Under the pieces are notes generated by a model. The model had not been told where the DNA came from, did no database searches, and worked only from the letters and a program-made list of their open reading frames with translations. Below are positions 1 to 64,000 of a stretch of 64,000 nt of DNA, piece after piece (position 1 is the stretch's first letter; the number at the start of each line of letters is the position of its first letter). The stretch is from Sphingobium xanthum (GTDB taxonomy: Bacteria > Pseudomonadota > Alphaproteobacteria > Sphingomonadales > Sphingomonadaceae): positions 310,001-374,000 of the forward strand of contig NZ_JAHKKS010000002.1 in the NCBI RefSeq assembly GCF_019737615.1, written 5' to 3'. The position numbers and the translations under genes are program-made.

Positions 1-378
1 AAGGGCGGCAAGCCCGGCTCGATCATCGCCACCTCGTCCAACGCGGCGGTGGTCTGCGAGCCGATCGTGCCGATGCCCTATATGCCGTCCAAGGCGGGGG
101 TCAGCCACATGGTCAAGCACATGGCGTTCGAACTCGGCGAGTACAAGATCCGCGTCAACGCGATCCTGCCCGGCCCCTTCGCGACCAACATCGCCGATGG
201 TTCGCTCAAGGACCCGGTCGTGCGCAAGGCCTGGGACGATTCCACGCTGATGGGCAAGATCGGCGATCCGCACCAGCTCAAGCCACTGGCGCTGTATCTT
301 GCCTCTGACGCATCGAGCTATGTGACCGGCGCGCAAATGCTGATCGACGGCGGCATGGCATTGGGGAGATTTGGCTAA
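1..378 (+). CDS. Short-chain dehydrogenase/reductase, C-terminal part (5' end outside window)
   Basis: The reading frame is open from base 1, so the N-terminal Rossmann TGxxxGxG region is missing from the window. What remains has the SDR active-site pattern: a Ser-rich strand (IIATSSNAA), then YMPSK, which is the YxxxK catalytic Tyr/Lys pair, followed by RVNAILPGPFATN, the typical loop after the catalytic helix, and a C-terminal SYVTGAQMLIDGG motif. This makes it a classical NAD(P)-dependent SDR. Its stop codon overlaps the next gene's ATG by one base, so the two are probably co-transcribed. The substrate cannot be read from the sequence; the neighbourhood suggests an aromatic or side-chain alcohol. 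Confidence 0.9.
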   Translation, partial: KGGKPGSIIATSSNAAVVCEPIVPMPYMPSKAGVSHMVKHMAFELGEYKIRVNAILPGPFATNIADGSLKDPVVRKAWDDSTLMGKIGDPHQLKPLALYLASDASSYVTGAQMLIDGGMALGRFG

Positions 379-1268
379 TGTTACGTTCTTTTCTGACGCT
401 GATCGCACTGCTTGCCATGTCGCCGCTCAGGGCGCAGCAGGAGGCGCCCAAGCCGCTCGAGGTCGAGGTTCTGCGAACCGGACCCGGCTCGCTGCACGTC
501 AACATCGCCCTCATCAAGGGCGAGCGCGACGCTGTTCTCGTCGATGCGCCGTTCACCAGCGCGGACGCTCACCGCGTCGTCGCCATGGTGCTCGAAAGCG
601 GGAAGCGGCTGACCCATGTATTCGTGACACACGACCATCCCGATCACTTCTTCGCCATGGAGGTGATCCAGGATGCATTCCCCGACGCCCGGATCGTGGC
701 TCATCCGGTTGTGGTGGCCGATATCTGGCGCTCCCTCCCTTTCAAGGTGAAGCGCTGGGGTCCGCTGCTCGGACGCAACGGCCCCATCCATCCGAGCGCG
801 CCGACGCCGCTCGCGGGCGACACGATCCTGCTCGAAGGCCATGAGCTGAAGGTGCTGGGTCCGATGGCCGGCGATCATGTTCACGCGACCGCGCTCTGGG
901 CGCCGTCGATCCAGGCGCTCTTCCCAGGGGATCTGGTCTTCAACCAGATGCATCTCTGGCTGGGCGAACACGACCCGTCGAATATCGTCGCCTGGGGCAA
1001 GGCGCTGGACGGTCTCGCCGCGCTCAAGCCGCGGATCGTCGTCGCGGGTCACAGTCGGCCCGGATTGCCCAACGACATGACCGGGCTGACGTTCACCCAG
1101 AGCTACATCGCCGCCTGGCCGAAGCTCGTCGCGCAGTCGAAGGATTCAGCGGACCTGCGCAGTCGTGTCCAGAAGAGTTTCCCCGATGCCATCGACGCGC
1201 TCGACAACTTCATCCTCGGCAATTCTTCCAAGGTCGCGATGAAGGAAGAACCCAAATGGACGGAATGA
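378..1268 (+). CDS. Metallo-beta-lactamase-fold hydrolase, exported
   Basis: A 296-residue protein with a hydrophobic N-terminus (LRSFLTLIALLAMSPLRA) that looks like a cleavable signal peptide, so it probably acts in the periplasm. The metal-binding signature is clear: VTHDHPDHFF gives the HxHxDH motif, and later GDLVFNQ supplies the bridging Asp and VVAGHSRPG a further His. Such proteins hydrolyse thioesters, lactones or phosphoesters; the class cannot be decided here. The ATG at 378 shares its A with the upstream SDR stop (TAATG), which fixes the start and argues for translational coupling. A lactonase or esterase role in aromatic catabolism is only an inference from neighbours. Confidence 0.88.
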   Translation: MLRSFLTLIALLAMSPLRAQQEAPKPLEVEVLRTGPGSLHVNIALIKGERDAVLVDAPFTSADAHRVVAMVLESGKRLTHVFVTHDHPDHFFAMEVIQDAFPDARIVAHPVVVADIWRSLPFKVKRWGPLLGRNGPIHPSAPTPLAGDTILLEGHELKVLGPMAGDHVHATALWAPSIQALFPGDLVFNQMHLWLGEHDPSNIVAWGKALDGLAALKPRIVVAGHSRPGLPNDMTGLTFTQSYIAAWPKLVAQSKDSADLRSRVQKSFPDAIDALDNFILGNSSKVAMKEEPKWTE

Positions 1269-1319
1269 GGGCGCAATAACCTCAGCCACCGCGCGACGCC
1301 ATCTGACCAGGAGAGAGCA

Positions 1320-2438
1320 ATGACCACCCAAGCCCAGGCCGCCATTTGCTATGGCAGCGAAAAGCCCTTTTCGATCGAGGACATCCGTCTCGACGATCCC
1401 CGCGATGACGAAGTTCTGGTGCGCATCGTGGCCTGCGGCGTCTGCCACACGGACATGGCAGTGCGCGATCAGCACATCCCCGTCCCCCTCCCCGCCATTC
1501 TTGGTCATGAAGGCGCGGGCGTGGTCGAGAAGGTCGGCTCCGCCGTCACGCATGTGAAGCCCGGCGATCGGGTGATCATGAGCTTTGACAGCTGCGGCCA
1601 TTGCCCGAGCTGCGACATTCACAAGCCGACCTATTGCTACAATTTCTTTCCGTACAACTGGATCGGCACGCGCGCCGACGGCAGCCCGACGGCATATCAG
1701 GGCGGCACCCCGCTCAATGCCAATTTCTTCGGCCAGTCGTCTTTCGCGACCTACGCGATCGCGCATGCCAGCAACACCGCCCGCGTGCCGGACAGCGCGG
1801 CACATCTTTCAATGGAAACGCTCGCGCCGCTCGGCTGCGGCCTGATGACCGGCGCTGGCGCCGTGCTGCGCAGCATGGCCGTGCGAAAGGGGCTTCCGAT
1901 CGCCGTGTTCGGCACGGGCGCAGTCGGCCTCGGCGCGATCATGGCCGCGAAGATCGCGGGCGCGAACCCGATCATCGCCGTCGATATTCACGACAGCCGC
2001 CTCGCCCTCGCCAAGGAGCTCGGCGCGACGCACACGATCAACGACAAGAGCCAGAACGCGGTAGACGAAATCCGCGCGCTCTGCCCGCAGGGCCTCGGCT
2101 ATGCGTTCGACACGACGGGCATCAACAAGATCATCGAGCAGGCTTTCTCCCTGCTCGCCCCGCTCGGCATCGTCGGCATCGTCGGCGCGTCTGCACCGGG
2201 CGACATGCTGACCTTCGACGAGTCCAATTTCATGGGTGGCGGGCGCCGTGTCATGGGCATTCTCGGCGGCGATTCCGACATTCACGGCTTCCTGCCCGAA
2301 CTGATCGAGCATCACATGGCCGGCCGCTTCCCGCACGACAAGCTCATCAAGACCTATCCTTTCGATGCGATCAACGAGGCCTTCCATGCCGGCGAAAGCG
2401 GCGAAGTGGTAAAGCCCGTGCTCCTCATGCCCAGCTGA
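1320..2438 (+). CDS. Zinc-dependent aryl-alcohol dehydrogenase
   Basis: A 372-residue medium-chain alcohol dehydrogenase. The catalytic-zinc region is CGVCHTDMAVRD with GHEGAG further on; the structural-zinc loop is CGHCPSCDIHKPTYC; the NAD-binding fold shows GTGAVGLGAIMAAK followed by an acidic strand end (IIAVDIHD), which favours NAD over NADP. Length and the PYNWIGTRADGSPTAY region resemble benzyl/aryl alcohol dehydrogenases (XylB/AreB type). An AGGAGAG ribosome site lies just before the ATG. It probably oxidises an aromatic alcohol to an aldehyde, which fits the benzoylformate decarboxylase and ferulate genes nearby, but the exact substrate is unknown. Confidence 0.88.
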   Translation: MTTQAQAAICYGSEKPFSIEDIRLDDPRDDEVLVRIVACGVCHTDMAVRDQHIPVPLPAILGHEGAGVVEKVGSAVTHVKPGDRVIMSFDSCGHCPSCDIHKPTYCYNFFPYNWIGTRADGSPTAYQGGTPLNANFFGQSSFATYAIAHASNTARVPDSAAHLSMETLAPLGCGLMTGAGAVLRSMAVRKGLPIAVFGTGAVGLGAIMAAKIAGANPIIAVDIHDSRLALAKELGATHTINDKSQNAVDEIRALCPQGLGYAFDTTGINKIIEQAFSLLAPLGIVGIVGASAPGDMLTFDESNFMGGGRRVMGILGGDSDIHGFLPELIEHHMAGRFPHDKLIKTYPFDAINEAFHAGESGEVVKPVLLMPS

Positions 2439-2453
2439 ACGGGACCGATCCCC

Positions 2454-3461
2454 ATGCGCGCCGCTATCATGCAAGGGCTGCACAAGCCCCTCCTCGTCGA
2501 CACCCTGCCCGATCCGATGCCCGGCGCCGGCGAGCTGGTGATCAAGGTAGGCCGCTGCGGCATTTGCGGATCGGACCTGCACATGACCGAGGACTCCGGA
2601 TACGGCAAAGGCCCCGGCACGGTGCTTGGCCACGAGTTCGCGGGCGAAGTTGTCGCGCTCGGCAGCGGCGTCGAGGGGCTCAGGACGGGCGACCTTGTCT
2701 CGGTCAGCCCGCTCAAGAGCTGCGGCCAGTGCAGCGCCTGTCAGGCCGGCGAAGTCGCCTGGTGCAGCCAATTCGGCTTGCAGGAAGGCGGCTATGCCGA
2801 GTTCGCCATCACCCGGCCGAACCAGTGCATTAAGCTGCCGCAGCAGCTCAGCCTGGCCGATGGCGCGATCGTCGAGCCGCTCGCCGTCGCGCGGCACGGT
2901 GTCACGCTCTCCGGCATCAAGCCGGGCGACAAGATACTGATCCTCGGCGCGGGGCCGATCGGCCTTGCCGTCGCCTATTGGGCACGCCGTGCGGGTGCCT
3001 CCCGCGTCGTCCTGCAGGACATTGCCGACTGGCAGCGCCAGCGCGCGCTGGAGATGGGCGCGAGCGATTTCATCGTGGACCGAGAAGACCCGGTCGGCGC
3101 GGCCACCCGCGCACTCGGCGGCCTTGCCGACATCGTCTTCGAGTGCGTCGGCATCCCCGGCCTCATCGCGCAAGCCGTGCAGCAAGTCCGCCCGCGCGGC
3201 ACGATCCTGCTGCTGGGCCTCTGCAACATGCCCGACACGTTCAACAGCTTCGCGATGCTCTCCAAGGAAATCCGCCTCGTCACCTCCGCCTTCTTCACGC
3301 GCGGGGAATATGAGGCGTCGCTCGACGCGCTGGAGCGCGGCTCGCTGGAGCCCCGGTCCCTCGTGACCGACACGATCAGCCTCGCCCAGACGCCGGACGT
3401 GTTCGAGAGCCTCAAGAAGCGCACCCATCAGTGCAAGGTGATGATCGCGCCTGCGGACTGA
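2454..3461 (+). CDS. Zinc-binding medium-chain dehydrogenase (threonine/sorbitol dehydrogenase type)
   Basis: A 335-residue MDR protein starting 15 bases after the preceding dehydrogenase, probably in the same operon. Catalytic zinc region CGICGSDLHMTE with GHEFAGEV, structural-zinc loop CGQCSACQAGEVAWC, and a nucleotide-binding GAGPIGLAVAYWARRAG followed by VVLQD. Compared with its upstream neighbour it has the shorter architecture of the L-threonine, sorbitol or butanediol dehydrogenase group. It would oxidise a secondary alcohol or polyol-like side chain. Two different alcohol dehydrogenases in a row suggest successive oxidation of two hydroxyls of one substrate; that is inference. Confidence 0.85.
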   Translation: MRAAIMQGLHKPLLVDTLPDPMPGAGELVIKVGRCGICGSDLHMTEDSGYGKGPGTVLGHEFAGEVVALGSGVEGLRTGDLVSVSPLKSCGQCSACQAGEVAWCSQFGLQEGGYAEFAITRPNQCIKLPQQLSLADGAIVEPLAVARHGVTLSGIKPGDKILILGAGPIGLAVAYWARRAGASRVVLQDIADWQRQRALEMGASDFIVDREDPVGAATRALGGLADIVFECVGIPGLIAQAVQQVRPRGTILLLGLCNMPDTFNSFAMLSKEIRLVTSAFFTRGEYEASLDALERGSLEPRSLVTDTISLAQTPDVFESLKKRTHQCKVMIAPAD

Positions 3462-3496
3462 GGCCGAGGGACTGACGGGTAAGATGCAGACCTGTA

Positions 3497-3609
3497 GCCC
3501 CTCCTCTTCAGAAGAGGGGGTTGGGGTGGTGCTGGGCTTGTCTGACGATCGCTGAACAAACGATGCTGCGCATCGCCATCCCCCCTCCCCTTTTCCGAAG
3601 AGGAGGGGC
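3497..3609. repeat. REPIN-like palindromic repeat, family A copy 1
   Basis: Two inverted arms, GCCCCTCCTCTT at 3497-3508 and AAGAGGAGGGGC at 3598-3609, enclose about 90 bases. The left arm is itself a short palindrome followed by GGTTGGGGTGGTG. A very similar element sits at 5617-5731, so this is a dispersed family. It lies after the dehydrogenase stop and before the L,D-transpeptidase gene, and could fold into a stable stem that works as a terminator. Confidence 0.8.
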
Positions 3610-3726
3610 GATAACAACCGCTCTTACGCAATCCCGACCTCAAAACCGCGCAACTCGACCACTCTTTTCGCCGCCCAATCGCAAACAGGATTTGAACCCG
3701 CCCCCAGTCGCAGCTAGTCCCGTCAC

Positions 3727-5199
3727 ATGTCCCTTCGTAAAGTACGACTGGCCGTCACTGCCGCCCTGGCCATCGCGCCGGGTGGGTTGCTGGCCGAGCC
3801 GGTCTCCATCCTGCCGCCGGCGCTTCCGCAGCAGCCACAACCGCAGCCCCCCTCCACACAGCCGCCGCAAGTCCCGCCGCCGGTCCTGATCGTCCCGCAG
3901 CTTCAAATCCCGTTGCCGCAGCTCAGCGCCACGCAGACCGCTTTCCTGCGCGGCTGGCTGGCCGATGGCGCGCGTCAGGGCCTCACCAGCAGCACGACGC
4001 AGGGGGACGCCGCGCTTTCCGGAGACGCCCTCGCCCGCGCGGCTCTGGACCGCGCCAGCGCGCTGCATCGCGGCCGCGTGGACACGGCCGATTTCCTCCA
4101 GGTCTGGGCGCTGCGCCCGGCCGCCTATGATCCGCTGCCCGGCTTCCTCGCGGCCGTGAAGGACGATCGCCTGCCGCAATGGGCCGCCGGCCTCACCCCC
4201 CGCTATGCGGGCTATGAGGGCCTGCGCCAGGGCCTCGCCAGATATGAAAAAATTCGCGATTCCGGCGGCTGGCCTACGCTCACCGCCAAGTCCACCGCCC
4301 CCGAAATTCGCCAGCGCCTGCGCATCGAGGACGATGCCGTCACTGACAAGGAGCCGATCACGGCCGCGATCCAGCGCGCCCAGCGCCGCTATGGGCTGGA
4401 GCCCACCGGAACGCTCGGCGTCCGCACTCTCGCCGCGCTCAACACGCCGGTCGGCGCACGCATCGGCGCGATCATGGCCAATATGGAGCGCTGGCGCTGG
4501 CTCCCGGCGGACCTGCCCGTCAACCGCGTGCAGGTGAACATCGCGGCGGCCGTGCTGACCGTATTCGAGGGTGACAAGCCGATCGCTTCCATGCGCGCCG
4601 TGACGGGTAGCCCCGGCAACGAAACGCCGATGCTCGTCTCGAACATCCATTCGATCGTCGTCAATCCGCCATGGAACGTGCCCACGTCCATCGCCAAGCG
4701 CGAGCTTTGGCCCAAGGGGCGCGGCACGCTGCTGGCGCAGGGCTACAAGATCCTCAAGACGCCGGACGGCGGCGAGCGGATCGTCCAGCCCGCCGGGCCG
4801 AACAGCGCGCTGGGCCGACTCAAGTTCGATTTCGACAATCCCTTCGCGGTCTATCTGCACGACACGCCGCTGCGGGGCCGCTTCACCAGCTATGACCGGC
4901 TGGCCAGCCACGGCTGCGTCCGTCTCGAAAAGCCGATCCCGCTCGCCGAGCTCATGGTGCAGGACGATCCCGCGCTCGCCGGGCGCATCCAGACCCTGAT
5001 CGACACTGGCAAGACCCAGCGCGTCACCCTGCCCAGCGAGGTCGCGGTCTATCTGCTTTACTGGACGGCTTTCTCCAGCGCCAACGGCACCATGAATTTC
5101 CGCGACGATCCCTATGGCTGGGACAAGCTGCTCGCGGCCAAGATCGATGCGTCCACGCGGCGCGCACAAGCGGTCGTCACCGCATCACGGGAACCCTGA
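3727..5199 (+). CDS. L,D-transpeptidase (YcbB/LdtD-like), peptidoglycan cross-linking
   Basis: A 490-residue exported protein: signal peptide in the first 23 residues, then a Pro/Gln-rich linker (about 35-60), a helical region, a peptidoglycan-binding-like segment (QRAQRRYGLEPTGTLG, about 220) and a YkuD catalytic domain. The catalytic motif is SHGCVRLE with Cys397, preceded by YLHDTP carrying the conserved His. YcbB-type enzymes make 3-3 cross-links between meso-diaminopimelate residues in periplasmic peptidoglycan, and the length suits that class. It is followed two bases later by a small lipoprotein gene, so the pair is probably one transcription unit, and both lie between two copies of the same palindromic repeat. 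Confidence 0.9.
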   Translation: MSLRKVRLAVTAALAIAPGGLLAEPVSILPPALPQQPQPQPPSTQPPQVPPPVLIVPQLQIPLPQLSATQTAFLRGWLADGARQGLTSSTTQGDAALSGDALARAALDRASALHRGRVDTADFLQVWALRPAAYDPLPGFLAAVKDDRLPQWAAGLTPRYAGYEGLRQGLARYEKIRDSGGWPTLTAKSTAPEIRQRLRIEDDAVTDKEPITAAIQRAQRRYGLEPTGTLGVRTLAALNTPVGARIGAIMANMERWRWLPADLPVNRVQVNIAAAVLTVFEGDKPIASMRAVTGSPGNETPMLVSNIHSIVVNPPWNVPTSIAKRELWPKGRGTLLAQGYKILKTPDGGERIVQPAGPNSALGRLKFDFDNPFAVYLHDTPLRGRFTSYDRLASHGCVRLEKPIPLAELMVQDDPALAGRIQTLIDTGKTQRVTLPSEVAVYLLYWTAFSSANGTMNFRDDPYGWDKLLAAKIDASTRRAQAVVTASREP

Positions 5200-5201
5200 A
5201 C

Positions 5202-5528
5202 ATGACTTTGAAATGGACTATCGCGCTCGCCGCCACATTCGTACTAGCCGGCTGCAACGGAGAACCGGACAAGCAGCCGGTCAACGATACAAACCTGTCG
5301 GACGAAGTGCCGCTCAACAGCATCCCGCCCGAAACCATGCCGACGCCCGCCAATGCGGCTCCGGTCGAGAACAAAGTGGCGCCACCGGAATTCTCCGACG
5401 AACAGCAGATCCAGGACGATGCCGAGGCGACCGGCATGACCAGCCGTTTGCCGGATGAGTCCGCGGCGCCGGACGGCGGCGCGCAGGACCATGCCGGCCA
5501 TGGCTCGGGCAATGCGGCGTCAAACTAG
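5202..5528 (+). CDS. Small lipoprotein of unknown function
   Basis: A 108-residue protein with a lipoprotein signal sequence: Lys near the start, a hydrophobic stretch and the lipobox LAGC, after which Cys would be lipidated. The rest is short, acidic and Pro/Asn-rich, with no recognisable domain and probably disordered. It starts two bases after the L,D-transpeptidase stop, so a role in the cell envelope next to that enzyme is likely, but no function can be read from it. Confidence 0.75.
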   Translation: MTLKWTIALAATFVLAGCNGEPDKQPVNDTNLSDEVPLNSIPPETMPTPANAAPVENKVAPPEFSDEQQIQDDAEATGMTSRLPDESAAPDGGAQDHAGHGSGNAASN

Positions 5529-5945
5529 GGCGGGCGCGCACATGCGATCGGCAGAAATTAAGGCTTCTCACTGAAAAGCTGACTTTCGGGACACGAGGAC
5601 GTTGCGGACATTAACACCCCTCCTCCTCAGAGGAGGGGTCGGGGGTGGTGGCGATGCGCCAGCATCGCTCGCGAAGCGATCATTCGCACCGTTGCTACAC
5701 CACCCCAACCCCTCCTCTGAAGAGGAGGGGCTAGCGACCACCCCATCGCGCCGCTCCACTATCGCATGGCCGCGTCTAGGAACAGCCGGTTCGAGCACGA
5801 TCGATATTTGTCCTGCCCACTAAGGAGGAGGCGCAATCTCCCCTCCCCACTCCTTCTCAACCGCATACCCCGACCGCTCCCCGGACCGGGACGGTCGCCA
5901 ATCCCGGCCATTGCGATGTGCAGGGACATCTCCTAGATTCAGGGC
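5529..5945. other. Intergenic region without a gene, containing a REPIN
   Basis: This 417-base gap has no open frame with coding character. Its main content is the palindromic element at 5617-5731. The last 100 bases before 5946 should hold the promoter of the next gene, but no clear promoter boxes were recognised. Confidence 0.6.
5617..5731. repeat. REPIN-like palindromic repeat, family A copy 2
   Basis: The left arm starts CCCCTCCTCCTCAGAGGAGG at 5617 and runs to GGGGGTGGTG at 5650; the right arm runs from CACCACCCC at 5698 to AGAGGAGGGGC at 5731. The reverse complement of the right arm is nearly the same as the left arm of the copy at 3497. Each arm is a small hairpin and the two arms pair with each other, the usual layout of a REP doublet. 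Confidence 0.8.
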
Positions 5946-6623
5946 ATGAACCGGCGTCTTTTCATGAGGCATGCGCTCACCGGCCTGGGGCTTGGTTGCC
6001 TGCCCCCGGCGATGGCCCGTGCCGCGTCGGAAGCCTTGTCCGTCCCGTTGGGCGCACCATCCGCCCCGCCCGCGCCGGACGCGGTGATGGCCATGATGGG
6101 ACTGCCCGTAAAGACCTCGGTCGGCCTCTTGCTGGAGCGCGCGCGCGCCGCGCTCGATACGCATTCCGACAGGATCGCGCTGCGCGACCGGATCGCCATC
6201 GCGGACTTCGCCGCCGCCTCGAACCAGCATCGCTTCCACATCGTCGATCTCGCCGCAGGCAAGGCGGTTTCCTATCTGGTCGCGCATGGCCTCGGTTCCG
6301 ATCCCGAGCATTCGGGCTATCTCCGCTCTTTCTCCAACGAGCCGAATTCGCAGGCAACCAGCGAAGGCGCCTATCTGACCGGCGAGCTTTACGATGGACA
6401 GCATGGCGCTTCGATGCGCCTCGTCGGCCTCGATCCCACCAACAATAATGCGGATATCCGCGCCATCGTCGTCCACTCCGCGCCCTATGTGAGCGAGGAT
6501 CATGTCGCGGTCTGGGGCAAGGCCGGGCGCAGCAATGGCTGCTTCGTGTTCGCGCCGCATCTCATCGCGCAGGTGCTGGGTTTGATCGGTCCGGGGCGGC
6601 TGCTCCTCTCGGCGAAGATCTGA
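5946..6623 (+). CDS. Murein L,D-transpeptidase catalytic-domain protein (YkuD_2 type), exported
   Basis: A 225-residue protein with an Arg-Arg N-terminus (NRRLFMRHALTGLGLG) that could be a Tat signal or an ordinary signal peptide. The region from about 95 to 215 resembles the YkuD_2 group of L,D-transpeptidase-related proteins: VVHSAPYVS with a conserved His, and GRSNGCFVF with the putative catalytic Cys in an SNGC rather than SHGC context. It is separated from the preceding L,D-transpeptidase gene pair by a repeat-bearing gap. A peptidoglycan role is likely; whether it is a transpeptidase or carboxypeptidase is not decidable. Confidence 0.8.
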   Translation: MNRRLFMRHALTGLGLGCLPPAMARAASEALSVPLGAPSAPPAPDAVMAMMGLPVKTSVGLLLERARAALDTHSDRIALRDRIAIADFAAASNQHRFHIVDLAAGKAVSYLVAHGLGSDPEHSGYLRSFSNEPNSQATSEGAYLTGELYDGQHGASMRLVGLDPTNNNADIRAIVVHSAPYVSEDHVAVWGKAGRSNGCFVFAPHLIAQVLGLIGPGRLLLSAKI

Positions 6624-6655
6624 TCTGCCTCAGCAAACGAAACTCGCGCATTTTT

Positions 6656-6675
6656 TTGCTAAACAAGTTAAGCAA
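6656..6675. promoter_or_regulatory. Imperfect 20-bp palindrome upstream of benzoylformate decarboxylase, candidate operator
   Basis: Half-sites TTGCTaAAC and GTTaAGCAA face each other across a two-base centre, with 16 of 20 positions symmetric. It lies about 136 bases before the ATG of the decarboxylase gene in an AT-richer stretch. An IclR regulator is encoded at 9418 in the same cluster, and IclR proteins bind palindromes of about this size, so it is a candidate site for that regulator. Confidence 0.4.
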
Positions 6676-6811
6676 TTTCGCTAGAGACGGCCGACTCTCC
6701 CGGACATGTTTCGGGACGGGGCGAACAACATTGGCCTTCGCATATGTGATAATTTCAGATAGGGGCCAAGGACAACAGGATGACGGACATGAGTCTCAAG
6801 GGAGTTGATGC

Positions 6812-8425
6812 ATGACGGCGCGCGGCCTGGCAGTGGAAAAGCCCAAGGCGGTCGAGGGGCCGACCGTGCGCGATGCGGTCATGACCCTGCTGCGCGATCT
6901 CGGCATGACGACCTTGTTCGGCAATCCCGGATCGACCGAGTTACCCCTGTTCCGCGACATGCCGCAGGATTTCCGGTACATTCTCGGCCTGCAGGAAAGC
7001 GTCGTCGTCGGCATGGCGGATGGCTTCGCGCAGATGAGCGGAAACGCCGCCTTCGTGAACCTGCACTCATCGGCCGGCACGGGCCATGCGCTCGGCAATA
7101 TCTTCACGGCTTTCCGCAACCAGACGCCGTTGGTCATCACCGCCGGACAGCAGGCCCGCTCGATCTTCCCCTACGACCCGTTCCTCTATGCCGAGCGGGC
7201 CACGGAATTTCCCCAGCCTTTCGTCAAGTGGACCTGCGAGCCCGCTCGCCCCGAGGACGTGCCCCTCGCTATCCTGCGCGCTTATCATATGGCGATGCAG
7301 GCGCCGCGCGGACCGGTTTTCGTGTCCGTGCCGATCGACGACTGGGATCGCCCGTGCGCACCGATCGTCGCCTCGACCGTCGCGCAAGAGTTCATGGCGT
7401 CGAGTGCCATGCTCGCCCAGACAGCGGACGCGCTGAACAAGGCGAAGTCGCCCGTGTTCGTCGCCGGGGCTGGTGTTGGCCGCGAACAGGCCCGTGCCGT
7501 GCTGTCGCAGCTTGCCGAGAAGCATCAGGCGCCCGTCTGGGTCGCGCCCATGGCCGCCCGTGCCGTCTTCCCGGAGGATCACGCGCTGTTCGCGGGCTTC
7601 CTGCCCGCCTCGCGCGAAGCGGTGGTCGGCGCGCTTTCGGGGCATGACCTCGTGCTGGTGCTCGGCGCGCCCGCCTTCACCTATCATGTCGAGGGCTTCG
7701 GCCCGTACATCCCGGAAGGCTCGTCGCTCATCCAGATCGTCGACGATCCCGCGACCGCCGCGCGCACGCCGGTCGGCACGGCCATCGTCGGCAATGTCGC
7801 CGATGCCATCGCGCAGCTTGTGGCAGCCTCAAGCCCGCCATCCCGCCCTGCCCCGGCCATTGCGCCGCCGCATGACGATCCGGCACCTGAGGGCCAGGCC
7901 ATCTACGAGACGCTGCTGATGAAGCGCCTCGCCGCGCTTCGTCCCTCGGGCCTGCTCATCAGCGAGGAAGCGCCGAGCACGCGCGGCCCGCTGCACGACT
8001 ATTTCCCGATCAAGCTCGACGACGAGTTCATGGCGACGGCGAGCGGCGGCCTCGGCTTCGCGCTGCCCGCAGCGGTCGGCGCGGCACTGGCCCAGCCGGC
8101 GAAGACCGTCTTCTGTCTGCTCGGCGACGGCTCGTCCATGTACTCGATCCAGGGCATCTGGACGGCGGCAGACCTCAATCTCGACGTCAAGTTTCTCATC
8201 GTGAACAATGGCGGCTATGCTGCGCTCGACCAGTTTGGTGCGCTGTTCGATATCGAGGTGGTCGGCAGCAAGCTGCCCGGCCTCGATTTCGTTCAGATTG
8301 CGCAGGGCATGGGGGTTCCCGGGGCGCGTGTCGCGACCGTCGATGCGCTCGACGATGCGATCGAGACGCTCTTTGCCGGAAAGGGCCCGCGCCTGCTCGA
8401 AGTGGTCGTGAAGCGTCCGGGTTAA
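6812..8425 (+). CDS. mdlC: Benzoylformate decarboxylase-like, thiamine diphosphate enzyme
   Basis: A 537-residue ThDP enzyme of the benzoylformate decarboxylase class, which converts an aroylformate (phenylglyoxylate) to the aryl aldehyde and CO2. The three polar active-site residues known from the Pseudomonas putida enzyme have counterparts: Ser in FGNPGSTELPLF, His in NLHSSAGTGHAL, and a second His in AFTYHVEG. The cofactor-binding segment is LGDGSSMYSIQGIWT ending in VNNGG, the GDG(X)nNN motif. VKWTCEPARPEDVP and VSVPIDDWDRP also match that family. It heads a run of same-strand genes with a beta-keto acid cleavage enzyme and an IclR regulator. Substituted aroylformates from lignin are plausible natural substrates (inference). 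Confidence 0.88.
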   Translation: MTARGLAVEKPKAVEGPTVRDAVMTLLRDLGMTTLFGNPGSTELPLFRDMPQDFRYILGLQESVVVGMADGFAQMSGNAAFVNLHSSAGTGHALGNIFTAFRNQTPLVITAGQQARSIFPYDPFLYAERATEFPQPFVKWTCEPARPEDVPLAILRAYHMAMQAPRGPVFVSVPIDDWDRPCAPIVASTVAQEFMASSAMLAQTADALNKAKSPVFVAGAGVGREQARAVLSQLAEKHQAPVWVAPMAARAVFPEDHALFAGFLPASREAVVGALSGHDLVLVLGAPAFTYHVEGFGPYIPEGSSLIQIVDDPATAARTPVGTAIVGNVADAIAQLVAASSPPSRPAPAIAPPHDDPAPEGQAIYETLLMKRLAALRPSGLLISEEAPSTRGPLHDYFPIKLDDEFMATASGGLGFALPAAVGAALAQPAKTVFCLLGDGSSMYSIQGIWTAADLNLDVKFLIVNNGGYAALDQFGALFDIEVVGSKLPGLDFVQIAQGMGVPGARVATVDALDDAIETLFAGKGPRLLEVVVKRPG

Positions 8426-8507
8426 AGGAATTTGTGCGCAGCATTTCGGCGCAGTAATGACGTTATTACAGTTAGATATAGACCAGACCTTTGAGAGAGA
8501 ATTAACG

Positions 8508-9386
8508 ATGGCCAAGACCTTCATCACCTGCGCGATCACCGGCGCGTCGCCGATGCCCAAGCACCCGAACTTCCCGTTCCGCCCGGAGCATGTTGCGCAG
8601 GAAGCGCTGGACGCGGCCGAGGCCGGCGCCTCGATCATCCACGTCCATGTCCGCGATCCGGAGACCGGCGCGCCGAACCAGGAGATGGAGAATTACCGCA
8701 AGGTCGTGAACCTGATCCGCGAGAAGAACACGGACGTCATCCTGAACGTCACCACCGGCCCCGGCTGCATGTGGTTCCCCAAGAGCGCCGAGGAGCCGCA
8801 TCTGCCCGATGACGAGCGCACGCTCATGTTCACCGCCGAGCGCCGCATCGAGCACATCCTCGACCTCAAGCCGGACATGTGTACGCTCGACATCTGCACC
8901 ATGAACCTGTGGGGCGGCATCGCGATGAACCTGGAGATGATCGTCGGCAAGATGGGCACGATGATCCAGGATGCGGGCGTACTGACCGAGATCGAGTGCT
9001 TCGAGGCGGGCGATTTCGTGTTCGCGGACGACCTGCGCGAGAAGAAGCTCATTTCGCCCAACTCGCCTTACACCTTTGTACTGGGCACGAAGTACGGCCT
9101 GCCCGCGACGACCGAGGCGATGATCTATTCCAAGAACCAGCTTCCGCGCGGCTCGAACTTCACCGGATTCGGCGTCTCGCGCCACAGTTTTCCGATGGCG
9201 GCGCAGTCCGTGCTGCTCGGCGGCCATGTCCGCGTCGGCTTCGAGGACACGATCTATCTGCGCAAGGGCATGCTCGCGAACAACAACGCGGAGCTGGTCG
9301 CCTGGGGGGCGGACCTGATCAACAAGATTGGCGGGGAAGTCGCGACGCCCGGCGAGACACGACAGATGCTGGGCCTCGCCAACTGA
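8508..9386 (+). CDS. Beta-keto acid cleavage enzyme (BKACE family)
   Basis: A 292-residue member of the family once called 3-keto-5-aminohexanoate cleavage enzymes. These zinc enzymes exchange the acyl part of a beta-keto acid with acetyl-CoA, giving acetoacetate and a new acyl-CoA. Visible signatures are ITCAITGASP at the start, SIIHVHVRDPETG with the paired zinc His residues, LNVTTGPG, and GHVRVGFEDTIYL near the C-terminus. The ATG at 8508 is preferred over upstream alternatives because TTGAGAGAG precedes it at proper spacing. Next to a benzoylformate decarboxylase, an aroylacetate is an attractive substrate, but the sequence alone does not show it. Confidence 0.87.
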   Translation: MAKTFITCAITGASPMPKHPNFPFRPEHVAQEALDAAEAGASIIHVHVRDPETGAPNQEMENYRKVVNLIREKNTDVILNVTTGPGCMWFPKSAEEPHLPDDERTLMFTAERRIEHILDLKPDMCTLDICTMNLWGGIAMNLEMIVGKMGTMIQDAGVLTEIECFEAGDFVFADDLREKKLISPNSPYTFVLGTKYGLPATTEAMIYSKNQLPRGSNFTGFGVSRHSFPMAAQSVLLGGHVRVGFEDTIYLRKGMLANNNAELVAWGADLINKIGGEVATPGETRQMLGLAN

Positions 9387-9417
9387 GGCCAGCAATCTTG
9401 CCGGCAGGGGTGATGGC

Positions 9418-10167
9418 ATGATGCAGAAGGTGGACTCATCGTCGGTCAAATCGGCGACGCGCACGCTCGATATTCTCGAGTTCGTCGTCGGCTGCGGCCG
9501 CCCGGTGAGTGCGGCGGAAATCGCCTCCGCGCTCGCCATCCCGGTGAGTAGCCTCTCCTACCTGCTCGGTACCCTCGTGGAGCGCGGCTATTTGACGCGC
9601 AACGGCCGCCTGCATGCACCCGGCCCTGCCCTCGGCCGCCTCAATCCCGATGCTACGGCGACGGTGCTGGCCGATCGGGTCTATCCGGTCGTGCGTTCCA
9701 TCTCGCTGCAACTCAACGAGACGGTCTCCTTCTTCGTCCGCCACGGCTTCGAGATGGAGGCGATTGCCGGCGAGGTCGCGGCACAGACCCTGCGCTACAC
9801 GATCGAGGTCGGCCGCCTCGTGCCGCTCCATGCCTTCGCCGCCGGCAAGGCGATCCTTGCGACTTTCAGTGAAGATGAGCTGGAGCAATATTTCGCCTCG
9901 GTCACGCGCGCCGGGTTCACGCCCTATACGCTCACCAGCGAGGCGGATCTCCGCAAGGAACTCGTGCGCATCAGCCAAAGCGGCGTCGCACGCACGCTCG
10001 AGGAATATACGCCCGGCATCATCGGCATCGGCCGCGCGGTCTTCAAGGGCGGGCATCTCCTCGGTGCGATCAGCGTCGCCATTCCGGCCGCACGTACGAC
10101 CATTCCGCTGGAAGAGCGCGCCATCATGCTGCTTGCGCAGGCTGCGGACGCGCTGGGCGATCGCTGA
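9418..10167 (+). CDS. IclR-family transcriptional regulator
   Basis: A 249-residue IclR protein. The N-terminal winged helix is seen in SATRTLDILEFVV, VSAAEIASALAIPVSSLSYLLGTLVERGYL; the C-terminal effector-binding domain follows, with PLHAFAAGKAILA and EYTPGIIGIGRAVF, where IclR members keep a conserved pattern. Two adjacent ATG codons at 9418 and 9421 are possible starts after CAGGGGTG. It lies within the decarboxylase/BKACE cluster on the same strand and likely controls it in response to an aromatic metabolite; the palindrome at 6656 is a candidate site. Confidence 0.88.
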   Translation: MMQKVDSSSVKSATRTLDILEFVVGCGRPVSAAEIASALAIPVSSLSYLLGTLVERGYLTRNGRLHAPGPALGRLNPDATATVLADRVYPVVRSISLQLNETVSFFVRHGFEMEAIAGEVAAQTLRYTIEVGRLVPLHAFAAGKAILATFSEDELEQYFASVTRAGFTPYTLTSEADLRKELVRISQSGVARTLEEYTPGIIGIGRAVFKGGHLLGAISVAIPAARTTIPLEERAIMLLAQAADALGDR

Positions 10168-10176
10168 AGGCCCGCA

Positions 10177-10494
10177 ATGAACCTGCTCGTTCCCCTGCCG
10201 GCCGACAATGGGAGCGAGATTTTCTCGACCCTGCTGGAGCATCCCGCCGCTCGCATCGAGCGCATCGTCTCGCGCGGACAGACCACACCGGAAGCTCAGC
10301 CTTATGACCAGCCGCAGGACGAATGGGTGCTGCTCCTCGCCGGTGCAGCCCGGCTCTGGCTGGAGGATCGTGGTGAGCTGAGCCTCGCGCCGGGCGATAC
10401 CCTGCTGATCCCCGCTCATGTGAAACACCGCGTCACCTTCACGCAGGCCGAGCCGCCGACCGTCTGGCTCGCCGTGCATCTGGGGAGCGCCTGA
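10177..10494 (+). CDS. Cupin-domain protein
   Basis: A 105-residue single-domain cupin: QDEWVLLLAGAARLWLEDRG corresponds to the first cupin motif and LAPGDTLLIPAHVKHRVTF to the second, with a His at the end of each region positioned for metal binding. Small cupins of this type are often isomerases, sugar or aromatic-compound binding proteins. It starts ten bases after the IclR gene stop and its own stop overlaps the next ATG by one base, so it belongs to the same transcription unit. Confidence 0.82.
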   Translation: MNLLVPLPADNGSEIFSTLLEHPAARIERIVSRGQTTPEAQPYDQPQDEWVLLLAGAARLWLEDRGELSLAPGDTLLIPAHVKHRVTFTQAEPPTVWLAVHLGSA

Positions 10495-10691
10495 TGGCCG
10501 AGATCGTCAATCTGCGTCAGGCCCGCAAGGCCCGCGACCGCAAACGCGCCGAGCAGCAGGCGGCCGAGAACCGCGCAAAATTCGGCCGCACCAAGGCAGT
10601 GAAGAAAAAGCAGAAGCTCGACGATGCCCGCGACGCCTCCCGGCTCGACGGCGCACGGCGCGAGACCGACGACAATGAGGGGATCGACTGA
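10494..10691 (+). CDS. DUF4169-family small basic protein
   Basis: A 65-residue, highly charged protein beginning AEIVNLRQARKARDRKRAE and containing RAKFGRTKA. This is the pattern of the DUF4169 family found across Alphaproteobacteria, whose function is not known. It is probably mostly helical. The start overlaps the cupin stop (TGATG). Confidence 0.8.
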   Translation: MAEIVNLRQARKARDRKRAEQQAAENRAKFGRTKAVKKKQKLDDARDASRLDGARRETDDNEGID

Positions 10692-10692
10692 A

Positions 10693-11655
10693 ATGGACAT
10701 GGACTATGTGCGCCTCGGCCGAACCGATGCGATGGTCAGCGCCGTCGGCCTCGGCTGCGGCGGGCATAGCCGCCTCGGCATGGCGCGCGGCGCGAGCAAC
10801 GAGGAAGCCGCCGATCTCGTCCGCCGCGCGATCGATCTCGGCATCAACTTCATCGACACGGCGCTCGTCTATCGCACCGAGGAAGCTGTGGGGCTCGGCA
10901 TCAAGGGCCACGATCGCAGCAAGCTCTTCCTCTCCACCAAGAGCTGGGTCGGCAAGGGTGGCGCCGAAAGCAGCCCGGAGCCTTTCACGCCCGCCGAGTT
11001 CACTGCCAATCTCGAGTCCAGCCTCCAGCGGCTCGGCACCGACTATGTCGATCTCTTTCACCTGCACGGCGTCTCGCACGACCAGCTCGACTATGCGCGC
11101 GAGGTCCTGCTCCCGGAATTGCGGCGCCATCAGGAAGCCGGCAAGGTCCGTTTCGTCGGCATCACCGAGGTCTTTCGCTACGATACCGATCACCGCATGC
11201 TGCAGGCCGCCTTGCCGCTCAATGATTTCGACGTCGTCATGGTCGGCTTCAACCTGCTCAATCCGAGCGCGCGCAAGACGGTCTTCCCGCTCACGCTGCA
11301 GCATGATGTCGGCACGCTTATCATGTTCGCCGTGCGCCGGGGCCTCAATGGCGTCGAGAACACGCGGGAGGCGGTGGCGGAGCTGATCGACAAGCAGGAG
11401 ATCGACCCGGCCCTCATCAATCCCGACGATCCGCTCGACTTCCTGCGTGCGACACTGGGCATCAAGTCGCAGATCGAGGCAGCCTATCGCTTTTGCCGCC
11501 ACGAGCCGGGCGCGCATGTCATCCTGACCGGCACGGGCAGCGCCGCGCATCTCGAAGAGAATATCGCCTCGATACTCGCCCCGCGCCTCCCCGCGGAAAC
11601 GCAGGAAAAGCTGAAGCTCATCTTCGGGGAAGCGAGCTCGGCTTCGGCCAACTGA
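10693..11655 (+). CDS. Aldo/keto reductase
   Basis: A 320-residue aldo/keto reductase. The expected tetrad is visible: Asp and Tyr in FIDTALVYRTEEA, Lys in LFLSTKSW, His in LFHLHGVSH. The start at 10693 is chosen because ATG follows the previous stop directly and the protein then begins MDMDYVRLGRTD, the usual family start. Such enzymes reduce aldehydes or ketones with NADPH, and in this cluster an aromatic aldehyde is a natural guess. Its last 38 bases overlap the opposite-strand MoaD-like gene. Confidence 0.85.
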   Translation: MDMDYVRLGRTDAMVSAVGLGCGGHSRLGMARGASNEEAADLVRRAIDLGINFIDTALVYRTEEAVGLGIKGHDRSKLFLSTKSWVGKGGAESSPEPFTPAEFTANLESSLQRLGTDYVDLFHLHGVSHDQLDYAREVLLPELRRHQEAGKVRFVGITEVFRYDTDHRMLQAALPLNDFDVVMVGFNLLNPSARKTVFPLTLQHDVGTLIMFAVRRGLNGVENTREAVAELIDKQEIDPALINPDDPLDFLRATLGIKSQIEAAYRFCRHEPGAHVILTGTGSAAHLEENIASILAPRLPAETQEKLKLIFGEASSASAN

Positions 11656-11908
11656 CCAGCGTGCTTCCACCGGCGATGCGCGGGAACAGCAGCACTTCGC
11701 TTTCCGCGGAGAGCGTCTGCGTCCAGTCCTGAATCACGGCTCCATCGACCGCGATCGAGGCGCGCGTCTCGACAAACCGGCCAAGCCCGGGAAAGCGTCG
11801 ATCAAGTGCGCTCACAAGCTGGAAGACATTGCCCGCCGGAAGGTCGAGCGTCTCCAGCCCATCGGTGAACTCATCGCAGATGGACGTGACAAAAACGATG
11901 CGGGCCAC
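11618..11908 (-). CDS. MoaD/ThiS-family ubiquitin-like protein with a C-terminal tail after Gly-Gly
   Basis: A 96-residue beta-grasp protein. The N-terminus (ARIVFVTSICDEF), the ALDRRFPGLGRFV helix and VLLFPRIAGG match MoaD/ThiS sulfur carriers, which normally end at Gly-Gly so that the C-terminus can be thiocarboxylated. Here 15 more residues (STLVSWPKPSSLPRR) follow the GG before the stop. The gene begins with GTG three bases after the molybdenum-hydroxylase large subunit gene, so a role in molybdopterin supply or maturation for that enzyme is likely. The tail would have to be removed, or the protein is not a classical sulfur carrier. Confidence 0.8.
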   Translation of the reverse strand: MARIVFVTSICDEFTDGLETLDLPAGNVFQLVSALDRRFPGLGRFVETRASIAVDGAVIQDWTQTLSAESEVLLFPRIAGGSTLVSWPKPSSLPRR

Positions 11909-11911
11909 GTC

Positions 11912-14167
11912 TCAGCCGGCGGCGTTCAGGGCCGCATGAATTCGCGCCGGGGTCATCGGCAGATCGAACATGCGCATGCCCGCTGCCGCCGAGACCGCAT
12001 TGGCGACAGCCGCCAGCGGCGGCACGATCGGTACTTCGCCGACGCCCTTGACGCCGAAGGGATGCGTCGGATGGGGGATTTCAACGAGCAGCGTGTCGAT
12101 CATCGGCAGATCGGAGGCGACCGGCATGCGATAATCGAGGAAGCCCGCATTATCGACGCGACCTTCCTTGTTGAACGTATAGGCCTCGTTCAACGCCCAG
12201 CCGATGCCCTGCACCGCACCACCCTGCGCCTGCCCCTCGACATAGCTCGGATGCACGGCCCGCCCGACATCCTGAATGGCGGTGTAGCGCGTCACGCCGA
12301 CATGGCCGGTTTCAGGATCCAGCTCCACGTCGCAGATATGCACGGCATAGGTCGGCATGGCATCGTGCGGATAGACCGATTTCTCGACGCTGATCGGCCC
12401 GCCGGTCTTGGAGGCCTTGCTCGCAATCTCCTTGATACCGAGCGGCGCCTCGTCGCGCCCGTCCGCCAGGCAATGCGCCTCGCCGTCGCGCCATTCGACC
12501 CTGGACGCATCGACGCCCCAGATCATTGCGGCCCGCGCTTTCAGTATCTCGACCACCTCGGCTGCCGCTTCGGACACGGCCTTACCCGTCGCGAAGGTCG
12601 TGCGACTGCCACCGGTGAGCATCGAGAAGCCGATGGACGCGGTATCCGCCACGATCGGCCGCACCTTCACCATGGGGATCTGAAGCACTTCGGCCGCCAT
12701 CATCGCCATGGAGGCGCGCGATCCGCCAATATCGGGATTGCCGGTCGCGACGACCGCCGTGCCGTCCTCGGCGATGCTGATCATTGCGGTCGATTCCCCG
12801 CCATGGTTCACCCACCAGCCCGCCGCGATGCCGCGCCCCTGATTGGGGCCGAGCGGTGCGGAGTAATGGTCATGACCCTTCGCGGCGGCCAATGTCTCCA
12901 TGAAGGCGATCTGGCCATGGGGGGTACCGGAGAAGCTTGTGTCGCCCGCTCTCACCGCGTTCTTCTCGCGCAGCGCGATCGGGTCCATGCCGAGCTGCCG
13001 GGCAATGTCGTCGATCGCGCATTCCACCGCGAACTCGGCTTGCGGCGCGCTCGGTGCGCGATAGGCGTGCGTGCTCGGCATGTTGCTGACGACATCGCAG
13101 CCCGTCACGCGCTTGTGCTCGATGCGATATCCGCCGAGCGCATGCATCACGCCTGCGCCCGCTCCCGCGCCCGGAAACGCCCCGACCTGATAGCGCATAT
13201 CGACAATCGCCGCTGTCAGTATGCCGTCCTTCGTTGCGCCCAGGCGGATATCGATTTCAGCCCCCGGCCCCGGTCCCGTCGAGCGGAACACCTCGTCGCG
13301 GCTCAGCACCATTTTCACCGGCCGACCGCTCTTCTTCGACAGGATTGTCGCCACCGGCTCCAGATAGACCGTCGTCTTGCCGCCGAAGCCGCCGCCGATC
13401 TCCAGCGGCGTCACGCGCAGATCGGCCAGGTTCATCCCCGTGATCGCTGCGACGACCGAGCGCACCATGAAAGCGCCCTGGCTGCTGCACCAGAGTTGCG
13501 CCTGCCCGTCACCACTGACCGAGGCGACGCAGGCCTGCGGCTCGATATAGCCCTGATGCACCGCCTGCGTGGTGTAGCGACCCGTAGCAACGACATCCGC
13601 CGTGGCTAACGCCGCCTCCGCATCGCCCGTCGAGGAGTCGAGGCGCGCCGCAATGTTGGACGGGCCTTTCGCGTCGAGATCGTCATGCAGCACTGGCGCA
13701 TCGCTCCGCATCGCGTCCGCGATCTCGATGACATGCGGCAGCACTTCGTAGCGCACCTCGATCAGGTCGAGCGCCGCCGTCGCAATCTCCGGACTGGTCG
13801 CCGCGACGGCCACGACAGGCTGGCCCTCATAGAAGACCTTGTCGCGCGCCAGGCACATCTGCGCCGCGCGATCGACATTGATGCCGGCCTCACCCGCATC
13901 GATTTCGTCCATCTCCACGCGCGGGAAGTCGGCGTTCGTCGCCACTGCCTTCACGCCCGCCAGCGCTTCGGCCTTGCGCGTGTCGATCGAGACGATGCGC
14001 GCATGGGCATGCGGGCTGCGCAGGATCGCGCCGCGCAACATGCCGGGCAGGTAGAAGTCGGCGCCATAGACGGCCTTGCCGGTGACCTTGTCGGCGCCGT
14101 CCGGGCGCACCGGTCGCGTGCCGACGATCCTGTGTTCGGTTGTGGCGATCTGGTCCTGCTTGGTCAT
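11912..14167 (-). CDS. Molybdenum hydroxylase large subunit (xanthine dehydrogenase/CoxL family)
   Basis: A 751-residue molybdopterin-binding subunit. IEIGGGFGGKT-like sequence (EIGGGFGGKTTVY) is the conserved loop near the cofactor, TGRYTTQAVHQGYIEPQ and AYRAPSAPQAEFAVE line the active site, and KGVGEVPIVPP contains the catalytic Glu (GVGE). It overlaps the 2Fe-2S subunit gene by four bases. The family hydroxylates N-heterocycles, purines or aldehydes using water. It resembles the 4-hydroxybenzoyl-CoA reductase/xanthine dehydrogenase side of the family, but the substrate cannot be named. Confidence 0.9.
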   Translation of the reverse strand: MTKQDQIATTEHRIVGTRPVRPDGADKVTGKAVYGADFYLPGMLRGAILRSPHAHARIVSIDTRKAEALAGVKAVATNADFPRVEMDEIDAGEAGINVDRAAQMCLARDKVFYEGQPVVAVAATSPEIATAALDLIEVRYEVLPHVIEIADAMRSDAPVLHDDLDAKGPSNIAARLDSSTGDAEAALATADVVATGRYTTQAVHQGYIEPQACVASVSGDGQAQLWCSSQGAFMVRSVVAAITGMNLADLRVTPLEIGGGFGGKTTVYLEPVATILSKKSGRPVKMVLSRDEVFRSTGPGPGAEIDIRLGATKDGILTAAIVDMRYQVGAFPGAGAGAGVMHALGGYRIEHKRVTGCDVVSNMPSTHAYRAPSAPQAEFAVECAIDDIARQLGMDPIALREKNAVRAGDTSFSGTPHGQIAFMETLAAAKGHDHYSAPLGPNQGRGIAAGWWVNHGGESTAMISIAEDGTAVVATGNPDIGGSRASMAMMAAEVLQIPMVKVRPIVADTASIGFSMLTGGSRTTFATGKAVSEAAAEVVEILKARAAMIWGVDASRVEWRDGEAHCLADGRDEAPLGIKEIASKASKTGGPISVEKSVYPHDAMPTYAVHICDVELDPETGHVGVTRYTAIQDVGRAVHPSYVEGQAQGGAVQGIGWALNEAYTFNKEGRVDNAGFLDYRMPVASDLPMIDTLLVEIPHPTHPFGVKGVGEVPIVPPLAAVANAVSAAAGMRMFDLPMTPARIHAALNAAG

Positions 14168-14652
14168 GCCGGCAGCCTTTCCTGACGCAGTTCGGCCGCC
14201 GTATCGAGCACGGCCCGGATGATCTTGTCATAGCCCGTACAGCGGCAGAGATTGCCCGCAAGCCAGTAGCGCGTCTCTTCCTCCGTCGGGTCAACGTTGC
14301 GCTCCAGCAGCGCCTTGGCCGCCACCAGCACGCCCGGCGTGCAGAAGCCGCATTGCAGCGCGCCATGCTCCAGGAATTTCCGCTGCAGCGGATGGAGCTG
14401 CCCATCCTGCGCCAGCCCCTCGATTGTCTCGACACGCCGCCCGTCGATCTCCGGCGCCAGAACCAGGCAGGAGCAGACAAGCTTGTCATCCAGCATCACG
14501 CTGCACGCGCCGCAATCGCCCGATCCGCAGCCTTCCTTGCTGCCGGTCAGCCGCAGCTCGTCGCGCAGGGCATTCAGCAGGCTGGTCGTTGGCTCGCACA
14601 GGAAATCGACGGCATCGCCGTTCACCGTGGCGCGAATATGCTGCTTGCTCAT
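14164..14652 (-). CDS. Molybdenum hydroxylase 2Fe-2S subunit
   Basis: A 162-residue electron-transfer subunit with two clusters: the plant-ferredoxin-type set in GCGSGDCGACSVM with a later Cys (LVCSC), and the C-terminal helical set in CGFCTPG and CRCTGYDKI. This is the standard CoxS/small subunit layout. It is translationally coupled by ATGA overlaps to both the FAD subunit upstream and the large subunit downstream, so the three make one heterotrimer (and likely a dimer of trimers). Confidence 0.93.
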   Translation of the reverse strand: MSKQHIRATVNGDAVDFLCEPTTSLLNALRDELRLTGSKEGCGSGDCGACSVMLDDKLVCSCLVLAPEIDGRRVETIEGLAQDGQLHPLQRKFLEHGALQCGFCTPGVLVAAKALLERNVDPTEEETRYWLAGNLCRCTGYDKIIRAVLDTAAELRQERLPA

Positions 14653-15515
14653 AGGGTCTCCCGAGACCGGTTATAGGCGATGACGGCCGCGCGGCGCGCA
14701 TAGACCGCCGACATGGCGATGCGATAATCGATGGTGCCGCGCTTGTCGTCGATGGGGCGGCAGGCGGCCTTGGCGGCTTCGCCCATCGCGGTCAGCGCCG
14801 CCTCGTCGAGCTTGCTGCCGATCAGCGCCGCGCCCGCATCCGGCACCAGCAATGCCGTCGGCGCCACCGCGCCGAGCGCGACACGTGCTGCTGTAATCGT
14901 GCCGCTCGCGTCGCAGCTGAGATTGATGCCCGCGCCGACAACGGCGATGTCCATTTCCGTCCGCGGGATCGAGCGCAGATAGGCGTCGGCCGATCCCGGC
15001 TCCCGCACCGGCAGGATGAACTCGAGCACGAACTCACCCTTGCCCAACGTCGTCCAGCCTGGGCCGGCAAGTAGATCCTCGACCGCCACGATGCGCTCGC
15101 CCTGCGGCCCGGCGACCACGGCGCGCGCACCCGCCGCGATCAGCGCCGGCACGCTGTCCGCCGCCGGCGAGGCATTGCAGAGATTGCCGCCGATTGTTGC
15201 GCGATTGCGCACCTGCACCGAGCCGATCAGATTGGCCGCCTCGACCACGCCCGGCCATGCCGCGCAGAGCGCCGCGTCATCGAGCAGTTCGGTGCAAGGA
15301 GTCGCCGCGCCGATGACGAACCCGCCATCTTGCGCCCGCGATCCGACCGCGCGGTCAATGCCCTTGATGTCGACGATCGCGCCGGGCTTCAGCCGCCCGG
15401 ATCGCATCTGCACGAGCAGATCGGTGCCTCCGGACATCGGCCGGGCATCGTCTCGCGATGCGAGCAACTCGACGGCTTGATCCACGCTGGTTGGCGAATG
15501 ATAGCTCAATTCCAC
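14649..15515 (-). CDS. Molybdenum hydroxylase FAD-binding subunit
   Basis: A 288-residue CoxM-type subunit: SYHSPTSVDQAVELL at the start, GGTDLLVQMRSG and TIGGNLCNASPAADS are the two FAD-pyrophosphate motifs. There is no extra Cys-rich insertion like the 4Fe-4S loop of 4-hydroxybenzoyl-CoA reductase beta, which argues against that specific enzyme. The start is uncertain: GTG at 15515 sits directly on a GGAGG ribosome site, while TTG at 15509 has a better distance from it. It is the first gene of the four-gene minus-strand unit. Confidence 0.88.
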   Translation of the reverse strand: MELSYHSPTSVDQAVELLASRDDARPMSGGTDLLVQMRSGRLKPGAIVDIKGIDRAVGSRAQDGGFVIGAATPCTELLDDAALCAAWPGVVEAANLIGSVQVRNRATIGGNLCNASPAADSVPALIAAGARAVVAGPQGERIVAVEDLLAGPGWTTLGKGEFVLEFILPVREPGSADAYLRSIPRTEMDIAVVGAGINLSCDASGTITAARVALGAVAPTALLVPDAGAALIGSKLDEAALTAMGEAAKAACRPIDDKRGTIDYRIAMSAVYARRAAVIAYNRSRETL

Positions 15516-15741
15516 CTCCGCTTTGTGACCGGTAACGGTCCCGATGCCCGGCGCGTCTGTCGGCGCCGTCGATCGGTCTGCCCAGCATAGCCACGCCCGC
15601 GGAAGCTGTCAGCCCCGTGGCGGTAATTTCAGTTGCATCAAGCGACGCAATCAACCGAATCGTGGTGAAGGCGGGCTGGATCGATGCGAAAGTGATGTTC
15701 GGCAATTCGGGCCATGTCGGCCTGGCTGCGCACAAAGCAAA

Positions 15742-15764
15742 CGGGGCGAGCCGAAGCCCGCCCC
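15742..15764 (-). terminator. Hairpin terminator after the OmpA-like gene
   Basis: On the minus strand the RNA reads GGGGCGGGC, UUCG, GCUCGCCCC: a nine-pair stem (one G-U) closed by a UUCG tetraloop, followed by GUUUG. It begins about 28 bases after the OmpA-like stop codon. The T-run is weak, but the stem is very stable. Confidence 0.65.
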
Positions 15765-15791
15765 GCCTGTCTTGCAAATCGGCTCTAACTC

Positions 15792-16649
15792 TTAAAAGCC
15801 GTCGACGCTCTTGCTGACGAGCACGTTCACGGCAACGCGGCGGTTCTGCGCTTTGCCTTCCGGCGTGCTGTTGTCCGCCAGCGGATCGGCCATGGCCATG
15901 CCGGTCGGGGTCAGCATGCGATAGGGCTTCCAGCCGCAGGCCTGCTGCAGATAGTTGACCACGCGACTGGCGCGCTTTTCGCTCAACATCTGGTTGAAGT
16001 CTTCAGGGCCGGTGGAGTCGGTATAGCCGACGACCAGAAGCAATGCGTTCTCCATGCCATTGGCCTGACTCGCCGCGTTGCACAGGTCCGCCTTGCCCTG
16101 CTCGGTGAGCTGCCACTTGCCCGTATCGAAGTTCACGTTGGTGGTGGCTTTGACGTTATACTTGTCGATATCGCCCATGCGGCCACGCAGCGCTTCGGTC
16201 GCTGCCGTCTGCTCCTCGAAGCCCTGGGCCGTGCCGCTGCGGATCATGTTCGCAGTCTTGAAATCATTGTTCTTGTAGACGACCTGATTGGCGATCAGGG
16301 TGCCGTCCGCCGTCTGCCAGGTCTTGACGGTCACCGGCAGGCCATTGAGCAGCGAGGCCGGGGTAGGCTTGCCCTTGCTGCCGCCGAAGAGACCGGAACT
16401 GGCCTTGATCTTGGTCGCCTCGTCGATGAGGACGACAGTGCGCGCGCCGTCAGCGCTCGTCACCTGCATCTTTTCGTCATTGCGTGCGGAGATGAAGCCC
16501 TTGAGCTCCGGCCCTGCGGTCTTCTGGCCATAGACGTTGATGTCGTTGCCGGGAGCGGCCTGCTCTTGCGCCAGAAGGCTGGCCGGAGCCGACACCGTCA
16601 ACAAGGAAATCAGAACGAGGTTTCGCGACCTTTTGAATTTGGCAATCAT
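15792..16649 (-). CDS. OmpA-family protein, exported
   Basis: A 285-residue protein with a signal peptide (LVLISLLTVSAPASLLA). The middle (about 35-150) is a beta-rich region with no family I recognise. The C-terminal half is an OmpA-like peptidoglycan-binding domain: NVNFDTGKWQLTEQGKADL, VVGYTDSTGPEDFNQMLSEKRASRVVNYL, and NRRVAVNVL, matching the conserved diaminopimelate-binding pattern. It likely tethers the envelope to peptidoglycan. Single-gene unit: own terminator downstream, and about 220 bases upstream to the next gene. Confidence 0.88.
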   Translation of the reverse strand: MIAKFKRSRNLVLISLLTVSAPASLLAQEQAAPGNDINVYGQKTAGPELKGFISARNDEKMQVTSADGARTVVLIDEATKIKASSGLFGGSKGKPTPASLLNGLPVTVKTWQTADGTLIANQVVYKNNDFKTANMIRSGTAQGFEEQTAATEALRGRMGDIDKYNVKATTNVNFDTGKWQLTEQGKADLCNAASQANGMENALLLVVGYTDSTGPEDFNQMLSEKRASRVVNYLQQACGWKPYRMLTPTGMAMADPLADNSTPEGKAQNRRVAVNVLVSKSVDGF

Positions 16650-16804
16650 TGAAATACTCCCTCATATTGCCCCGTCAGGACGAGCCTGTTCACGCCAACC
16701 TTTCTAACCAATGAACCGTTCCCAAGGGCAATTTGCAGTGCGGATCATTTGAGCGGATCGTGCGACGAACCGTTGCGGGCTTTGCAACACGCGAGTCGAA
16801 ACGG

Positions 16805-16838
16805 CAAGAAAAAGGGCGGAGTCGCATGCGACCCCGCC
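16805..16838 (-). terminator. Rho-independent terminator after the LigM-like gene
   Basis: Read on the minus strand, GGGCGG and CCGCCC flank an inner perfect palindrome GTCGCATGCGAC, giving a long stem, followed at once by TTTTTCTT. It sits about 30 bases beyond the stop of the O-demethylase-like gene, in the right orientation for it. Confidence 0.8.
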
Positions 16839-16867
16839 CTCTCTAACCGTTCGGATGTGCGACCCGA

Positions 16868-18256
16868 TCAGGCCTTCTTCGAGCGCCAGCTGTCGGCATA
16901 ACCCGTGCGCGCGACGGCCGAGTACGGCACGGGCGCGACGATCGCCTTGATCTCGGTCTGCTCGTGCGGCTCGACGGTCGGCTTCTTCGTGCCGCCATTC
17001 GGCTCGCCCCACAGCAGCGACACTTCGGTGCCCGGCTTGGCGAATTCCGGCTCGACGATGGCGAGCGTCAACATCTTGCCTTCGTTCGACGAATAGCCGA
17101 CCCAGGTCGAAACGCCGACCTGCTTGCCGTCGACCAGCACCGCGTCATACGGGTGCATGGAGTAGACGGCGCTCGGGAACTCGAAATACTTCGCGCGGCC
17201 TTCGGCGGCGAAATAGCTGGAGGTGACGCGCAGGAAGTCCTCGTCGTCGAGCGCCAGCGTGACCTTCTCGCGGTGCGGACCGGCGGCCTTCTTCTCGAGT
17301 GCTTCCTTGCCGACGAACTCATGGTCGAACTTGAGCATGATGCCGTAGCCGATGTCCCACGGCGTCAGGCAATAGCCCTCGAGCGATGCCGGGATGTGCG
17401 AGCCGCCGATGGAGCACTTGGCGCCATAGCTGTTCTCGCCGGCCCACTTGCGGAAGTCAGCCGAACCTTCGCCGAACAGATAGCCCGGGAACGGCGACGG
17501 GACCCAGCCCGATTCCAGCGTGTTGGACGAGTAAGCGCGGCCACCGACGAGCGCGAGGCCGAGGTTCTTGCCGGCTTCGACCAGCGCCGAGTGAACGGCT
17601 TCATAATCGGCCCAGGGACCATAGAGCTCATAGCCCGGCTGACCGGCCATGCCGTGACGCAGCGCGCCGACGGTCGCGCCGTTGATCGGGAACTCGGTCA
17701 TCTGGAAGAACTTGAGGTCGGGCGCGTCATAGCCGAGTGCCTTGCTCAGGATGGCCATCGCGTTCGGGCCCTGGAGCTGGAAGCGATAATGACGACGCTT
17801 GCCGTCCGTGCGGAGCGCGGTGCGCTCGTCGCGCGTGACCTTGACGTCCCACTTGCCGGTCGAGGCCCAGTACTCGGCCCACTCGATCGCGGGCGCGCGG
17901 CCGACCAAGTTGAACTTGTTCTCTTCGAGGTAGAACAGGATCACGTCGCCGATCACATAACCCTCGGGCGTGCAGGGCACCCACTGCTTGGCGCGGCCGG
18001 GCTTGTAGTTCTTGAAGCTGTTGATGCCGAGCGCTTCGAGCATCGCGAAGGCGCCGGGGCCTTCGACCATCAGCTCGACCATGTGATAGCTCTGGTTGAA
18101 AAGCACGGCCGTCTTGGCCCAGGCGCGCTGCTCGTTGCGCCAGTTGGAATATTCCGCCGGAACGCCCGGATAGACGTTCGGACCGGCCTGCTGGTTGCGC
18201 AGGAAGTCAATGACGTTCCCGGCGCCGTCCAGCACATCTTGCAGATTTTTCGCCAT
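16868..18256 (-). CDS. Tetrahydrofolate-dependent aryl O-demethylase family protein (LigM/DesA-like, GcvT fold)
   Basis: A 462-residue protein of the aminomethyltransferase (GcvT) fold. The length and sequence style (YSNWRNEQRAWAKTAVLFNQSYHM, GYVIGDVILFYLEENKFNLVGRAP, VGALRHGMAGQPGYELYGPW) resemble LigM, the vanillate/3-O-methylgallate O-demethylase of Sphingobium sp. SYK-6, which moves the methyl group to tetrahydrofolate. The ATG at 18256 follows AAGGAGAG at good spacing; a TTG lies just before it. It is close to ferBA, whose pathway delivers vanillin, so an O-demethylation role is sensible, but related paralogues act on other substrates. A good terminator follows it. Confidence 0.8.
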   Translation of the reverse strand: MAKNLQDVLDGAGNVIDFLRNQQAGPNVYPGVPAEYSNWRNEQRAWAKTAVLFNQSYHMVELMVEGPGAFAMLEALGINSFKNYKPGRAKQWVPCTPEGYVIGDVILFYLEENKFNLVGRAPAIEWAEYWASTGKWDVKVTRDERTALRTDGKRRHYRFQLQGPNAMAILSKALGYDAPDLKFFQMTEFPINGATVGALRHGMAGQPGYELYGPWADYEAVHSALVEAGKNLGLALVGGRAYSSNTLESGWVPSPFPGYLFGEGSADFRKWAGENSYGAKCSIGGSHIPASLEGYCLTPWDIGYGIMLKFDHEFVGKEALEKKAAGPHREKVTLALDDEDFLRVTSSYFAAEGRAKYFEFPSAVYSMHPYDAVLVDGKQVGVSTWVGYSSNEGKMLTLAIVEPEFAKPGTEVSLLWGEPNGGTKKPTVEPHEQTEIKAIVAPVPYSAVARTGYADSWRSKKA

Positions 18257-18314
18257 CAATACTCTCCTTCAGACTAAGGTTCACAGATGTAGGAAATTCT
18301 TGTTTGCGCGCCGC

Positions 18315-19034
18315 CTAGACCGTTTCGAGCCAGCGTGCCAGCGCTTGCGTCATGGCATCCGGCCGCTCGACCGGGACCATGTGACCGGCATCGGGGATGA
18401 TGCTGAGCACCGACCCCTTGATGCCTGCAGATATGGTCTCATGCTGCGCCGGCGACGCCCAGGCATCGTGAGCGCCGGTCGCGACGAGCGTCGGGCAAGC
18501 GATGCTCGCGAGAAGGCTCTCGACTTCGGGCCGGGCGAGCAGCGCGCGCATCTGGCGCTCGAACGTGTCGAGCCCCGCGTCGCTGCACATCGCCCACAGC
18601 ATGTCCATGAGGCCGGGCGTCAGGCGATTGGGCTCATGCACCATCGGCGGCAGCCAGGCATCGATGAGCGCATCCATGCCTTGTTCGACACCGCGTGCCA
18701 GCAGCGCGAAGCGCCCCTCCGCCTCGCCCGGCTTCGGGAGGTGAATGCCTGTACTGACGAGACCAAGGCCAGCGACACGCTCGGGCGCGCGGCGAATGAC
18801 TTCGAGCGCGACGCGGCCGCCCATGGAATGGCCAACGACGATGAAGCGCTCGGGCGCGGAGGCAAGCACGGTCTCGGCCATCGCGCCGATGCTGTCCGCC
18901 TCGCCATAACCGTCAACCGCCTCGACGACGAAACGAGCGCGCAAACCCTCGACCTGCGGTGCCCAGATGCGGGCATCGCAAATCAGGCCAGGCAACAACA
19001 GCACGGGCGTTGCCGAAGAGGTCGAGTCGCTCAT
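18315..19034 (-). CDS. Alpha/beta-fold hydrolase
   Basis: A 239-residue alpha/beta hydrolase: VLLLPGLICDARIW, nucleophile elbow VVGHSMGGRVALEV with Ser in GHSMGG, a later Asp region (VATGAHDAWASP) and the His in IPDAGHMVPVERP. The triad Ser-Asp-His is therefore complete. No signal peptide is seen, so it is cytoplasmic. It could hydrolyse an ester or a thioester; lying between ferA and the LigM-like gene, an aromatic ester or acyl-CoA is possible, but that is a guess. Confidence 0.85.
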   Translation of the reverse strand: MSDSTSSATPVLLLPGLICDARIWAPQVEGLRARFVVEAVDGYGEADSIGAMAETVLASAPERFIVVGHSMGGRVALEVIRRAPERVAGLGLVSTGIHLPKPGEAEGRFALLARGVEQGMDALIDAWLPPMVHEPNRLTPGLMDMLWAMCSDAGLDTFERQMRALLARPEVESLLASIACPTLVATGAHDAWASPAQHETISAGIKGSVLSIIPDAGHMVPVERPDAMTQALARWLETV

Positions 19035-19170
19035 GAATTCCTGCGGACTTCAGGTATATGAAAATTTCACCTACTCGAAAATTCCGCGAAATGCCAGCGC
19101 GAATTCACCTGCACACCGGACGACGGGTGCAGCATTTCACGCAGCAAAAAATGAGGCCCACATCTCAAAC

Positions 19171-19260
19171 GTCATTCCCGCGAAGGCGGGAATCCAACTC
19201 CAGCGGCTTCGTTCGCGGACAAAAGCTCAGGCGTTGGATTCCCGCCTTCGCGGGAATGAC
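19171..19260. repeat. REPIN-like palindromic repeat, family B
   Basis: GTCATTCCCGCGAAGGCGGG at the left and its near-complete inverse (CCCGCCTTCGCGGGAATGAC) at the right, with about 50 bases between. Each arm is also self-complementary (CCCGCgaaGGCGGG). It fills the gap between the alpha/beta hydrolase and ferA genes. Confidence 0.85.
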
Positions 19261-19288
19261 ATTCGTGATTGAGTGGAAGCTGTAAGCG

Positions 19289-21415
19289 TCAGCCGACCAG
19301 CATCAGGGCATCGAGCGCGACGGCGCCCTGCCCCTTCGGATAGACCACGACCGGATTGAGATCGAGCTCCTGGATGCGCGGTTCGCCGCGCAGCAATTGA
19401 CCGATCCTGCCAATGAGATCGGCGACAGCATCGACATCCAGCGCGGGCGCGCCGCGATAGCCATGCAGCAGAGCCGCCTGCTTGAGCTTGCCCAGTTCTG
19501 CGACGATCGCGTCCTTGGTCATGTCGGGCGAAAGCAGCCGCACGTCCTGCAAGATCTCCGCCGTCACGCCACCGAACCCGGCAAGGATCACCGGCCCCCA
19601 TTGCGGATCGTTCTTGGCGCCGATGATCAGCTCGAGCCCGCGCGCGCCCATCGCCTCGATCAGCACGCCGTCGAGGATGATCGATGCATCATAGCGCGCG
19701 ACATCGGAGAACATCTTGGTCCAGGCAGCGCGGATCGCATCGGCACCCACCAGATTGAGCGCCACGCCTCCGGCATCGCTCTTGTGGCTCAGCGCGGCGG
19801 CCTGTGCCTTCATCACCACCGGCCCGCCGATCGCCTCGGCCGCGGCAATCGCTTCCTCCACGGTTGCCGCAAACTTCCCCTTGGGGAAGCTGATACCGAG
19901 CGGCCCGAGCAGCGCCTTGGCCTTATATTCCGGCACGACGCCGGTCTCGTCCGCCAGCGCAGCCACGGTGAGCGGCGCAGCATCGGTCACGCTTGCATCC
20001 TGCTCACCCGCCGCGCCGATGCGGCGCACGGCACGCAAGGCGCGCTCGGTCGTCGGGAAATAAGGAATGCCCTCGGCGCGCAGTTGCGCGATCCAGTCGT
20101 CCGGCACCGGCGCGCCCTCATCGACACCCGCGAAGATCACCGGCTTGGGCGACTTGTACTCGCGCACCGCCTTCAGGAACGGCGGGAGCTTGACGCCGAT
20201 CGTCGCCGGGTTGGTCTGGATGATGCCCGCGAAGATCGTGCCGACGCGGTCGTCGCCGAACAGCGCGGCAAGCGTACGATAGTACATGTCGGGATCGACC
20301 AGCCCCTGCGCGGTCAGATCGAGCGGATTGCTCACCGGCACGAAATCCGGCAGCGCGGCGCGCAGCTCCGGCGCATTGTCATCGTCGAGCGCCGGTAGCG
20401 GAAGGCCAAGCTCCTCGGCAAGATCCAGCGTCAGCGCCTTCAGCGCGCCGGACTCGCCCAGCACGACCGTGCCGCCCGCGGGAAGCGACGGACAACGGCC
20501 CGCCAGTTCGGCGATGTCGCCCAGTTCTTCCAGAGTCTCGGCCATGACGACACCGGCGCGCTCCACTTTCGCGCGCATCAGCTTGTAGTCGCCGGCCATG
20601 GCGCCGGTGTGCGTCGCCGCGCTTTCGCGCGCCGCGCTGCTCTTGCCGGGGTGCAGCAGGACGATGAGCTTGCCCGCCGCCCTGGCCTTGCCCACCAGCG
20701 CCAGAAAGCGCGCGGGATCGCGAAACTGCTCGACGATCATCGCGATGATCCGCGTCGTCTCGTCCGCGATCATATATTCGACGAAATCCTCGACGCCGTT
20801 CGCCGCCTCGTTACCGGTCGAGACCGAATAGCTGAGATCGAGCTTGCGGCTCTCCAGCATGACCGCAAGTACCGCGGCCATGGCGCCGCTCTGCGAGACG
20901 ATGCCGATGCCGCCCGGGCTGGGCGCGGCAATGTCGGTGTCGATGAAGGTCAGCGGGATGCGGTCGATATAATTGACCGAGCCAAGGCAGTTCGGGCCTT
21001 CGATGACCATGCCGGCCTCCGCCGCGATCCGGCCGATCTCGACCTGATCCGCGACGCCTTCCGGCCCGCCTTCCGCGAAGCCAGCCGCGAAGATCATCGC
21101 CGCACCGACGCCACGCGCGGCGAGCTGGCGGATCGTATCGACCACCGCGACCCGCGGAATGGCGAGAATGGCGAGATCGACCCCATGGGGCAGTGCCTCG
21201 ACGCTGGGAATGCAAGGCCGCCCCTCAATCGTCTCCCGCTTGGGGTTGATGAGGTGGATGTCACCCGCATAGTCGTTGCGCACGAAGTTCGCGAGAACGG
21301 CAGCGCCAAGTGCGCCGGGCTTCTCGGACGCGCCCACGATCGCGACCGAGCGCGGGCGCAGCAGGCGATTGATGTCACGCTTTGTAACAGGGCGAACTTC
21401 GGCCTCGACCGTCAT
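19289..21415 (-). CDS. ferA: ADP-forming acyl-CoA synthetase, probable feruloyl-CoA synthetase
   Basis: A 708-residue single-chain NDP-forming acyl-CoA synthetase: CoA-binding domain (RLLRPRSVAIVGASEKPGALG), two succinyl-CoA-synthetase-like regions (IVSQSGAMAAVLAVM; ATHTGAMAGDY with the expected phospho-His in THTGA), and a C-terminal ATP-grasp part (PVVMKAQAAALSHKSDAGGVALNL, ELDLNPVVV). These enzymes make acyl-CoA from acid, CoA and ATP. The next gene upstream on the same strand is a feruloyl-CoA hydratase/lyase, as in the SYK-6 ferBA pair, so ferulate and other hydroxycinnamates are the probable substrates. A 160-base gap with a possible terminator lies between ferB and this gene. Confidence 0.8.
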   Translation of the reverse strand: MTVEAEVRPVTKRDINRLLRPRSVAIVGASEKPGALGAAVLANFVRNDYAGDIHLINPKRETIEGRPCIPSVEALPHGVDLAILAIPRVAVVDTIRQLAARGVGAAMIFAAGFAEGGPEGVADQVEIGRIAAEAGMVIEGPNCLGSVNYIDRIPLTFIDTDIAAPSPGGIGIVSQSGAMAAVLAVMLESRKLDLSYSVSTGNEAANGVEDFVEYMIADETTRIIAMIVEQFRDPARFLALVGKARAAGKLIVLLHPGKSSAARESAATHTGAMAGDYKLMRAKVERAGVVMAETLEELGDIAELAGRCPSLPAGGTVVLGESGALKALTLDLAEELGLPLPALDDDNAPELRAALPDFVPVSNPLDLTAQGLVDPDMYYRTLAALFGDDRVGTIFAGIIQTNPATIGVKLPPFLKAVREYKSPKPVIFAGVDEGAPVPDDWIAQLRAEGIPYFPTTERALRAVRRIGAAGEQDASVTDAAPLTVAALADETGVVPEYKAKALLGPLGISFPKGKFAATVEEAIAAAEAIGGPVVMKAQAAALSHKSDAGGVALNLVGADAIRAAWTKMFSDVARYDASIILDGVLIEAMGARGLELIIGAKNDPQWGPVILAGFGGVTAEILQDVRLLSPDMTKDAIVAELGKLKQAALLHGYRGAPALDVDAVADLIGRIGQLLRGEPRIQELDLNPVVVYPKGQGAVALDALMLVG

Positions 21416-21537
21416 ATTCTCTCTCCGACTTCACTCATGAAAACCGTCCGCCCCGCCATGTCGAAAAGCCATGTCTCTCATCTTCAGTGCGACCCGAAGG
21501 GAAGAAGAACAATGCGCGACACACGGGACGGACGGGA

Positions 21538-21568
21538 GGAAAAGGGCGCCCTGTGGGACGGCCGCCCT
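21538..21568 (-). terminator. Possible terminator or attenuator between ferB and ferA
   Basis: On the minus strand AGGGCG and CGCCCT form a six-pair stem around a 14-base loop with additional internal CCC/GGG pairing possible, followed by TTTTCC. It starts about eight bases past the ferB stop. The stem is shorter than that of the other two terminators described here, so it may only reduce readthrough into ferA. Confidence 0.5.
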
Positions 21569-21575
21569 CTCCTGC

Positions 21576-22418
21576 TTACACTTCGGTCTTGGTCTTGTCG
21601 TAGTGACCCAGACCCGGCTTGAACGTCTTGTCATCCAGGAACTGCTTCATGGCGACGTGACGGCCGTCCGACTTGTCGAACCAGTTGAGACCTTCCTGCA
21701 GCCGGATCAGATAATCCTCCGCATTGTCGTAGGTCATTTCCTTGACCCGGCGGACCGCGTCCTTGGTGTACTTGACCGTCGCCCAGTTCTTCTCGACCAG
21801 CTTGGAGGCCACCGCGGTGACGCGCGCCTTGAGCTGATCGAGCGGCATCGATTCGTTGATGAGGCCGTATTTCGCCGCGTCCTGGCCCGAGAGATTCTCG
21901 CCCATCATCGCGTGATACATGGCCGCGCGCATCGGCATGAGATCGACCGCGACCTTGGTCGCGCCGCCGCCGGGCAGGATGCCCCAGTTCACTTCGGAGA
22001 GGCCGAACTGCGCTTCGTCCGCCGCGAAAGCGAGATCGCAGGCGAAGAGCGGACCATAAGCGCCACCAAAGCACCAGCCATGCACCATGGCGATGGTCGG
22101 CTTCTGGTACCAGCGCAGGCGCTCCCACCACGTATAGGCTTCGCGCTGCGCCTTGCGCACTTCATGGATGCCGCCAGCCTCGGTCTCGCGGAAATATTCC
22201 TTGAGGTCCATGCCTGCGCACCAGGCCGGCCCCTCGCCGCCGAGCACGAGCGCGCCGACATCGTCGCGAAACTCGAGCTCGTTGATGATCTGCAGCATGC
22301 GACGATTGAGCTTGGGGCTCTGCGCGTTCCGCTTGTCGGGGCGGTTATAGTAGACCCATGCGATGTTGTTCGCGATCTCGTAGCGAACGACATTCTCTTC
22401 CAGTTCCTCGGTCGACAT
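21576..22418 (-). CDS. ferB: Hydroxycinnamoyl-CoA (feruloyl-CoA) hydratase/lyase
   Basis: A 280-residue crotonase-fold enzyme that hydrates feruloyl-CoA and cleaves it to vanillin and acetyl-CoA. The oxyanion-hole region VHGWCFGGAYGPLFACDLAFAAD and FGLSEVNWGILPGG closely resemble the Pseudomonas HCHL/Ech sequence pattern, including the catalytic Glu in SEVNWG. The conserved AWCAGMDLKEYFRE and C-terminal WFDKSDGR are also typical. GGAAGGAT precedes the ATG. It is divergent from a MarR regulator gene with a perfect palindrome in the shared promoter, and lies upstream of the ferA homologue. Confidence 0.88.
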   Translation of the reverse strand: MSTEELEENVVRYEIANNIAWVYYNRPDKRNAQSPKLNRRMLQIINELEFRDDVGALVLGGEGPAWCAGMDLKEYFRETEAGGIHEVRKAQREAYTWWERLRWYQKPTIAMVHGWCFGGAYGPLFACDLAFAADEAQFGLSEVNWGILPGGGATKVAVDLMPMRAAMYHAMMGENLSGQDAAKYGLINESMPLDQLKARVTAVASKLVEKNWATVKYTKDAVRRVKEMTYDNAEDYLIRLQEGLNWFDKSDGRHVAMKQFLDDKTFKPGLGHYDKTKTEV

Positions 22419-22443
22419 GCTGCTATCCTTCCAGGATGATTTA

Positions 22444-22460
22444 TGCTATGCTGCATAGCA
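22444..22460. promoter_or_regulatory. Perfect 17-bp palindrome between ferB and ferC, probable MarR (FerC) operator
   Basis: TGCTATGC, a central T, then GCATAGCA: every position is symmetric. It lies 26 bases before the ferB start and 36 bases before the regulator start, where a repressor could block both promoters. MarR proteins bind palindromes of 16-20 bases, and FerC of SYK-6 is known to repress ferBA from an inverted repeat in the ferB promoter. Confidence 0.8.
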
Positions 22461-22495
22461 GTTCTGGTGCAGCATGGCAAGAGATCGGATTCAAG

Positions 22496-22957
22496 ATGGC
22501 AACGAAACGCACCAATGGCGAGGATGATACTGTGACAACGGCCGACCGGCTCGCCAGCCCGCTCGACGAGCTGCTCGGCTATCGGCTCCGCAGGGCATCG
22601 ATGGCGATGATCGGCGATCTCGTCGCCACGCTCCGTCCCTTCGGCCTTAGCGTCGGGGAAGTTTCGCTGCTGATTCTCGTCGGCGCGAATCCCGGCTGCC
22701 GTCAAAGCGACGTCGGTCGCGCGCTGGAGATCAAGCGTGCAAATCTGACTCCGCTCGTTGGCCGCCTGAAGACGCGCGGCCTGGTCATCGACGCGCCGAT
22801 CGACGGCCGCTCGCTGAGCCTCACGCTAACCGACGCCGGCCGCGCGCTGCGCGACGATATCCTCGACCGCGTGATCGCCAGCGACCGCAAGTACCGAAAG
22901 CGCCTGACGCTGGATGAACGCGCTCTTCTCGCCGCCCTCGAAACCCTCGCCCGCTAG
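22496..22957 (+). CDS. ferC: MarR-family regulator, probable repressor of ferBA
   Basis: A 153-residue MarR protein: dimerisation helices around [24 protein letters not shown], a winged helix in [56 protein letters not shown], where [10 protein letters not shown] is the wing. The ATG at 22496 was chosen; the frame is open further upstream but the extra residues are not MarR-like and would cover the operator. A GTG at 22532 is another option. The position, divergent from the hydratase/lyase gene, matches ferC of Sphingobium, whose repressor is released by hydroxycinnamoyl-CoA thioesters. Confidence 0.82.
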
Positions 22958-23020
22958 ACACCGGCAGTGCTGCGCTTTGCGCTTGGCCCGCCGCATCAAA
23001 GCTGGTAGCGGGCTCCTCAC

Positions 23021-23097
23021 GCATCCGTAGCTCAGCTGGATAGAGTGTCTGCCTCCGACGCAGAAGGTCACAGGTTCGAATCCTGTCGGGTGCACCA
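23021..23097 (+). tRNA. tRNA-Arg (anticodon CCG)
   Basis: A full cloverleaf of 77 bases with encoded CCA: acceptor stem GCATCCG pairs with CGGGTGC (one G-T pair), D arm GCTCAGCTGGATAGAGT, anticodon stem TCTGC/GCAGA around loop CTCCGAC with anticodon CCG, and T arm ACAGGTTCGAATCCTGT. It reads CGG arginine codons. Confidence 0.96.
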
Positions 23098-23264
23098 AAT
23101 CTACCATTTCTCTGCAATAGTTGGCCGAAGAAAAGGCATGCGTCCTCGTCTTTGAACGGCCGCTTCGCGTACCCATGTCAATCGACCATGGCCGCCTCAT
23201 TAACGCTCTTAAGCGGACGTTCGTTCGGCCGCCGGACGTCACTCAGACGATGCAGGTTAGCCGA

Positions 23265-24164
23265 TTACGCCACTGCTGAGCTGCCGATCACCTGTCTGAG
23301 CTGACGCATGTCGCGCACCGGCGGTGCGCCGAATTGCCGAAGATATTCGCGACTGAATTGCGAGGCGCTTTCGTAACCTACGGCGAAGGCGACATCCGAA
23401 GCGGTTCGGTCACCGGAGAGCAGCAGTTGTCGCGCCTCCTGCAGGCGAAGCTGCTTTTGATACTGGATCGGGCTGAGTCCGGTTAGCGAAACGAAGTGCC
23501 GGTGCAGGCTGGCGCGGCTCATGCCGCTTGCGTCGCAGAGCGCCTCGATCCGCAGCCGCGTGTTCTGGTGGTCGCGGATCCATTCGACGGCACGCCGGAT
23601 CCGGCCAAGCGCCCCCTCGGGGCGGGCGATATGGCGCAGCAGGCGCCCCTGCGGTCCCTGCAGGAGACGATAGAGCAATTCCCGCTCCGCCATCGGGGCC
23701 AGCATCGGAATGTCATCCGGGGTGTCGAGCAACGCCAGCAGCCGCAGCAGCGTGTCGCGCAGCGGCGGCGTCATCGGATTGATCGCGATCCCGATGCCAG
23801 GCGCATCGGCGTCGCGGACCGGCGGCATGGTGGACGCGACCTCGGCCAGCAGTGCAGGGTCGAGGACGAGCGAAACCGCAGCATAGGGCTGGCCGTCATC
23901 GGCATTGTGGATCTGGCCGCTTAGCGGCATATCCAGCGCGCTGACGAGATACTGCGCGGAATCGTAGCGCAATAGATTGTCGTGGATCACCACATCCTTC
24001 GACCCTTGCAGGATGAAGCAGATCATCGAGCGGTACAGGCATGGCGACGTGCCAGAGGTCGTTTGCCCCACGCCGATCTCCAGTCGCGGGATCGGCGTAA
24101 CGGTCACCCCCGATCCCGCGTGGCGCAAGGCGAGGTCGATATGCGGCTGGAGAAGCTCGGTCAT
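23265..24164 (-). CDS. AraC-family transcriptional regulator
   Basis: A 299-residue protein with the AraC N-terminal domain of the type annotated AraC_N (SMICFILQGSKDVVIHDNLLRYDSAQYLV) and a C-terminal double helix-turn-helix: LRIEALCDASGMSRASLHRHFVSLTGLSPIQYQKQLRLQEARQLLL and DVAFAVGYESASQFSREYLRQFGAPP. It is divergent from an SDR gene 170 bases away, which together with the GST and hydrolase genes behind it is its likely target. No inducer can be read from it. Confidence 0.9.
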   Translation of the reverse strand: MTELLQPHIDLALRHAGSGVTVTPIPRLEIGVGQTTSGTSPCLYRSMICFILQGSKDVVIHDNLLRYDSAQYLVSALDMPLSGQIHNADDGQPYAAVSLVLDPALLAEVASTMPPVRDADAPGIGIAINPMTPPLRDTLLRLLALLDTPDDIPMLAPMAERELLYRLLQGPQGRLLRHIARPEGALGRIRRAVEWIRDHQNTRLRIEALCDASGMSRASLHRHFVSLTGLSPIQYQKQLRLQEARQLLLSGDRTASDVAFAVGYESASQFSREYLRQFGAPPVRDMRQLRQVIGSSAVA

Positions 24165-24334
24165 GAGCTTGCTATGCCATTCCTTTCTCGATCAAACAAC
24201 AACCTTGAGACAATCAGGCAATAGATTGAGAGCATTGGGCGGGCGGGTGCGGCCCGCGCGGCCTATCTGATGGCAACGGAACGATGCCACGGCGATGCGG
24301 CATTCCGGCGAGACCATTCGACAAAGGACCGACT

Positions 24335-25093
<759 letters not shown>

Positions 25094-25142
25094 CCGTCGC
25101 GCCGCCCTTCATCTGGAATTGCCGTCATATCGAGAGATCATC

Positions 25143-25817
25143 ATGCTTGACCCCAACCTGACACTCATCAGCCACCCGCTCTGCCCGTTCGTTCAACGCG
25201 CCGCTATCGTCCTTCTCGAGAAGCACGCGCCGTTCGAGCGGATCAACATCGACCTCTCGGCCAAGCCCGACTGGTTCCTCGCGCTGTCGCCAACCGGCAA
25301 GGTGCCGGTGCTCAGGGTGCGCCAGGCCGACGGGGAGGAAGCGATCCTCTTCGAAAGCGTGGTGATCTGCGAGTATCTTGAGGAAACGCAGACCGGCGCA
25401 TCGATGTATCCCGACGATCCGCTGCTACGCGCCCGGCAGCGCGCGTGGATCGAGTTCGCCACACAGACCATGGCCGAAGGTTGGCAGGTCCTCCATTCCA
25501 TCGATGCCACGACAGCGGAAGCCCGGCGCACGACGTTCCGCGACCGGCTCCAGAAGCTGGAGGCGGAGCTGGGATCGGGGCCGTATTTCGCCGGGGCCGA
25601 TTTCGGCATGGTCGATGCGGTCTACGCACCGCTCTTCCGCTATTTCGCGATCATCGACCCGGTAGCCGCACAACCGATGTTTGAGGGCCTTCCGCGCGTT
25701 TCGGCGTGGCGGACGGCGTTGGCGGCGCGCCCGAGCGTCAGGAATGCGGTGGGCGCGGATTATGCCGACCGCTTTCGCGATCACCTGCGTCAGCACGGCT
25801 CGTTCTTCGCAGCCTGA
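25143..25817 (+). CDS. Glutathione S-transferase family protein
   Basis: A 224-residue GST. The thioredoxin-like N-terminal domain has SHPLCPFVQRAAIVLLEKHAPFE, with Cys and a neighbouring Pro in the CPF position, the cis-Pro in TGKVPVLRV and the glutathione-contacting ESVVICEYLEE. The all-helical C-terminal half ends around DYADRFRDHL. The CPFVQR motif resembles omega/beta-type or dehalogenase-like GSTs. It may detoxify an electrophile or open a ring ether; only the fold is certain. Start ATG lies 50 bases after the SDR stop. Confidence 0.88.
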   Translation: MLDPNLTLISHPLCPFVQRAAIVLLEKHAPFERINIDLSAKPDWFLALSPTGKVPVLRVRQADGEEAILFESVVICEYLEETQTGASMYPDDPLLRARQRAWIEFATQTMAEGWQVLHSIDATTAEARRTTFRDRLQKLEAELGSGPYFAGADFGMVDAVYAPLFRYFAIIDPVAAQPMFEGLPRVSAWRTALAARPSVRNAVGADYADRFRDHLRQHGSFFAA

Positions 25818-25857
25818 CCCCAACCTCCAAAACGTCATTCAAACAAGGAAAACCATC

Positions 25858-26472
25858 ATGACCAACCACGTAGTTAATGCCGACGCAGAGAAGAGTGCGC
25901 TGATCCTCATCGAATATGTGAACGACTGGCTTGCCCCCACAGGCGGCATCAACGGTCAGTTCCAGGACCGTGAGCAGTTCGACTTGGCCGTTGCCAATTC
26001 GGAGAAGGTTCTCGAAGAGGCGCGCCGCCGTGACATGGACGTCATCCACGTCACAGTGCGGTTTGAGCCGGCGTACAAGGTGCTCGGAAAAGGTAAGTAC
26101 GGCCTGCGCAAGATGATGCCGGGCTATCGCTCGTTCCTTGGCGAGCAGGCCGACTTCTTCCCGGGCTTCGAGCCGCAGGACGGTGAATTTGTCGTCAGCG
26201 AGCGCCCCGGTGGCAGCAGCGCCTTTGCCGGGACGACGCTCGACAGCTACCTGCGCAACAATCGGATCTTCGACATCTACGTCATGGGCTTCGCGCTGCG
26301 GCAGTGCGTCGAGTCAACCGTGCGCAACGCCCACGACCTCGGCTATCACACCAACGTCATCTACGATGCGTCGGCGGCCTTCACTAGGGAGCAGCAGACA
26401 TCGTTCCTGAGCGACATCGCGCCGTTCTATGCCAATGCAATCACGGCGCGGGAATTTCTGACACAAGCGTAA
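25858..26472 (+). CDS. Isochorismatase-like cysteine hydrolase
   Basis: A 204-residue protein of the isochorismatase fold. The nucleophile Cys is in VMGFALRQCVESTVRNAHDLGY, and the cis-peptide strand precedes it. At the place of the usual catalytic Asp (as in LLVIDMQ) the sequence has LILIEYVNDW, i.e. Glu; the general-base Lys is likely in LGKGKYGLRK. The Asp-to-Glu swap may mean altered chemistry. It is the last gene of the AraC-controlled unit. Confidence 0.83.
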   Translation: MTNHVVNADAEKSALILIEYVNDWLAPTGGINGQFQDREQFDLAVANSEKVLEEARRRDMDVIHVTVRFEPAYKVLGKGKYGLRKMMPGYRSFLGEQADFFPGFEPQDGEFVVSERPGGSSAFAGTTLDSYLRNNRIFDIYVMGFALRQCVESTVRNAHDLGYHTNVIYDASAAFTREQQTSFLSDIAPFYANAITAREFLTQA

Positions 26473-26808
26473 GCCGTTACGATGCCTAGCGCCAGCTCCA
26501 TGGGGCTGGCATCATGTCCCAACGAGCGCGCGACTTGTCCGCCATCGATGTTACACGTCGCCGACCCGGTGGCGTGCTGGACTGGCACGCGGCGAAGCTT
26601 GCCAGTCGATACGGGAACACGCCTCCTGAACCTGCACTTGGCCGGTCGCGCAGCGTTTACATCCTTCCCAAGCGCACTGTACTCTTTGAGAGTTCGGCTG
26701 ATATAGCGGCGCGCACGCTGCGGATGCGATCTGGCTCGAAAGAGGGCGATAGCGTGAACTTCGTTCTCATCATCGCCCGGCGCGGCCGCGATAATCCGAA
26801 AAAGACGC
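26473..26808. other. Gap of about 335 bases without a convincing gene
   Basis: Both strands have short open frames here but none has a start site or coding pattern that I trust. A hairpin GCCAGCTC/GGGCTGGC at 26491-26510 just after the hydrolase stop could terminate it, although no T-run follows. The rest may be a decayed gene remnant. Confidence 0.4.
26491..26510 (+). terminator. Candidate hairpin after the cysteine hydrolase gene
   Basis: GCCAGCTC and GGGCTGGC pair around CATG (one G-T pair), 18 bases past the stop. No T-run follows, so it is at best a weak or Rho-assisted terminator. Confidence 0.35.
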
Positions 26809-27318
26809 CTAGCCTTCCGCCCCCACCAACTGAAACTTCGGCTCCATATAGGGCACGATCACATAAGCGTTGCGCTGCGTGTACTTCCAGCCCTGCGGCG
26901 TGCGTACCAGCTTGTCGTCATAGGCGCCGAGATGCCAGACCCGCAGCTCGTTGGTCTCCGTATGCGTGATGTGCTGGAACTTGCTCGTCGAGGTCGCCGT
27001 GTCGCCGTCGATGTCGATGTCGATAATGACGTCGAGCGTCGTGTGCCAGGTGCGCTGCGACTGGCTCTCGAACGGGCGCATATATTTGCCGAGGATTTCC
27101 TCGACCCCCTTCGGTCCCACGCCGCGGCCGACGACGCCGGCCCAGACGCCATCCTCGGTGAAGCCCGCCGCATAGGTCGCGATGTCGCGATTATCGATCG
27201 CGTTCTGCATGACCATCATCAGCCGCCAGATCGCCTCGCGATCGTCCGCCTCCTGCAAGCGCTTTTCCATGCTCTCGAGGCGTGCCTGAAGCGCCTGCAC
27301 GGTTGCCGTGTCGGTCAT
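26809..27318 (-). CDS. NTF2-like (SnoaL-type) family protein
   Basis: A 169-residue small alpha+beta barrel protein: DREAIWRLMMVMQNAIDNRDIATYAAGFTEDGVWAG is the usual helix pair and first strand, and LRVWHLGAYDDKLVRTPQGWKYTQRNAYV is the C-terminal sheet. Members are ligand-binding proteins, isomerases or small-subunit-like partners. A strong AGGAGGATCG site lies just before the ATG at 27318. It is the gene after a Baeyer-Villiger monooxygenase and may handle its ester product or substrate. Confidence 0.8.
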   Translation of the reverse strand: MTDTATVQALQARLESMEKRLQEADDREAIWRLMMVMQNAIDNRDIATYAAGFTEDGVWAGVVGRGVGPKGVEEILGKYMRPFESQSQRTWHTTLDVIIDIDIDGDTATSTSKFQHITHTETNELRVWHLGAYDDKLVRTPQGWKYTQRNAYVIVPYMEPKFQLVGAEG

Positions 27319-27341
27319 GTCGATCCTCCTCGTGCTTCGCT

Positions 27342-29285
27342 CTAGCGAATGTCCATGTCGTTGAAGTCGGGATGGCGCATGAACTGCCAGTTTTCGGTCG
27401 CAGTCAGCGGGTTCATGCCGGGGGAGCGGCCCCCTTCCCAATAATAGCTGTGTGCCCGCTTGTCGCTCCACACGCGGTTGGCGTTGCGCGCGTCGATGAA
27501 CCGGCTGTAGCGCCAATAGGCGTCTTCCTTCACCTCGATCGCCTCCCCGCCTTCGAGGATCAGCTTCTCCATGCATTGCAGCGCATAGAGCGTGGTGAGC
27601 TCATGATAGGCCGCGACCTGAAGTCCGCCATTGGTGTTCGGCCCGTAGATCGACCAGAGATTGGGGAAGCCCGGCATCATGCAGCCGAGATAGGCGCGCG
27701 GCCCGTCCTGTGCCCAGAGCTGGTCGATCGTCAGGCCGTCGCGGCCCGTGATCTTCATCGGGTAGAGATATTCGTTCGCCTTGAAGCCGGTCGCGTAGAT
27801 GATCGCGTCGACATCATGGTGCTTGCCGGCGCCATCCACGATGCCGTCCGGATTGATGCGCTCCGCCCCGCTCGTCACCAGCTCGACATTGTCGAGCTGC
27901 AGCGCATCCAGGATGCATTCGTCGCTGTCGACCAGCACGATGCGCGCCGACCAGACCGGGTGCCTGGGCGTCATGATCTCGACGAGGCTCCTGTCGCCGA
28001 GCTTCGCATCGCCGAGCTTCTTCTCCAGGAAGGCGATGGAGCGGTCGCGCAGTTCCTTGTTGGCGGCGCTGACACTGTGTGGATCGTCGAACTCGTGATC
28101 GATCTCGGTCACCTTGCTGAAGAAGTCGCCGATCCGATAGGCATTGCGCAGCCGCATGAAATTGGTGTGATATGGCATGTTGCGGTCGAGCCAGTTCAGC
28201 CCTTCCGGCACGCGGGCAAGATAGCCCGGCATGGGCATCAGCCATTGCGGCGTACGCTGGAACACGCTGATATGCGACGCTTCCCTGGCGAGTTCCGGCA
28301 CCATCTGATAGCCCGTGCAACCCGTGCCGACGACGGCGACGCGCTTGTCGCTCAAGTCCATCCCTTCCGGCCAGCGAACCGTATGCCAGCTCGGCCCGGC
28401 AAAGCTTTCCATGCCCTCGATCTTCGGAATGTTCGGGCGATTGAGGAAGCCGACCGAGGTGATGACGGCATTGGAGCGATGCGTCGCCTTGCCGTTCGGG
28501 CCGATCGCCTCGACCACCCACATGGACGCCGCCTCGTCCCAGGTGAGCGACGTTACCTCGGTCTCGAAGACGATCTTCTCGCGCAGGCCGAACTCGTCCG
28601 CGACCCAATCAAAATAGGCCTGGTTCCGCTCCTGCGGCGCGAAATTATAGGGACACGGGAAGTCGACACCGAAGAGATGCGAATAGGTCCGGCTCGATCC
28701 GTCGACGCGCGCGCCGGGATAGCGGTTCTCAAACCATGTGCCTCCGACGCCGGTGTTCTTCTCGAAATGCGTGTAGCGGATGCCGGCGCGCTTCAGCATC
28801 AGCGCCGCATTGAGGCCGCCCATGCCGGTGCCGATGACCGTGACGGAAAAATTCTCAAGCCGAGCAGGATCGGGCGCCGCCTGCCATTGCAGCGAGCGGG
28901 CCCAAGGATCGAGCGCCAGTTCCTCGGTCGCCATCGCCACATCGTCCTCGGGGATCGTGCCGGCGAGCAGCAATTCCATGCTCTCGCGGACATGCTCGGG
29001 CGATCCATGGGCGACCGCGCCGGCGCCGCTGTCGCGATAGGCCTTGAGAAACGCGACCGTCTTGGCGCGCACCATCGCGGCGTCCATGTCCGTCGCCGGG
29101 ACGACCGCGTCCATCTGGCCGAACGCCACGGTCTTGGTCGCCATCGTCTTGAGGTCGGGATCGCCGGTCAGCATGTAGAGCAACCCACGCAACACCATCG
29201 GGTCGCCGTGGCTGACCGCCTCCTCGATCGCCGCGTCGCTCGTCTCCAGCAGCTCCGGCCGCACAGGCGCTTCTATCGTTGCCAT
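27342..29285 (-). CDS. Baeyer-Villiger monooxygenase, 4-hydroxyacetophenone monooxygenase-like
   Basis: A 647-residue flavoprotein monooxygenase. FAD-binding GTGMGGLNAALMLKRAG begins near residue 150 and a second nucleotide motif VVGTGCTGYQMVPE lies in the middle; between them FAGPSWHTVRWP is the type I Baeyer-Villiger fingerprint FxGxxxHxxxWP. The roughly 150-residue N-terminal extension and total length match 4-hydroxyacetophenone monooxygenase (640 residues in Pseudomonas fluorescens). It would insert oxygen next to an aryl ketone carbonyl, giving a phenyl ester. An NTF2-like gene follows; an MFS transporter gene faces away from it. Confidence 0.87.
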   Translation of the reverse strand: MATIEAPVRPELLETSDAAIEEAVSHGDPMVLRGLLYMLTGDPDLKTMATKTVAFGQMDAVVPATDMDAAMVRAKTVAFLKAYRDSGAGAVAHGSPEHVRESMELLLAGTIPEDDVAMATEELALDPWARSLQWQAAPDPARLENFSVTVIGTGMGGLNAALMLKRAGIRYTHFEKNTGVGGTWFENRYPGARVDGSSRTYSHLFGVDFPCPYNFAPQERNQAYFDWVADEFGLREKIVFETEVTSLTWDEAASMWVVEAIGPNGKATHRSNAVITSVGFLNRPNIPKIEGMESFAGPSWHTVRWPEGMDLSDKRVAVVGTGCTGYQMVPELAREASHISVFQRTPQWLMPMPGYLARVPEGLNWLDRNMPYHTNFMRLRNAYRIGDFFSKVTEIDHEFDDPHSVSAANKELRDRSIAFLEKKLGDAKLGDRSLVEIMTPRHPVWSARIVLVDSDECILDALQLDNVELVTSGAERINPDGIVDGAGKHHDVDAIIYATGFKANEYLYPMKITGRDGLTIDQLWAQDGPRAYLGCMMPGFPNLWSIYGPNTNGGLQVAAYHELTTLYALQCMEKLILEGGEAIEVKEDAYWRYSRFIDARNANRVWSDKRAHSYYWEGGRSPGMNPLTATENWQFMRHPDFNDMDIR

Positions 29286-29443
29286 CGTTGCCCATTCCCC
29301 TTCCGTGGAAGGCCAATACGACGATCCCTTAACATGATAAACAGTTTTCTCGGATCACGTCTTCCCTGTTCTCCCCTTGCAAAGCCGACGGAGGTTCCGG
29401 CCAGCGAAACGCCGCACCGGCTCAGTATGAGCCGAAAGATTTC

Positions 29444-29455
29444 AACTATGTAGTT
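29444..29455. promoter_or_regulatory. Short palindrome in the monooxygenase-transporter promoter gap
   Basis: AACTA and TAGTT separated by TG form a perfect inverted repeat, in the 267-base gap between the divergent monooxygenase and MFS genes. It may be an operator shared by both, but the length is small enough for chance. Confidence 0.3.
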
Positions 29456-29552
29456 TCCGTCTTGTCGGATCCGTCTCGTTTGTGGAAACAAGGTTACGGG
29501 AGAGGAGACGGCCAGTGATCGATCGCGCAAAATTCAAGCGAGACAGCGCTAC

Positions 29553-30929
29553 GTGAGCGGCGAAGCGCCGCCGCCGGCAGCCGCCCCGGCATCCGTGAAC
29601 GAGGCAGCGGTCGGCGCTGTTCTCGATGACATTCGCACCTTCCGGCACAATTACTGGGCGCCGCTCCTGCTCGGCTTCATCATGCTGTTCGACAGTTGGG
29701 ACAGCATCGCGATCGCCTTCGCAATGCCCGCACTCGCCATCGAGTGGAAGCTCGATCCGATGCAAATGGGTCTCCTCATCTCCGCCGGCTATGGCGGGCA
29801 GTTTCTGGGCGCCTTCTCGCTTGGTGCGATTGCCGAGCGCGTCGGGCGCATGCCGGTCATCATCGCCGCCGTGGCGCTCATGTGCGTCCTGGCGATTGCC
29901 TGCGCCATCGCGCCCGGCTTCAACAGTATGTTCGTTCTGCGGCTGCTGCAGGGTATCATGATCGGCGGCGCTCTGCCCGTCGCCATCACCTACATCAACG
30001 AACTGGCGCCGACGAAGACGCGCGGACGCTATTTCGGGCTGTACCAGACGCTCGCAATGTCCGGCTTCTCGATCGCTGCGCTGCTGAGCCCCTTTGTCAT
30101 CCCGTATCTCGGGTGGCGCTGGATGCTCGGCCTCGGCGTCATCCCCATCGTGCTGCTGCCGCTCGTGTGGATCACCCTGCCCGAATCGCCGCGATGGCTC
30201 GCGCGCGCCGGCCGGCTCGACGCCGCGAACAAGGCGCTTGCCAAGCTCGGTGGCCGGGCGGCCCTCTTCACGAACGCGGACGAGCCGGCGAAGACCGACA
30301 CCGCGCCCGTGGCGAAACCCAACCTGCTGTCATTGTTCACGCCCAGGCTGCGCGGTCACACCAGCGTGATCACGGCGCTCTGGTTCCTCACCATGTTCGT
30401 GAGCTTCGGCCTGACCACCTGGATCCCTTCCATCTACGTGAAGGTGTTCAACATCCCGGTCGAGCGCGCGCTCAACTATTCGGCCATGGCCAGCATCGCC
30501 ATCTTCATCTGCCTGGCGATAACCGGTACGCTGATTGACAAATATGGCCGCCGGCCGTTTGCGCTGGGTGGCCTGATCGTGACGGCGATCGTGCTGTTGT
30601 GGATCCCCATCTTCCGGCCGGAAAGCGAACTCGTGCTGGTCGCGCTGATCACGACCGGCAAGGTCGCCATCTTCTTCGGCACCTTCGTACTCTGGCCCTA
30701 CACGGCGGAGACACATGCCACGCCTGTCAGGGCACTGGCGCTCGGCTATGCCAGCTCGATCGGCCGGGCCTCCTCCATGCTGACGCCGCTCTTCGTCGGC
30801 TTCGTGCTGGCGCGCGGCGCATCGGTGAACATCGTCTTCGCGTTTTTCGGCCTGTTCGCGCTGATCGCCTTCATCCTGTGGATCGTGCGGACACGCGAGA
30901 CGGTCGGCAAGGCATTGGACAGCGTGTGA
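29553..30929 (+). CDS. MFS transporter, aromatic-acid/sugar-porter-like
   Basis: A 458-residue inner-membrane protein with about 12 hydrophobic segments. The loop motif after helix 2 (GAIAERVGRMPVI) and the corresponding LIDKYGRRPFALGG in the second half are MFS signatures; ITLPESPRWLARAGR before the central loop is typical of the group that includes aromatic acid/H+ symporters. A GTG at 29553 is the likely start; a GTG at 29595 is possible. Next to a Baeyer-Villiger enzyme and in an aromatic-catabolic region, uptake of an aromatic compound is likely. Confidence 0.86.
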   Translation: MSGEAPPPAAAPASVNEAAVGAVLDDIRTFRHNYWAPLLLGFIMLFDSWDSIAIAFAMPALAIEWKLDPMQMGLLISAGYGGQFLGAFSLGAIAERVGRMPVIIAAVALMCVLAIACAIAPGFNSMFVLRLLQGIMIGGALPVAITYINELAPTKTRGRYFGLYQTLAMSGFSIAALLSPFVIPYLGWRWMLGLGVIPIVLLPLVWITLPESPRWLARAGRLDAANKALAKLGGRAALFTNADEPAKTDTAPVAKPNLLSLFTPRLRGHTSVITALWFLTMFVSFGLTTWIPSIYVKVFNIPVERALNYSAMASIAIFICLAITGTLIDKYGRRPFALGGLIVTAIVLLWIPIFRPESELVLVALITTGKVAIFFGTFVLWPYTAETHATPVRALALGYASSIGRASSMLTPLFVGFVLARGASVNIVFAFFGLFALIAFILWIVRTRETVGKALDSV

Positions 30930-30988
30930 GGCGTTCGCGGCGCCGAACGCGCATCCCGCTCGCGATAGGGCCACATAGCGCCCCAAAA

Positions 30989-31007
30989 AAACCGCTGTCC
31001 TACATCC
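30989..31007 (-). repeat. 19-bp dispersed repeat, copy 1
   Basis: On the minus strand this reads GGATGTAGGACAGCGGTTT, identical to 39999-40017 on the plus strand. Both lie in gaps downstream of genes and both continue with a T-rich stretch (a run of seven T here). Confidence 0.6.
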
Positions 31008-31099
31008 CCCGGGCCATGGCACCCCGGACGCAGCTCTTTCTCAGGTCCGCAAACCCCGTTCCGCGCCACCGGTCCGCACGCGCACAATCATGCGCGATA

Positions 31100-31128
31100 G
31101 TGTGACCCTGGTGTGACCTTCGTGTGAA
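31100..31128. promoter_or_regulatory. Three 7-bp direct repeats with 11-bp period
   Basis: GTGTGAC at 31100, GTGTGAC at 31111 and GTGTGAA at 31122, each separated by four bases. This is the geometry of binding sites for OmpR/PhoB-type response regulators. Oddly it lies between two gene 3' ends. Confidence 0.35.
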
Positions 31129-31136
31129 CTTTGGCC

Positions 31137-31538
31137 TCAAAAGGGCTGGACCAGCTCCACCTGAATACCGCGCGTCGAGGCCGGGCTCAGGAAATTGCAC
31201 CAGAAGTCGCCCGCACCCTTGATCGGCTCCGGCTCGATCATGCGCATCTCCTGGCTTTCGACCCAGGCCATGGCGGCGCGAATGTCCGGTACTTCGAACG
31301 CGAAATGGTGGACGCCGCCCGCGCCCTTGTTGAAGCGCAGCAGGGGGCCGTCGGTCGCGACGACGAGCTCGATCGGCGTGCCGCCATTCGCCGCCTTGGT
31401 GAAGATGCACCAGCAATGCCAGGGATCGACGAAGCCGCGATAATCCTCTTCCAGCTCGAAGGTCTGCATGAAGCGCTCGGCCTCGTCGAGGCTGGGCGAG
31501 ATCATGCCGACATGGTGCAGGCGATATTGGCTGAACAT
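31137..31538 (-). CDS. VOC-family protein resembling methylmalonyl-CoA epimerase
   Basis: A 133-residue glyoxalase-fold protein with two beta-alpha-beta-beta-beta repeats. The four metal ligands of this family are visible: His in RLHHVGMISP, Glu in PIELVVAT, His in GVHHFAFEVPD and Glu in QVELVQPF. The pattern (HHVG..., GVHHFAFEV, VELV) is closest to methylmalonyl-CoA epimerases among VOC families. Its start overlaps the stop of the upstream SGNH gene by one base, so it is the last gene of the seven-gene cluster. Epimerisation of a 2-substituted acyl thioester would fit the FkbH/ACP genes, but this is inference. Confidence 0.82.
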   Translation of the reverse strand: MFSQYRLHHVGMISPSLDEAERFMQTFELEEDYRGFVDPWHCWCIFTKAANGGTPIELVVATDGPLLRFNKGAGGVHHFAFEVPDIRAAMAWVESQEMRMIEPEPIKGAGDFWCNFLSPASTRGIQVELVQPF

Positions 31539-32587
31539 TAGTGGGTTTCCTCGGCGGCCGTCACGATCGGCGCTAACTTCTCGATCAACCAGGGCGAGAG
31601 CCTGGCGGTGCCGGTGCGCCCGAGATGGTCCTTGTCCATATAGTTGCGATAATCGTCGGCGAGTTGCACCGGTTCCAGCACGGGGCCGATCGCGGTGTAG
31701 AAGCCGGGATCGTCGAAATATTCCTCCGCGCCGCGATAGGTGGGCACGCGCAGGAAGGCGATCGTCACCTTCTTCTCGCGCGCCAGCGCGGCGATGCGGC
31801 GCAGATAATGGCGCTCGACGGCATAGCGCTGGTCGAGCGGGAACAGGCGCAGCTTGCGATCGACGACGGCCGCGGGCGGCGTCGGCCCACCGCGCTGGGC
31901 CGGGTCGATGACGCGCTCGCGGTCGACGAGAATGCCGTCGCCGGTTCTGAAGGTCTCGGTCGGATCGAACGTCAGCTTGCTGTAGATCGCCGGATCGAAC
32001 CGGGTGCTGAGGCGGAAGGCGGACGGGGCCAGACCCTGGATGAAGTAGGCCAGATGGCGGTACGGCACCGTTAGCGCATTCTCGATATAATTGAGATTGT
32101 AGATCGCGGGCGCGCCGAGGATCGCGGCGTCCGTGCCGAGGAAGCGGAAGCCGGGATGACTGAGCGTCGATTCCGCACCGGCCGTCAGCACGATGAGCTT
32201 CACGTCCGGCCGCGTGTTGAGCAGTTGCTCGACCACCGCCCACTGCAGGTCGCGCCCTTCCTGCGGCATACCGAAATTCACGACCGAGACCGGATGGCCG
32301 AGCCGCTGCGAGAGGCCCGCCGACAGCTCGTTGACGCGCGCACTCGCTTCCATGCGGGAGCTGCCGATCATGGCGACGTCGATGGGGCGCTTGTCGAAAT
32401 GCGTGCGCTCATAGACATAGCGCGCGCGGAACAGGATCGTCCCGTCGCCCTGCTGCCAGCGATAATAGTCGTTGTTCGGCAGCAGCATGAGCAGCGCCGT
32501 CACCAGCACCGCGCCGAGCGCCAGCCAGCCGAACAGCCGGAGCGCGAGGCCATTGGGGAGCAGCTCTGTGTCGTCCTGAGCGGTCAT
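31538..32587 (-). CDS. Membrane-anchored SGNH-hydrolase-like protein (AlgX/DltD-type partner of MBOAT)
   Basis: A 349-residue protein with one N-terminal transmembrane helix (LFGWLALGAVLVTALLMLLP) and a periplasmic domain. The SGNH pattern is visible: Ser in AMIGSSRMEAS, Gly/Asn-like block in VVNFGMPQEG, and the C-terminal Asp-His in YMDKDHLG. In alginate and teichoic-acid acylation, a protein of this type takes the acyl group exported by the MBOAT and passes it to the polymer. The MBOAT gene lies seven bases upstream. The ATG at 32587 is preceded by GAGGGGAC. Confidence 0.78.
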   Translation of the reverse strand: MTAQDDTELLPNGLALRLFGWLALGAVLVTALLMLLPNNDYYRWQQGDGTILFRARYVYERTHFDKRPIDVAMIGSSRMEASARVNELSAGLSQRLGHPVSVVNFGMPQEGRDLQWAVVEQLLNTRPDVKLIVLTAGAESTLSHPGFRFLGTDAAILGAPAIYNLNYIENALTVPYRHLAYFIQGLAPSAFRLSTRFDPAIYSKLTFDPTETFRTGDGILVDRERVIDPAQRGGPTPPAAVVDRKLRLFPLDQRYAVERHYLRRIAALAREKKVTIAFLRVPTYRGAEEYFDDPGFYTAIGPVLEPVQLADDYRNYMDKDHLGRTGTARLSPWLIEKLAPIVTAAEETH

Positions 32588-32594
32588 GGTCCCC

Positions 32595-34160
32595 TCAGAA
32601 GGCGAAGTAGACGAATTGCGTGCTGCCGCGCGCAACGAAGATGATGCCGAGCATCAGCACGGCACCGGCGATGAGCGTCGGCACGGCGGCGGGCCGCCAC
32701 TCGACGCGGACGGGCGCGACGCCGATCTTCTGCCAGCGCGCCCATTCGAGCACGGGCGTGACGCGCGTCATGATCTGCTGCGTGTTCGGCAAGGCCCAGA
32801 TGATCGCGATGCCGAGCGCGATCAGCGGGAACAGGCCCCAGGCACCGAGCGGGGTCAGCACCGGCCATTGTTCCCAGGGCGATGCGCCGCTCGCGCCGGC
32901 CATGGCGGAGAAGATGCGCCCCGTCGTCGGCAGATCGGCCGAGCGGAACGGCACGATGGCGAGTGCGAAGCACAGGAAAGTGAGCGGAATGCCCCACGGG
33001 ATCTCGCGCTTCGGTGCAGCGGCACCCTTCTCGCCCTTCGCCTTCTTCTTCCGCCGCGCCTTCATCACGAAATTCCAGATCTCGTTGATGACCATGAAGC
33101 TGCCATGCATCGCGCCGAAGACGACAAAGGTCCAGCTCGCGCCATGCCAGGCGCCGATGATGACCATCGACACGAAGCTGGGGATGAGCGTCGCCACGGC
33201 GAGCGTGCCGCCCTTGCCGAGGCGCATATTGGCCGCGAGGCGGGTCAGCGGCACGGCGAGCGGCTGGTAGATATAGCTCTGCACGAAGCGGCCGAGCGTT
33301 ATGTGCCAGCGACGCCAGAGATCGGCGATGCTGTGCGCGCGGAGCGGCGAATGGAAATTGAGCGGCAGCAATATGCCGAACATGCGCGCCACGCCGATCG
33401 CCATGTCCGAATAGCCAGAAAAGTCGAAATAGACCTGATTGGTATAGGCCAGCACCCCGCCCCAGGCGGCGAGGAAGCTCGGCGTCTCGCCCTTGGCGGC
33501 GGCATCGAACATCGGCCCGGTCCAGAGCGCGAAGCTGTCCGCGATCACCGTCTTCTTGAAGAGGCCGATGCCGAAGATCATCAGGCCCGCGAGGATATTG
33601 CCCAGCACGCGCCGCGCCACCGGACGCTCGCGCAGCTGCGGGATCATCTCGCGCGACAGGCTGATCGGCCCGGCGAGAAGCTGCGGAAAAAACAGGATGA
33701 AGGCGAAATAATCGACGATGCGTGGCTGCTCGATGCGGCCGCGCGAAAGGTCGACCAGATGGGCAATCTGCTGGAAGGTATAGAAGGAAATCGCCAGCGG
33801 CAGCGCGATCCGGCCCAGCTCGACGTCCAGTCCGAACGCCGCCGACAGGCTGTCGACGAGGAAGTTCGCATATTTGAACCAGAGCAAGGCCGCGACATTG
33901 GCACTGACGCCGACCCACAAAGCGAGCCGGCTCCATGGCTGCGGAAGCCGGGTGATGAGCAGGCCGCAGACATAATTGAAGGCCACCGAACCGAACAGCA
34001 ATGGCAGGAAATGCGCCGAGCCGCGCGCATAGAAAGCCAGCGTCGCGACGATGAGGAATGGCAGGCGCAGCACATGCAGCCGCGTCAGCGCCAGAACATA
34101 ATATCCGAGCAGGGCTGCGGGCAGAAAGCCGAAGATGAAGACGACCGAGTTGAAGCTCAT
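32595..34160 (-). CDS. MBOAT-family membrane O-acyltransferase (AlgI-like)
   Basis: A 521-residue polytopic membrane protein. The conserved MBOAT regions are clear: FYTFQQIAHLVDLSRG, YFDFSGYSDMAIGVARMFG, RAHSIADLWRRWHITLGRFV with the first conserved His, and MVIIGAWHGASWTFVVFG with the catalytic His in the WHG motif. A lysine-rich insertion (KARRKKKAKGEKGAAAPKRE) follows. The family moves acyl groups across the inner membrane for O-acylation of polysaccharides. It is flanked by a methyltransferase/FkbH/ACP set upstream and an SGNH partner downstream, which suggests the donor is carrier-protein bound rather than acetyl-CoA. Confidence 0.9.
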   Translation of the reverse strand: MSFNSVVFIFGFLPAALLGYYVLALTRLHVLRLPFLIVATLAFYARGSAHFLPLLFGSVAFNYVCGLLITRLPQPWSRLALWVGVSANVAALLWFKYANFLVDSLSAAFGLDVELGRIALPLAISFYTFQQIAHLVDLSRGRIEQPRIVDYFAFILFFPQLLAGPISLSREMIPQLRERPVARRVLGNILAGLMIFGIGLFKKTVIADSFALWTGPMFDAAAKGETPSFLAAWGGVLAYTNQVYFDFSGYSDMAIGVARMFGILLPLNFHSPLRAHSIADLWRRWHITLGRFVQSYIYQPLAVPLTRLAANMRLGKGGTLAVATLIPSFVSMVIIGAWHGASWTFVVFGAMHGSFMVINEIWNFVMKARRKKKAKGEKGAAAPKREIPWGIPLTFLCFALAIVPFRSADLPTTGRIFSAMAGASGASPWEQWPVLTPLGAWGLFPLIALGIAIIWALPNTQQIMTRVTPVLEWARWQKIGVAPVRVEWRPAAVPTLIAGAVLMLGIIFVARGSTQFVYFAF

Positions 34161-34164
34161 GGGG

Positions 34165-35118
34165 TCAGGCAGGCTCGGCGATGATCGAGCAGGTCACGGC
34201 GATCTTCTGGCGGAGCGCCTGCGAGATGCGCTTGGCCTGCGTCGTGTGGGTCGCCATCTCGACGATGCGGAAGCCGCCCTTGACCAGCAGATCGGCCGCC
34301 ATGTCCGGGTTTTCGAGCAGGATGACATGGTCGGGCATCGGCGCGTTGAGCGGCACGTTGACGAACAACACGCCTTTCTTGGAGACCGCGCCGCGCATCT
34401 TCTGGAGCGCTTCGACCGGGTCGTCGAGATGCTCGAGAATGTGACTGAGGATCACGAGGTCATAGGTCTCGCCGTCGGGCTGGACCTGATGCATGTCCTG
34501 AATGCGGAAATGGAGATTGTCGCCCTCGGCGCCGAGCGTCTTGAGCGCATGGCGCGTCTGGGCCAGCGAGACTTCGCTCAGGTCCCAGCCATGCGCCTCG
34601 GACAAGCCGAAATCGGTCAGCGCGAGATAGAGCAACAGGCCATGGCCCGAGCCGACCTCCAGCACGCGGCCGCCGCGCGGCACCCGCGCTTCGAGCCGCT
34701 GGCGGAAGAAGTGCAAAGACGAGGCATGCATGTACCAGAGCACATGGCTGTAGAGCAGCCCGTGCATGTAACGCTCCATGAAGTCGTCATTGCTGTAGAC
34801 ATGGGCGTTCGTCTGCTCGAACGAGCTGTAGCGATAATGACCACTACGGGCGAACTCGAGTTCCTCCTCGCGGATACGATCGCACAGCCAGCGATAATCG
34901 GCGGCGACCTGCGCCTTGCGATCGCCGGCCAGCAGCAGCATCGCGCGGGCGACATGATCGCTGGTCGCCATCATGCCTTCGCTGCGCACGTCGAAGCTCT
35001 TCGAGAGATAGCCGGCATGCTCCGGCCAGGTCTCGACGACGACCTCGCTCAGCGCCAGCAGATTGGGCCAACGAGCTAGCTGGGTGCGGAGGGCCGCAAG
35101 ATCGTCACCGGTCGTCAT
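34165..35118 (-). CDS. Class I SAM-dependent methyltransferase
   Basis: A 317-residue protein whose C-terminal two thirds is a class I methyltransferase: motif I VLEVGSGHGLLLYLAL, the acidic end of strand 2 in GWDLSEVSL, and YDLVILSHILEHLDDPVEALQKM as the post-motif region. The N-terminal 120 residues are helical and not recognised. The start overlaps the stop of the FkbH-like gene (TGATG). In fkbG-J-type gene sets the methyltransferase methylates a hydroxyl of the carrier-bound unit, and the same role is plausible here. Confidence 0.86.
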   Translation of the reverse strand: MTTGDDLAALRTQLARWPNLLALSEVVVETWPEHAGYLSKSFDVRSEGMMATSDHVARAMLLLAGDRKAQVAADYRWLCDRIREEELEFARSGHYRYSSFEQTNAHVYSNDDFMERYMHGLLYSHVLWYMHASSLHFFRQRLEARVPRGGRVLEVGSGHGLLLYLALTDFGLSEAHGWDLSEVSLAQTRHALKTLGAEGDNLHFRIQDMHQVQPDGETYDLVILSHILEHLDDPVEALQKMRGAVSKKGVLFVNVPLNAPMPDHVILLENPDMAADLLVKGGFRIVEMATHTTQAKRISQALRQKIAVTCSIIAEPA

Positions 35119-37010
35119 CAGTTCGTCTGCCCCTCGGCTAGCACATTGACCTTGATGGGCAGATCGGCCGGCTCATAGCCAGCCAGATCGAGCGCCCAAT
35201 GGCTCGTCCCGTCCGCGTCCTCGCTCGTGCGCGTGAAACCGAGCTTGGCAAAGAGATCGCGCACGAGGCCGTTCTTCTTGGTCGGGATGTAAGTGGCGGT
35301 GAGCGTGTCCGCCCCCTCGCCTTTCGCGGCGGCTGCAACTTCGTTCAGGACCGACTGCTCGACGCCCCGGCCAAGCACGCGGCAACTCATCAGCCAGGTG
35401 TCGCAGGACCAGCTCTGCGGGCCCTTGTCGAAGATGATCACCGAGATCATGCCATTATCGCCGAACTTGTCCTCCAGCCGCACCTGCAGGGTGAACTTGG
35501 CGGGATCGCGCTCGAACGCCTCGACATCATTCTCGCCATAGCGGCGGGTTGTGACGTTGAACTGGTTCGACTTGTTGACGAGCTGCGAGATGCGCGCACG
35601 GCCGACCGCATCGAACGGCAGCGCGGTCATCACCATCTCCAGCGAAGCCAGATATTCGGCGAGGTTCGTGACCGATCCCTGCGCGACGCGGCGCTCGGCA
35701 TTGGCGCGATACATCTCGGCGCGCTGGCGATCCTCTGCGGAGAAGGACACTGCCTCGAAATAGCCCGCGCGGGCAATCATCGCGGGATAGTCTGCCGGGT
35801 CCTCGCCCACTTCCGGCACGGCCACCTCAGGCAGCTCGCGGCGGACGATCTCGCGCTCGGCGGGATTGTCGTCGAGGAAGACCAGCGAATCCGTGCCGAT
35901 ATTCAAGGTCGCGGCGATGTCGCGGATATTGCCGGCCTTGTCGTTCCAGTTGGCGATGAAGCAGGCGATGTGCGGCTCGCGCAGCAGCATCTCGGCATGT
36001 TCCTTGAACGGGAGCAGCGCGTTGCTCTCCTCATTCTTCGAGCAGACGGCGAGAATGATGCCGCGCTCGCGCAGGCTGAGGGCCAGCCGCTGGATCGCGA
36101 CATAGGCCTCGCCCATGCCATTGCCGTTGCCGAGCACGATGCCTTCGAGGCCATCGTCGCCGATGACGCCGCCCCACAGCGTATTGTCGAGATCGAGTAC
36201 GAGGCACTTGCGCGCCTTGCCGCGCGCGGAGCCAATGACGCGGCAGACATAGTCCGCGTAGAGGGTCGTCGCGTCCGGCGAGAACGGCATTTTAGCGCCG
36301 TGCCAGAGGCGGATGTCCATCCAGCGCGACAGGCCGACGGTGGCGGCGGCATGGGCGATATCGACGATGAGATCGCCTTCGCCCAGCACCGAGGGCAGCC
36401 GGCGATTGAACGCATCGACCATGGCGCGGGCGCTGCCGTCGACCTGCGTATCGAAACTGCCGAACAGGGCCTCGGCCGGAGGCACAAGCGTCTGGAAGAT
36501 CGCCGCCGCGCCGATACGGCCGCGCACGCCCTTGGCCAGCAATTCGGCTTGCGCGATCGCGGCATCGACGCTCGCCGGGCCTTCGCCCTCGCCCAGCGCC
36601 GGGAGATCGAGCCCGAAGAATTTCGCATCGAGCGCGAAAAGGACGAAATCGACCGATCCGGCCTTCAGCCCGGCATTCTCGTCCAGCACGGCCTGCGCGA
36701 CTTGGCCATAAGGCACGGTCTCCAGCGAGAGCAGCAGGCCGTGGCGCAGGCCGGTCGCGACCAGCGCATCGGCGATGTAGTCCAGCGTGTGCGAGCCGAT
36801 GAGGCCAAGCCGCACGCGCGAGAAATCGCTGGTGCGGGCAATCTCGTCGAGATGCTTCGTCACCACCTTGCCGAGCTGGGCAAGCTGAGTGAGATCCATC
36901 GCCGTCGCCGCCAGGCGGCGCAGCGTCGCCTGATCCGGCGGCGCATCGCGCAGGGCCCGCACTTGCGCGCGGAAATCCTCGGGCGGTTGCCTAAGCCAGG
37001 GCAGATACAT
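35118..37010 (-). CDS. FkbH-like HAD-IIIC protein (acyl loading onto ACP)
   Basis: A 630-residue protein in three parts: an N-terminal SGNH-like domain (about 1-240, with LGLIGSHTLDYI), a HAD domain with the nucleophile in LDLDNTLWGGVIGDDG (first Asp near residue 273), the Lys-region VCSKNEES and acidic FLDDNPAERE, and a C-terminal GNAT-like domain (QVRLEDKFGDNGMISVII). This is the FkbH layout; characterised members dephosphorylate 1,3-bisphosphoglycerate and load the glyceryl unit on an ACP. The ACP gene is 24 bases upstream, and a methyltransferase gene overlaps its end. Confidence 0.85.
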   Translation of the reverse strand: MYLPWLRQPPEDFRAQVRALRDAPPDQATLRRLAATAMDLTQLAQLGKVVTKHLDEIARTSDFSRVRLGLIGSHTLDYIADALVATGLRHGLLLSLETVPYGQVAQAVLDENAGLKAGSVDFVLFALDAKFFGLDLPALGEGEGPASVDAAIAQAELLAKGVRGRIGAAAIFQTLVPPAEALFGSFDTQVDGSARAMVDAFNRRLPSVLGEGDLIVDIAHAAATVGLSRWMDIRLWHGAKMPFSPDATTLYADYVCRVIGSARGKARKCLVLDLDNTLWGGVIGDDGLEGIVLGNGNGMGEAYVAIQRLALSLRERGIILAVCSKNEESNALLPFKEHAEMLLREPHIACFIANWNDKAGNIRDIAATLNIGTDSLVFLDDNPAEREIVRRELPEVAVPEVGEDPADYPAMIARAGYFEAVSFSAEDRQRAEMYRANAERRVAQGSVTNLAEYLASLEMVMTALPFDAVGRARISQLVNKSNQFNVTTRRYGENDVEAFERDPAKFTLQVRLEDKFGDNGMISVIIFDKGPQSWSCDTWLMSCRVLGRGVEQSVLNEVAAAAKGEGADTLTATYIPTKKNGLVRDLFAKLGFTRTSEDADGTSHWALDLAGYEPADLPIKVNVLAEGQTN

Positions 37011-37034
37011 CAGTTTGTTCCCACCGGCCCGGCG

Positions 37035-37277
37035 TCAGCCGAGCTTTTCGAGGATCTTGGCCACGAGCTCGCCGACATTGGCGAACCCCTCGATCTCGCC
37101 GACCGTAAACCGCACGCCGAACGCCTGCTCCACAGACACGATGAAACGCACGTTGCTCAGGCTGTCCCACTCCTCAATGTCGTCGGCGGTGAGATCGTCC
37201 GAATAGGCAATATCGTCTTCGTCGAAGGCGTCTTCCATCAACTCGACAAGGCGACTGATGACTTGTTCACGGTCCAA
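37035..37277 (-). CDS. Acyl carrier protein
   Basis: An 80-residue acidic four-helix protein. The phosphopantetheine attachment Ser is in EEWDSLSNVRF (DSL motif). No ATG is available at a sensible place; TTG at 37277 follows AGGGAGACG at good spacing and gives a normal ACP length, whereas an upstream TTG at 37334 would add 19 unlikely residues. It lies between an SGNH lipoprotein gene and the FkbH-like gene, and is likely the dedicated carrier for the unit made by FkbH. Confidence 0.83.
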   Translation of the reverse strand: MDREQVISRLVELMEDAFDEDDIAYSDDLTADDIEEWDSLSNVRFIVSVEQAFGVRFTVGEIEGFANVGELVAKILEKLG

Positions 37278-37330
37278 ATTACGTCTCCCTTGGGCCAGAC
37301 ATAGTGCCTTATGCAGGCAAAACTCGACAT

Positions 37331-38776
37331 TCAATTAACAAGCGGCGGCCGATAAGCGCGAATTTCCGCGATTTTCGGTGCGTCCGCCGCGACAGTCATC
37401 TCCACTTCATGACGGCCATTGGGCAAGCCGGTTGCGATCAGATGACGCTGTTCGATGCCGCCGCGCGGGAAGGCGACGGCAGCCTGATCCCCGCACATGA
37501 AGTATCGCGACCAGTGAAGCTGATAGCCTTCCGGCACGCCCTTGCCCGATTTGACCACGCCATAAGCGAGGATCCAGTCCTGCGGATCGATCGCGATGCG
37601 GCCGGACGGCGACGTGAAAGGCTCGCTCGCCTTGCCGGCGCCGTCCGGTCCGGCGAGCCTGCTGGTGAGCGTGAAATCGAAACTTTCCTGCTTCGGATCG
37701 AGATGCGTGACGGTGGCCGTCCAGTTGTCCTCCTTGTGATAGGAGGGATCGATGCGCACTTGCGCGAGCGCCGGCCAGTCCGGGACATTGGGCAGGCGCG
37801 AGACGCGGCTGGTGAGCCAGCAGCCGTCCAGATCCTGCGGCGCCTTGCCGTCGACGGTGACACGCAGCTTGCCGTTCAGGGCTCCGGCGGCAACCAGTTC
37901 GAAGCGGTTGCCTTCGAACGTGTAGCGCTGGGTCGTGCCCGGTGCGGGCGGCGCGAGTGTCGTCACGGCGGGGCTGGTCGGGGTCTTGCCGTCCGAGCGG
38001 GCAACGAGGCTCTCGAACCAGGTGGTGAAGAGGCCGGCCATGAGCTTCCAGCCGCGCTCATTGGGATGCGGCATGTCGGCGATGAGCGCCTTTATCGGCA
38101 GGTTGCGGGCCTTGAGATAAGCGTCCCAGCGGTCGCGGCGCGGCTCCATGGCGAGGTCGTATTTCGCGGCCATGGTCGGCACCCAGGTGCGCGACATGAA
38201 ATCTTCCCACTTGGCCTGCTTGAAGCGGATATGGCCGGTGCAGCCGGGCGGCGGCGACCAGCGCAGGTGGATGCCTTCGTCGCAGATCGGCTCGACCGCC
38301 GTTGTCACATGATCGGTCTGGACGATGATGTCGGCCGCGGTCTTCGAGCGGAAGAGCTGGATGATCCGCTCATAGGCGCGGTGATCGCCATAAACGTGGA
38401 AGACGATGAGATCGGGCGTGAACTCGGCAATGTCGCGCTCGGCATTGCGCTCCAGACGGACGGCATCGAAGCCGCCGAGCGCCATATTGCGCGCGTCGAA
38501 AATGACGTTCGGATAGGCTTCGCGCAGGCGGGCGAGCGCGGGATCTGTCCAGGCCGGGGCGCTGATCGACTGGCCGTAGAAGAGGACACGCAGCACCCTG
38601 GGCTGGGTCGGCGTGGCGCTGCGGATGATCGAGAGCGTGCGCGCGATCGCCTTCACCGGATCGGGCGGGCTCGGCGGCGCGGCGGGCGTGGTCGAGCAGC
38701 CGGCGATCAGGAGAAAAGACAGCGCAGGCAAGCATTTGCCGAGCTTTGCCAGAGGCGCGAAACGGCCGCTCATCAT
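37331..38776 (-). CDS. SGNH/GDSL-hydrolase-like lipoprotein
   Basis: A 481-residue protein with a lipoprotein signal ending in LIAGC, so it is anchored at the inner or outer membrane and faces the periplasm or outside. The SGNH blocks are VLFYGQSIS (Ser), MALGGFD (Gly), and IADMPHPNERG, where Asp-x-x-His completes the triad. The C-terminal 200 residues are beta-rich and may bind sugar. It is the first gene of the seven-gene minus-strand cluster and could deacylate, or transfer, acyl groups on an extracellular polymer. Confidence 0.8.
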   Translation of the reverse strand: MMSGRFAPLAKLGKCLPALSFLLIAGCSTTPAAPPSPPDPVKAIARTLSIIRSATPTQPRVLRVLFYGQSISAPAWTDPALARLREAYPNVIFDARNMALGGFDAVRLERNAERDIAEFTPDLIVFHVYGDHRAYERIIQLFRSKTAADIIVQTDHVTTAVEPICDEGIHLRWSPPPGCTGHIRFKQAKWEDFMSRTWVPTMAAKYDLAMEPRRDRWDAYLKARNLPIKALIADMPHPNERGWKLMAGLFTTWFESLVARSDGKTPTSPAVTTLAPPAPGTTQRYTFEGNRFELVAAGALNGKLRVTVDGKAPQDLDGCWLTSRVSRLPNVPDWPALAQVRIDPSYHKEDNWTATVTHLDPKQESFDFTLTSRLAGPDGAGKASEPFTSPSGRIAIDPQDWILAYGVVKSGKGVPEGYQLHWSRYFMCGDQAAVAFPRGGIEQRHLIATGLPNGRHEVEMTVAADAPKIAEIRAYRPPLVN

Positions 38777-38935
38777 GCGTCTGCTTACTCACTCCGACTT
38801 GTGATTTGGCCGATTTATGATTGTGCTGCGCCTGCGAACGCGACCCTGCCCCCTCCTAACTTCGCCGGTGTGGATCGACAATAGCCAAGATGGGCGGCGA
38901 TTGCGGCATGGAGTCCTTTCCTCTAGGGCGCGGCC

Positions 38936-39832
38936 ATGATCGTCCGCCCGCGCCCCGGCCTGCTCGAAGTGCTCTTCGCCCTTCAGGGCACGATCCTGCT
39001 GCAGATCCTCGGGCGCATCGGCTTCATCACGCTCGTCTCCATCCTCGCCGTGCTGGCCGCGCAGGCCTGGCCGGGCATGTTCGCACAGATCAGCGCCATT
39101 CCCTTCGCGCTGATCGGCATCTCGCTCTCCATCTTCATGAGCTTCCGCAACAGCGTCTGCTACGAGCGCTGGTGGGAAGCCCGCAAGCTCTGGGGCAGCC
39201 TCATCATCGCGACGCGCTCGCTCGCGCGCCTCACCGCGACCTTTGACGAGGCGGACCGGCAGGTGCTGCTGCGCGGCCTGTGCGGCTTCACCATGGGCCT
39301 GCTCGCGCGGCTGCGCGGGGGCGATGAGGTGGCGGCGATCGCCCGCTGGCACCCGCAGGGCGCGTGGTCGACCGCGCCCAACCCGACCGACGCGGTGCTG
39401 CAGGAGCTTGGCCGGCTCTGCCTGCGCCTGAGCGATGCGGGAAGGATCAACCCCATCCTCCACAGCCAGATCGACGGGCAGATCGGCGCGCTGGCACAGG
39501 TGCAGGCCGGTTGCGAGCGGATCGCCAACACGCCGGTCCCATTCACCTACTCGCTGATCCTGCACCGCACGACCTATGTCTTCTGCCTCGTCCTCCCCTT
39601 CGCACTCGCCGGCGCGCTCGGCTGGTGGGCGCTGCTGCCGGTGCTGCTCTCCAGCTACACATTCTTCGGCCTCGATGCGCTGGGGGACCAGCTCGAGGAC
39701 CCGTTCGGTCTGGAGCCCAACGACCTGCCGCTCGACGCGATGGCGCGGACGGTCGAGCGCGAGATGCTGGCGGCGCTGGGCAGCGACGATCTGCCGCCGG
39801 CGCTGGAGCCGGTCGATTATGTGCTGACCTGA
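38936..39832 (+). CDS. Bestrophin-family membrane channel
   Basis: A 298-residue membrane protein of the bacterial bestrophin family (UPF0187). The N-terminal IVRPRPGLLEVLFALQ, then ISLSIFMSFRNSVCYERWWEARKLWG, is the conserved helix 2 region with the RWWE element; LDALGDQLEDPFGLEPNDLPLDAM carries the conserved acidic calcium-clasp-like and DPFG sequence near the C-terminus. Bacterial homologues form pentameric ion channels. It stands alone on the plus strand. Confidence 0.87.
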   Translation: MIVRPRPGLLEVLFALQGTILLQILGRIGFITLVSILAVLAAQAWPGMFAQISAIPFALIGISLSIFMSFRNSVCYERWWEARKLWGSLIIATRSLARLTATFDEADRQVLLRGLCGFTMGLLARLRGGDEVAAIARWHPQGAWSTAPNPTDAVLQELGRLCLRLSDAGRINPILHSQIDGQIGALAQVQAGCERIANTPVPFTYSLILHRTTYVFCLVLPFALAGALGWWALLPVLLSSYTFFGLDALGDQLEDPFGLEPNDLPLDAMARTVEREMLAALGSDDLPPALEPVDYVLT

Positions 39833-39998
39833 AAGGTCGTCGATTTGGCGGCGACTGTGGCGGCGTGGTCTCCGTCAGCCGCGTAATTTTCTTGCGAAGG
39901 TTCTGAAGGTTCGGGGGTCGGGCTGAATCTTTTTTCCTTTCCTGCGAGTCGGCCTGACGGGATGCGCTTTGCCTGGGGGCAGGATGCCAAGGGGCTTC

Positions 39999-40017
39999 GG
40001 ATGTAGGACAGCGGTTT
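39999..40017 (+). repeat. 19-bp dispersed repeat, copy 2
   Basis: GGATGTAGGACAGCGGTTT, identical to the minus strand at 30989-31007, followed by CTTC here. It lies 166 bases after the bestrophin gene stop and just before a REPIN. Confidence 0.6.
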
Positions 40018-40030
40018 CTTCATTGCGTAA

Positions 40031-40164
40031 AACCAATCCCGTTCGTCCTGAGTAACCACTGAGCTTGTCGAAGTGGTGTATCGAAGGACCGAAGTTGGGC
40101 ACTGCCCCTTCGATACGGGCCTTCGACTTCGCTCAGTCCCTACTCAGGGCGAACGGGTTTGGTT
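40031..40164. repeat. REPIN-like palindromic repeat, family C
   Basis: The left arm begins AACCAATCCCGTTCGTCCTG and the right arm ends CAGGGCGAACGGGTTTGGTT; inner parts include ACCACTGAGCTTGTCGAAGTGGT, itself a palindrome, and TTCGACTTCGCTCAGTCC. Both arms share TATCGAAGG/CCTTCGATA next to the centre. It sits between the convergent bestrophin and ogt genes. Confidence 0.85.
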
Positions 40165-40178
40165 TGACCAGGCCGCGC

Positions 40179-40670
40179 TCACGCCGCCACACCCAGCCCT
40201 TCCAGCCGCAGCAGATATTCCTTCGCCTTCATGCCACCGGCAAAGCCGGTGAGCGCGCCATTGGTGCCGATGACGCGGTGGCAGGGCGCGACGATGGAGA
40301 TGGGATTGCGGCCATTGGCGGCGCCCACCGCGCGGAAGGCGGTCGGTGCGCCGATCGCGCGGGCGATGTCGCCGTAGCTGCGGGTCTCGCCGAAGGGGAT
40401 CGCCAGCAGGGCGGCCCAGACGCGCTTCTGGAAATCCGTGCCCTGGAAATCGAGCGGCAGATCGAAGGCCTGCAGCGTGCCGTCGAAATAGGCCGCGAGT
40501 TGCCGCTCCGCCTCGCACAGCAGGGGATGATCGGCCGCCTCCACGCGCGGATGAAGCCGCACGCGGGCGGGATCGTCATTCTCCCAGAGGATCGCGGCCA
40601 GCCCGTGGTCGCTGGCGATCAGGGTCAGCTCGCCCACCGGCGAGGCGACCACCTTGTAGGCATAGGTCAT
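40179..40670 (-). CDS. ogt: Methylated-DNA-protein-cysteine methyltransferase
   Basis: A 163-residue suicide repair enzyme for O6-alkylguanine. The acceptor Cys is in IVAPCHRVIGTNGAL (PCHRV), preceded by the helix-turn-helix-like FQKRVWAALLAIPFGETRSYGDIARAIG. It lacks the Ada regulatory half, so it is the Ogt type. Confidence 0.95.
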   Translation of the reverse strand: MTYAYKVVASPVGELTLIASDHGLAAILWENDDPARVRLHPRVEAADHPLLCEAERQLAAYFDGTLQAFDLPLDFQGTDFQKRVWAALLAIPFGETRSYGDIARAIGAPTAFRAVGAANGRNPISIVAPCHRVIGTNGALTGFAGGMKAKEYLLRLEGLGVAA

Positions 40671-40722
40671 TTGCGGCTCCTATCGTACCAAGCCAGTCGA
40701 AATCGACCTTCGCTTCATGATC

Positions 40723-40805
40723 GTCATCCCGGGCCTGACCCGGTATCCCGCTTCTTCTCCGCCACCTTGCAAGGCAGCGGTACCCCGGGTCGAGCCCGGG
40801 GTGAC
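40723..40805. repeat. REPIN-like palindromic repeat, family D
   Basis: GTCATCCCGGGCCTGACCCGG at the left is answered by CCGGGTCGAGCCCGGGGTGAC at the right, with about 40 bases between them. It lies in the gap between the divergent ogt gene and the small exported-protein gene. Confidence 0.83.
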
Positions 40806-40913
40806 GGGATAGATGTCGCGAAGGCTTGCTCCTTGTGGTTAGATCGATAGCGCGGCTTTCCCAAGCCTGCTTCCCGCGCCTTGCGGTCAATGTCGGCGGA
40901 AGGAGACGAGGCC

Positions 40914-41381
40914 ATGCGTTTGCGATCCGCTTTGCTCCTTGCGCTCGGGGCGCTGGCGATCACTGGCGCGGGAGAGCCGCAGCGCGCGGCGAAGGCCGGC
41001 ATATCGGCGCCACGCGACATCGGCGCGAGCGATCCGCTGCGCCGGACCTTGCTGGACACGCTGCGCCCGGCGATCGAGCGCGACGTGGGGCAGAAGGTGC
41101 AGTTCGTGGTGCGCATGCTGCGTGTGCAAGGGCGGTGGGCGTTCGCGCATGTCGTGCCGCAGACGAAGGCCGGCGCGCCGATCGACTATCGCCGCACGCG
41201 CTATGCCGAGCTGATCCGCGAAGGGATGTTCGACGGGCCGGATACGTTTGCCTTGCTGGAGCTTCGGAATGGGCGCTGGACGCTGCGGGCGTTCGTCACC
41301 GGGCCGACGGACGTCACTTATGCGGGATGGCCGGAGGAGTTTGCGGCGCCAAATGCGTTGTTTGGGTTGCCGGAGGAGTAG
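40914..41381 (+). CDS. Exported hypothetical protein
   Basis: A 155-residue protein with a signal peptide (RLRSALLLALGALAITGAG). The mature part (LRRTLLDTLRPAIERDVGQKVQFVVRMLRVQGRWAFAHVVPQ) is a small alpha+beta domain of a kind common in sphingomonads, but I cannot name its family. ATG at 40914 follows GAAGGAGACGAG. It stands alone. Confidence 0.75.
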   Translation: MRLRSALLLALGALAITGAGEPQRAAKAGISAPRDIGASDPLRRTLLDTLRPAIERDVGQKVQFVVRMLRVQGRWAFAHVVPQTKAGAPIDYRRTRYAELIREGMFDGPDTFALLELRNGRWTLRAFVTGPTDVTYAGWPEEFAAPNALFGLPEE

Positions 41382-41441
41382 CTTGCCAACGAAGAGCGAC
41401 TGAATGCAACCTAGTTGCGAACATTGGAAACCTGAATACGG

Positions 41442-41942
41442 ATGGCAGCTATGTGGAGATCTAAGAGCCGTCGCCCATTCCTGTTCGGAATTTTGTCCGG
41501 AGTTACGATGGCCATTGGAAGTTTCGCTGCGGCCGAATGGCTTTCGGATGATCAATATCCTCAATATCTTCGAGTAATCGACGACAATTACGACCATCTC
41601 CTGCGGAAAGACCACAAATGGGAGGAAGGCCCCACGAGTGCGAAACTCATCAGGAATTGCAAGATTGAGGCCTTCATTAACGACTCCCTCGGGCTGCACT
41701 ATGCAGGATCATCCTTCGTAAAAATTAAGGGCGTGCCCATTGCCAATCTGAATTGCCTGCTCGGCGAGGCACGGATCAACGCGATGTCTGTCGCTGTCGT
41801 AGCCCGCATCGACTCCACGCCGACTGATTGCATCGATGGTTGGCCGACGCGGTCCAAGGACGGGGTCGCAATCTTTGGACATTGCCGGGGCGAGAAGGAG
41901 CCGGATCCGGTTTACGTGTCACCCTCCGCTTCCAAACGTTAG
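41442..41942 (+). CDS. Hypothetical protein with an N-terminal membrane helix
   Basis: A 166-residue protein: positive N-terminus (WRSKSRRPF) and one hydrophobic helix (LFGILSGVTMAIGSFAAAEWL), then a soluble domain with four Cys residues that could form disulfides. Base use is less GC-rich than the neighbouring genes. No family was recognised. A second ATG (codon 4) may be the true start. Confidence 0.6.
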   Translation: MAAMWRSKSRRPFLFGILSGVTMAIGSFAAAEWLSDDQYPQYLRVIDDNYDHLLRKDHKWEEGPTSAKLIRNCKIEAFINDSLGLHYAGSSFVKIKGVPIANLNCLLGEARINAMSVAVVARIDSTPTDCIDGWPTRSKDGVAIFGHCRGEKEPDPVYVSPSASKR

Positions 41943-42045
41943 TTCGTCTCCCGCCAAAACAGCCATCGCAGCACGAACCGGGTTTCTCGCTGCCACCAGC
42001 GAGCGTCCAACATCTTGTGTGCCAATCGCACGGAATCACACATCA

Positions 42046-42053
42046 CTCTGCTT
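42046..42053. repeat. Target-site duplication of the IS element, left copy
   Basis: CTCTGCTT, directly before the left terminal inverted repeat. The identical eight bases follow the right inverted repeat at 43885-43892. Eight bases is the duplication length of the IS1595 family. Confidence 0.9.
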
Positions 42054-42077
42054 CGTGATTATCCCCTTGGCATACGT
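42054..42077 (+). repeat. Left terminal inverted repeat of the IS element
   Basis: Begins CGTGATTATCCCCTT, then GG, then CATACGT. It matches the reverse complement of the right end at 22 of 24 positions. Confidence 0.9.
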
Positions 42078-42133
42078 GGTTGACTCGATTAGCTCGATCA
42101 GTCACATCTCGCACGCTGAGAGGAGTGTGGGAG

Positions 42134-42436
42134 ATGACCGAAAGGGAAGAGGCGAAGCATTTTGCACTCGAAACAGAGAAGATCACGATAAGGAACGCCG
42201 ATACGAATTTACCGGTGATATTTGCCGATGTCATTCGAGGGGCGATTGTTTCGCAGAACGTCCTAAAAATAAATCTAGCGCAGTTAGTATTCGATCCGGT
42301 GTCGGCCGAGCCGACTCATCAACTCGTCGCGTCGATCGCTTTGCCTCTTACTCAGGCGGCACAATGGGGAGAACTCCTCACGCGCATAGCGAGCGAGAAC
42401 TCCATCGTGACAGGATCTCCGGATGTCGAAGCCTGA
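42134..42436 (+). CDS. IS passenger ORF 1, hypothetical
   Basis: A 100-residue soluble protein (EREEAKHFALETEKITIRNADTNLPVIFADVIRGAIVSQNVLKINL) that looks like a small beta-rich domain; no family recognised. ATG at 42134 follows GAGGAGTGTGGGAG. Its 3' end overlaps the next ORF by 14 bases, as in an operon. GC content is clearly below that of the chromosome around it, as expected for mobile DNA. Confidence 0.65.
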   Translation: MTEREEAKHFALETEKITIRNADTNLPVIFADVIRGAIVSQNVLKINLAQLVFDPVSAEPTHQLVASIALPLTQAAQWGELLTRIASENSIVTGSPDVEA

Positions 42437-42620
42437 CCTCAGAGTCATCGAAGGTGGAACGGAGGCACATTCCACTCCTCGCGTGGATCGTAGCACAACA
42501 GGGAGCGATTTGGTCGATACGGGCATTTACGACGTCCAAGGGAATACCTATTTTAGGGGGCGCAAACCTCCGCCCAAGCCGCCACTTCACGAAAGTGGAA
42601 GGGGGGGGATGGCCCCATGA
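42423..42620 (+). CDS. IS passenger ORF 2, hypothetical
   Basis: A 65-residue, Pro- and Gly-rich protein (KPDLRVIEGGTEAHSTPRVD ... GRKPPPKPPLHESG), probably disordered. It overlaps its neighbours on both sides (14 and 4 bases), a pattern that supports it as real although the sequence is unfamiliar. Confidence 0.55.
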   Translation: MSKPDLRVIEGGTEAHSTPRVDRSTTGSDLVDTGIYDVQGNTYFRGRKPPPKPPLHESGRGGMAP

Positions 42621-42928
42621 AGTTAACTCTCCCTGATTTGCGCTGGAACGTCGCATTATTGAACGGGCTGGCCGCATTGTTCACAGCTGCCCTGGCAGGT
42701 ATGTTCATTTTCATGTTGAACCGTATCGATGATAGATTTGATAAATCTAATGAGCGAGTGGAACGCATCTCCGATCAGGTCAGTGATTTGAGGGCCGCCG
42801 TTGCTGGGCAAACAGCAGATATTCGCTCGATCTTGGAGAAATTGGATGACCAACCTCAAGGAAGCTCGGGAACAGGGCAAAATGTCGCAGTTCCTCAAGG
42901 AACACCAAGCGGAACAGGGAAACCCTGA
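42617..42928 (+). CDS. IS passenger ORF 3, small membrane protein with coiled coil
   Basis: A 103-residue protein: one transmembrane helix (LLNGLAALFTAALAGMFIFML), then a heptad-like segment (RIDDRFDKSNERVERISDQVSDLRAAV) and a disordered Gly/Ser/Thr tail. It resembles small phage- or plasmid-type membrane proteins with coiled coils. It starts within ORF 2 and ends inside ORF 4. Confidence 0.65.
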   Translation: MKLTLPDLRWNVALLNGLAALFTAALAGMFIFMLNRIDDRFDKSNERVERISDQVSDLRAAVAGQTADIRSILEKLDDQPQGSSGTGQNVAVPQGTPSGTGKP

Positions 42929-43013
42929 CGCTTTCAATCGCGTTGTGACTTCAATGGCCCAAACGTCGAAAGTAGCTCCGAAAGCATCTCGCTCTGCCGC
43001 GTCCGACGATTGA
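42846..43013 (+). CDS. IS passenger ORF 4, small hypothetical, antisense to the transposase end
   Basis: A 55-residue protein (TNLKEAREQGKMSQFLKEHQAEQG ending in SRSAASDD) that starts in another frame inside ORF 3 and runs 80 bases into the 3' end of the transposase gene on the opposite strand. Its pattern (charged helix, then an MAQTSK-like stretch and acidic end) is reminiscent of small proteins I have seen next to such transposases, but I cannot name a family. Confidence 0.5.
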   Translation: MTNLKEAREQGKMSQFLKEHQAEQGNPDAFNRVVTSMAQTSKVAPKASRSAASDD

Positions 43014-43836
43014 AACGATACTCAGCTTCCTTCGCATACTTCCACAAGTGCTTGCCGCTCACGTGAATGTGAGTGCCGCTGATCGTCCGCTTTAGCTGCG
43101 ACCAAAAGCCCTCAATGCTGTTCGTCGAAACACCCGATTTGGTGACGTATTCCCCGGCGCTGTGATTGACGGTCTTGTGCCAATAGCGGCCCTTCGTCAG
43201 TTCAAGGCCGCTGTAGCTCACGAAGTCGTCGGTATGGACTTCCGTGTAGGGCTTCACGTTCTCAATGACGTGGTGCTGCAGAGTGCTTTTGCGGCGATTG
43301 GGAATGACCTTGGTAATCAGCGAGCCGTCCCGTTCGACCATGCCCATGATCGCCGTCTTGTTGCTCTTGCTGCCGGTGCCCGCGCCATGCTCGACGCCCC
43401 CGATATAGGTTTCGTCCACTTCGACAGTCTTGAACGGGCCGCCAAGCGGTGCCTCGCCATCAACGTCAGCCATATGCTCGCGGATCAAGTGCGCCATGCG
43501 CCACGCCGTCTTGTAGGTCACACCGAGCTGGCGCTGTAGTTCCTTGGCCGCGACGCCGTTGCGCGTTGTCGTGAACAGGAAGATCGCATAGAACCACATC
43601 TGGAGCGGGGTGCGGGTCTGCTCGAATGGCGTACCGACAGTCGGGTGCAGATGATGGCCGCAGAACTGGCAGGAATAGGCACGCTCCGCCTTGATGCGGA
43701 ACCACTTGGAGGCGCGGCCGCACGAGGGGCATTCGAAGCCCTGTCCGAAACGGATTTCGAAAAGGTGACGCAGGCAAGCTTCGTCATCCGGAAACTGCTT
43801 GAAAAACTGCGCGATAGTTTGGGGCTTCTTACTCAT
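42934..43836 (-). CDS. IS1595-family transposase
   Basis: A 300-residue transposase: N-terminal zinc ribbon (CPSCGRASKWF ... YSCQFCGHH), a helix-turn-helix-like region (NGVAAKELQRQLGVTYKTAWRMAHLIREHM) and a DDE-type catalytic core with VEVDETYIGGVEH (first Asp), VHTDDFVSYSGL (second Asp) and STNSIEGFWSQLKRTISG, where this family uses Asn/Glu (NSIEGFW). The reading frame is intact. Confidence 0.92.
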   Translation of the reverse strand: MSKKPQTIAQFFKQFPDDEACLRHLFEIRFGQGFECPSCGRASKWFRIKAERAYSCQFCGHHLHPTVGTPFEQTRTPLQMWFYAIFLFTTTRNGVAAKELQRQLGVTYKTAWRMAHLIREHMADVDGEAPLGGPFKTVEVDETYIGGVEHGAGTGSKSNKTAIMGMVERDGSLITKVIPNRRKSTLQHHVIENVKPYTEVHTDDFVSYSGLELTKGRYWHKTVNHSAGEYVTKSGVSTNSIEGFWSQLKRTISGTHIHVSGKHLWKYAKEAEYRFNRRTRQSEMLSELLSTFGPLKSQRD

Positions 43837-43860
43837 GCCCCTTTTATAGCAGGGAAAAGT

Positions 43861-43884
43861 ACGTATGGGAAGGGGATAATCACG
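43861..43884 (-). repeat. Right terminal inverted repeat of the IS element
   Basis: Read inward on the minus strand: CGTGATTATCCCCTT, CC, CATACGT. It pairs with 42054-42077. Confidence 0.9.
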
Positions 43885-43892
43885 CTCTGCTT
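43885..43892. repeat. Target-site duplication of the IS element, right copy
   Basis: CTCTGCTT directly after the right inverted repeat, identical to 42046-42053. Confidence 0.9.
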
Positions 43893-43918
43893 GACTTGCC
43901 CCGATTCGTTGCCTAAAC

Positions 43919-43933
43919 GTTCTCCGTCCGTTC
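43919..43933 (+). promoter_or_regulatory. LexA (SOS) box in the lexA promoter
   Basis: GTTC-TCCGTCC-GTTC, the direct-repeat SOS box (GTTC-N7-GTTC) of Alphaproteobacteria, 19 bases before the lexA ATG. This means lexA represses itself, as usual. Confidence 0.9.
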
Positions 43934-43952
43934 CATTCCAGCGGGGTTCGTC

Positions 43953-44654
43953 ATGTTGACCGCCAAGCAACAGCAACTGCTCAGCTACATCAAGCTTCAT
44001 CTCGACAAGGGCGGCGTTTCGCCGAGCTTCGAGGAGATGAAGGATGCGCTCGATCTCAAGTCCAAGTCGGGCATTCATCGCCTCATCAGCGCGCTGGAAG
44101 AGCGCGGCTTCATCCGCCGCCTGCCCAACCGGGCGCGCGCGCTGGAAATCGTGAAGCTGCCCGACGGCATGGCGCCTGCCGCGCTTCGCCCGACGCCGAG
44201 CGCCGATGTCGTGCCGCTGCGCAAGCCCGCGCCGTCCGTTCCGGCCCGCGCGACGCCGATTGCCGCAAACGACGTGATCGAGATTCCTCTGCATGGCCGC
44301 ATCGCGGCCGGCGTGCCGATCGAGGCCATGGAAGGGCAAACGATGCTCTCCGTCCCGGCTGCATTGCTTGGCACGGGCGATCATTATGCGCTGGAAGTCT
44401 CCGGTGACTCGATGATCGAGGCCGGCATCTTCGATGGCGACTATGCGCTGATCCAGCGCGCCGAGACGGCGCGCGCCGGCCAGATCGTGGTCGCGCTGAT
44501 CGACGAGGCGGAAGCGACGCTCAAATATTTCCAGCCCGAAGGCCGCAAGGTCCGGCTCGACCCGGCCAATCGCGACTATGAGCCGCAAGTCTATGATGCG
44601 GGTCAGGTGCGGATTCAGGGCCGGCTTGCGGGGCTGCTGCGGCGATATAATTGA
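43953..44654 (+). CDS. lexA: LexA repressor of the SOS response
   Basis: A 233-residue LexA. The N-terminal winged helix ([44 protein letters not shown]) reads SOS boxes; the self-cleavage site Ala-Gly is in [12 protein letters not shown]; the catalytic Ser is in [16 protein letters not shown] and the Lys in EAEATLKYF. It has the longer linker normal for Alphaproteobacteria. Its own SOS box precedes it, and an intact IS lies a little further upstream. Confidence 0.96.
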
Positions 44655-44686
44655 GGGCTTCGAGGCGGTTCGGTCAAGTTGGGCAG

Positions 44687-44763
44687 TGCTCCTGCGAAGG
44701 CAGGAGCCCAAGGCCGGATAGAACTGCGCTCGGACGCCCTGGGCTCCTGCCTTCGCAGGAGCA
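44687..44763. repeat. REPIN-like palindromic repeat, family E, between lexA and comEC
   Basis: TGCTCCTGCGAAGGCAGGAG at the left and its inverse (CTCCTGCCTTCGCAGGAGCA) at the right, about 35 bases apart, with both arms self-complementary. It lies between the convergent lexA and comEC genes and may terminate both. Confidence 0.85.
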
Positions 44764-44795
44764 CAAGTTAGGTTGTTCCTCCCAGATCGGGTTGA

Positions 44796-46961
44796 TTAAG
44801 GACTCCGGATCGGCGACGCACTGCCCTGTGCCGCCATGATCCAGGGGTGGCGGTCGCGCGCGTCGCGGCCGCCGATTACTTTGCGCGCGTCGATCAGCAG
44901 GATTGCGCCGCCCATGGCGCTGAGCGCAGGCCGATCGAGCTTGAGCCAGCGCGGGGCGCAGCCGCGCGGCATGCGGCGGTCGGCAATGACGATGTCGGCG
45001 CGGGCGCAGGCATCCGTGATGGCCTGCCAGGGGAGGCGCAGATTGCTGCGCGTCACCAGCAGGTGCAGCGGCTTTCCGGACGCAGTCGGCAGTTCGACCG
45101 TGCAGACGTCATCGGAGCATCGGGCGGTATCGGTCTCGGCCAGCGGGGCGAACTCGCCTTCATAGGCCGCAGCCTCGGCCAGAGTCGTGCGCACATAGTC
45201 CCCTGCCCGTTCACGCAGGAGCGCCATGCGGCCATCGGGCATGCGCAGCGCGACATGGCGGCCGTCGGACGTCACGAGGATATCCGGCACCGGGGCCAGC
45301 AAGGTAACGATCAGTCCCGCGACCGCGACGGGCGCGCCGAGCCAGCGTATCCGGCCGCGCCACAGCATCATCCAGAGGATGGCGAGCATCGTCAGGGCGA
45401 ACGCCGCGTCGCTGGTGGTGGCTGCGGCGCCCATCGTGGCATAAGGTTGGCTCGCTACCAGATGGGCAAGGCCAAGCAGCAGGCGGAGCGCCAGCCCGAC
45501 CACCCACCAGGCCGGGGCGCCAAGCCCGAATGTGTCGAGCAGCAGCGCGATCGCCTCGGCCGGCATGACGACGAAGCTGGTGAGCGGGATGGCGACCATG
45601 TTCGCGATCGCGCCGAGCATGCCGGCGCGATGGAAATGCGCGAAGGCGATCGGCATCAGCGCCAGTTCGACGATGAGGCCGGTCGCCAGCAGCACCGCGG
45701 CATGGCGCAGGAAGCGGCGGACGATCCCCTCCTCCCGCCGTTCGAAGAAAGCGCGGGCGCGCGGATGCTCATAGAAAGCGACGATGGCGGTGACGGCGGC
45801 GAAGCTCATCTGGAAGCTGGGGCCGACCACGGCCTCGGGCCAGAACAGCATCACGAACAAGGCGCCCGTCGCGATGAGGCGCAGGCTGATGGCTTCGCGG
45901 CCGAGCGCGAGTCCGCTGATGACCAGCAGAGCGGCGATGCAGGAGCGCACGGTCGGCACTTGCGCGCCGGTGAGCAAGGTGTAGCCGATGCCGGCGGCCG
46001 CTCCCGCGCAAGCCGCGATGAGCAGGATCGGCCAGTGCAGCGCCAGCCGGGGCGACAGCGCCGGCAGCCGATAGACGAGGAAGATGACGGCGCCGATGAG
46101 CGCCGAAACGTGGAGCCCGCTGATCGAGAGCAGATGCGCGAGACCGCTGCGGCGCATGGCCTCGGCATCCGCCTCGCTGATGCCGGTCTGGTCGCCGGTC
46201 GCGAGGGTGACGGCGATGGCGCCTTCGCCTCCGGAGAGGCGCGAGGCGACATGATCGCCGAGGCGGCGGCGCAAGCCTGGCCCCTCCCCGCTCGCGCGCA
46301 AGCGCTCGACCCGGCCGAGGGCGCGTCCGCTGGCGCCGAGCCCCTCGAAATAGGCGCGTTGGGCATAATCATAGCCGCCGGGCAAGGCAGCCGGCGCGGG
46401 CGGCATGAGGCGAGCGCGGACGGAGACGAGATCGCCGGAGGTGAGCCCCTGCGGCACCTGATCCGGCTCGGCATTGACCCGGACGCGTGTGGGCAAGTCC
46501 GGGCGCTCGACCGGCGACAGATCGAGCCGGATCAACCCGCGCGCCGCCAGCGGATCGGCACTGCGCACGAGGGCCTGCATTTCGACTACCGCCGGGCGGG
46601 CGAGTGGCGGCGCGCCGACGAGAATCGCCTTGGCCCAGACCAGCAGGCAGCCCGCTGCCAGCAGCACCGCGCCGATGGCGAGGACATGCGCCAGCCGGCC
46701 GCCCCGCGCGAGCACGCCGAGGCCGAGCGCGATGCCCAGCCAGCCCACCGTCCAACCGATCCAGTAATACGGATTCGGCAAGGCAAACCACGCGCAAATC
46801 CCTGCTCCCAGCGCGATCGGCGCCCAGAGCGGCAGTTGCGCCCGCTCGCTTTCCAGCCAAGTTTCGATGTGAACTAACCAGCCGCCCGCCGCCCCCTTGC
46901 TGCGGCGCAACAGCGAGATTTGTCGGAGCGAAAAAGCCGTGCTAGGGGCGTGCTCGTTCAA
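44796..46961 (-). CDS. comEC: ComEC/Rec2-family DNA-uptake channel protein
   Basis: A 721-residue polytopic membrane protein: an N-terminal periplasmic DUF4131-like part with VRVNAEPDQVPQGLTSGDLVSVRARLMPP, then the competence domain (MRRSGLAHLLSISGLHVSALIG, LALGREAISLRLIATGALFVMLFWPEAVVGPSFQMSFAAV). The C-terminal soluble part has no HxHxDH, so the metallo-beta-lactamase nuclease domain is absent or degraded. No ATG exists at the right place; TTG at 46961 follows GGGAAGGGGG and is the likely start. Longer starts would run into gltX, whose divergent start is only 34 bases away. Confidence 0.85.
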   Translation of the reverse strand: MNEHAPSTAFSLRQISLLRRSKGAAGGWLVHIETWLESERAQLPLWAPIALGAGICAWFALPNPYYWIGWTVGWLGIALGLGVLARGGRLAHVLAIGAVLLAAGCLLVWAKAILVGAPPLARPAVVEMQALVRSADPLAARGLIRLDLSPVERPDLPTRVRVNAEPDQVPQGLTSGDLVSVRARLMPPAPAALPGGYDYAQRAYFEGLGASGRALGRVERLRASGEGPGLRRRLGDHVASRLSGGEGAIAVTLATGDQTGISEADAEAMRRSGLAHLLSISGLHVSALIGAVIFLVYRLPALSPRLALHWPILLIAACAGAAAGIGYTLLTGAQVPTVRSCIAALLVISGLALGREAISLRLIATGALFVMLFWPEAVVGPSFQMSFAAVTAIVAFYEHPRARAFFERREEGIVRRFLRHAAVLLATGLIVELALMPIAFAHFHRAGMLGAIANMVAIPLTSFVVMPAEAIALLLDTFGLGAPAWWVVGLALRLLLGLAHLVASQPYATMGAAATTSDAAFALTMLAILWMMLWRGRIRWLGAPVAVAGLIVTLLAPVPDILVTSDGRHVALRMPDGRMALLRERAGDYVRTTLAEAAAYEGEFAPLAETDTARCSDDVCTVELPTASGKPLHLLVTRSNLRLPWQAITDACARADIVIADRRMPRGCAPRWLKLDRPALSAMGGAILLIDARKVIGGRDARDRHPWIMAAQGSASPIRSP

Positions 46962-46995
46962 CTGTTGACCCCCTTCCCCTGGAGCAGAACTTAGC

Positions 46996-48420
46996 GTGAC
47001 GGACGGACTGAAAACAACGGACAAGGTCGTCACCCGCTTCGCTCCCTCGCCCACGGGCTATCTGCACATTGGCGGCGCCCGCACGGCGCTGTTCAATTAT
47101 CTGTTCGCCCGGCATCATGGCGGCAAGTTCCTGCTGCGCATCGAGGATACGGACCGCGCCCGATCGACCGAGCCGGCCATCGCAGCGATCTTCGACGGGC
47201 TGAGCTGGCTCGGCCTTGCCGGGGACGAGGAGCCGGTCTTCCAGTTCGCCCGCGCCGGGCGCCATGCCGAAGTCGCCAACCAGATGCTGGCGGCCGGCCA
47301 CGCCTATAAATGCTTCGCTACGCCAGAGGAGCTGGCCGAACTGCGCGAGGCGCAGCGCGCCGCCAAGCAGCCGATGCGCTATGACGGGCGCTGGCGCGAC
47401 CGCGATCCGGCCGAGGGCGGCGACAAGCCCTTCGTCATCCGCCTGAAAGCGGCGCGCGAGGGCGAGACGGCCATCGAGGATGCCGTGCAGGGCCGCGTGG
47501 TCGTGCAGAATGCCGAGCTGGACGACATGATCCTGCTCCGCTCGGACGGCACGCCGACCTATATGCTGGCCGTGGTGGTCGACGATCACGACATGGGCGT
47601 GACCCATGTCATCCGCGGCGACGATCATCTCAACAATGCGTTCCGCCAGCTCGGCATCATCAAGGCGATGGGCTGGCCGGAACCGGTCTATGCCCATATC
47701 CCGATGATCCTCGGCACGGACGGGGCCAAGATGTCCAAGCGGCACGGCGCGACCGGCGTCGATGCCTATCGGGACGAGCTCGGCATGCTGCCCGAGGCCG
47801 TCTTCAATTATCTGCTGCGGCTCGGCTGGGGTCATGGCGACGCGGAGATCATCAGCCATGATCAGGCGATCGAGTGGTTCGATCTGCCGGGCGTCGGCCG
47901 CTCGCCCTCGCGCTTCGACATCAAGAAGCTGGAGAGCCTGAACGCACATTATATCCGCGAGGCCGAGCCGGCCCGTCTCGCCGCGCTGGTGGCCGAGCGC
48001 ATGCCGCCGCTGGGCGGCAATGAAGCTACCGAACGGCTGCACCTGCTGACCGCGATCATGCCCGCTCTCCAGCCCCGCGCGAAAACCGTGCTGGAGCTGG
48101 CCGATGGCGCCGCCTTCCTCTTCGCCACCCGGCCGATTCCTGTCGACGAGGCTGCGGCAAAGTTGCTAGACGGGGATGCACGGACCCTGCTCAAGACCGT
48201 GGCAGATACCCTCGCGGCGATCCCGGAATGGACGCTCGAGGGCATCGAGACCGCGATCAGGACCGTGGCGGAGGATGCCGGTCTTGGTCTCGGCAAGGTG
48301 GCACAGCCGCTGCGCGCCGCATTGACCGGGCGAACCACATCGCCCGGGATTTTCGACGTGCTTTATCACCTTGGACGGGATGAAACGCTTGGGCGCCTGG
48401 GGGATCAGGCTCAAGCGTAA
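46996..48420 (+). CDS. gltX: Glutamyl-tRNA synthetase
   Basis: A 474-residue class I synthetase that charges tRNA with glutamate. HIGH-type motif [15 protein letters not shown] and KMSKR motif [11 protein letters not shown] are both intact; [11 protein letters not shown] follows the first. GTG start at 46996 after GGAG. An essential housekeeping gene, divergent from comEC. Confidence 0.96.
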
Positions 48421-48471
48421 GCCATACCGGACTGTTTTCGGGCGCGAATTGAAGCAACAAGGGGTTTTGGA

Positions 48472-49755
<1,284 letters not shown>

Positions 49756-49780
49756 CAGGGACACCGCAGGGAGCGCGAAG

Positions 49781-50146
49781 TTGATCCGCAAAGTCGCCTT
49801 CACGCTCTACCCGGTCAAGGACATGGCCCAGGCGCGCGCCTTCTATGAAGGCGCGCTCGGCCTCACGAGCAGCGCGGGGGAGCAAAGTCCCTGGGTCGAA
49901 TATGACCTGCCCGAAGGCGGCTGCTTTGCCATCACCACCGTCATGCCCAATCATCAACCCGGCGCGAGCGCCGGCGGCGTGATCGCGCTGGAAGTGGACG
50001 ATATCGACACGCTGACCGCAAGGCTGCGCGAAGATGGCGTGCGGCTCGGTTCGGCGGAGATGATCAAGGGGCCGCATTGCCGGATGATGCCGATCTTCGA
50101 TCCGGACGGGAATTCGCTGATCCTGCACCAGCTCGATCCGAACTGA
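49781..50146 (+). CDS. VOC (glyoxalase/bleomycin resistance) family protein
   Basis: A 121-residue VOC-fold protein (VAFTLYPVKDMAQARAFYEGALGL, VIALEVDDIDTLTARLREDGVRL, MPIFDPDGNSLILHQL). TTG at 49781 with AGGGAG seven bases before it is the start. The metal-ligand His near the N-terminus is replaced (FTLYPV), so it may bind a ligand rather than catalyse. Confidence 0.82.
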   Translation: MIRKVAFTLYPVKDMAQARAFYEGALGLTSSAGEQSPWVEYDLPEGGCFAITTVMPNHQPGASAGGVIALEVDDIDTLTARLREDGVRLGSAEMIKGPHCRMMPIFDPDGNSLILHQLDPN

Positions 50147-50151
50147 GAACT

Positions 50152-50649
50152 TCAGCCGCCGCGCGGTACGAAGGCGCTGGCGCGGCAGGCGATCGCGACA
50201 GGATCACCGCGGCGCAGTCCGGCTACCGGAGGCGCGATCACTTCCATCACATCATAGTGATGGGCATTGACTGACGGCTTCGTTTCCGGATGCGGATAGT
50301 AGATCAACCCGGGATAGCGGGCGCCTCCGTGATGAAGCGTGCCGTGGACGAAGGAAAAGCTTTCCGGCGGGATGTGCGCCTTGGGATCGCCTAGATCGCT
50401 CGTCCAGTCGAGCAGGTCGGCCGTCATGTCCGCCTTGGCCAGGACGAGCCCGTAAGGCAGGACGACGTTGATCGTACCTACGAACCAGCCCGGCACCAGC
50501 GCATCGAGATCGATGCCCCTAGCGCGCAGATGCGGCTGCTGAAGCAGCAGGGTCGAGGCGGGATAGGGATTGTCGGCACGGCCCACGGCGCCGCCGGACG
50601 CGAACTGGAAGCCGCTGCCTACTATGCCATCGTGGATCGTCTCGCTCAT
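50152..50649 (-). CDS. Uncharacterised protein, possibly CTP-dependent riboflavin-kinase-like (DUF120)
   Basis: A 165-residue protein without signal sequence. Two parts, PGWFVGTINVVLPYG and HYDVMEVIAPPVAGLRRGDPVAI, recall the archaeal CTP-dependent riboflavin kinase fold (its GTLN strand and EIIAP...LRxxLxLxDGDxVxI end). This is only a remote pattern match. A second in-frame ATG at 50658 is possible. It stands alone between the VOC gene and the secreted proteins. Confidence 0.55.
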   Translation of the reverse strand: MSETIHDGIVGSGFQFASGGAVGRADNPYPASTLLLQQPHLRARGIDLDALVPGWFVGTINVVLPYGLVLAKADMTADLLDWTSDLGDPKAHIPPESFSFVHGTLHHGGARYPGLIYYPHPETKPSVNAHHYDVMEVIAPPVAGLRRGDPVAIACRASAFVPRGG

Positions 50650-50724
50650 GGCCCACATGCCCCACCCGAAACGGTGTGAGACTACCCCCGGAGCGGCTGG
50701 CGGGCAAGACGCCCGCGCAGGACG

Positions 50725-51210
50725 CTATTTCGTGCCGGCGGTCTGGACGCAGCGCGTCCCGTCGATCCACGGTTCTGGCACGAGCGCGTTGGCGAAGCTC
50801 ACGACGGTCGCCGCGCTTGTTTCCGACTTGCCGAGCTCGGACGCGACTTCGCGGAACAATGTGCAGGTCTGGATCGTGCTGTCGCGGTTGCTGTGCTGGT
50901 TGCTGACCCTCGTCTGATAGTTCTGATAGACGATATGGCTCGCCTTTCCGGTGCCGCCGAACTGCTTCTTGAGCCGCGTATCTGCCTCCTTGAGCACGGT
51001 CTTGTTATTGTCCGCGAACCGCTTGAAATCGGCCTCCATATTCATGTTCAGGGCCGTGCAACGCAGGGTGGCGATCATCATGGCGATCTGAAACTCCATG
51101 ACGCGCGCGGCGCCGACCGCATCATCGTCCCAGCAGGTGGTGGCGCTCTGCACCGGACTCGCAGCCATGGCGGCGAGCGGCAGCAGGCAGAGCGTGGCAT
51201 TGCGCTTCAT
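50725..51210 (-). CDS. Exported hypothetical protein with conserved cysteines
   Basis: A 161-residue protein with a signal peptide (RNATLCLLPLAAMAASPVQS) and a mostly helical mature part with four Cys (ATTCWDD, TLRCTALN, IQTCTLF, TRCVQT) likely in disulfides. It follows a Pro/Ala-rich secreted protein gene by eight bases, so the two are co-transcribed and may work together in the periplasm. No family recognised. Confidence 0.72.
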   Translation of the reverse strand: MKRNATLCLLPLAAMAASPVQSATTCWDDDAVGAARVMEFQIAMMIATLRCTALNMNMEADFKRFADNNKTVLKEADTRLKKQFGGTGKASHIVYQNYQTRVSNQHSNRDSTIQTCTLFREVASELGKSETSAATVVSFANALVPEPWIDGTRCVQTAGTK

Positions 51211-51218
51211 GACCGACC

Positions 51219-52292
51219 TCATTTCGCGGGCTGACAATTGGCGATGGGCACGGCCATCATCCGGTCGAACAGACCGAGCAACGCGCTGCGGGCGGCATAG
51301 GCCTGTTCCGCGAGCGGGCGGAACGCCCCGGCATCCCTGGCGACGGCATTGGCGCCGTTGATGTCCCGGTCCTTCACGCGCGCGTCATACGTCGCCTGTA
51401 GCTGGTCGAGATAGGCGATCGCCGCTTTGTTGTTGTCATCAGCGATCTTGACCGTCGGCACATAGGTCGCCTGATGGAACTGGTTGCGCTGCTCCGCGGA
51501 ACAGAATTGCGCCGGAAGTTCGATCGCCGGCATCGCCGCGAGCTGCGGCGTTGTCGCGACCGCGGGAGCAGCGGCGATTGCCGGCGCCGCCACGCCCTGA
51601 GACGAGTATGCCGCGAGGCGCGTGAGCAGAGACGGCGGTGTAGCCGGCGCTGCGGGTGCGGCCACGACAGCGCTCGCCGGCAGGGGCGCAGCGCTTGTCA
51701 GGACCGCGGGCTGCGCACCGGGCACGGCAGCCGCCATCGCGGGCGGCGCCGCAACGGGCGCGGTCGCCGGCGCCGGCGCCGGTTGGGCACTGGCGATAAC
51801 GGCGCCGGGAACGGCCTGAGCCGGCGCGGGCAGGGCATTGACGGGCGCCGCCGGTGCCATCGGCGCGGGAACCTCTGCCAGGCCGGGGAATGGCGCAAGG
51901 TTGCCGGACGGCATAGCCGGTGCCGGATGCGGAGTCGCCGCCGGTGCGGGAGGCGCTGCCTGTGCCTGCACAGGCGCGGCGGGTGCGACAGGCGCGGGCG
52001 CCTCGCCGGGCCTGGTGAGCGAGGCGATCTTCACGCGGGCAAGCGCGCTGAACGTACCCTGCGGATATTGCGTGAGATAAGCCTCGAACTGCGCGCGATC
52101 CTCGCTCGCCATGATCGATTGCCAGAAAACCAGCTCGAAATTCGAGCCGACACCATTGGCGGCCGGTGGAGCGCTACCCGCTCCCCCCTGAGCCAGCGCT
52201 CCGCTCTCCAGTTCACCCGAAACCAGACCGATCACGAGCAGCGACGATGCTGCCACCAGTGACCGGCGCCACGAACGACGTCGCGCTTTCAT
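51219..52292 (-). CDS. Exported Ala/Pro-rich protein with a caspase-associated-type helical repeat
   Basis: A 357-residue protein with an Arg-rich N-terminus and signal peptide. ELVFWQSIMASEDRAQFEAYLTQYPQGTFSALARVKI is a short tetratricopeptide-like unit often found in secreted proteins of Alphaproteobacteria. Residues about 95 to 235 are a low-complexity Ala/Pro spacer, followed by a helical C-terminal domain with similarity in composition to its downstream partner (FCSAEQRNQFHQATYVP). The spacer probably lets the protein cross the cell wall. Function unknown. Confidence 0.75.
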   Translation of the reverse strand: MKARRRSWRRSLVAASSLLVIGLVSGELESGALAQGGAGSAPPAANGVGSNFELVFWQSIMASEDRAQFEAYLTQYPQGTFSALARVKIASLTRPGEAPAPVAPAAPVQAQAAPPAPAATPHPAPAMPSGNLAPFPGLAEVPAPMAPAAPVNALPAPAQAVPGAVIASAQPAPAPATAPVAAPPAMAAAVPGAQPAVLTSAAPLPASAVVAAPAAPATPPSLLTRLAAYSSQGVAAPAIAAAPAVATTPQLAAMPAIELPAQFCSAEQRNQFHQATYVPTVKIADDNNKAAIAYLDQLQATYDARVKDRDINGANAVARDAGAFRPLAEQAYAARSALLGLFDRMMAVPIANCQPAK

Positions 52293-52505
52293 CATGCCCC
52301 TGACACCCCACTGGGGCCGAGGCCCCTACCCACACAGGCAGATGACTACTCAAACAAAGTTGATTCGTTCAAGATAGCTTGTGTCGTTTTTGGGACAGAA
52401 TTCGAAAATATTGTTCAAGACAAATGGCTGTGTGCGAAAGAACACATAAATGAAGGCGGCGCACCGACAAGCGAAGCACCCCGAAATTGCCCGGCTTCCG
52501 TAACG

Positions 52506-53036
52506 TCAGGCGGCCTTGCGGCTCTTTGCCAGCTTCTTGAGCAACATATCGCGCTTAAGGCGCGAGAGATGATCGATGAAGAGAATGCCTTCGAGATGGT
52601 CCATCTCATGCTGGAGGCAGGTGGACAGAAGCTCGTCCAGCTCTTCCTCATGGATGCGACCCTGCCGGTCCATCCAGCTCGCGCGGATGCGCGCGGGGCG
52701 CTCCACCTCGGCATATTGATCGGGGACGGACAGACAGCCCTCATTATAGATGGACAGTTCCGGCGAGGCATCGACGATCTGCGGATTGATGAACACCAGG
52801 GGCCGCTTGACGGGCGGCGCGTCTTCCTCGTCCGACTCCGGCTCCTGCAGATCGATTACGAGGACGCGCTTGGGCACGCCGACCTGGATCGCCGCCAGCC
52901 CTATGCCCGGCGCGTCGTACATCGTCTCGAACATGTCATCGATCAGCGTCTGCAGCTCGTCGTCGATCGCCTCTACCGGCGTCGAAATGGTCCGCAGCCG
53001 CGGATCGGGAGTCTCGATGATGGGACGGATGGCCAT
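52506..53036 (-). CDS. def: Peptide deformylase
   Basis: A 176-residue enzyme that removes the formyl group from nascent proteins. All three motifs are present: [17 protein letters not shown] (metal Cys) and [11 protein letters not shown] (HEMDH, metal His pair and catalytic Glu). ATG at 53036 gives the usual [14 protein letters not shown] start. Confidence 0.96.
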
Positions 53037-53327
53037 GGCGTGGAGATATGGCGAGAGCCGCCCAAGATCAAGCACCTCCGTTGGCGCTTTGTTCCGATCA
53101 GAGCCATCGGCAAAAAGAGGCGCGGATCATTTGAGAACCGCGCGCGGAAAATTCGCAATGTTTGGCATGACATCCCAAGCCTTGGCGCGAGATGCCAACA
53201 TCTACGTTTGTAGATTTTCAATGAAATGGCTGAAATTCAATGTTTTAGCTGTTTGGCATGGATAGTGCAGTAGTACAGTCGTCAGCCGGTTGGCTGTGCC
53301 CCCAAGTGAGAATTCAGGAGTGAGGAA

Positions 53328-53603
53328 ATGACGTTCGCAAAGACCCCCATCGCCCTTCTGGTCGCAGCTCTTGCCGCTGTTTCCGTCCCCGCCATGGCGG
53401 CTCCCGACGAAGGCAAGCCGCTCCGCGTCGAAGTGAAGGACCGCGCAGGAAGCACCGTCTATTGCGTGACGGAGGAAACGACCGGTTTCGCCGCTCCGCG
53501 CAAGACCTGCCACACCCGCGAGCAGTGGATCGCCAATGGCGCGACCTTCAAGATCACCGCGAAGCGCAACCCCGAGGGCACGGCTCTGGCATCGGCTCAC
53601 TGA
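53328..53603 (+). CDS. Small exported protein with a Cys pair
   Basis: A 91-residue protein with signal peptide (FAKTPIALLVAALAAVSVPAMA) and a compact mature part: VYCVTEETTGFAAPRKTCHTREQWIA with two Cys. Proteins of this style are frequent in sphingomonads; no function is known to me. GAGTGAGGAA precedes the ATG. Confidence 0.75.
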   Translation: MTFAKTPIALLVAALAAVSVPAMAAPDEGKPLRVEVKDRAGSTVYCVTEETTGFAAPRKTCHTREQWIANGATFKITAKRNPEGTALASAH

Positions 53604-53664
53604 TGCACGGGCCCCCGGCGCCACGCCCTTCCCTTGCGGCGTGGCGCCGGATCGGTCTGCTTCC

Positions 53665-54261
53665 CTATCCGATCGGCCGACGGGCCCGCAGCGCCTGCGC
53701 CAGCGTCCCCTCGTCGAGATAATCGAGTTCTCCGCCGACCGGCACGCCATGGGCCAGCTGGGTCAGGCGCACCGGATAGCTCTCCAGGCGCTCGGCGATG
53801 TAGTGCGCGGTGGTCTGCCCTTCGAGCGTGGCATTCATCGCCAGCACGACCTCGTCGATCCCGCCGGCCGCGACCCGCTGAACGAGCGGCGCGATGGCGA
53901 GATCCTCCGGCCGCACGCCGTCCAGCGCGGACAGCCGCCCGCCCAGCACATGGAAGCGGCCGGGGAACAGCCGCGATTTCTCCAGCGCCCAGAGATCCGC
54001 CACATCCTCGACCACACAGAGCGCGCGCCCATCCCGGCGCGGATCGGCACAGATGCCGCAGGGATCGATCGTATCGACATTCCCGCAGATGGAACAATGC
54101 ACCATTCGCTCCTGCACGCTTTCCAGGGCGCGGAGCAGCGGCACCAGCGCCGTATCGCGCCGCTGGAGCAGATGCAGCACCGCCCGACGCGCCGAGCGCG
54201 GGCCAAGGCCGGGCAGGCGGGCCAGCGCCTGGGTGAGCGCATCGATCTCGGGTGAGGACAT
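53665..54261 (-). CDS. recR: Recombination protein RecR
   Basis: A 198-residue RecR: helix-hairpin-helix region [20 protein letters not shown], the Cys4 zinc finger [16 protein letters not shown], and a Toprim domain ([30 protein letters not shown]). Works with RecO and RecF in gap repair. Convergent with the small exported-protein gene. Confidence 0.96.
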
Positions 54262-54314
54262 GGATGCCAAATAAGGGCTTGCACTCGCGCCTTACAAGCG
54301 TTTCAGAAGCCGGC

Positions 54315-55223
54315 ATGCGGATCATCTTCATGGGCACGCCGGATTTCGCGGTGCCAACGCTCGATGCGCTCGTCGCGGCGGGTCACGAGATCGTCGCCGT
54401 CTATACCCAGCCGCCGCGCCCGGCCGGACGCGGCAAGGCGCCGCGCCCCAGCCCTGTGCAGGCGCGCGCGGAGGCGCTTGGCTTGCCCGTGCGCTCGCCG
54501 CTGACCCTGCGCGACGAGGCGGAGCAGATCGCGTTCGACGCTCTGGAGGCCGATGCGGCGGTGGTTGCGGCCTATGGGCTCATCCTGCCGCTGCCGGTGC
54601 TGCATGCGCCGCGCCTGGGCTCGCTCAACGTCCATGCCTCGCTCCTGCCCCGCTGGCGCGGTGCGGCACCGATCCAGCGCGCGATCCTCGCGGGGGACGA
54701 TGAGACCGGCGTCACGATCATGGCAATGGCCAAGGGGCTGGACACCGGGCCGATGCTGGCAACGGTCCGCACACCTGTCGACGGCAAGACGGCGGGGGAA
54801 CTGACCGACGAGTTGGCGAGGAGCGGCGCGGCGCTGATGGTGCAGGTGCTGGGCAATATCGGCGCCTATCCGCCGGTCGTGCAGCCCGAAGAGGGCGTCA
54901 CTTACGCCGCCAAGATCGACAAGGCCGAAAGTCGGATCGATTTCGCTGCCGGGCCGGTCGAGGCGGAGCGGCAGGTGCGTGCGTTCAATCCGGCACCGGG
55001 TGCCTGGACGAGCATCGGCGAGGAGCGGATCAAGATCTTGGCCGCGAGCGTAGAAGAGCGCCCCGGCGAGGCCGGCGTCGTGTTGGACGATGCCGTGCTC
55101 ATCGGCTGCGGCGATCAAGGCGCGCTACGCCCCACATTGGTCCAGCGCGCCGGCAAGGGCGCAATGAGTGCGGCCGAGCTGCTGCGCGGCTTCCCGATCC
55201 CCGCCGGCACGCGGCTGGAATGA
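54315..55223 (+). CDS. fmt: Methionyl-tRNA formyltransferase
   Basis: A 302-residue enzyme that formylates initiator Met-t[21 protein letters not shown] is the standard start, and [33 protein letters not shown] has the catalytic Asn, His and Asp region. ATG at 54315. Its 3' end overlaps truA by four bases. Confidence 0.97.
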
Positions 55224-55960
55224 CTCGCTTTGCTTTCACGGTCGAGTATGACGGGCGGCCCTATATGGGTTGGCAGCGGCAGGCGCATGGGCCGAGCGTG
55301 CAGCAGCATATCGAGGAGGCGCTGGGGCGCATCGTCGGCGCAGTGCCCGTCATCCATTGCGCGGGACGAACCGACGCGGGGGTCCATGCGCTCGGCATGC
55401 GCGCGCATGTCGATCTCGACAAGGCGATCACCCCCTTCCGACTGATGGAAGCGCTCAATGCGCATCTGCGGCCCGAGCCGATCGCGATCCTCGCTTGCGA
55501 GACGGTGGACGATGACTGGCATGCGCGATTCTCGTGCATCGCCCGCGCCTATGAATATCGCATCCTCACGCGCCGCGCGCCGCTCACGATGGAAGCGGGC
55601 CTCATCTGGCGCGTGCCGCATATCCTCGACGGCGAAGCCATGCAGGCGGCGGCGCGGCATCTCGTCGGCCGCCACGACTTCACGACCTTCCGTTCGGCGC
55701 ACTGCCAGGCCGACAGTCCGCTGCGCACGCTCGACCGGCTCGACGTGGTGCAGGCGGGCGAGCGGATCACGGTGCATGCGCAGGCGCGCAGCTTCCTGCA
55801 TCATCAGGTCCGATCGATGGTCGGTTGCCTCGCGCTGGTCGGGATGGGGACATGGTCGGCGGACGACATGAAGGCCGCGCTGGAGGCCAGGGATCGCGCT
55901 GCGCTCGGCTATAATGCGCCACCTGACGGGCTCTATTTCATGCGGGCGGACTATCCCTGA
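55220..55960 (+). CDS. truA: tRNA pseudouridine(38-40) synthase
   Basis: A 246-residue Tru[18 protein letters not shown] start, catalytic Asp in [18 protein letters not shown], and [17 protein letters not shown] near the C-terminus. Overlaps fmt by ATGA, so the two are coupled. Confidence 0.97.
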
Positions 55961-55972
55961 AGGCGACGCCGC

Positions 55973-57871
55973 TTAGCCGAGATTGAAGAGCCGCGTCAGT
56001 GACTTGTCGAGCATCACAAGCTGCCAGAGCAGGCGGCCGTGGTCCGACGTGCCGTTGCGATGCGCCTCGGCGATGCGGGCGATGCGACGCATGTCGAACC
56101 ATTCGGTCCGCGCCAGTGCCGAGCCGCCGGCGATCGCCCTCGCCTCTCCCGCCAGCGCGCCGCGGAACCACTGGCTGACCGGCGTCGAGAAGCCCATCTT
56201 CTGGCGATAGAGGATATCCATCGGCAGCATGTCCTCCATCGTCTTCTTGAGGAGATATTTGCCCGAGCGGCCATGGATGCGCTGGCGCACTGGCAGGCGC
56301 GCGGCGAACTCGATGAGGCGGTGATCGAGCAGCGGCTCGCGCGCTTCCAGGCTCACGGCCATGCTCATGCGGTCGGTCTTGGTCAGGATGTCGCCGGGCA
56401 GCCAGATCTTGAGATCGGCATATTGCGCGCGGTCGATCGGGTCACGGGCGGGCGCGTCGCGCATCGCGGCGACATAGCGGTCCTCGGCGCGGTGGCCATT
56501 GAGGCCCTGCCTGGCGAGATCAGTGAAGATCGCGGCGCGCTGCGCTCCGGTGGTGATGCCGACCGAGGTCGCATAGGCCTCGCCCGCATCAGCCGCGAGG
56601 CCGAGCAGGGTCGTCTTGGCGCGCAGGAAGCGCGGCGCCCAGTCGGCCTTGGGATAGATGGCGCCGAGCGTGCCGAACACGCCACGCCGCAGAGGTGCGG
56701 GCACGAGGCCGCGGATCATTTCCTCGCGATGCTGAAAGAGATGGCGCCGATAGCCGGCAAAGCCCTCGTCCGCGCCATCGCCCGAGAGCGCGACCGTCAC
56801 CGTCTCGCGCGCCAGCTCGCAGACCCGGAAGGTCGGCAGAGCAGAAGCGTCGGCGAACGGCTCGTCAAAATGGTCTACGAGCTTGTCCATCAGGCCGAAA
56901 TCATCCGGCGAGACGACGCGCGTGCGATGATCGGTGGCGAAACGGCGCGCGATCCGCTCGGCATAGTCGGTCTCGTCCAGCGCAGCGACGTCGAAGCCGA
57001 TCGTGCAGGTCTTGACCGGCTGGCTGCTCGCCTCGGCCATCAAGGCGACGACGGTGCTGCTGTCCACGCCGCCGGAGAGGAATGCGCCGAGCGGCACGTC
57101 CGCAACCATGCGCGAGCGCACGGCCTCGCGCAGGCGGCCGAGAAGCTCGTCCTCCAGATCCTCCTGCTTGCCGCGCTCGCGATCGGAGAAGCTGATGTCC
57201 CAATAGCGGCGCGGCGGCGGCAGCGGGCGGCCACGAATGGCGAGCAGGGTCTCGCCCGCACCGAGCTTCTTGACGCCCTTCACGATCGACGTGTCGTCCG
57301 GCACGTAGCCGTAGGCCAGATAATCCTCGATCGCCGTCAGGTCCGGTACGCGGCGCAGGCCCGGATGGGCGAGCAAGCCCTTCAACTCCGACGCGAAGAT
57401 GAGGCTGCCATCGGCCAGGGTCGCATAATGCAGCGGCTTCACGCCGAAGCGGTCGCGCGCCAGCCAGAGCGACTGGGTGCGCTGATCGTACAGCGCGAAG
57501 GCGAACATGCCGTGCAGCCGATCGACCACGCCCTCGCCCCATTGGCGCCAGCCATGCAGGATGACTTCGGTATCGCTGTTAGTACGGAAGACATGGCCCC
57601 TGGCTTCCAGCTCCGCCCGCAGCGCGCCGAAATTGTAGATCTCGCCATTGAAGGTGATGACGACATCGCCCTCCGGTGTCGCCATGGGTTGGGCGCCACC
57701 GCCGAGGTCGATGATCGAGAGGCGCAGATGGCCGAGGCCGACGCCGGTGGCGCTCCACACGCCCGAGCCGTCAGGGCCGCGATGCTCCATCGGCGCGAGC
57801 ATCGCGCGGACGCGCGCTTCGTCCACGGGCTTGCCGGTCTCGACGAAGAAAATGCCTGCTATGCCGCACAT
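55973..57871 (-). CDS. XrtA-system amidotransferase (asparagine-synthase-like)
   Basis: A 632-residue class II glutamine amidotransferase with N-terminal Cys (MCGIAGIFF), FNGEIYNFGALR and a C-terminal AsnB-type synthetase domain with the pyrophosphate loop FLSGGVDSSTVVAL. Its place next to exosortase A marks it as the amidotransferase of the XrtA/PEP-CTERM exopolysaccharide group (exosortase A system-associated amidotransferase 1). It is the last gene of the locus and may amidate a uronic acid of the polymer. Confidence 0.88.
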   Translation of the reverse strand: MCGIAGIFFVETGKPVDEARVRAMLAPMEHRGPDGSGVWSATGVGLGHLRLSIIDLGGGAQPMATPEGDVVITFNGEIYNFGALRAELEARGHVFRTNSDTEVILHGWRQWGEGVVDRLHGMFAFALYDQRTQSLWLARDRFGVKPLHYATLADGSLIFASELKGLLAHPGLRRVPDLTAIEDYLAYGYVPDDTSIVKGVKKLGAGETLLAIRGRPLPPPRRYWDISFSDRERGKQEDLEDELLGRLREAVRSRMVADVPLGAFLSGGVDSSTVVALMAEASSQPVKTCTIGFDVAALDETDYAERIARRFATDHRTRVVSPDDFGLMDKLVDHFDEPFADASALPTFRVCELARETVTVALSGDGADEGFAGYRRHLFQHREEMIRGLVPAPLRRGVFGTLGAIYPKADWAPRFLRAKTTLLGLAADAGEAYATSVGITTGAQRAAIFTDLARQGLNGHRAEDRYVAAMRDAPARDPIDRAQYADLKIWLPGDILTKTDRMSMAVSLEAREPLLDHRLIEFAARLPVRQRIHGRSGKYLLKKTMEDMLPMDILYRQKMGFSTPVSQWFRGALAGEARAIAGGSALARTEWFDMRRIARIAEAHRNGTSDHGRLLWQLVMLDKSLTRLFNLG

Positions 57872-57882
57872 CGCCGCTGCGC

Positions 57883-59445
57883 CTAGCGGATCGCGAGGCT
57901 GCGGTCAGCCAAATCTTCGATGGGGCCGAGCGCGGTCAGGAAATCGGCAAGCGCCTGTGCCGCGTGCGCCTCACCGTCCGGCCCTTCGGATATCGGGGCG
58001 CTGACGAGAATGGCTGCCGCGCGCTGGTCGCGGCCGAGCAGGCGGACCTTCAGCGTCTCCAGCTTCACGCGGCCGGCTTGGCCCGTGAGAACGCCGCCGA
58101 CGCGATAGAAGCTGTAGACAAGCCGCCGCTCGCCATGCGGACCCTGGATGATCTCGCCACGGGCATGACGCGGCGCGCTTGCCGCAGGCGCGGCCCAGGT
58201 CCAGTCGCCCTCCCCGTCCGGCGCGGCGGCGCCCTGACCGAAACCGACCAGCTCCTTGCCCTCGGCCTGATAAGCGAAGCGCACGATGGCGAGATCGACG
58301 AGGCGGTCCGCGCCGTCACCATATGGGATGACGTACAGACCATCGGCCCCGGTGAAGAAGGGCTCCCAATAGGGTGCGGCCGAGATCGGGAGCCGGTGCC
58401 AGCCCGGAACCGCCGGCGCGATGGCTTCGGCCGGCAAGGGCTGCGCGAGTGCGCGGGACGCGGCCGACCAGCTCATCGGCGCGACCATGATCACCGCCGC
58501 TGCCAGCATCAGGCCCCAGCCAATGCCGCGCCGATCCGCCGCGCCTTGCAGACGTGCAGGATCGAACCACTGCTCGAACGGCGAGCGATCATAGAAAGGA
58601 AAGCCGATGGCGAGCATTGCCATGATCACGAGCGCGAAGAACAGCCAGCCGTAAAGCACATGATCGACCACGACGGCCGAAGCCACGCTGCTGTGATAGG
58701 CGATGAGGATGATGCCGAAGGCGCGCACGCCGTTGGCAAGCAGGCAGAAGATCAGCGCGCTGCCAATGAACAAAGCCCGCCTTGTCATGCTCTTGAAGCA
58801 AAGATGCGCGACGAGCGTCGCGAAGGCGGCCATGGCGATGAGGAAGCCGGTGCCGCTGCACGCCTCGGCCACGCGGAAATAGCCGTTTGGCGTGCTGATG
58901 AAGATGCCGCTGATCTCGGCGGGCACGCCGGCCAGCCAGAGCAGATGGATCGCCATTTTTGCGGTCACGATCTGCAAAGTTGGCTCGGCCTCGGTGCCGA
59001 CCGGAATCATGAAGAAGGCATAGAAGATCGGGAATGCCAGCGCGCGACCGACCGCGGGGCCGAGCGCCGAGAGCACCAGCCCCTGCGCCATGATGACGAG
59101 CGCGGCATGGCGGAACAGCGCCACGCCGGCAGCCCAGCCGAGCAGCCAGGCGAAGGCGCCGACGCCGAGCCAGACGAGGCCGAGCCACCAGCCTTGCGGC
59201 GTCAGCTGTGCCAGTCCTGCGCGACGCTGCCAGACCATCCAGAAGATGATCGCGGGCAGGAAGATGCAGTGGCTGTAGGGCGTGCTGTTCGTCCAGACCC
59301 GGACCAGATCGGCCAGATCGGCATGGAAGAGCATCAGGTAGAGCGCGGCGAGCAGGCCCAGCCGGACGAGCGACTCCCGCCAGCCCGTCGCTTCGCGCAG
59401 GACCAGATGATAGAGGTTCGGCCGCGAGACCGGGACGGCGTTCAT
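57883..59445 (-). CDS. xrtA: Exosortase A fused to an EpsI domain
   Basis: A 520-residue membrane protein. The first about 290 residues form a polytopic exosortase: NTSP-like start (WTNSTPYSHCIFLPAIIFWMV), putative nucleophile Cys in VAEACSGTGFLIAMAAF, Arg in ANGVRAFGIILIAY and His in VVVDHVLYGWLFF. The periplasmic C-terminal half (GWHRLPISAAPYWEPFF ... RRLVYSFYRVGG) is an EpsI domain. It cuts C-terminal PEP-CTERM sorting signals. No PEP-CTERM substrate is seen in this window. The base after CSGT is Gly where many homologues have Arg or another polar residue. Confidence 0.88.
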   Translation of the reverse strand: MNAVPVSRPNLYHLVLREATGWRESLVRLGLLAALYLMLFHADLADLVRVWTNSTPYSHCIFLPAIIFWMVWQRRAGLAQLTPQGWWLGLVWLGVGAFAWLLGWAAGVALFRHAALVIMAQGLVLSALGPAVGRALAFPIFYAFFMIPVGTEAEPTLQIVTAKMAIHLLWLAGVPAEISGIFISTPNGYFRVAEACSGTGFLIAMAAFATLVAHLCFKSMTRRALFIGSALIFCLLANGVRAFGIILIAYHSSVASAVVVDHVLYGWLFFALVIMAMLAIGFPFYDRSPFEQWFDPARLQGAADRRGIGWGLMLAAAVIMVAPMSWSAASRALAQPLPAEAIAPAVPGWHRLPISAAPYWEPFFTGADGLYVIPYGDGADRLVDLAIVRFAYQAEGKELVGFGQGAAAPDGEGDWTWAAPAASAPRHARGEIIQGPHGERRLVYSFYRVGGVLTGQAGRVKLETLKVRLLGRDQRAAAILVSAPISEGPDGEAHAAQALADFLTALGPIEDLADRSLAIR

Positions 59446-60683
59446 GCCGCCCGTGCGGGCGAACGATCGCCGGACAACAGAGAGGCGAGCGGTGCCATGG
59501 CCGCTGCCCAGCTGTAGCGCTGCTCAACGCGGACGCGCGCTGCGGCGCCGATCGCGGCGGCACCGGCGGGATCGGAAAGCAGGGAAATGACGAGGTCCGC
59601 TTCGGCTTCGGGCGTGGGGGCGACGATCAGATCGCGGCCATCGGTCGCATCGATGCCTTCCGCTGCTTCGCCTGAAGCGACGACGGGTTTCGCCATCGCC
59701 ATGGCCTCAAGGATCTTGTTCTGGATACCGCGCGCGATGCGGAGCGGCGCGACGACTACATCGGCAGCGGCGAGCCAGGGGCGGACATCGTCCACCGCGC
59801 CGGTCACCAGCACACCGCCGGTGCCACAGAGCGCACGCACCGGCGGCGCCGGATTGCGGCCGACGATGGCGAAGCGCGCGTCGGCATGTACGGCGCGGAT
59901 CTTCGGGAGGCTGCGCTCGGCGAAATCGATCACCGCTTCGACATTGGGGCGGTAGTCCATCTGCCCGGTGAAGACGATCAGCGGTCCAGTGCCGCGCTCT
60001 CCGGGCGACAAGGGCGCAAAAGCCGCTTCTTGCGCGAAATAATCGAGCGCGACGCCGTTCTCGAGCGCCTGCACGCGGTCGGCGGGAAGACCGTTGGTCT
60101 GCCGGAACAGACCGGCTTCGGCATCGCTCACGAACAGGGAGACGTCCGCCTGCATTGCCACGGCTCGCTCATAGTCGGCCAGAATGCGCCCCTCGCGGCG
60201 ATGGACCCAGCCCATCGGACCGCCCTTGGTCGCGCCATAGGCCGTGAACTTGGCGGAATCGATATCGACGAAATCCATGATGAAGCGGCAGTCGGCGGGC
60301 AATCCCTGCGCATATTGCGCCACTTGTCCGGAGAAGCCGAACACGGTGCTGATCGGTCGCTCGGCGAGTGTCTTGCGGACATAAGCGTGCATCTGCGCGC
60401 TCTCGAACAAGGCGATGGACAGCGGATCTTGCCGGGCGAGGCCGCGCAGCGCCGCCATCGGTTTGTTGCCGGGGCGGCGCACGACGCACTGCGTCGCGCT
60501 GATCTGCGCCATGTCGGCAGCGAAGCTCTCGTCCCGTTCGTCATCGGCGAAGCAGCCGACATGCACGGGGGCCAGTGCCGCCAAGGCGCGCAGCTCGTTG
60601 TGCGAACGGATCTTGTCGCCCCGATCCGGCGGCCAGGGGATGCGATGAGCGAGGAAAAGGATTTCCCCCTGCGCGCCGGGCAT
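59442..60683 (-). CDS. XrtA-system glycosyltransferase (TIGR03087-like)
   Basis: A 413-residue GT4-type glycosyltransferase: ILFLAHRIPWPPDRGDKIRSHNELRAL at the start is the usual sequence of the PEP-CTERM/exosortase-A sugar transferase; the C-terminal half has IVFTGQMDYRPNVEAVIDF and APLRIARGIQNKILEAMAMAKPVVAS, the donor-binding E-x7-E region. ATG at 60683 overlaps the stop of the upstream gene. It adds a sugar to the exopolysaccharide precursor. Confidence 0.87.
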   Translation of the reverse strand: MPGAQGEILFLAHRIPWPPDRGDKIRSHNELRALAALAPVHVGCFADDERDESFAADMAQISATQCVVRRPGNKPMAALRGLARQDPLSIALFESAQMHAYVRKTLAERPISTVFGFSGQVAQYAQGLPADCRFIMDFVDIDSAKFTAYGATKGGPMGWVHRREGRILADYERAVAMQADVSLFVSDAEAGLFRQTNGLPADRVQALENGVALDYFAQEAAFAPLSPGERGTGPLIVFTGQMDYRPNVEAVIDFAERSLPKIRAVHADARFAIVGRNPAPPVRALCGTGGVLVTGAVDDVRPWLAAADVVVAPLRIARGIQNKILEAMAMAKPVVASGEAAEGIDATDGRDLIVAPTPEAEADLVISLLSDPAGAAAIGAAARVRVEQRYSWAAAMAPLASLLSGDRSPARAA

Positions 60684-61741
60684 CAGCCGAGGCCCCGCGC
60701 GATCCAGGGCCCGATCAGATCGGCCACGCTTTTGGGCAGCGCCTTCCACAGCGCGACCTTGCGGGCATATTGCGGCGAGAGCGGATTGATGTCGCGCGGC
60801 TCGTGACCCGGCGCGGCGTGGATGTGATAAGCGAGCGGCGTTGGCTCGAAGCCCCAGTTCTTCTTGTAGTTGGCCGTGCCGGTGCCGACTTTCGACCGGC
60901 CGAAATCGAACGTGTGGCAGCCGCGCGCGCGGCCACGCTGCGTCAGCGCGAAATAGGCGATCTCGTTGGAGCGGGCGTGGCGCGCATTGCGATCGGCGCC
61001 GGCCCAATAGGGCATGACCTTGCCGCCATGGTAGAGCGCCGCGACGGCCGTCAACGGCTCGCCATCCTTCGAGACCAGCACGATCTCGGCGGCATCGCCG
61101 AACGCATCGAGCACTTGCTCGAACATCCCGCGGGGGAAAACCGGCGTGCCAAGATTATGCACCGTGCGGCAATAGAGTGCGTAGAAGGGATCGCGCACGC
61201 TCTGGTCCGAGCCGAAGCGGATGTCGAGTTCGTTGGCGAGGCCCTTGCGGACCTCGGCGCGATGCTTGCGCGGGCAGGCTTCCAGCTCAGCCTCGTCATC
61301 GGCCGCGATCGGGCGGGTGAAGCCGAGATAGGCGTCGGCCTTGGTGATCCAGCCCGCGCCCGGATTGTCGCCGCCGCGCAGCTCGATTGTCGGGCAGGAC
61401 CAGCTCGCGGCGAGGCTGACCGCGCGCGCCGCCAGCGCATCGGCGACCGCTTTGCTCTCCGCCAGGATACCGCCATCGACGGCGAAACCGGAGGAGACCA
61501 GCGCGCGGCCGAAGAGCGGGCTGTGGATGACATTGAGCGGAAGCAGGCCCGCAATCGCGCCGGTCGCGTCGCGCGCCACCAGCATTTCCGCGCTCTGGCC
61601 ATTGCCGCGTGCGACCGCCTTGATCCAGGCCGGGCGATGGAACGGCGTCGACGCCGGATGCGCAACGACCCATTGCTCGATCTGCGCCACGCTCTGCGCA
61701 TCTTCGAGATCGACCTGGCTGATGAGGAGGTCGGTTGCCAT
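60683..61741 (-). CDS. XrtA-system FemAB-like protein (GNAT fold)
   Basis: A 352-residue protein of the FemAB-related family that accompanies exosortase A: FHRPAWIKAVARG, CPRKHRAEVRKGLANEL, and FDFGRSKVGTGTANYKKNWGFEPTPLAYHI. FemAB relatives move amino acids from aminoacyl-tRNA; the exact reaction in this locus is not known. Translationally coupled to the glycosyltransferase. Confidence 0.85.
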   Translation of the reverse strand: MATDLLISQVDLEDAQSVAQIEQWVVAHPASTPFHRPAWIKAVARGNGQSAEMLVARDATGAIAGLLPLNVIHSPLFGRALVSSGFAVDGGILAESKAVADALAARAVSLAASWSCPTIELRGGDNPGAGWITKADAYLGFTRPIAADDEAELEACPRKHRAEVRKGLANELDIRFGSDQSVRDPFYALYCRTVHNLGTPVFPRGMFEQVLDAFGDAAEIVLVSKDGEPLTAVAALYHGGKVMPYWAGADRNARHARSNEIAYFALTQRGRARGCHTFDFGRSKVGTGTANYKKNWGFEPTPLAYHIHAAPGHEPRDINPLSPQYARKVALWKALPKSVADLIGPWIARGLG

Positions 61742-61755
61742 GTCCGGCCAATGTC

Positions 61756-62619
61756 TCAATGGACGACCGGGAAAGCGACGGCGCGGGCGCGCTCATTGGC
61801 GACGAAGCTGTCGATCCGTCCCCAGCGGAAATCGCCGAGCAGCCGCTCCAGCTTGCCCGCCATCGCGCCGAGATTGGTGTAGTGCCGTACTTTCGAGCGC
61901 AGCGGCGCATTCGGCACGCGCGGCTGGCCGGGATCTATCTCCCACGGGTGGAAATAGAGGATCGCGGGCCGCTCGTCCTGCTCGGTCACCTGCTTGAGTG
62001 CCCAGCGCGACAGGCCATAAGGCAGCAGGCGGAAAAAGCCCCCGCCCCCGGCCGGCAGCACGCGCGAGCCGAGCCGCGCGGTCGTCACCGGCAATTCGAC
62101 GAGATCGCTGCCCGCGACGGGCAAGAAGGAAAAGCGTGGCGCCTGCGGCCAGCCATAATGATCATGCACGATCGGCGCGACACTGCTCGAATAGGTATAG
62201 CCCGCCTCGGCGAGGACCGGATGGGCCCAGGGAGTGCGCTGATCGATCGAAAAGCTCGGCGCGCGATAGCCGGTGACCTTCACGCCGCCCGCCTGCTCCA
62301 GCAGGTCGCGGGCTTTCGCGAGATCGGCGCGGAATTCGTCCGCATCCATGAGGAACACGCGCTTGTGATCATAGCCATGACTGGCGAGTTCGTGCCCGGA
62401 CTCGACGATCCGGCAGATCAGCGCCGGATGGCGCTCGGCGACCCAGCCCAAGGTGAAGAACGTGCCGACCACGCCCGCCTGCGCGAACATATCCAGCACG
62501 GCTTGCGTGTTGCGCTCGACCCGGCTCTCGCAACCGTCCCAGGCGGCACGATCGATGACGCGCTCGAACGCGCCAACCTGAAACCAATCCTCAATGTCAA
62601 CAGACAAGCCATTGAGCAC
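61756..62619 (-). CDS. XrtA-system polysaccharide deacetylase
   Basis: A 287-residue CE4-type deacetylase: SVDIEDWFQVGAF with the metal Asp pair, SHGYDHKRVF giving the HxxxH metal ligands, RAPSFSID, and ILYFHPWEIDPGQPR at the end, which is typical of the XrtA-associated group. It removes acetyl groups from the extracellular polymer or its precursor. Begins 37 bases after the ATPase gene. Confidence 0.9.
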   Translation of the reverse strand: MLNGLSVDIEDWFQVGAFERVIDRAAWDGCESRVERNTQAVLDMFAQAGVVGTFFTLGWVAERHPALICRIVESGHELASHGYDHKRVFLMDADEFRADLAKARDLLEQAGGVKVTGYRAPSFSIDQRTPWAHPVLAEAGYTYSSSVAPIVHDHYGWPQAPRFSFLPVAGSDLVELPVTTARLGSRVLPAGGGGFFRLLPYGLSRWALKQVTEQDERPAILYFHPWEIDPGQPRVPNAPLRSKVRHYTNLGAMAGKLERLLGDFRWGRIDSFVANERARAVAFPVVH

Positions 62620-62656
62620 AGGTCATTCCCTCGATTCGAGTACGCGCGGCGCGCTC

Positions 62657-63799
62657 TCAGGCCACGCGACTAGCAAAAGGGCCGTTGCGCGAATCGCGCT
62701 CTACCCATTCGATCAGTTTTGAAAGAATACGCCGAAGCACTTCGTCCTGCTCGTCCAGACGCTGCTCGGCCTTGGCGAGGCGGGCTTCGAGTTCGGCAAC
62801 ATGGCCTGCTGCGGCGCCGATAGGACGATCATCCTGCTCGTCTCCATCGCGCGTCGCGGCGGCGTTGAGCGCCTCCACCTCGGCCTGCAGGGCGCGGAGA
62901 CGATCGACATCGGCCCGGTCGGTCCGGCTGTCGCTCCCGGCGCGGGCTTCCGGCGCTTCCGGCTCGTTCTCGATCTCGGGATTGGCGAAGTCACCGCCGA
63001 GATCGGCCACGACCGCCTCGGCCACGCGCTCGTCGATGATGTCGAGCTGGTCGATGGCGCCAAGCAGCAGCACGCGGCTCACCAGCGCATTGAGGCGACG
63101 CGGCACGCACCCGCTCGCCTGGGCCAGCAGCGCATAAGCGCCGGGCGTGAAGCGCGGATTGCCCGCCCAGCCGACGACGCGGAGACGATGCTCGATATAA
63201 GGCCCGACTTCTTCGGGCTGCATCGGCGAAAGGTGATGCGTCGCGATGATACGCTGGCGCAGTTGCTCCAGCACCTGACCGCCCGAAATGCGATCGCGGA
63301 ACTCGGGCTGACCGAGCAGGAAGATCTGCAGCAGCGACTGGCCGCCAAGCTGGAAATTCGAGAGCATGCGCAGCTCTTCGAGCGCGGTCGCGCCGAGATT
63401 TTGTGCCTCATCGACGATCAGCAGCGTACGGCGGCCGGCGCGGGCCTGATGATGCAGGAACGCCTCGACCCGGCTCAGCACATGCGCCTTCTCGACATTG
63501 TCGGTCGCGATGCCGAAGGCCTGCGCGGTCAGGCGGAGCATGTCGTCGCCCTCGACCTGCGTCGAGACGACCTTGACCGCCGTCAGGCGCTGCGGATCGA
63601 TCGTCGCCATGAGATGGCCGACGAGCGTGGTCTTGCCTGCGCCGACATCGCCGGTGATGACGATGAAGCCCTCGCCCTGCGCCAGGCCGTAGCCCAGATA
63701 GGACATGGCCTTGCGGTGCGTCGCGCTCTCGAAATAGAATTGCGGATCAGGCGTGAGCTGGAACGGCCGACCGGTAAACCGATAATATTTGTCGTACAT
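62657..63799 (-). CDS. XrtA-system ATPase (ExeA/TIGR03015-like)
   Basis: A 380-residue AAA-type ATPase: MYDKYYRFTGRPFQLTPDPQ is the usual N-terminus and fixes the ATG at 63799; Walker A GDVGAGKTTL, Walker B TLLIVDEAQNL, followed by LRMLSNFQLGGQSLLQIFLLGQPEF, as in ExeA-like proteins. The C-terminal 100 residues are charged and coiled-coil-like. Probably drives export or assembly of the exopolysaccharide. Confidence 0.9.
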   Translation of the reverse strand: MYDKYYRFTGRPFQLTPDPQFYFESATHRKAMSYLGYGLAQGEGFIVITGDVGAGKTTLVGHLMATIDPQRLTAVKVVSTQVEGDDMLRLTAQAFGIATDNVEKAHVLSRVEAFLHHQARAGRRTLLIVDEAQNLGATALEELRMLSNFQLGGQSLLQIFLLGQPEFRDRISGGQVLEQLRQRIIATHHLSPMQPEEVGPYIEHRLRVVGWAGNPRFTPGAYALLAQASGCVPRRLNALVSRVLLLGAIDQLDIIDERVAEAVVADLGGDFANPEIENEPEAPEARAGSDSRTDRADVDRLRALQAEVEALNAAATRDGDEQDDRPIGAAAGHVAELEARLAKAEQRLDEQDEVLRRILSKLIEWVERDSRNGPFASRVA

Positions 63800-63821
63800 G
63801 TTCGTTGCGTCTCCGGGTCGG

Positions 63822-64000
63822 TCAGAACTGATAGCGTAGCCCGAGCTGGGCAAGCAGAGAAATGAAGGCTTCCTGGCCCTTGCGATCGATCGAGTCGACG
63901 CCGATGGCGGCAGAAGCCTGCAGCCGCCGCCAGATCGTCCGGCGATAGCTCGCATTGGCGCCCATATTGGTCACGTCCCCGACTCCGCTGATCCCCGAGT
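63822..64000 (-). CDS. Outer-membrane beta-barrel protein of the XrtA locus, C-terminal fragment
   Basis: The frame runs to the window edge; about 59 codons are visible, ending GLRYQF, the Phe-terminal signal of outer-membrane barrels. The sequence alternates polar and non-polar residues (ASYRRTIWRRLQASAAIGVD). In XrtA loci the gene before the ATPase is the TIGR03016-type outer-membrane protein, which fits. It lies 22 bases before the ATPase start. Confidence 0.75.
   Translation of the reverse strand, partial: SGISGVGDVTNMGANASYRRTIWRRLQASAAIGVDSIDRKGQEAFISLLAQLGLRYQF

Follow-up and report, generated by a model that had tools for sequence, protein, structure and literature searches.

We propose that a seven-gene operon in the window (the whole 64,000-nucleotide stretch of DNA that was analyzed) probably encodes a Dlt-like acylation system, in which an FkbH-type protein occupies the place of DltA and a glyceryl-type group is exported. 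The seven open reading frames (ORFs) all lie on the minus strand within positions 31137-38776, with intergenic spacings of 53, 24, -1, 4, 7 and -1 bases in operon order. An ORF check of coordinates and gaps confirmed the compact one-strand cluster, with spacings from about 53 bases down to one-base overlaps, that an earlier note on this DNA had described. Its family assignments fared differently from gene to gene: acyl carrier protein (ACP), FkbH, MBOAT and class I methyltransferase are upheld by profile scores, whereas the two SGNH assignments have a thinner basis.

The association of FkbH, ACP, MBOAT and SGNH genes is not due to chance. Across 80 named loci, an ACP gene is located no more than 500 bp from the close FkbH homologue in 68, and an MBOAT gene no more than 2 kb from FkbH in 46, in 41 cases on the same strand. 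For 58 close FkbH loci the flanking sequence reaches 5 kb on each side; in 40 of them this range includes an MBOAT, in the other 18 it does not. There are 46 loci where an MBOAT scoring above 200 bits lies no further than 3 kb from FkbH; in 37 of them a membrane SGNH-like ORF is found on the same strand within 1.5 kb, compared to 11 of 430 ORFs further out. Within the window's family, a close FkbH (E <= 1e-80) is encoded in 11 genomes and has an MBOAT beside it in nine of them, while none of nine loci of more distant FkbH proteins from this family has an MBOAT or ACP match. A further 20 FkbH loci were picked mostly because no MBOAT was listed nearby, and 11 of these have none in the stretch examined, two of them on contigs shorter than 6 kb. 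The FkbH/ACP and MBOAT/SGNH genes co-occur in altered gene orders in several phyla. Since this co-occurrence is seen well outside the present genome, a joint carrier-protein route, as the earlier note had put forward, is likely. Separation of FkbH/ACP from MBOAT/SGNH, which would speak against such a route, is the minority state among close homologues, although many FkbH genes in a phylum-wide sample stand without an MBOAT. Roughly one close FkbH locus in three lacks a nearby MBOAT, and the module is thus not obligate.

Following the order of the proposed pathway, the predicted ACP loader is the 630-residue FkbH-type HAD-IIIC protein (35118..37010), whose FkbH domain passes the curated cut-off of TIGR01686 (305.8 bits versus 146.65). 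Its D273, D275 and T277, which form the HAD DxDxT motif, are kept in 20 of 20 homologues. Either of two cysteines could bear the acyl group, C543 (20 of 20 homologues) or C323 (17 of 20). The stand-alone ACP gene (37035..37277) is located 24 bases upstream of the FkbH gene and encodes 80 residues from its ATG, or 99 if a TTG start is used. The product matches the PP-binding family PF00550 (27.1 bits, cut-off 20.8), and its predicted phosphopantetheine site, Ser39 in W-D-S (codon 37161..37163), is present in all 85 aligned rows; against the DltC model NF003464 it reaches 17.9 bits, below the cut-off of 68. A profile scan of the seven genes found no DltA AMP-forming ligase, with FkbH in its place. 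By analogy with its family, FkbH would move a glyceryl unit from 1,3-bisphosphoglycerate to the phosphopantetheine arm of the ACP.

In the manner of DltC on DltB, the loaded ACP might then dock on a cytoplasmic helix of the MBOAT. This 521-residue protein (32595..34160), the predicted transmembrane acyl transferase, is the only MBOAT match in the genome (PF03062, 83.2 bits, cut-off 27). The best NCBIfam model is DltB (TIGR04091), at 169.8 bits and under its cut-off of 375; the only solved homologues at E <= 0.01 are DltB (E 1.4e-39 and 5.5e-40), and H286 and H339 correspond to H289 and H336 of DltB in the alignment. Residues 284-316 (33213..33311), comprising RWH and the next helix, align with DltB helix HC, where DltC docks. 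The MBOAT ends in the hexapeptide FVYFAF (32598..32615), a feature of the kind described for MBOAT/SGNH systems (PMC12148441). Its Tyr518 is invariant in two sets of aligned homologues (9/9 and 20/20) and could serve as an acyl-tyrosine shuttle, accepting the acyl group on the MBOAT's own C terminus, as in PatA.

From Tyr518 the group would pass to Ser77 of the membrane-anchored SGNH-like protein (349 residues, 31538..32587), a predicted periplasmic transferase that would place it on a hydroxyl group of a polymer outside the cytoplasm. No Pfam family matches this protein. It has an N-terminal helix and a GSSR motif, and Ser77 of this motif and His321 are invariant in 11 aligned rows. Its structure is predicted with confidence (pLDDT 85.5), and the model has three PDB matches at E <= 0.001, all DltD (best E 8.9e-05), but superposes poorly on DltD (TM 0.37, rmsd 13.6). 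The second SGNH-like protein, a 481-residue lipoprotein (37331..38776), carries a lipobox (LLIAGC) and, as judged by eye, GQS and DxPH motifs. Its one profile match, to CE2_N, is sub-threshold (20.1 bits, cut-off 27.9), its fold model is too poor to use (pLDDT 42.6), and PDB sequences gave no match at E <= 1. With a counterpart in only one of the 80 named FkbH loci (L042, the nearest relative), it looks like an accessory part, possibly a transferase or esterase.

Two further enzymes could modify the ACP-bound group, and both steps would be optional. The class I methyltransferase (317 residues, 34165..35118; N-terminal region conserved) matches Methyltransf_23, 12, 31, 25, 11 and others, and not Methyltransf_3, the family of FkbG. 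Relatives occur in 17 FkbH loci, and the gene is missing from L042. The FkbG-type methylation suggested earlier is therefore not supported, and the methyltransferase, which may methylate the ACP-bound group, looks like an accessory part. The VOC protein (133 residues, 31137..31538) may epimerize the alpha carbon of that group. It exceeds the cut-off of Glyoxalase_4 (59 versus 27 bits) and resembles methylmalonyl-CoA epimerase below the family cut-off (TIGR03081, 56.4 versus 114.95 bits). H9, E57, H78 and E128, present in 10 of 10 rows, align with H12, Q65, H91 and E141 of 1jc4, its metal ligands. Like methylmalonyl-CoA epimerase, it has a VOC fold by sequence and keeps four metal-ligand positions; unlike that enzyme, it does not conserve the position of the second catalytic glutamate. 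These additions to the operon raise the alternative that export is carrier-fed but concerns another small hydroxyacyl or methoxyacyl group, made by FkbH or by the added enzymes. Products downstream of FkbH vary among known pathways (PMC7489565), and MaoC and SDR genes are inserted between ACP and FkbH in the related loci L054, L057, L062, L105 and L119. However, the nearest relative does without the methyltransferase, and FkbI/FkbK-type dehydrogenases of the methoxymalonyl route are absent from the seven genes and the neighbors scanned. Together with the lack of a polyketide synthase (PKS), this last absence had been pointed out before and is borne out here. We regard a non-glyceryl group as rather unlikely.

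The glyceryl-exporting system that we favor also depends on the MBOAT drawing its acyl group from a carrier protein. Non-Dlt MBOAT/SGNH systems are said to use acyl-CoA (PMC12148441), some nearby relatives of the window's MBOAT are paired with SGNH in loci that have no carrier genes (L122, L123, L124, L126), and a good share of FkbH loci have no MBOAT. The operon might accordingly consist of two independent pairs side by side, with acetyl-CoA feeding O-acetylation by MBOAT/SGNH and FkbH/ACP feeding something else. Against this stand the recurrence of the linkage in several phyla and in varied gene orders, and the loss of an LGG(N/S) motif from carrier-linked MBOATs, and we find such an arrangement distinctly improbable. 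The window's MBOAT has no LGG(N/S) at the helix after RWH. LGG(N/S/Q) is missing at this site in 68 of 70 carrier-linked MBOATs and present in 33 of 43 carrier-free ones; the two contrary carrier-side rows are L120 (a Bacteroidetes bin) and L186, where FkbH is on the opposite strand and there is no ACP. All 20 held-out loci showed the motif state expected from their carrier genes. In a count of 132 rows, with L068 reassigned to the carrier-linked group, its FkbH being 3.0 kb off, and L127 left out (its contig ends inside the motif), 122 are concordant (78 with carrier and without motif, 44 without carrier and with motif), eight have neither and two have both. Allowing for relatedness, the association is not significant (median p 0.625): of six supported pairs that are independent of each other, 2.8 agree with it, 1.0 run against it and 2.2 show no difference. 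We therefore do not take the motif to prove that a carrier is used, strong as the raw counts are, and say only that the donor-side helix sequence points away from acyl-CoA as the donor. DltC Glu40 and DltB Lys312/Arg317 form the salt bridge that joins DltB and DltC in their complex (PMC11035591); it was likewise dropped as a conserved contact, since the window has Arg44 in the ACP and Ala309 in the MBOAT.

In a first MBOAT tree, with unlinked rows from the window's family only and 12 rows below 200 bits left out, 46 of 47 FkbH-linked rows fell in one clade (SH-aLRT 97). A larger tree of 97 MBOATs included phylum-wide unlinked rows and left out 16 rows below 200 bits. One clade in it (SH-aLRT 93) holds 48 rows, of which 45 are FkbH-linked, two are beside a DltA-like ligase and ACP, and one has neither. 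A single origin of FkbH-linked MBOATs was given up, as the FkbH label needs 10 changes on this tree and seven of 52 linked rows lie outside the main clade.

The acceptor of the exported group would be a polymer of the envelope. A member of three gene clusters (representatives GDP-mannose dehydratase, RmlD and bacterial sugar transferase), marking sugar-nucleotide or priming-transferase genes, is within reach in 20 of 91 FkbH loci; no background rate was computed for this count, and the link to polysaccharide is only a hint. No polysaccharide gene is next to the operon in this window. The exosortase/PEP-CTERM exopolysaccharide locus at 55.9-64 kb was dropped as a partner: exosortase occurs in 166 of 199 genomes of the window's family, so its presence is not specific evidence. 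It is very unlikely that the product is instead an acylated small molecule or glycolipid, made and exported by the cluster with no polymer decoration. In favor of this reading, natural-product pathways are where FkbH is best known, and an ORF and profile scan found no glycosyltransferase or Wzx/Wzy gene adjoining the operon between 28 and 43 kb of the window. It is opposed by the lack of PKS or NRPS genes among the seven genes and immediate neighbors in the profile scan, by the sugar-related genes just described, as far as that hint goes, and by the action of described hexapeptide MBOAT/SGNH pairs on envelope polymers (PMC12148441).

A broader proposal, possible though doubtful, is that the operon represents a widespread and so far undescribed branch of transmembrane acylation, with a DltB-like MBOAT supplied from a glycolytic acyl phosphate by way of FkbH and its own ACP, and with no AMP-forming ligase. 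The donor-side helix would separate carrier-fed from CoA-fed enzymes, and the VOC protein would turn a D-glyceryl thioester into the L form, supplying L-glycerate esters such as those on gellan. If this is right, surface esters could come from sources other than acetyl-CoA and ATP-activated amino acids, with a glycolytic intermediate joined directly to envelope polymers in ester linkage, and a readable sequence feature would predict whether CoA or a carrier protein supplies an MBOAT with its acyl group. It would also provide a candidate gene set for the glycerate esters of bacterial gums, whose substituents govern gelling. Patents on low-acyl gellan reportedly may mention a glycerate-transfer gene annotated fkbH; should they do so, novelty would be lower and confidence higher. 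A 2015 review, in the part available, lists only one verified acetyltransferase for gellan and does not give the origin of glycerate esters of bacterial gums (PMC4443731). FkbH joined with MBOAT export was not found in the titles and abstract beginnings of searchable papers, a scope that leaves out most subscription journals and all patents.

The operon can be compared with several known systems. With the glyceryl-ACP and methoxymalonyl-ACP pathways (FkbH with FkbG, I, J and K; tetronate glyceryl-ACP) it shares FkbH beside a stand-alone ACP, but its seven genes include no FkbI/FkbK-type dehydrogenase, PKS or FabH-like tetronate enzyme, its methyltransferase is outside the FkbG family, and it is joined to a predicted membrane acyl export. 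The acyl-CoA-fed O-acetylation systems PatAB, AlgI/AlgJ/AlgX and WssHI likewise combine an MBOAT bearing a C-terminal tyrosine hexapeptide with a separate SGNH protein, whereas the operon has a dedicated ACP and loader and its MBOAT lacks the LGG(N/S) carried by most carrier-free relatives. Loci L150 and L151, whose MBOATs nest in the FkbH-linked clade, also have a carrier protein, yet their loader is an AMP ligase (326-358 bits with DltA models, below cut-off) and their SGNH proteins are of the AlgX type. The Dlt system of teichoic acid D-alanylation (DltA, DltB, DltC, DltD and DltX) differs in having the AMP-forming ligase DltA where the operon has FkbH, and a shuttle tyrosine peptide in DltX where the operon's is fused to the MBOAT. 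The operon, moreover, belongs to a genome of Gram-negative type, does not keep the DltC-DltB salt bridge and scores under the DltB and DltC cut-offs. What it has in common with Dlt is a carrier protein, a DltB-type MBOAT whose donor-side helix is without LGG(N/S), and a membrane SGNH protein whose best fold matches, though poorly superposed, are DltD.

The seven genes set out in the earlier note were recovered as described in identity, strand and spacing: they run on the minus strand from 38776 to 31137, separated by gaps of 53 bases down to one-base overlaps, in the order SGNH-like lipoprotein, ACP, FkbH, methyltransferase, MBOAT, membrane SGNH-like protein and VOC protein. The operon is flanked by genes for a flavin monooxygenase, an MFS transporter and a bestrophin, and family searches of the flanking genes revealed no adjoining polysaccharide genes. 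The source genome holds a single MBOAT match. An ORF about 4 kb from the operon (42934-43836) resembles an insertion-sequence transposase, as judged by eye.

FkbH is sporadic in the Sphingomonadaceae (20/199 genomes at E <= 1e-20) and was found at this threshold in none of three other genomes of the genus. Close FkbH homologues (E <= 1e-80) are adjoined by an MBOAT in 9 of 11 family genomes, and the nine loci of more distant family FkbH proteins contain neither an MBOAT nor an ACP match. We then considered the best 80 of 573 confirmed FkbH stretches from a scan of named genomes, which come from Alpha-, Beta- and Gammaproteobacteria, Acidobacteria, a Nitrospinaceae bin, Bacteroidetes, Verrucomicrobia, a Mycobacterium and others. 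Among these 80, an ACP match lies within 500 bp of FkbH in 68, and an MBOAT match within 2 kb in 46 (41 on the same strand) and within 5 kb in 50; for the 58 loci with 5 kb on both sides, an MBOAT lies within 5 kb in 40 and is lacking in 18. In a set of 46 loci, drawn also from beyond these 80, with an MBOAT of more than 200 bits within 3 kb of FkbH, 37 carry a same-strand, membrane-anchored GxS ORF within 1.5 kb, a filter passed by 11/430 ORFs further out. Several Sphingomonadaceae share the order ACP-FkbH-methyltransferase-MBOAT-SGNH-VOC with a Phenylobacterium bin, and a Hyphomicrobium bin shows MBOAT-SGNH-methyltransferase-ACP-FkbH. Stutzerimonas, Belnapia and others have MBOAT-FkbH-ACP-SGNH, with an SGNH gene that matches DltD below the threshold (19.5 bits). 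Since the gene order is shuffled while the company is kept, a shared function is argued for. The proposal that FkbH/ACP and MBOAT/SGNH form a joint carrier-protein route largely stands, with linkage kept across phyla and gene orders.

L042 (FkbH 69% identical), the nearest relative of the operon, carries every one of the seven genes except the methyltransferase gene. Among the best 80 of 573 stretches, relatives of the lipoprotein occur in one locus (L042), of the methyltransferase (> 100 bits) in 13 and of the VOC protein in seven, one of them weak. Given this patchy distribution, ACP, FkbH, MBOAT and SGNH are the core, and the lipoprotein, methyltransferase and VOC genes are additions. At two FkbH loci (L169, L174), a VOC-like gene of another subfamily (35-37 bits against the epimerase model, below its cut-off) adjoins a methyltransferase relative. 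In five loci (L054, L057, L062, L105, L119), genes for a MaoC dehydratase and an SDR lie a short way upstream of FkbH, with an ACP also labelled nearby in the first three, which suggests variants that alter the acyl group.

The linkage has exceptions. In 398 Pseudomonadota genomes, with up to three candidates scored per genome, MBOAT matches (E <= 1e-60) were present in at least 111 and FkbH matches in 52. Twenty high-scoring MBOATs had no FkbH listed nearby; 19 were readable, and none of these had FkbH in its stretch, while three (L150, L151, L162) carry an ACP. Conversely, 20 further FkbH loci, mostly picked for having no MBOAT listed nearby, contained an MBOAT in 9 and an ACP in 17. One locus without an MBOAT match (L045) combines FkbH-ACP with a UDP-sugar dehydrogenase and a family 2 glycosyltransferase within 10 kb, and another (L060), with neither MBOAT nor ACP match, has a priming sugar transferase within 10 kb of FkbH. 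Because such FkbH genes lie amid polysaccharide genes, transferases other than the MBOAT may also be served by FkbH-ACP. In L022 (11486-15214) and L023 (5569-9273), the MBOAT lies between two SGNH paralogues, with the Asp that precedes the block V His substituted in one member of each pair.

Non-Dlt MBOAT/SGNH systems are described in PMC12148441 as using an acyl-CoA donor and no carrier protein. In the Dlt system, the structure described in PMC11035591 places DltC on helix HC of DltB (Met302 to Met309, with Lys312 and Arg317). This helix aligns with residues 299-314 of the window MBOAT, directly after R284-W285-H286. Here, MBOATs with no FkbH or ACP gene nearby mostly read DY(L/V)Y-LGG(N/S)R, whereas the window MBOAT reads SYIYQPLAVPLTRL and lacks the LGG motif, as does DltB. 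Among 113 MBOATs, LGG(N/S/Q) is missing in 68/70 with FkbH or ACP nearby and present in 33/43 without carrier genes (Fisher p 2.4e-17, uncorrected for relatedness); a relatedness-aware test speaks against this, leaving only six supported independent pairs, 2.8 with the association, 1.0 against and 2.2 showing no difference (median p 0.625). In 20 further loci, chosen by FkbH and MBOAT match positions before the motif was seen, it was missing in 9/9 carrier-linked MBOATs and present in 11/11 others. We regard the motif as a good predictor, with a putative causal role. Eight divergent FkbH-linked MBOATs (L049, L053, L059, L061, L108, L118, L171, L179; < 200 bits to the profiles) also lack LGG(N/S), and most of those read to the C-terminus end in a Tyr-x-x-Phe tail.

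A tree of 97 MBOATs contains a clade (SH-aLRT 93) of 48 rows, 45 of them FkbH-linked; the others are L158, with no carrier gene seen, and L150 and L151, which come from two genomes of one family. The MBOATs of L150 (3307-10770) and L151 (5376-11711) adjoin a ligase that resembles DltA but scores under the cut-off (326 and 358 bits), a DltC-like ACP and AlgX-type SGNH proteins, and from their gene content we infer a carrier-fed system with another loader. Both sets also include a gene that resembles acyl-CoA dehydrogenase, a family assignment checked in L150. Since L150 and L151 are nested among FkbH-linked MBOATs, the loader in one MBOAT branch would be either FkbH or an AMP-ligase, while the carrier protein stays. 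With seven of the 52 FkbH-linked rows outside this clade, the pairing has originated or been transferred on more than one occasion.

Against its domain model, FkbH reaches 305.8 bits (cut-off 146.65); its DxDxT motif and Cys543 are kept in 20/20 aligned homologues and Cys323 in 17/20, and the ACP serine is conserved in 85/85 rows. The four VOC positions aligned with what we take to be the metal ligands of methylmalonyl-CoA epimerase are kept in 10/10 rows; the residue aligned with Glu48, presumably catalytic in the epimerase, is not conserved, and Glu31 is conserved instead. The best PDB matches of the VOC protein are methylmalonyl-CoA epimerases (1jc4, E 8.1e-09). The MBOAT ends in FVYFAF, a tyrosine hexapeptide that in PatA carries the acyl group, according to PMC12148441. 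Its tyrosine is kept in 9/9 and 20/20 aligned homologues and also in carrier-free MBOATs, so the hexapeptide marks the type of system and not the donor. At E <= 0.01 the MBOAT profile matched two different PDB sequences, each of them a DltB, which says little against AlgI or PatA kinship because their MBOATs may be missing from the file. Three PDB entries match the predicted membrane SGNH structure (pLDDT 85.5, pTM 0.86) at E <= 0.001, and each is a DltD; the next matches are again DltD or are labelled D-alanyl-lipoteichoic acid synthetase. The superposition of the predicted structure on DltD is poor (TM 0.37, rmsd 13.6).

We propose that FkbH would transfer a glyceryl group from 1,3-bisphosphoglycerate to the ACP, a chemistry known for its family (PMC7489565). 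The methyltransferase may cap the ACP-bound group and the VOC protein may invert it; FkbG-type methylation is not supported and is dropped from this reading. The FkbH product would be the D form. L-glycerate is described on gellan in PMC9104527, and an epimerase next to FkbH would fit an L-glycerate product. The docked ACP would then pass the acyl group to Tyr518 of the MBOAT, and the SGNH protein would transfer it to a surface polymer. An exosortase-type EPS locus at 55973-63955 encodes an asparagine synthase, an exosortase EpsH with an EpsI domain, a glycosyltransferase and an AAA ATPase. It is a possible polymer source, although exosortase is common in the family (166/199 genomes), so its presence is no specific evidence for this locus as the partner.

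Campylobacter cj1302, which lies in a locus for a flagellar glycan (PMC7099621), offers a more modest precedent for linking FkbH to surface glycans. The closer comparison is the Dlt system: the operon is predicted to work alike but is not a member, with DltA absent and the DltB and DltC matches below their cut-offs. The reading of the operon as a Dlt-like carrier-protein acylation route with FkbH largely stands.
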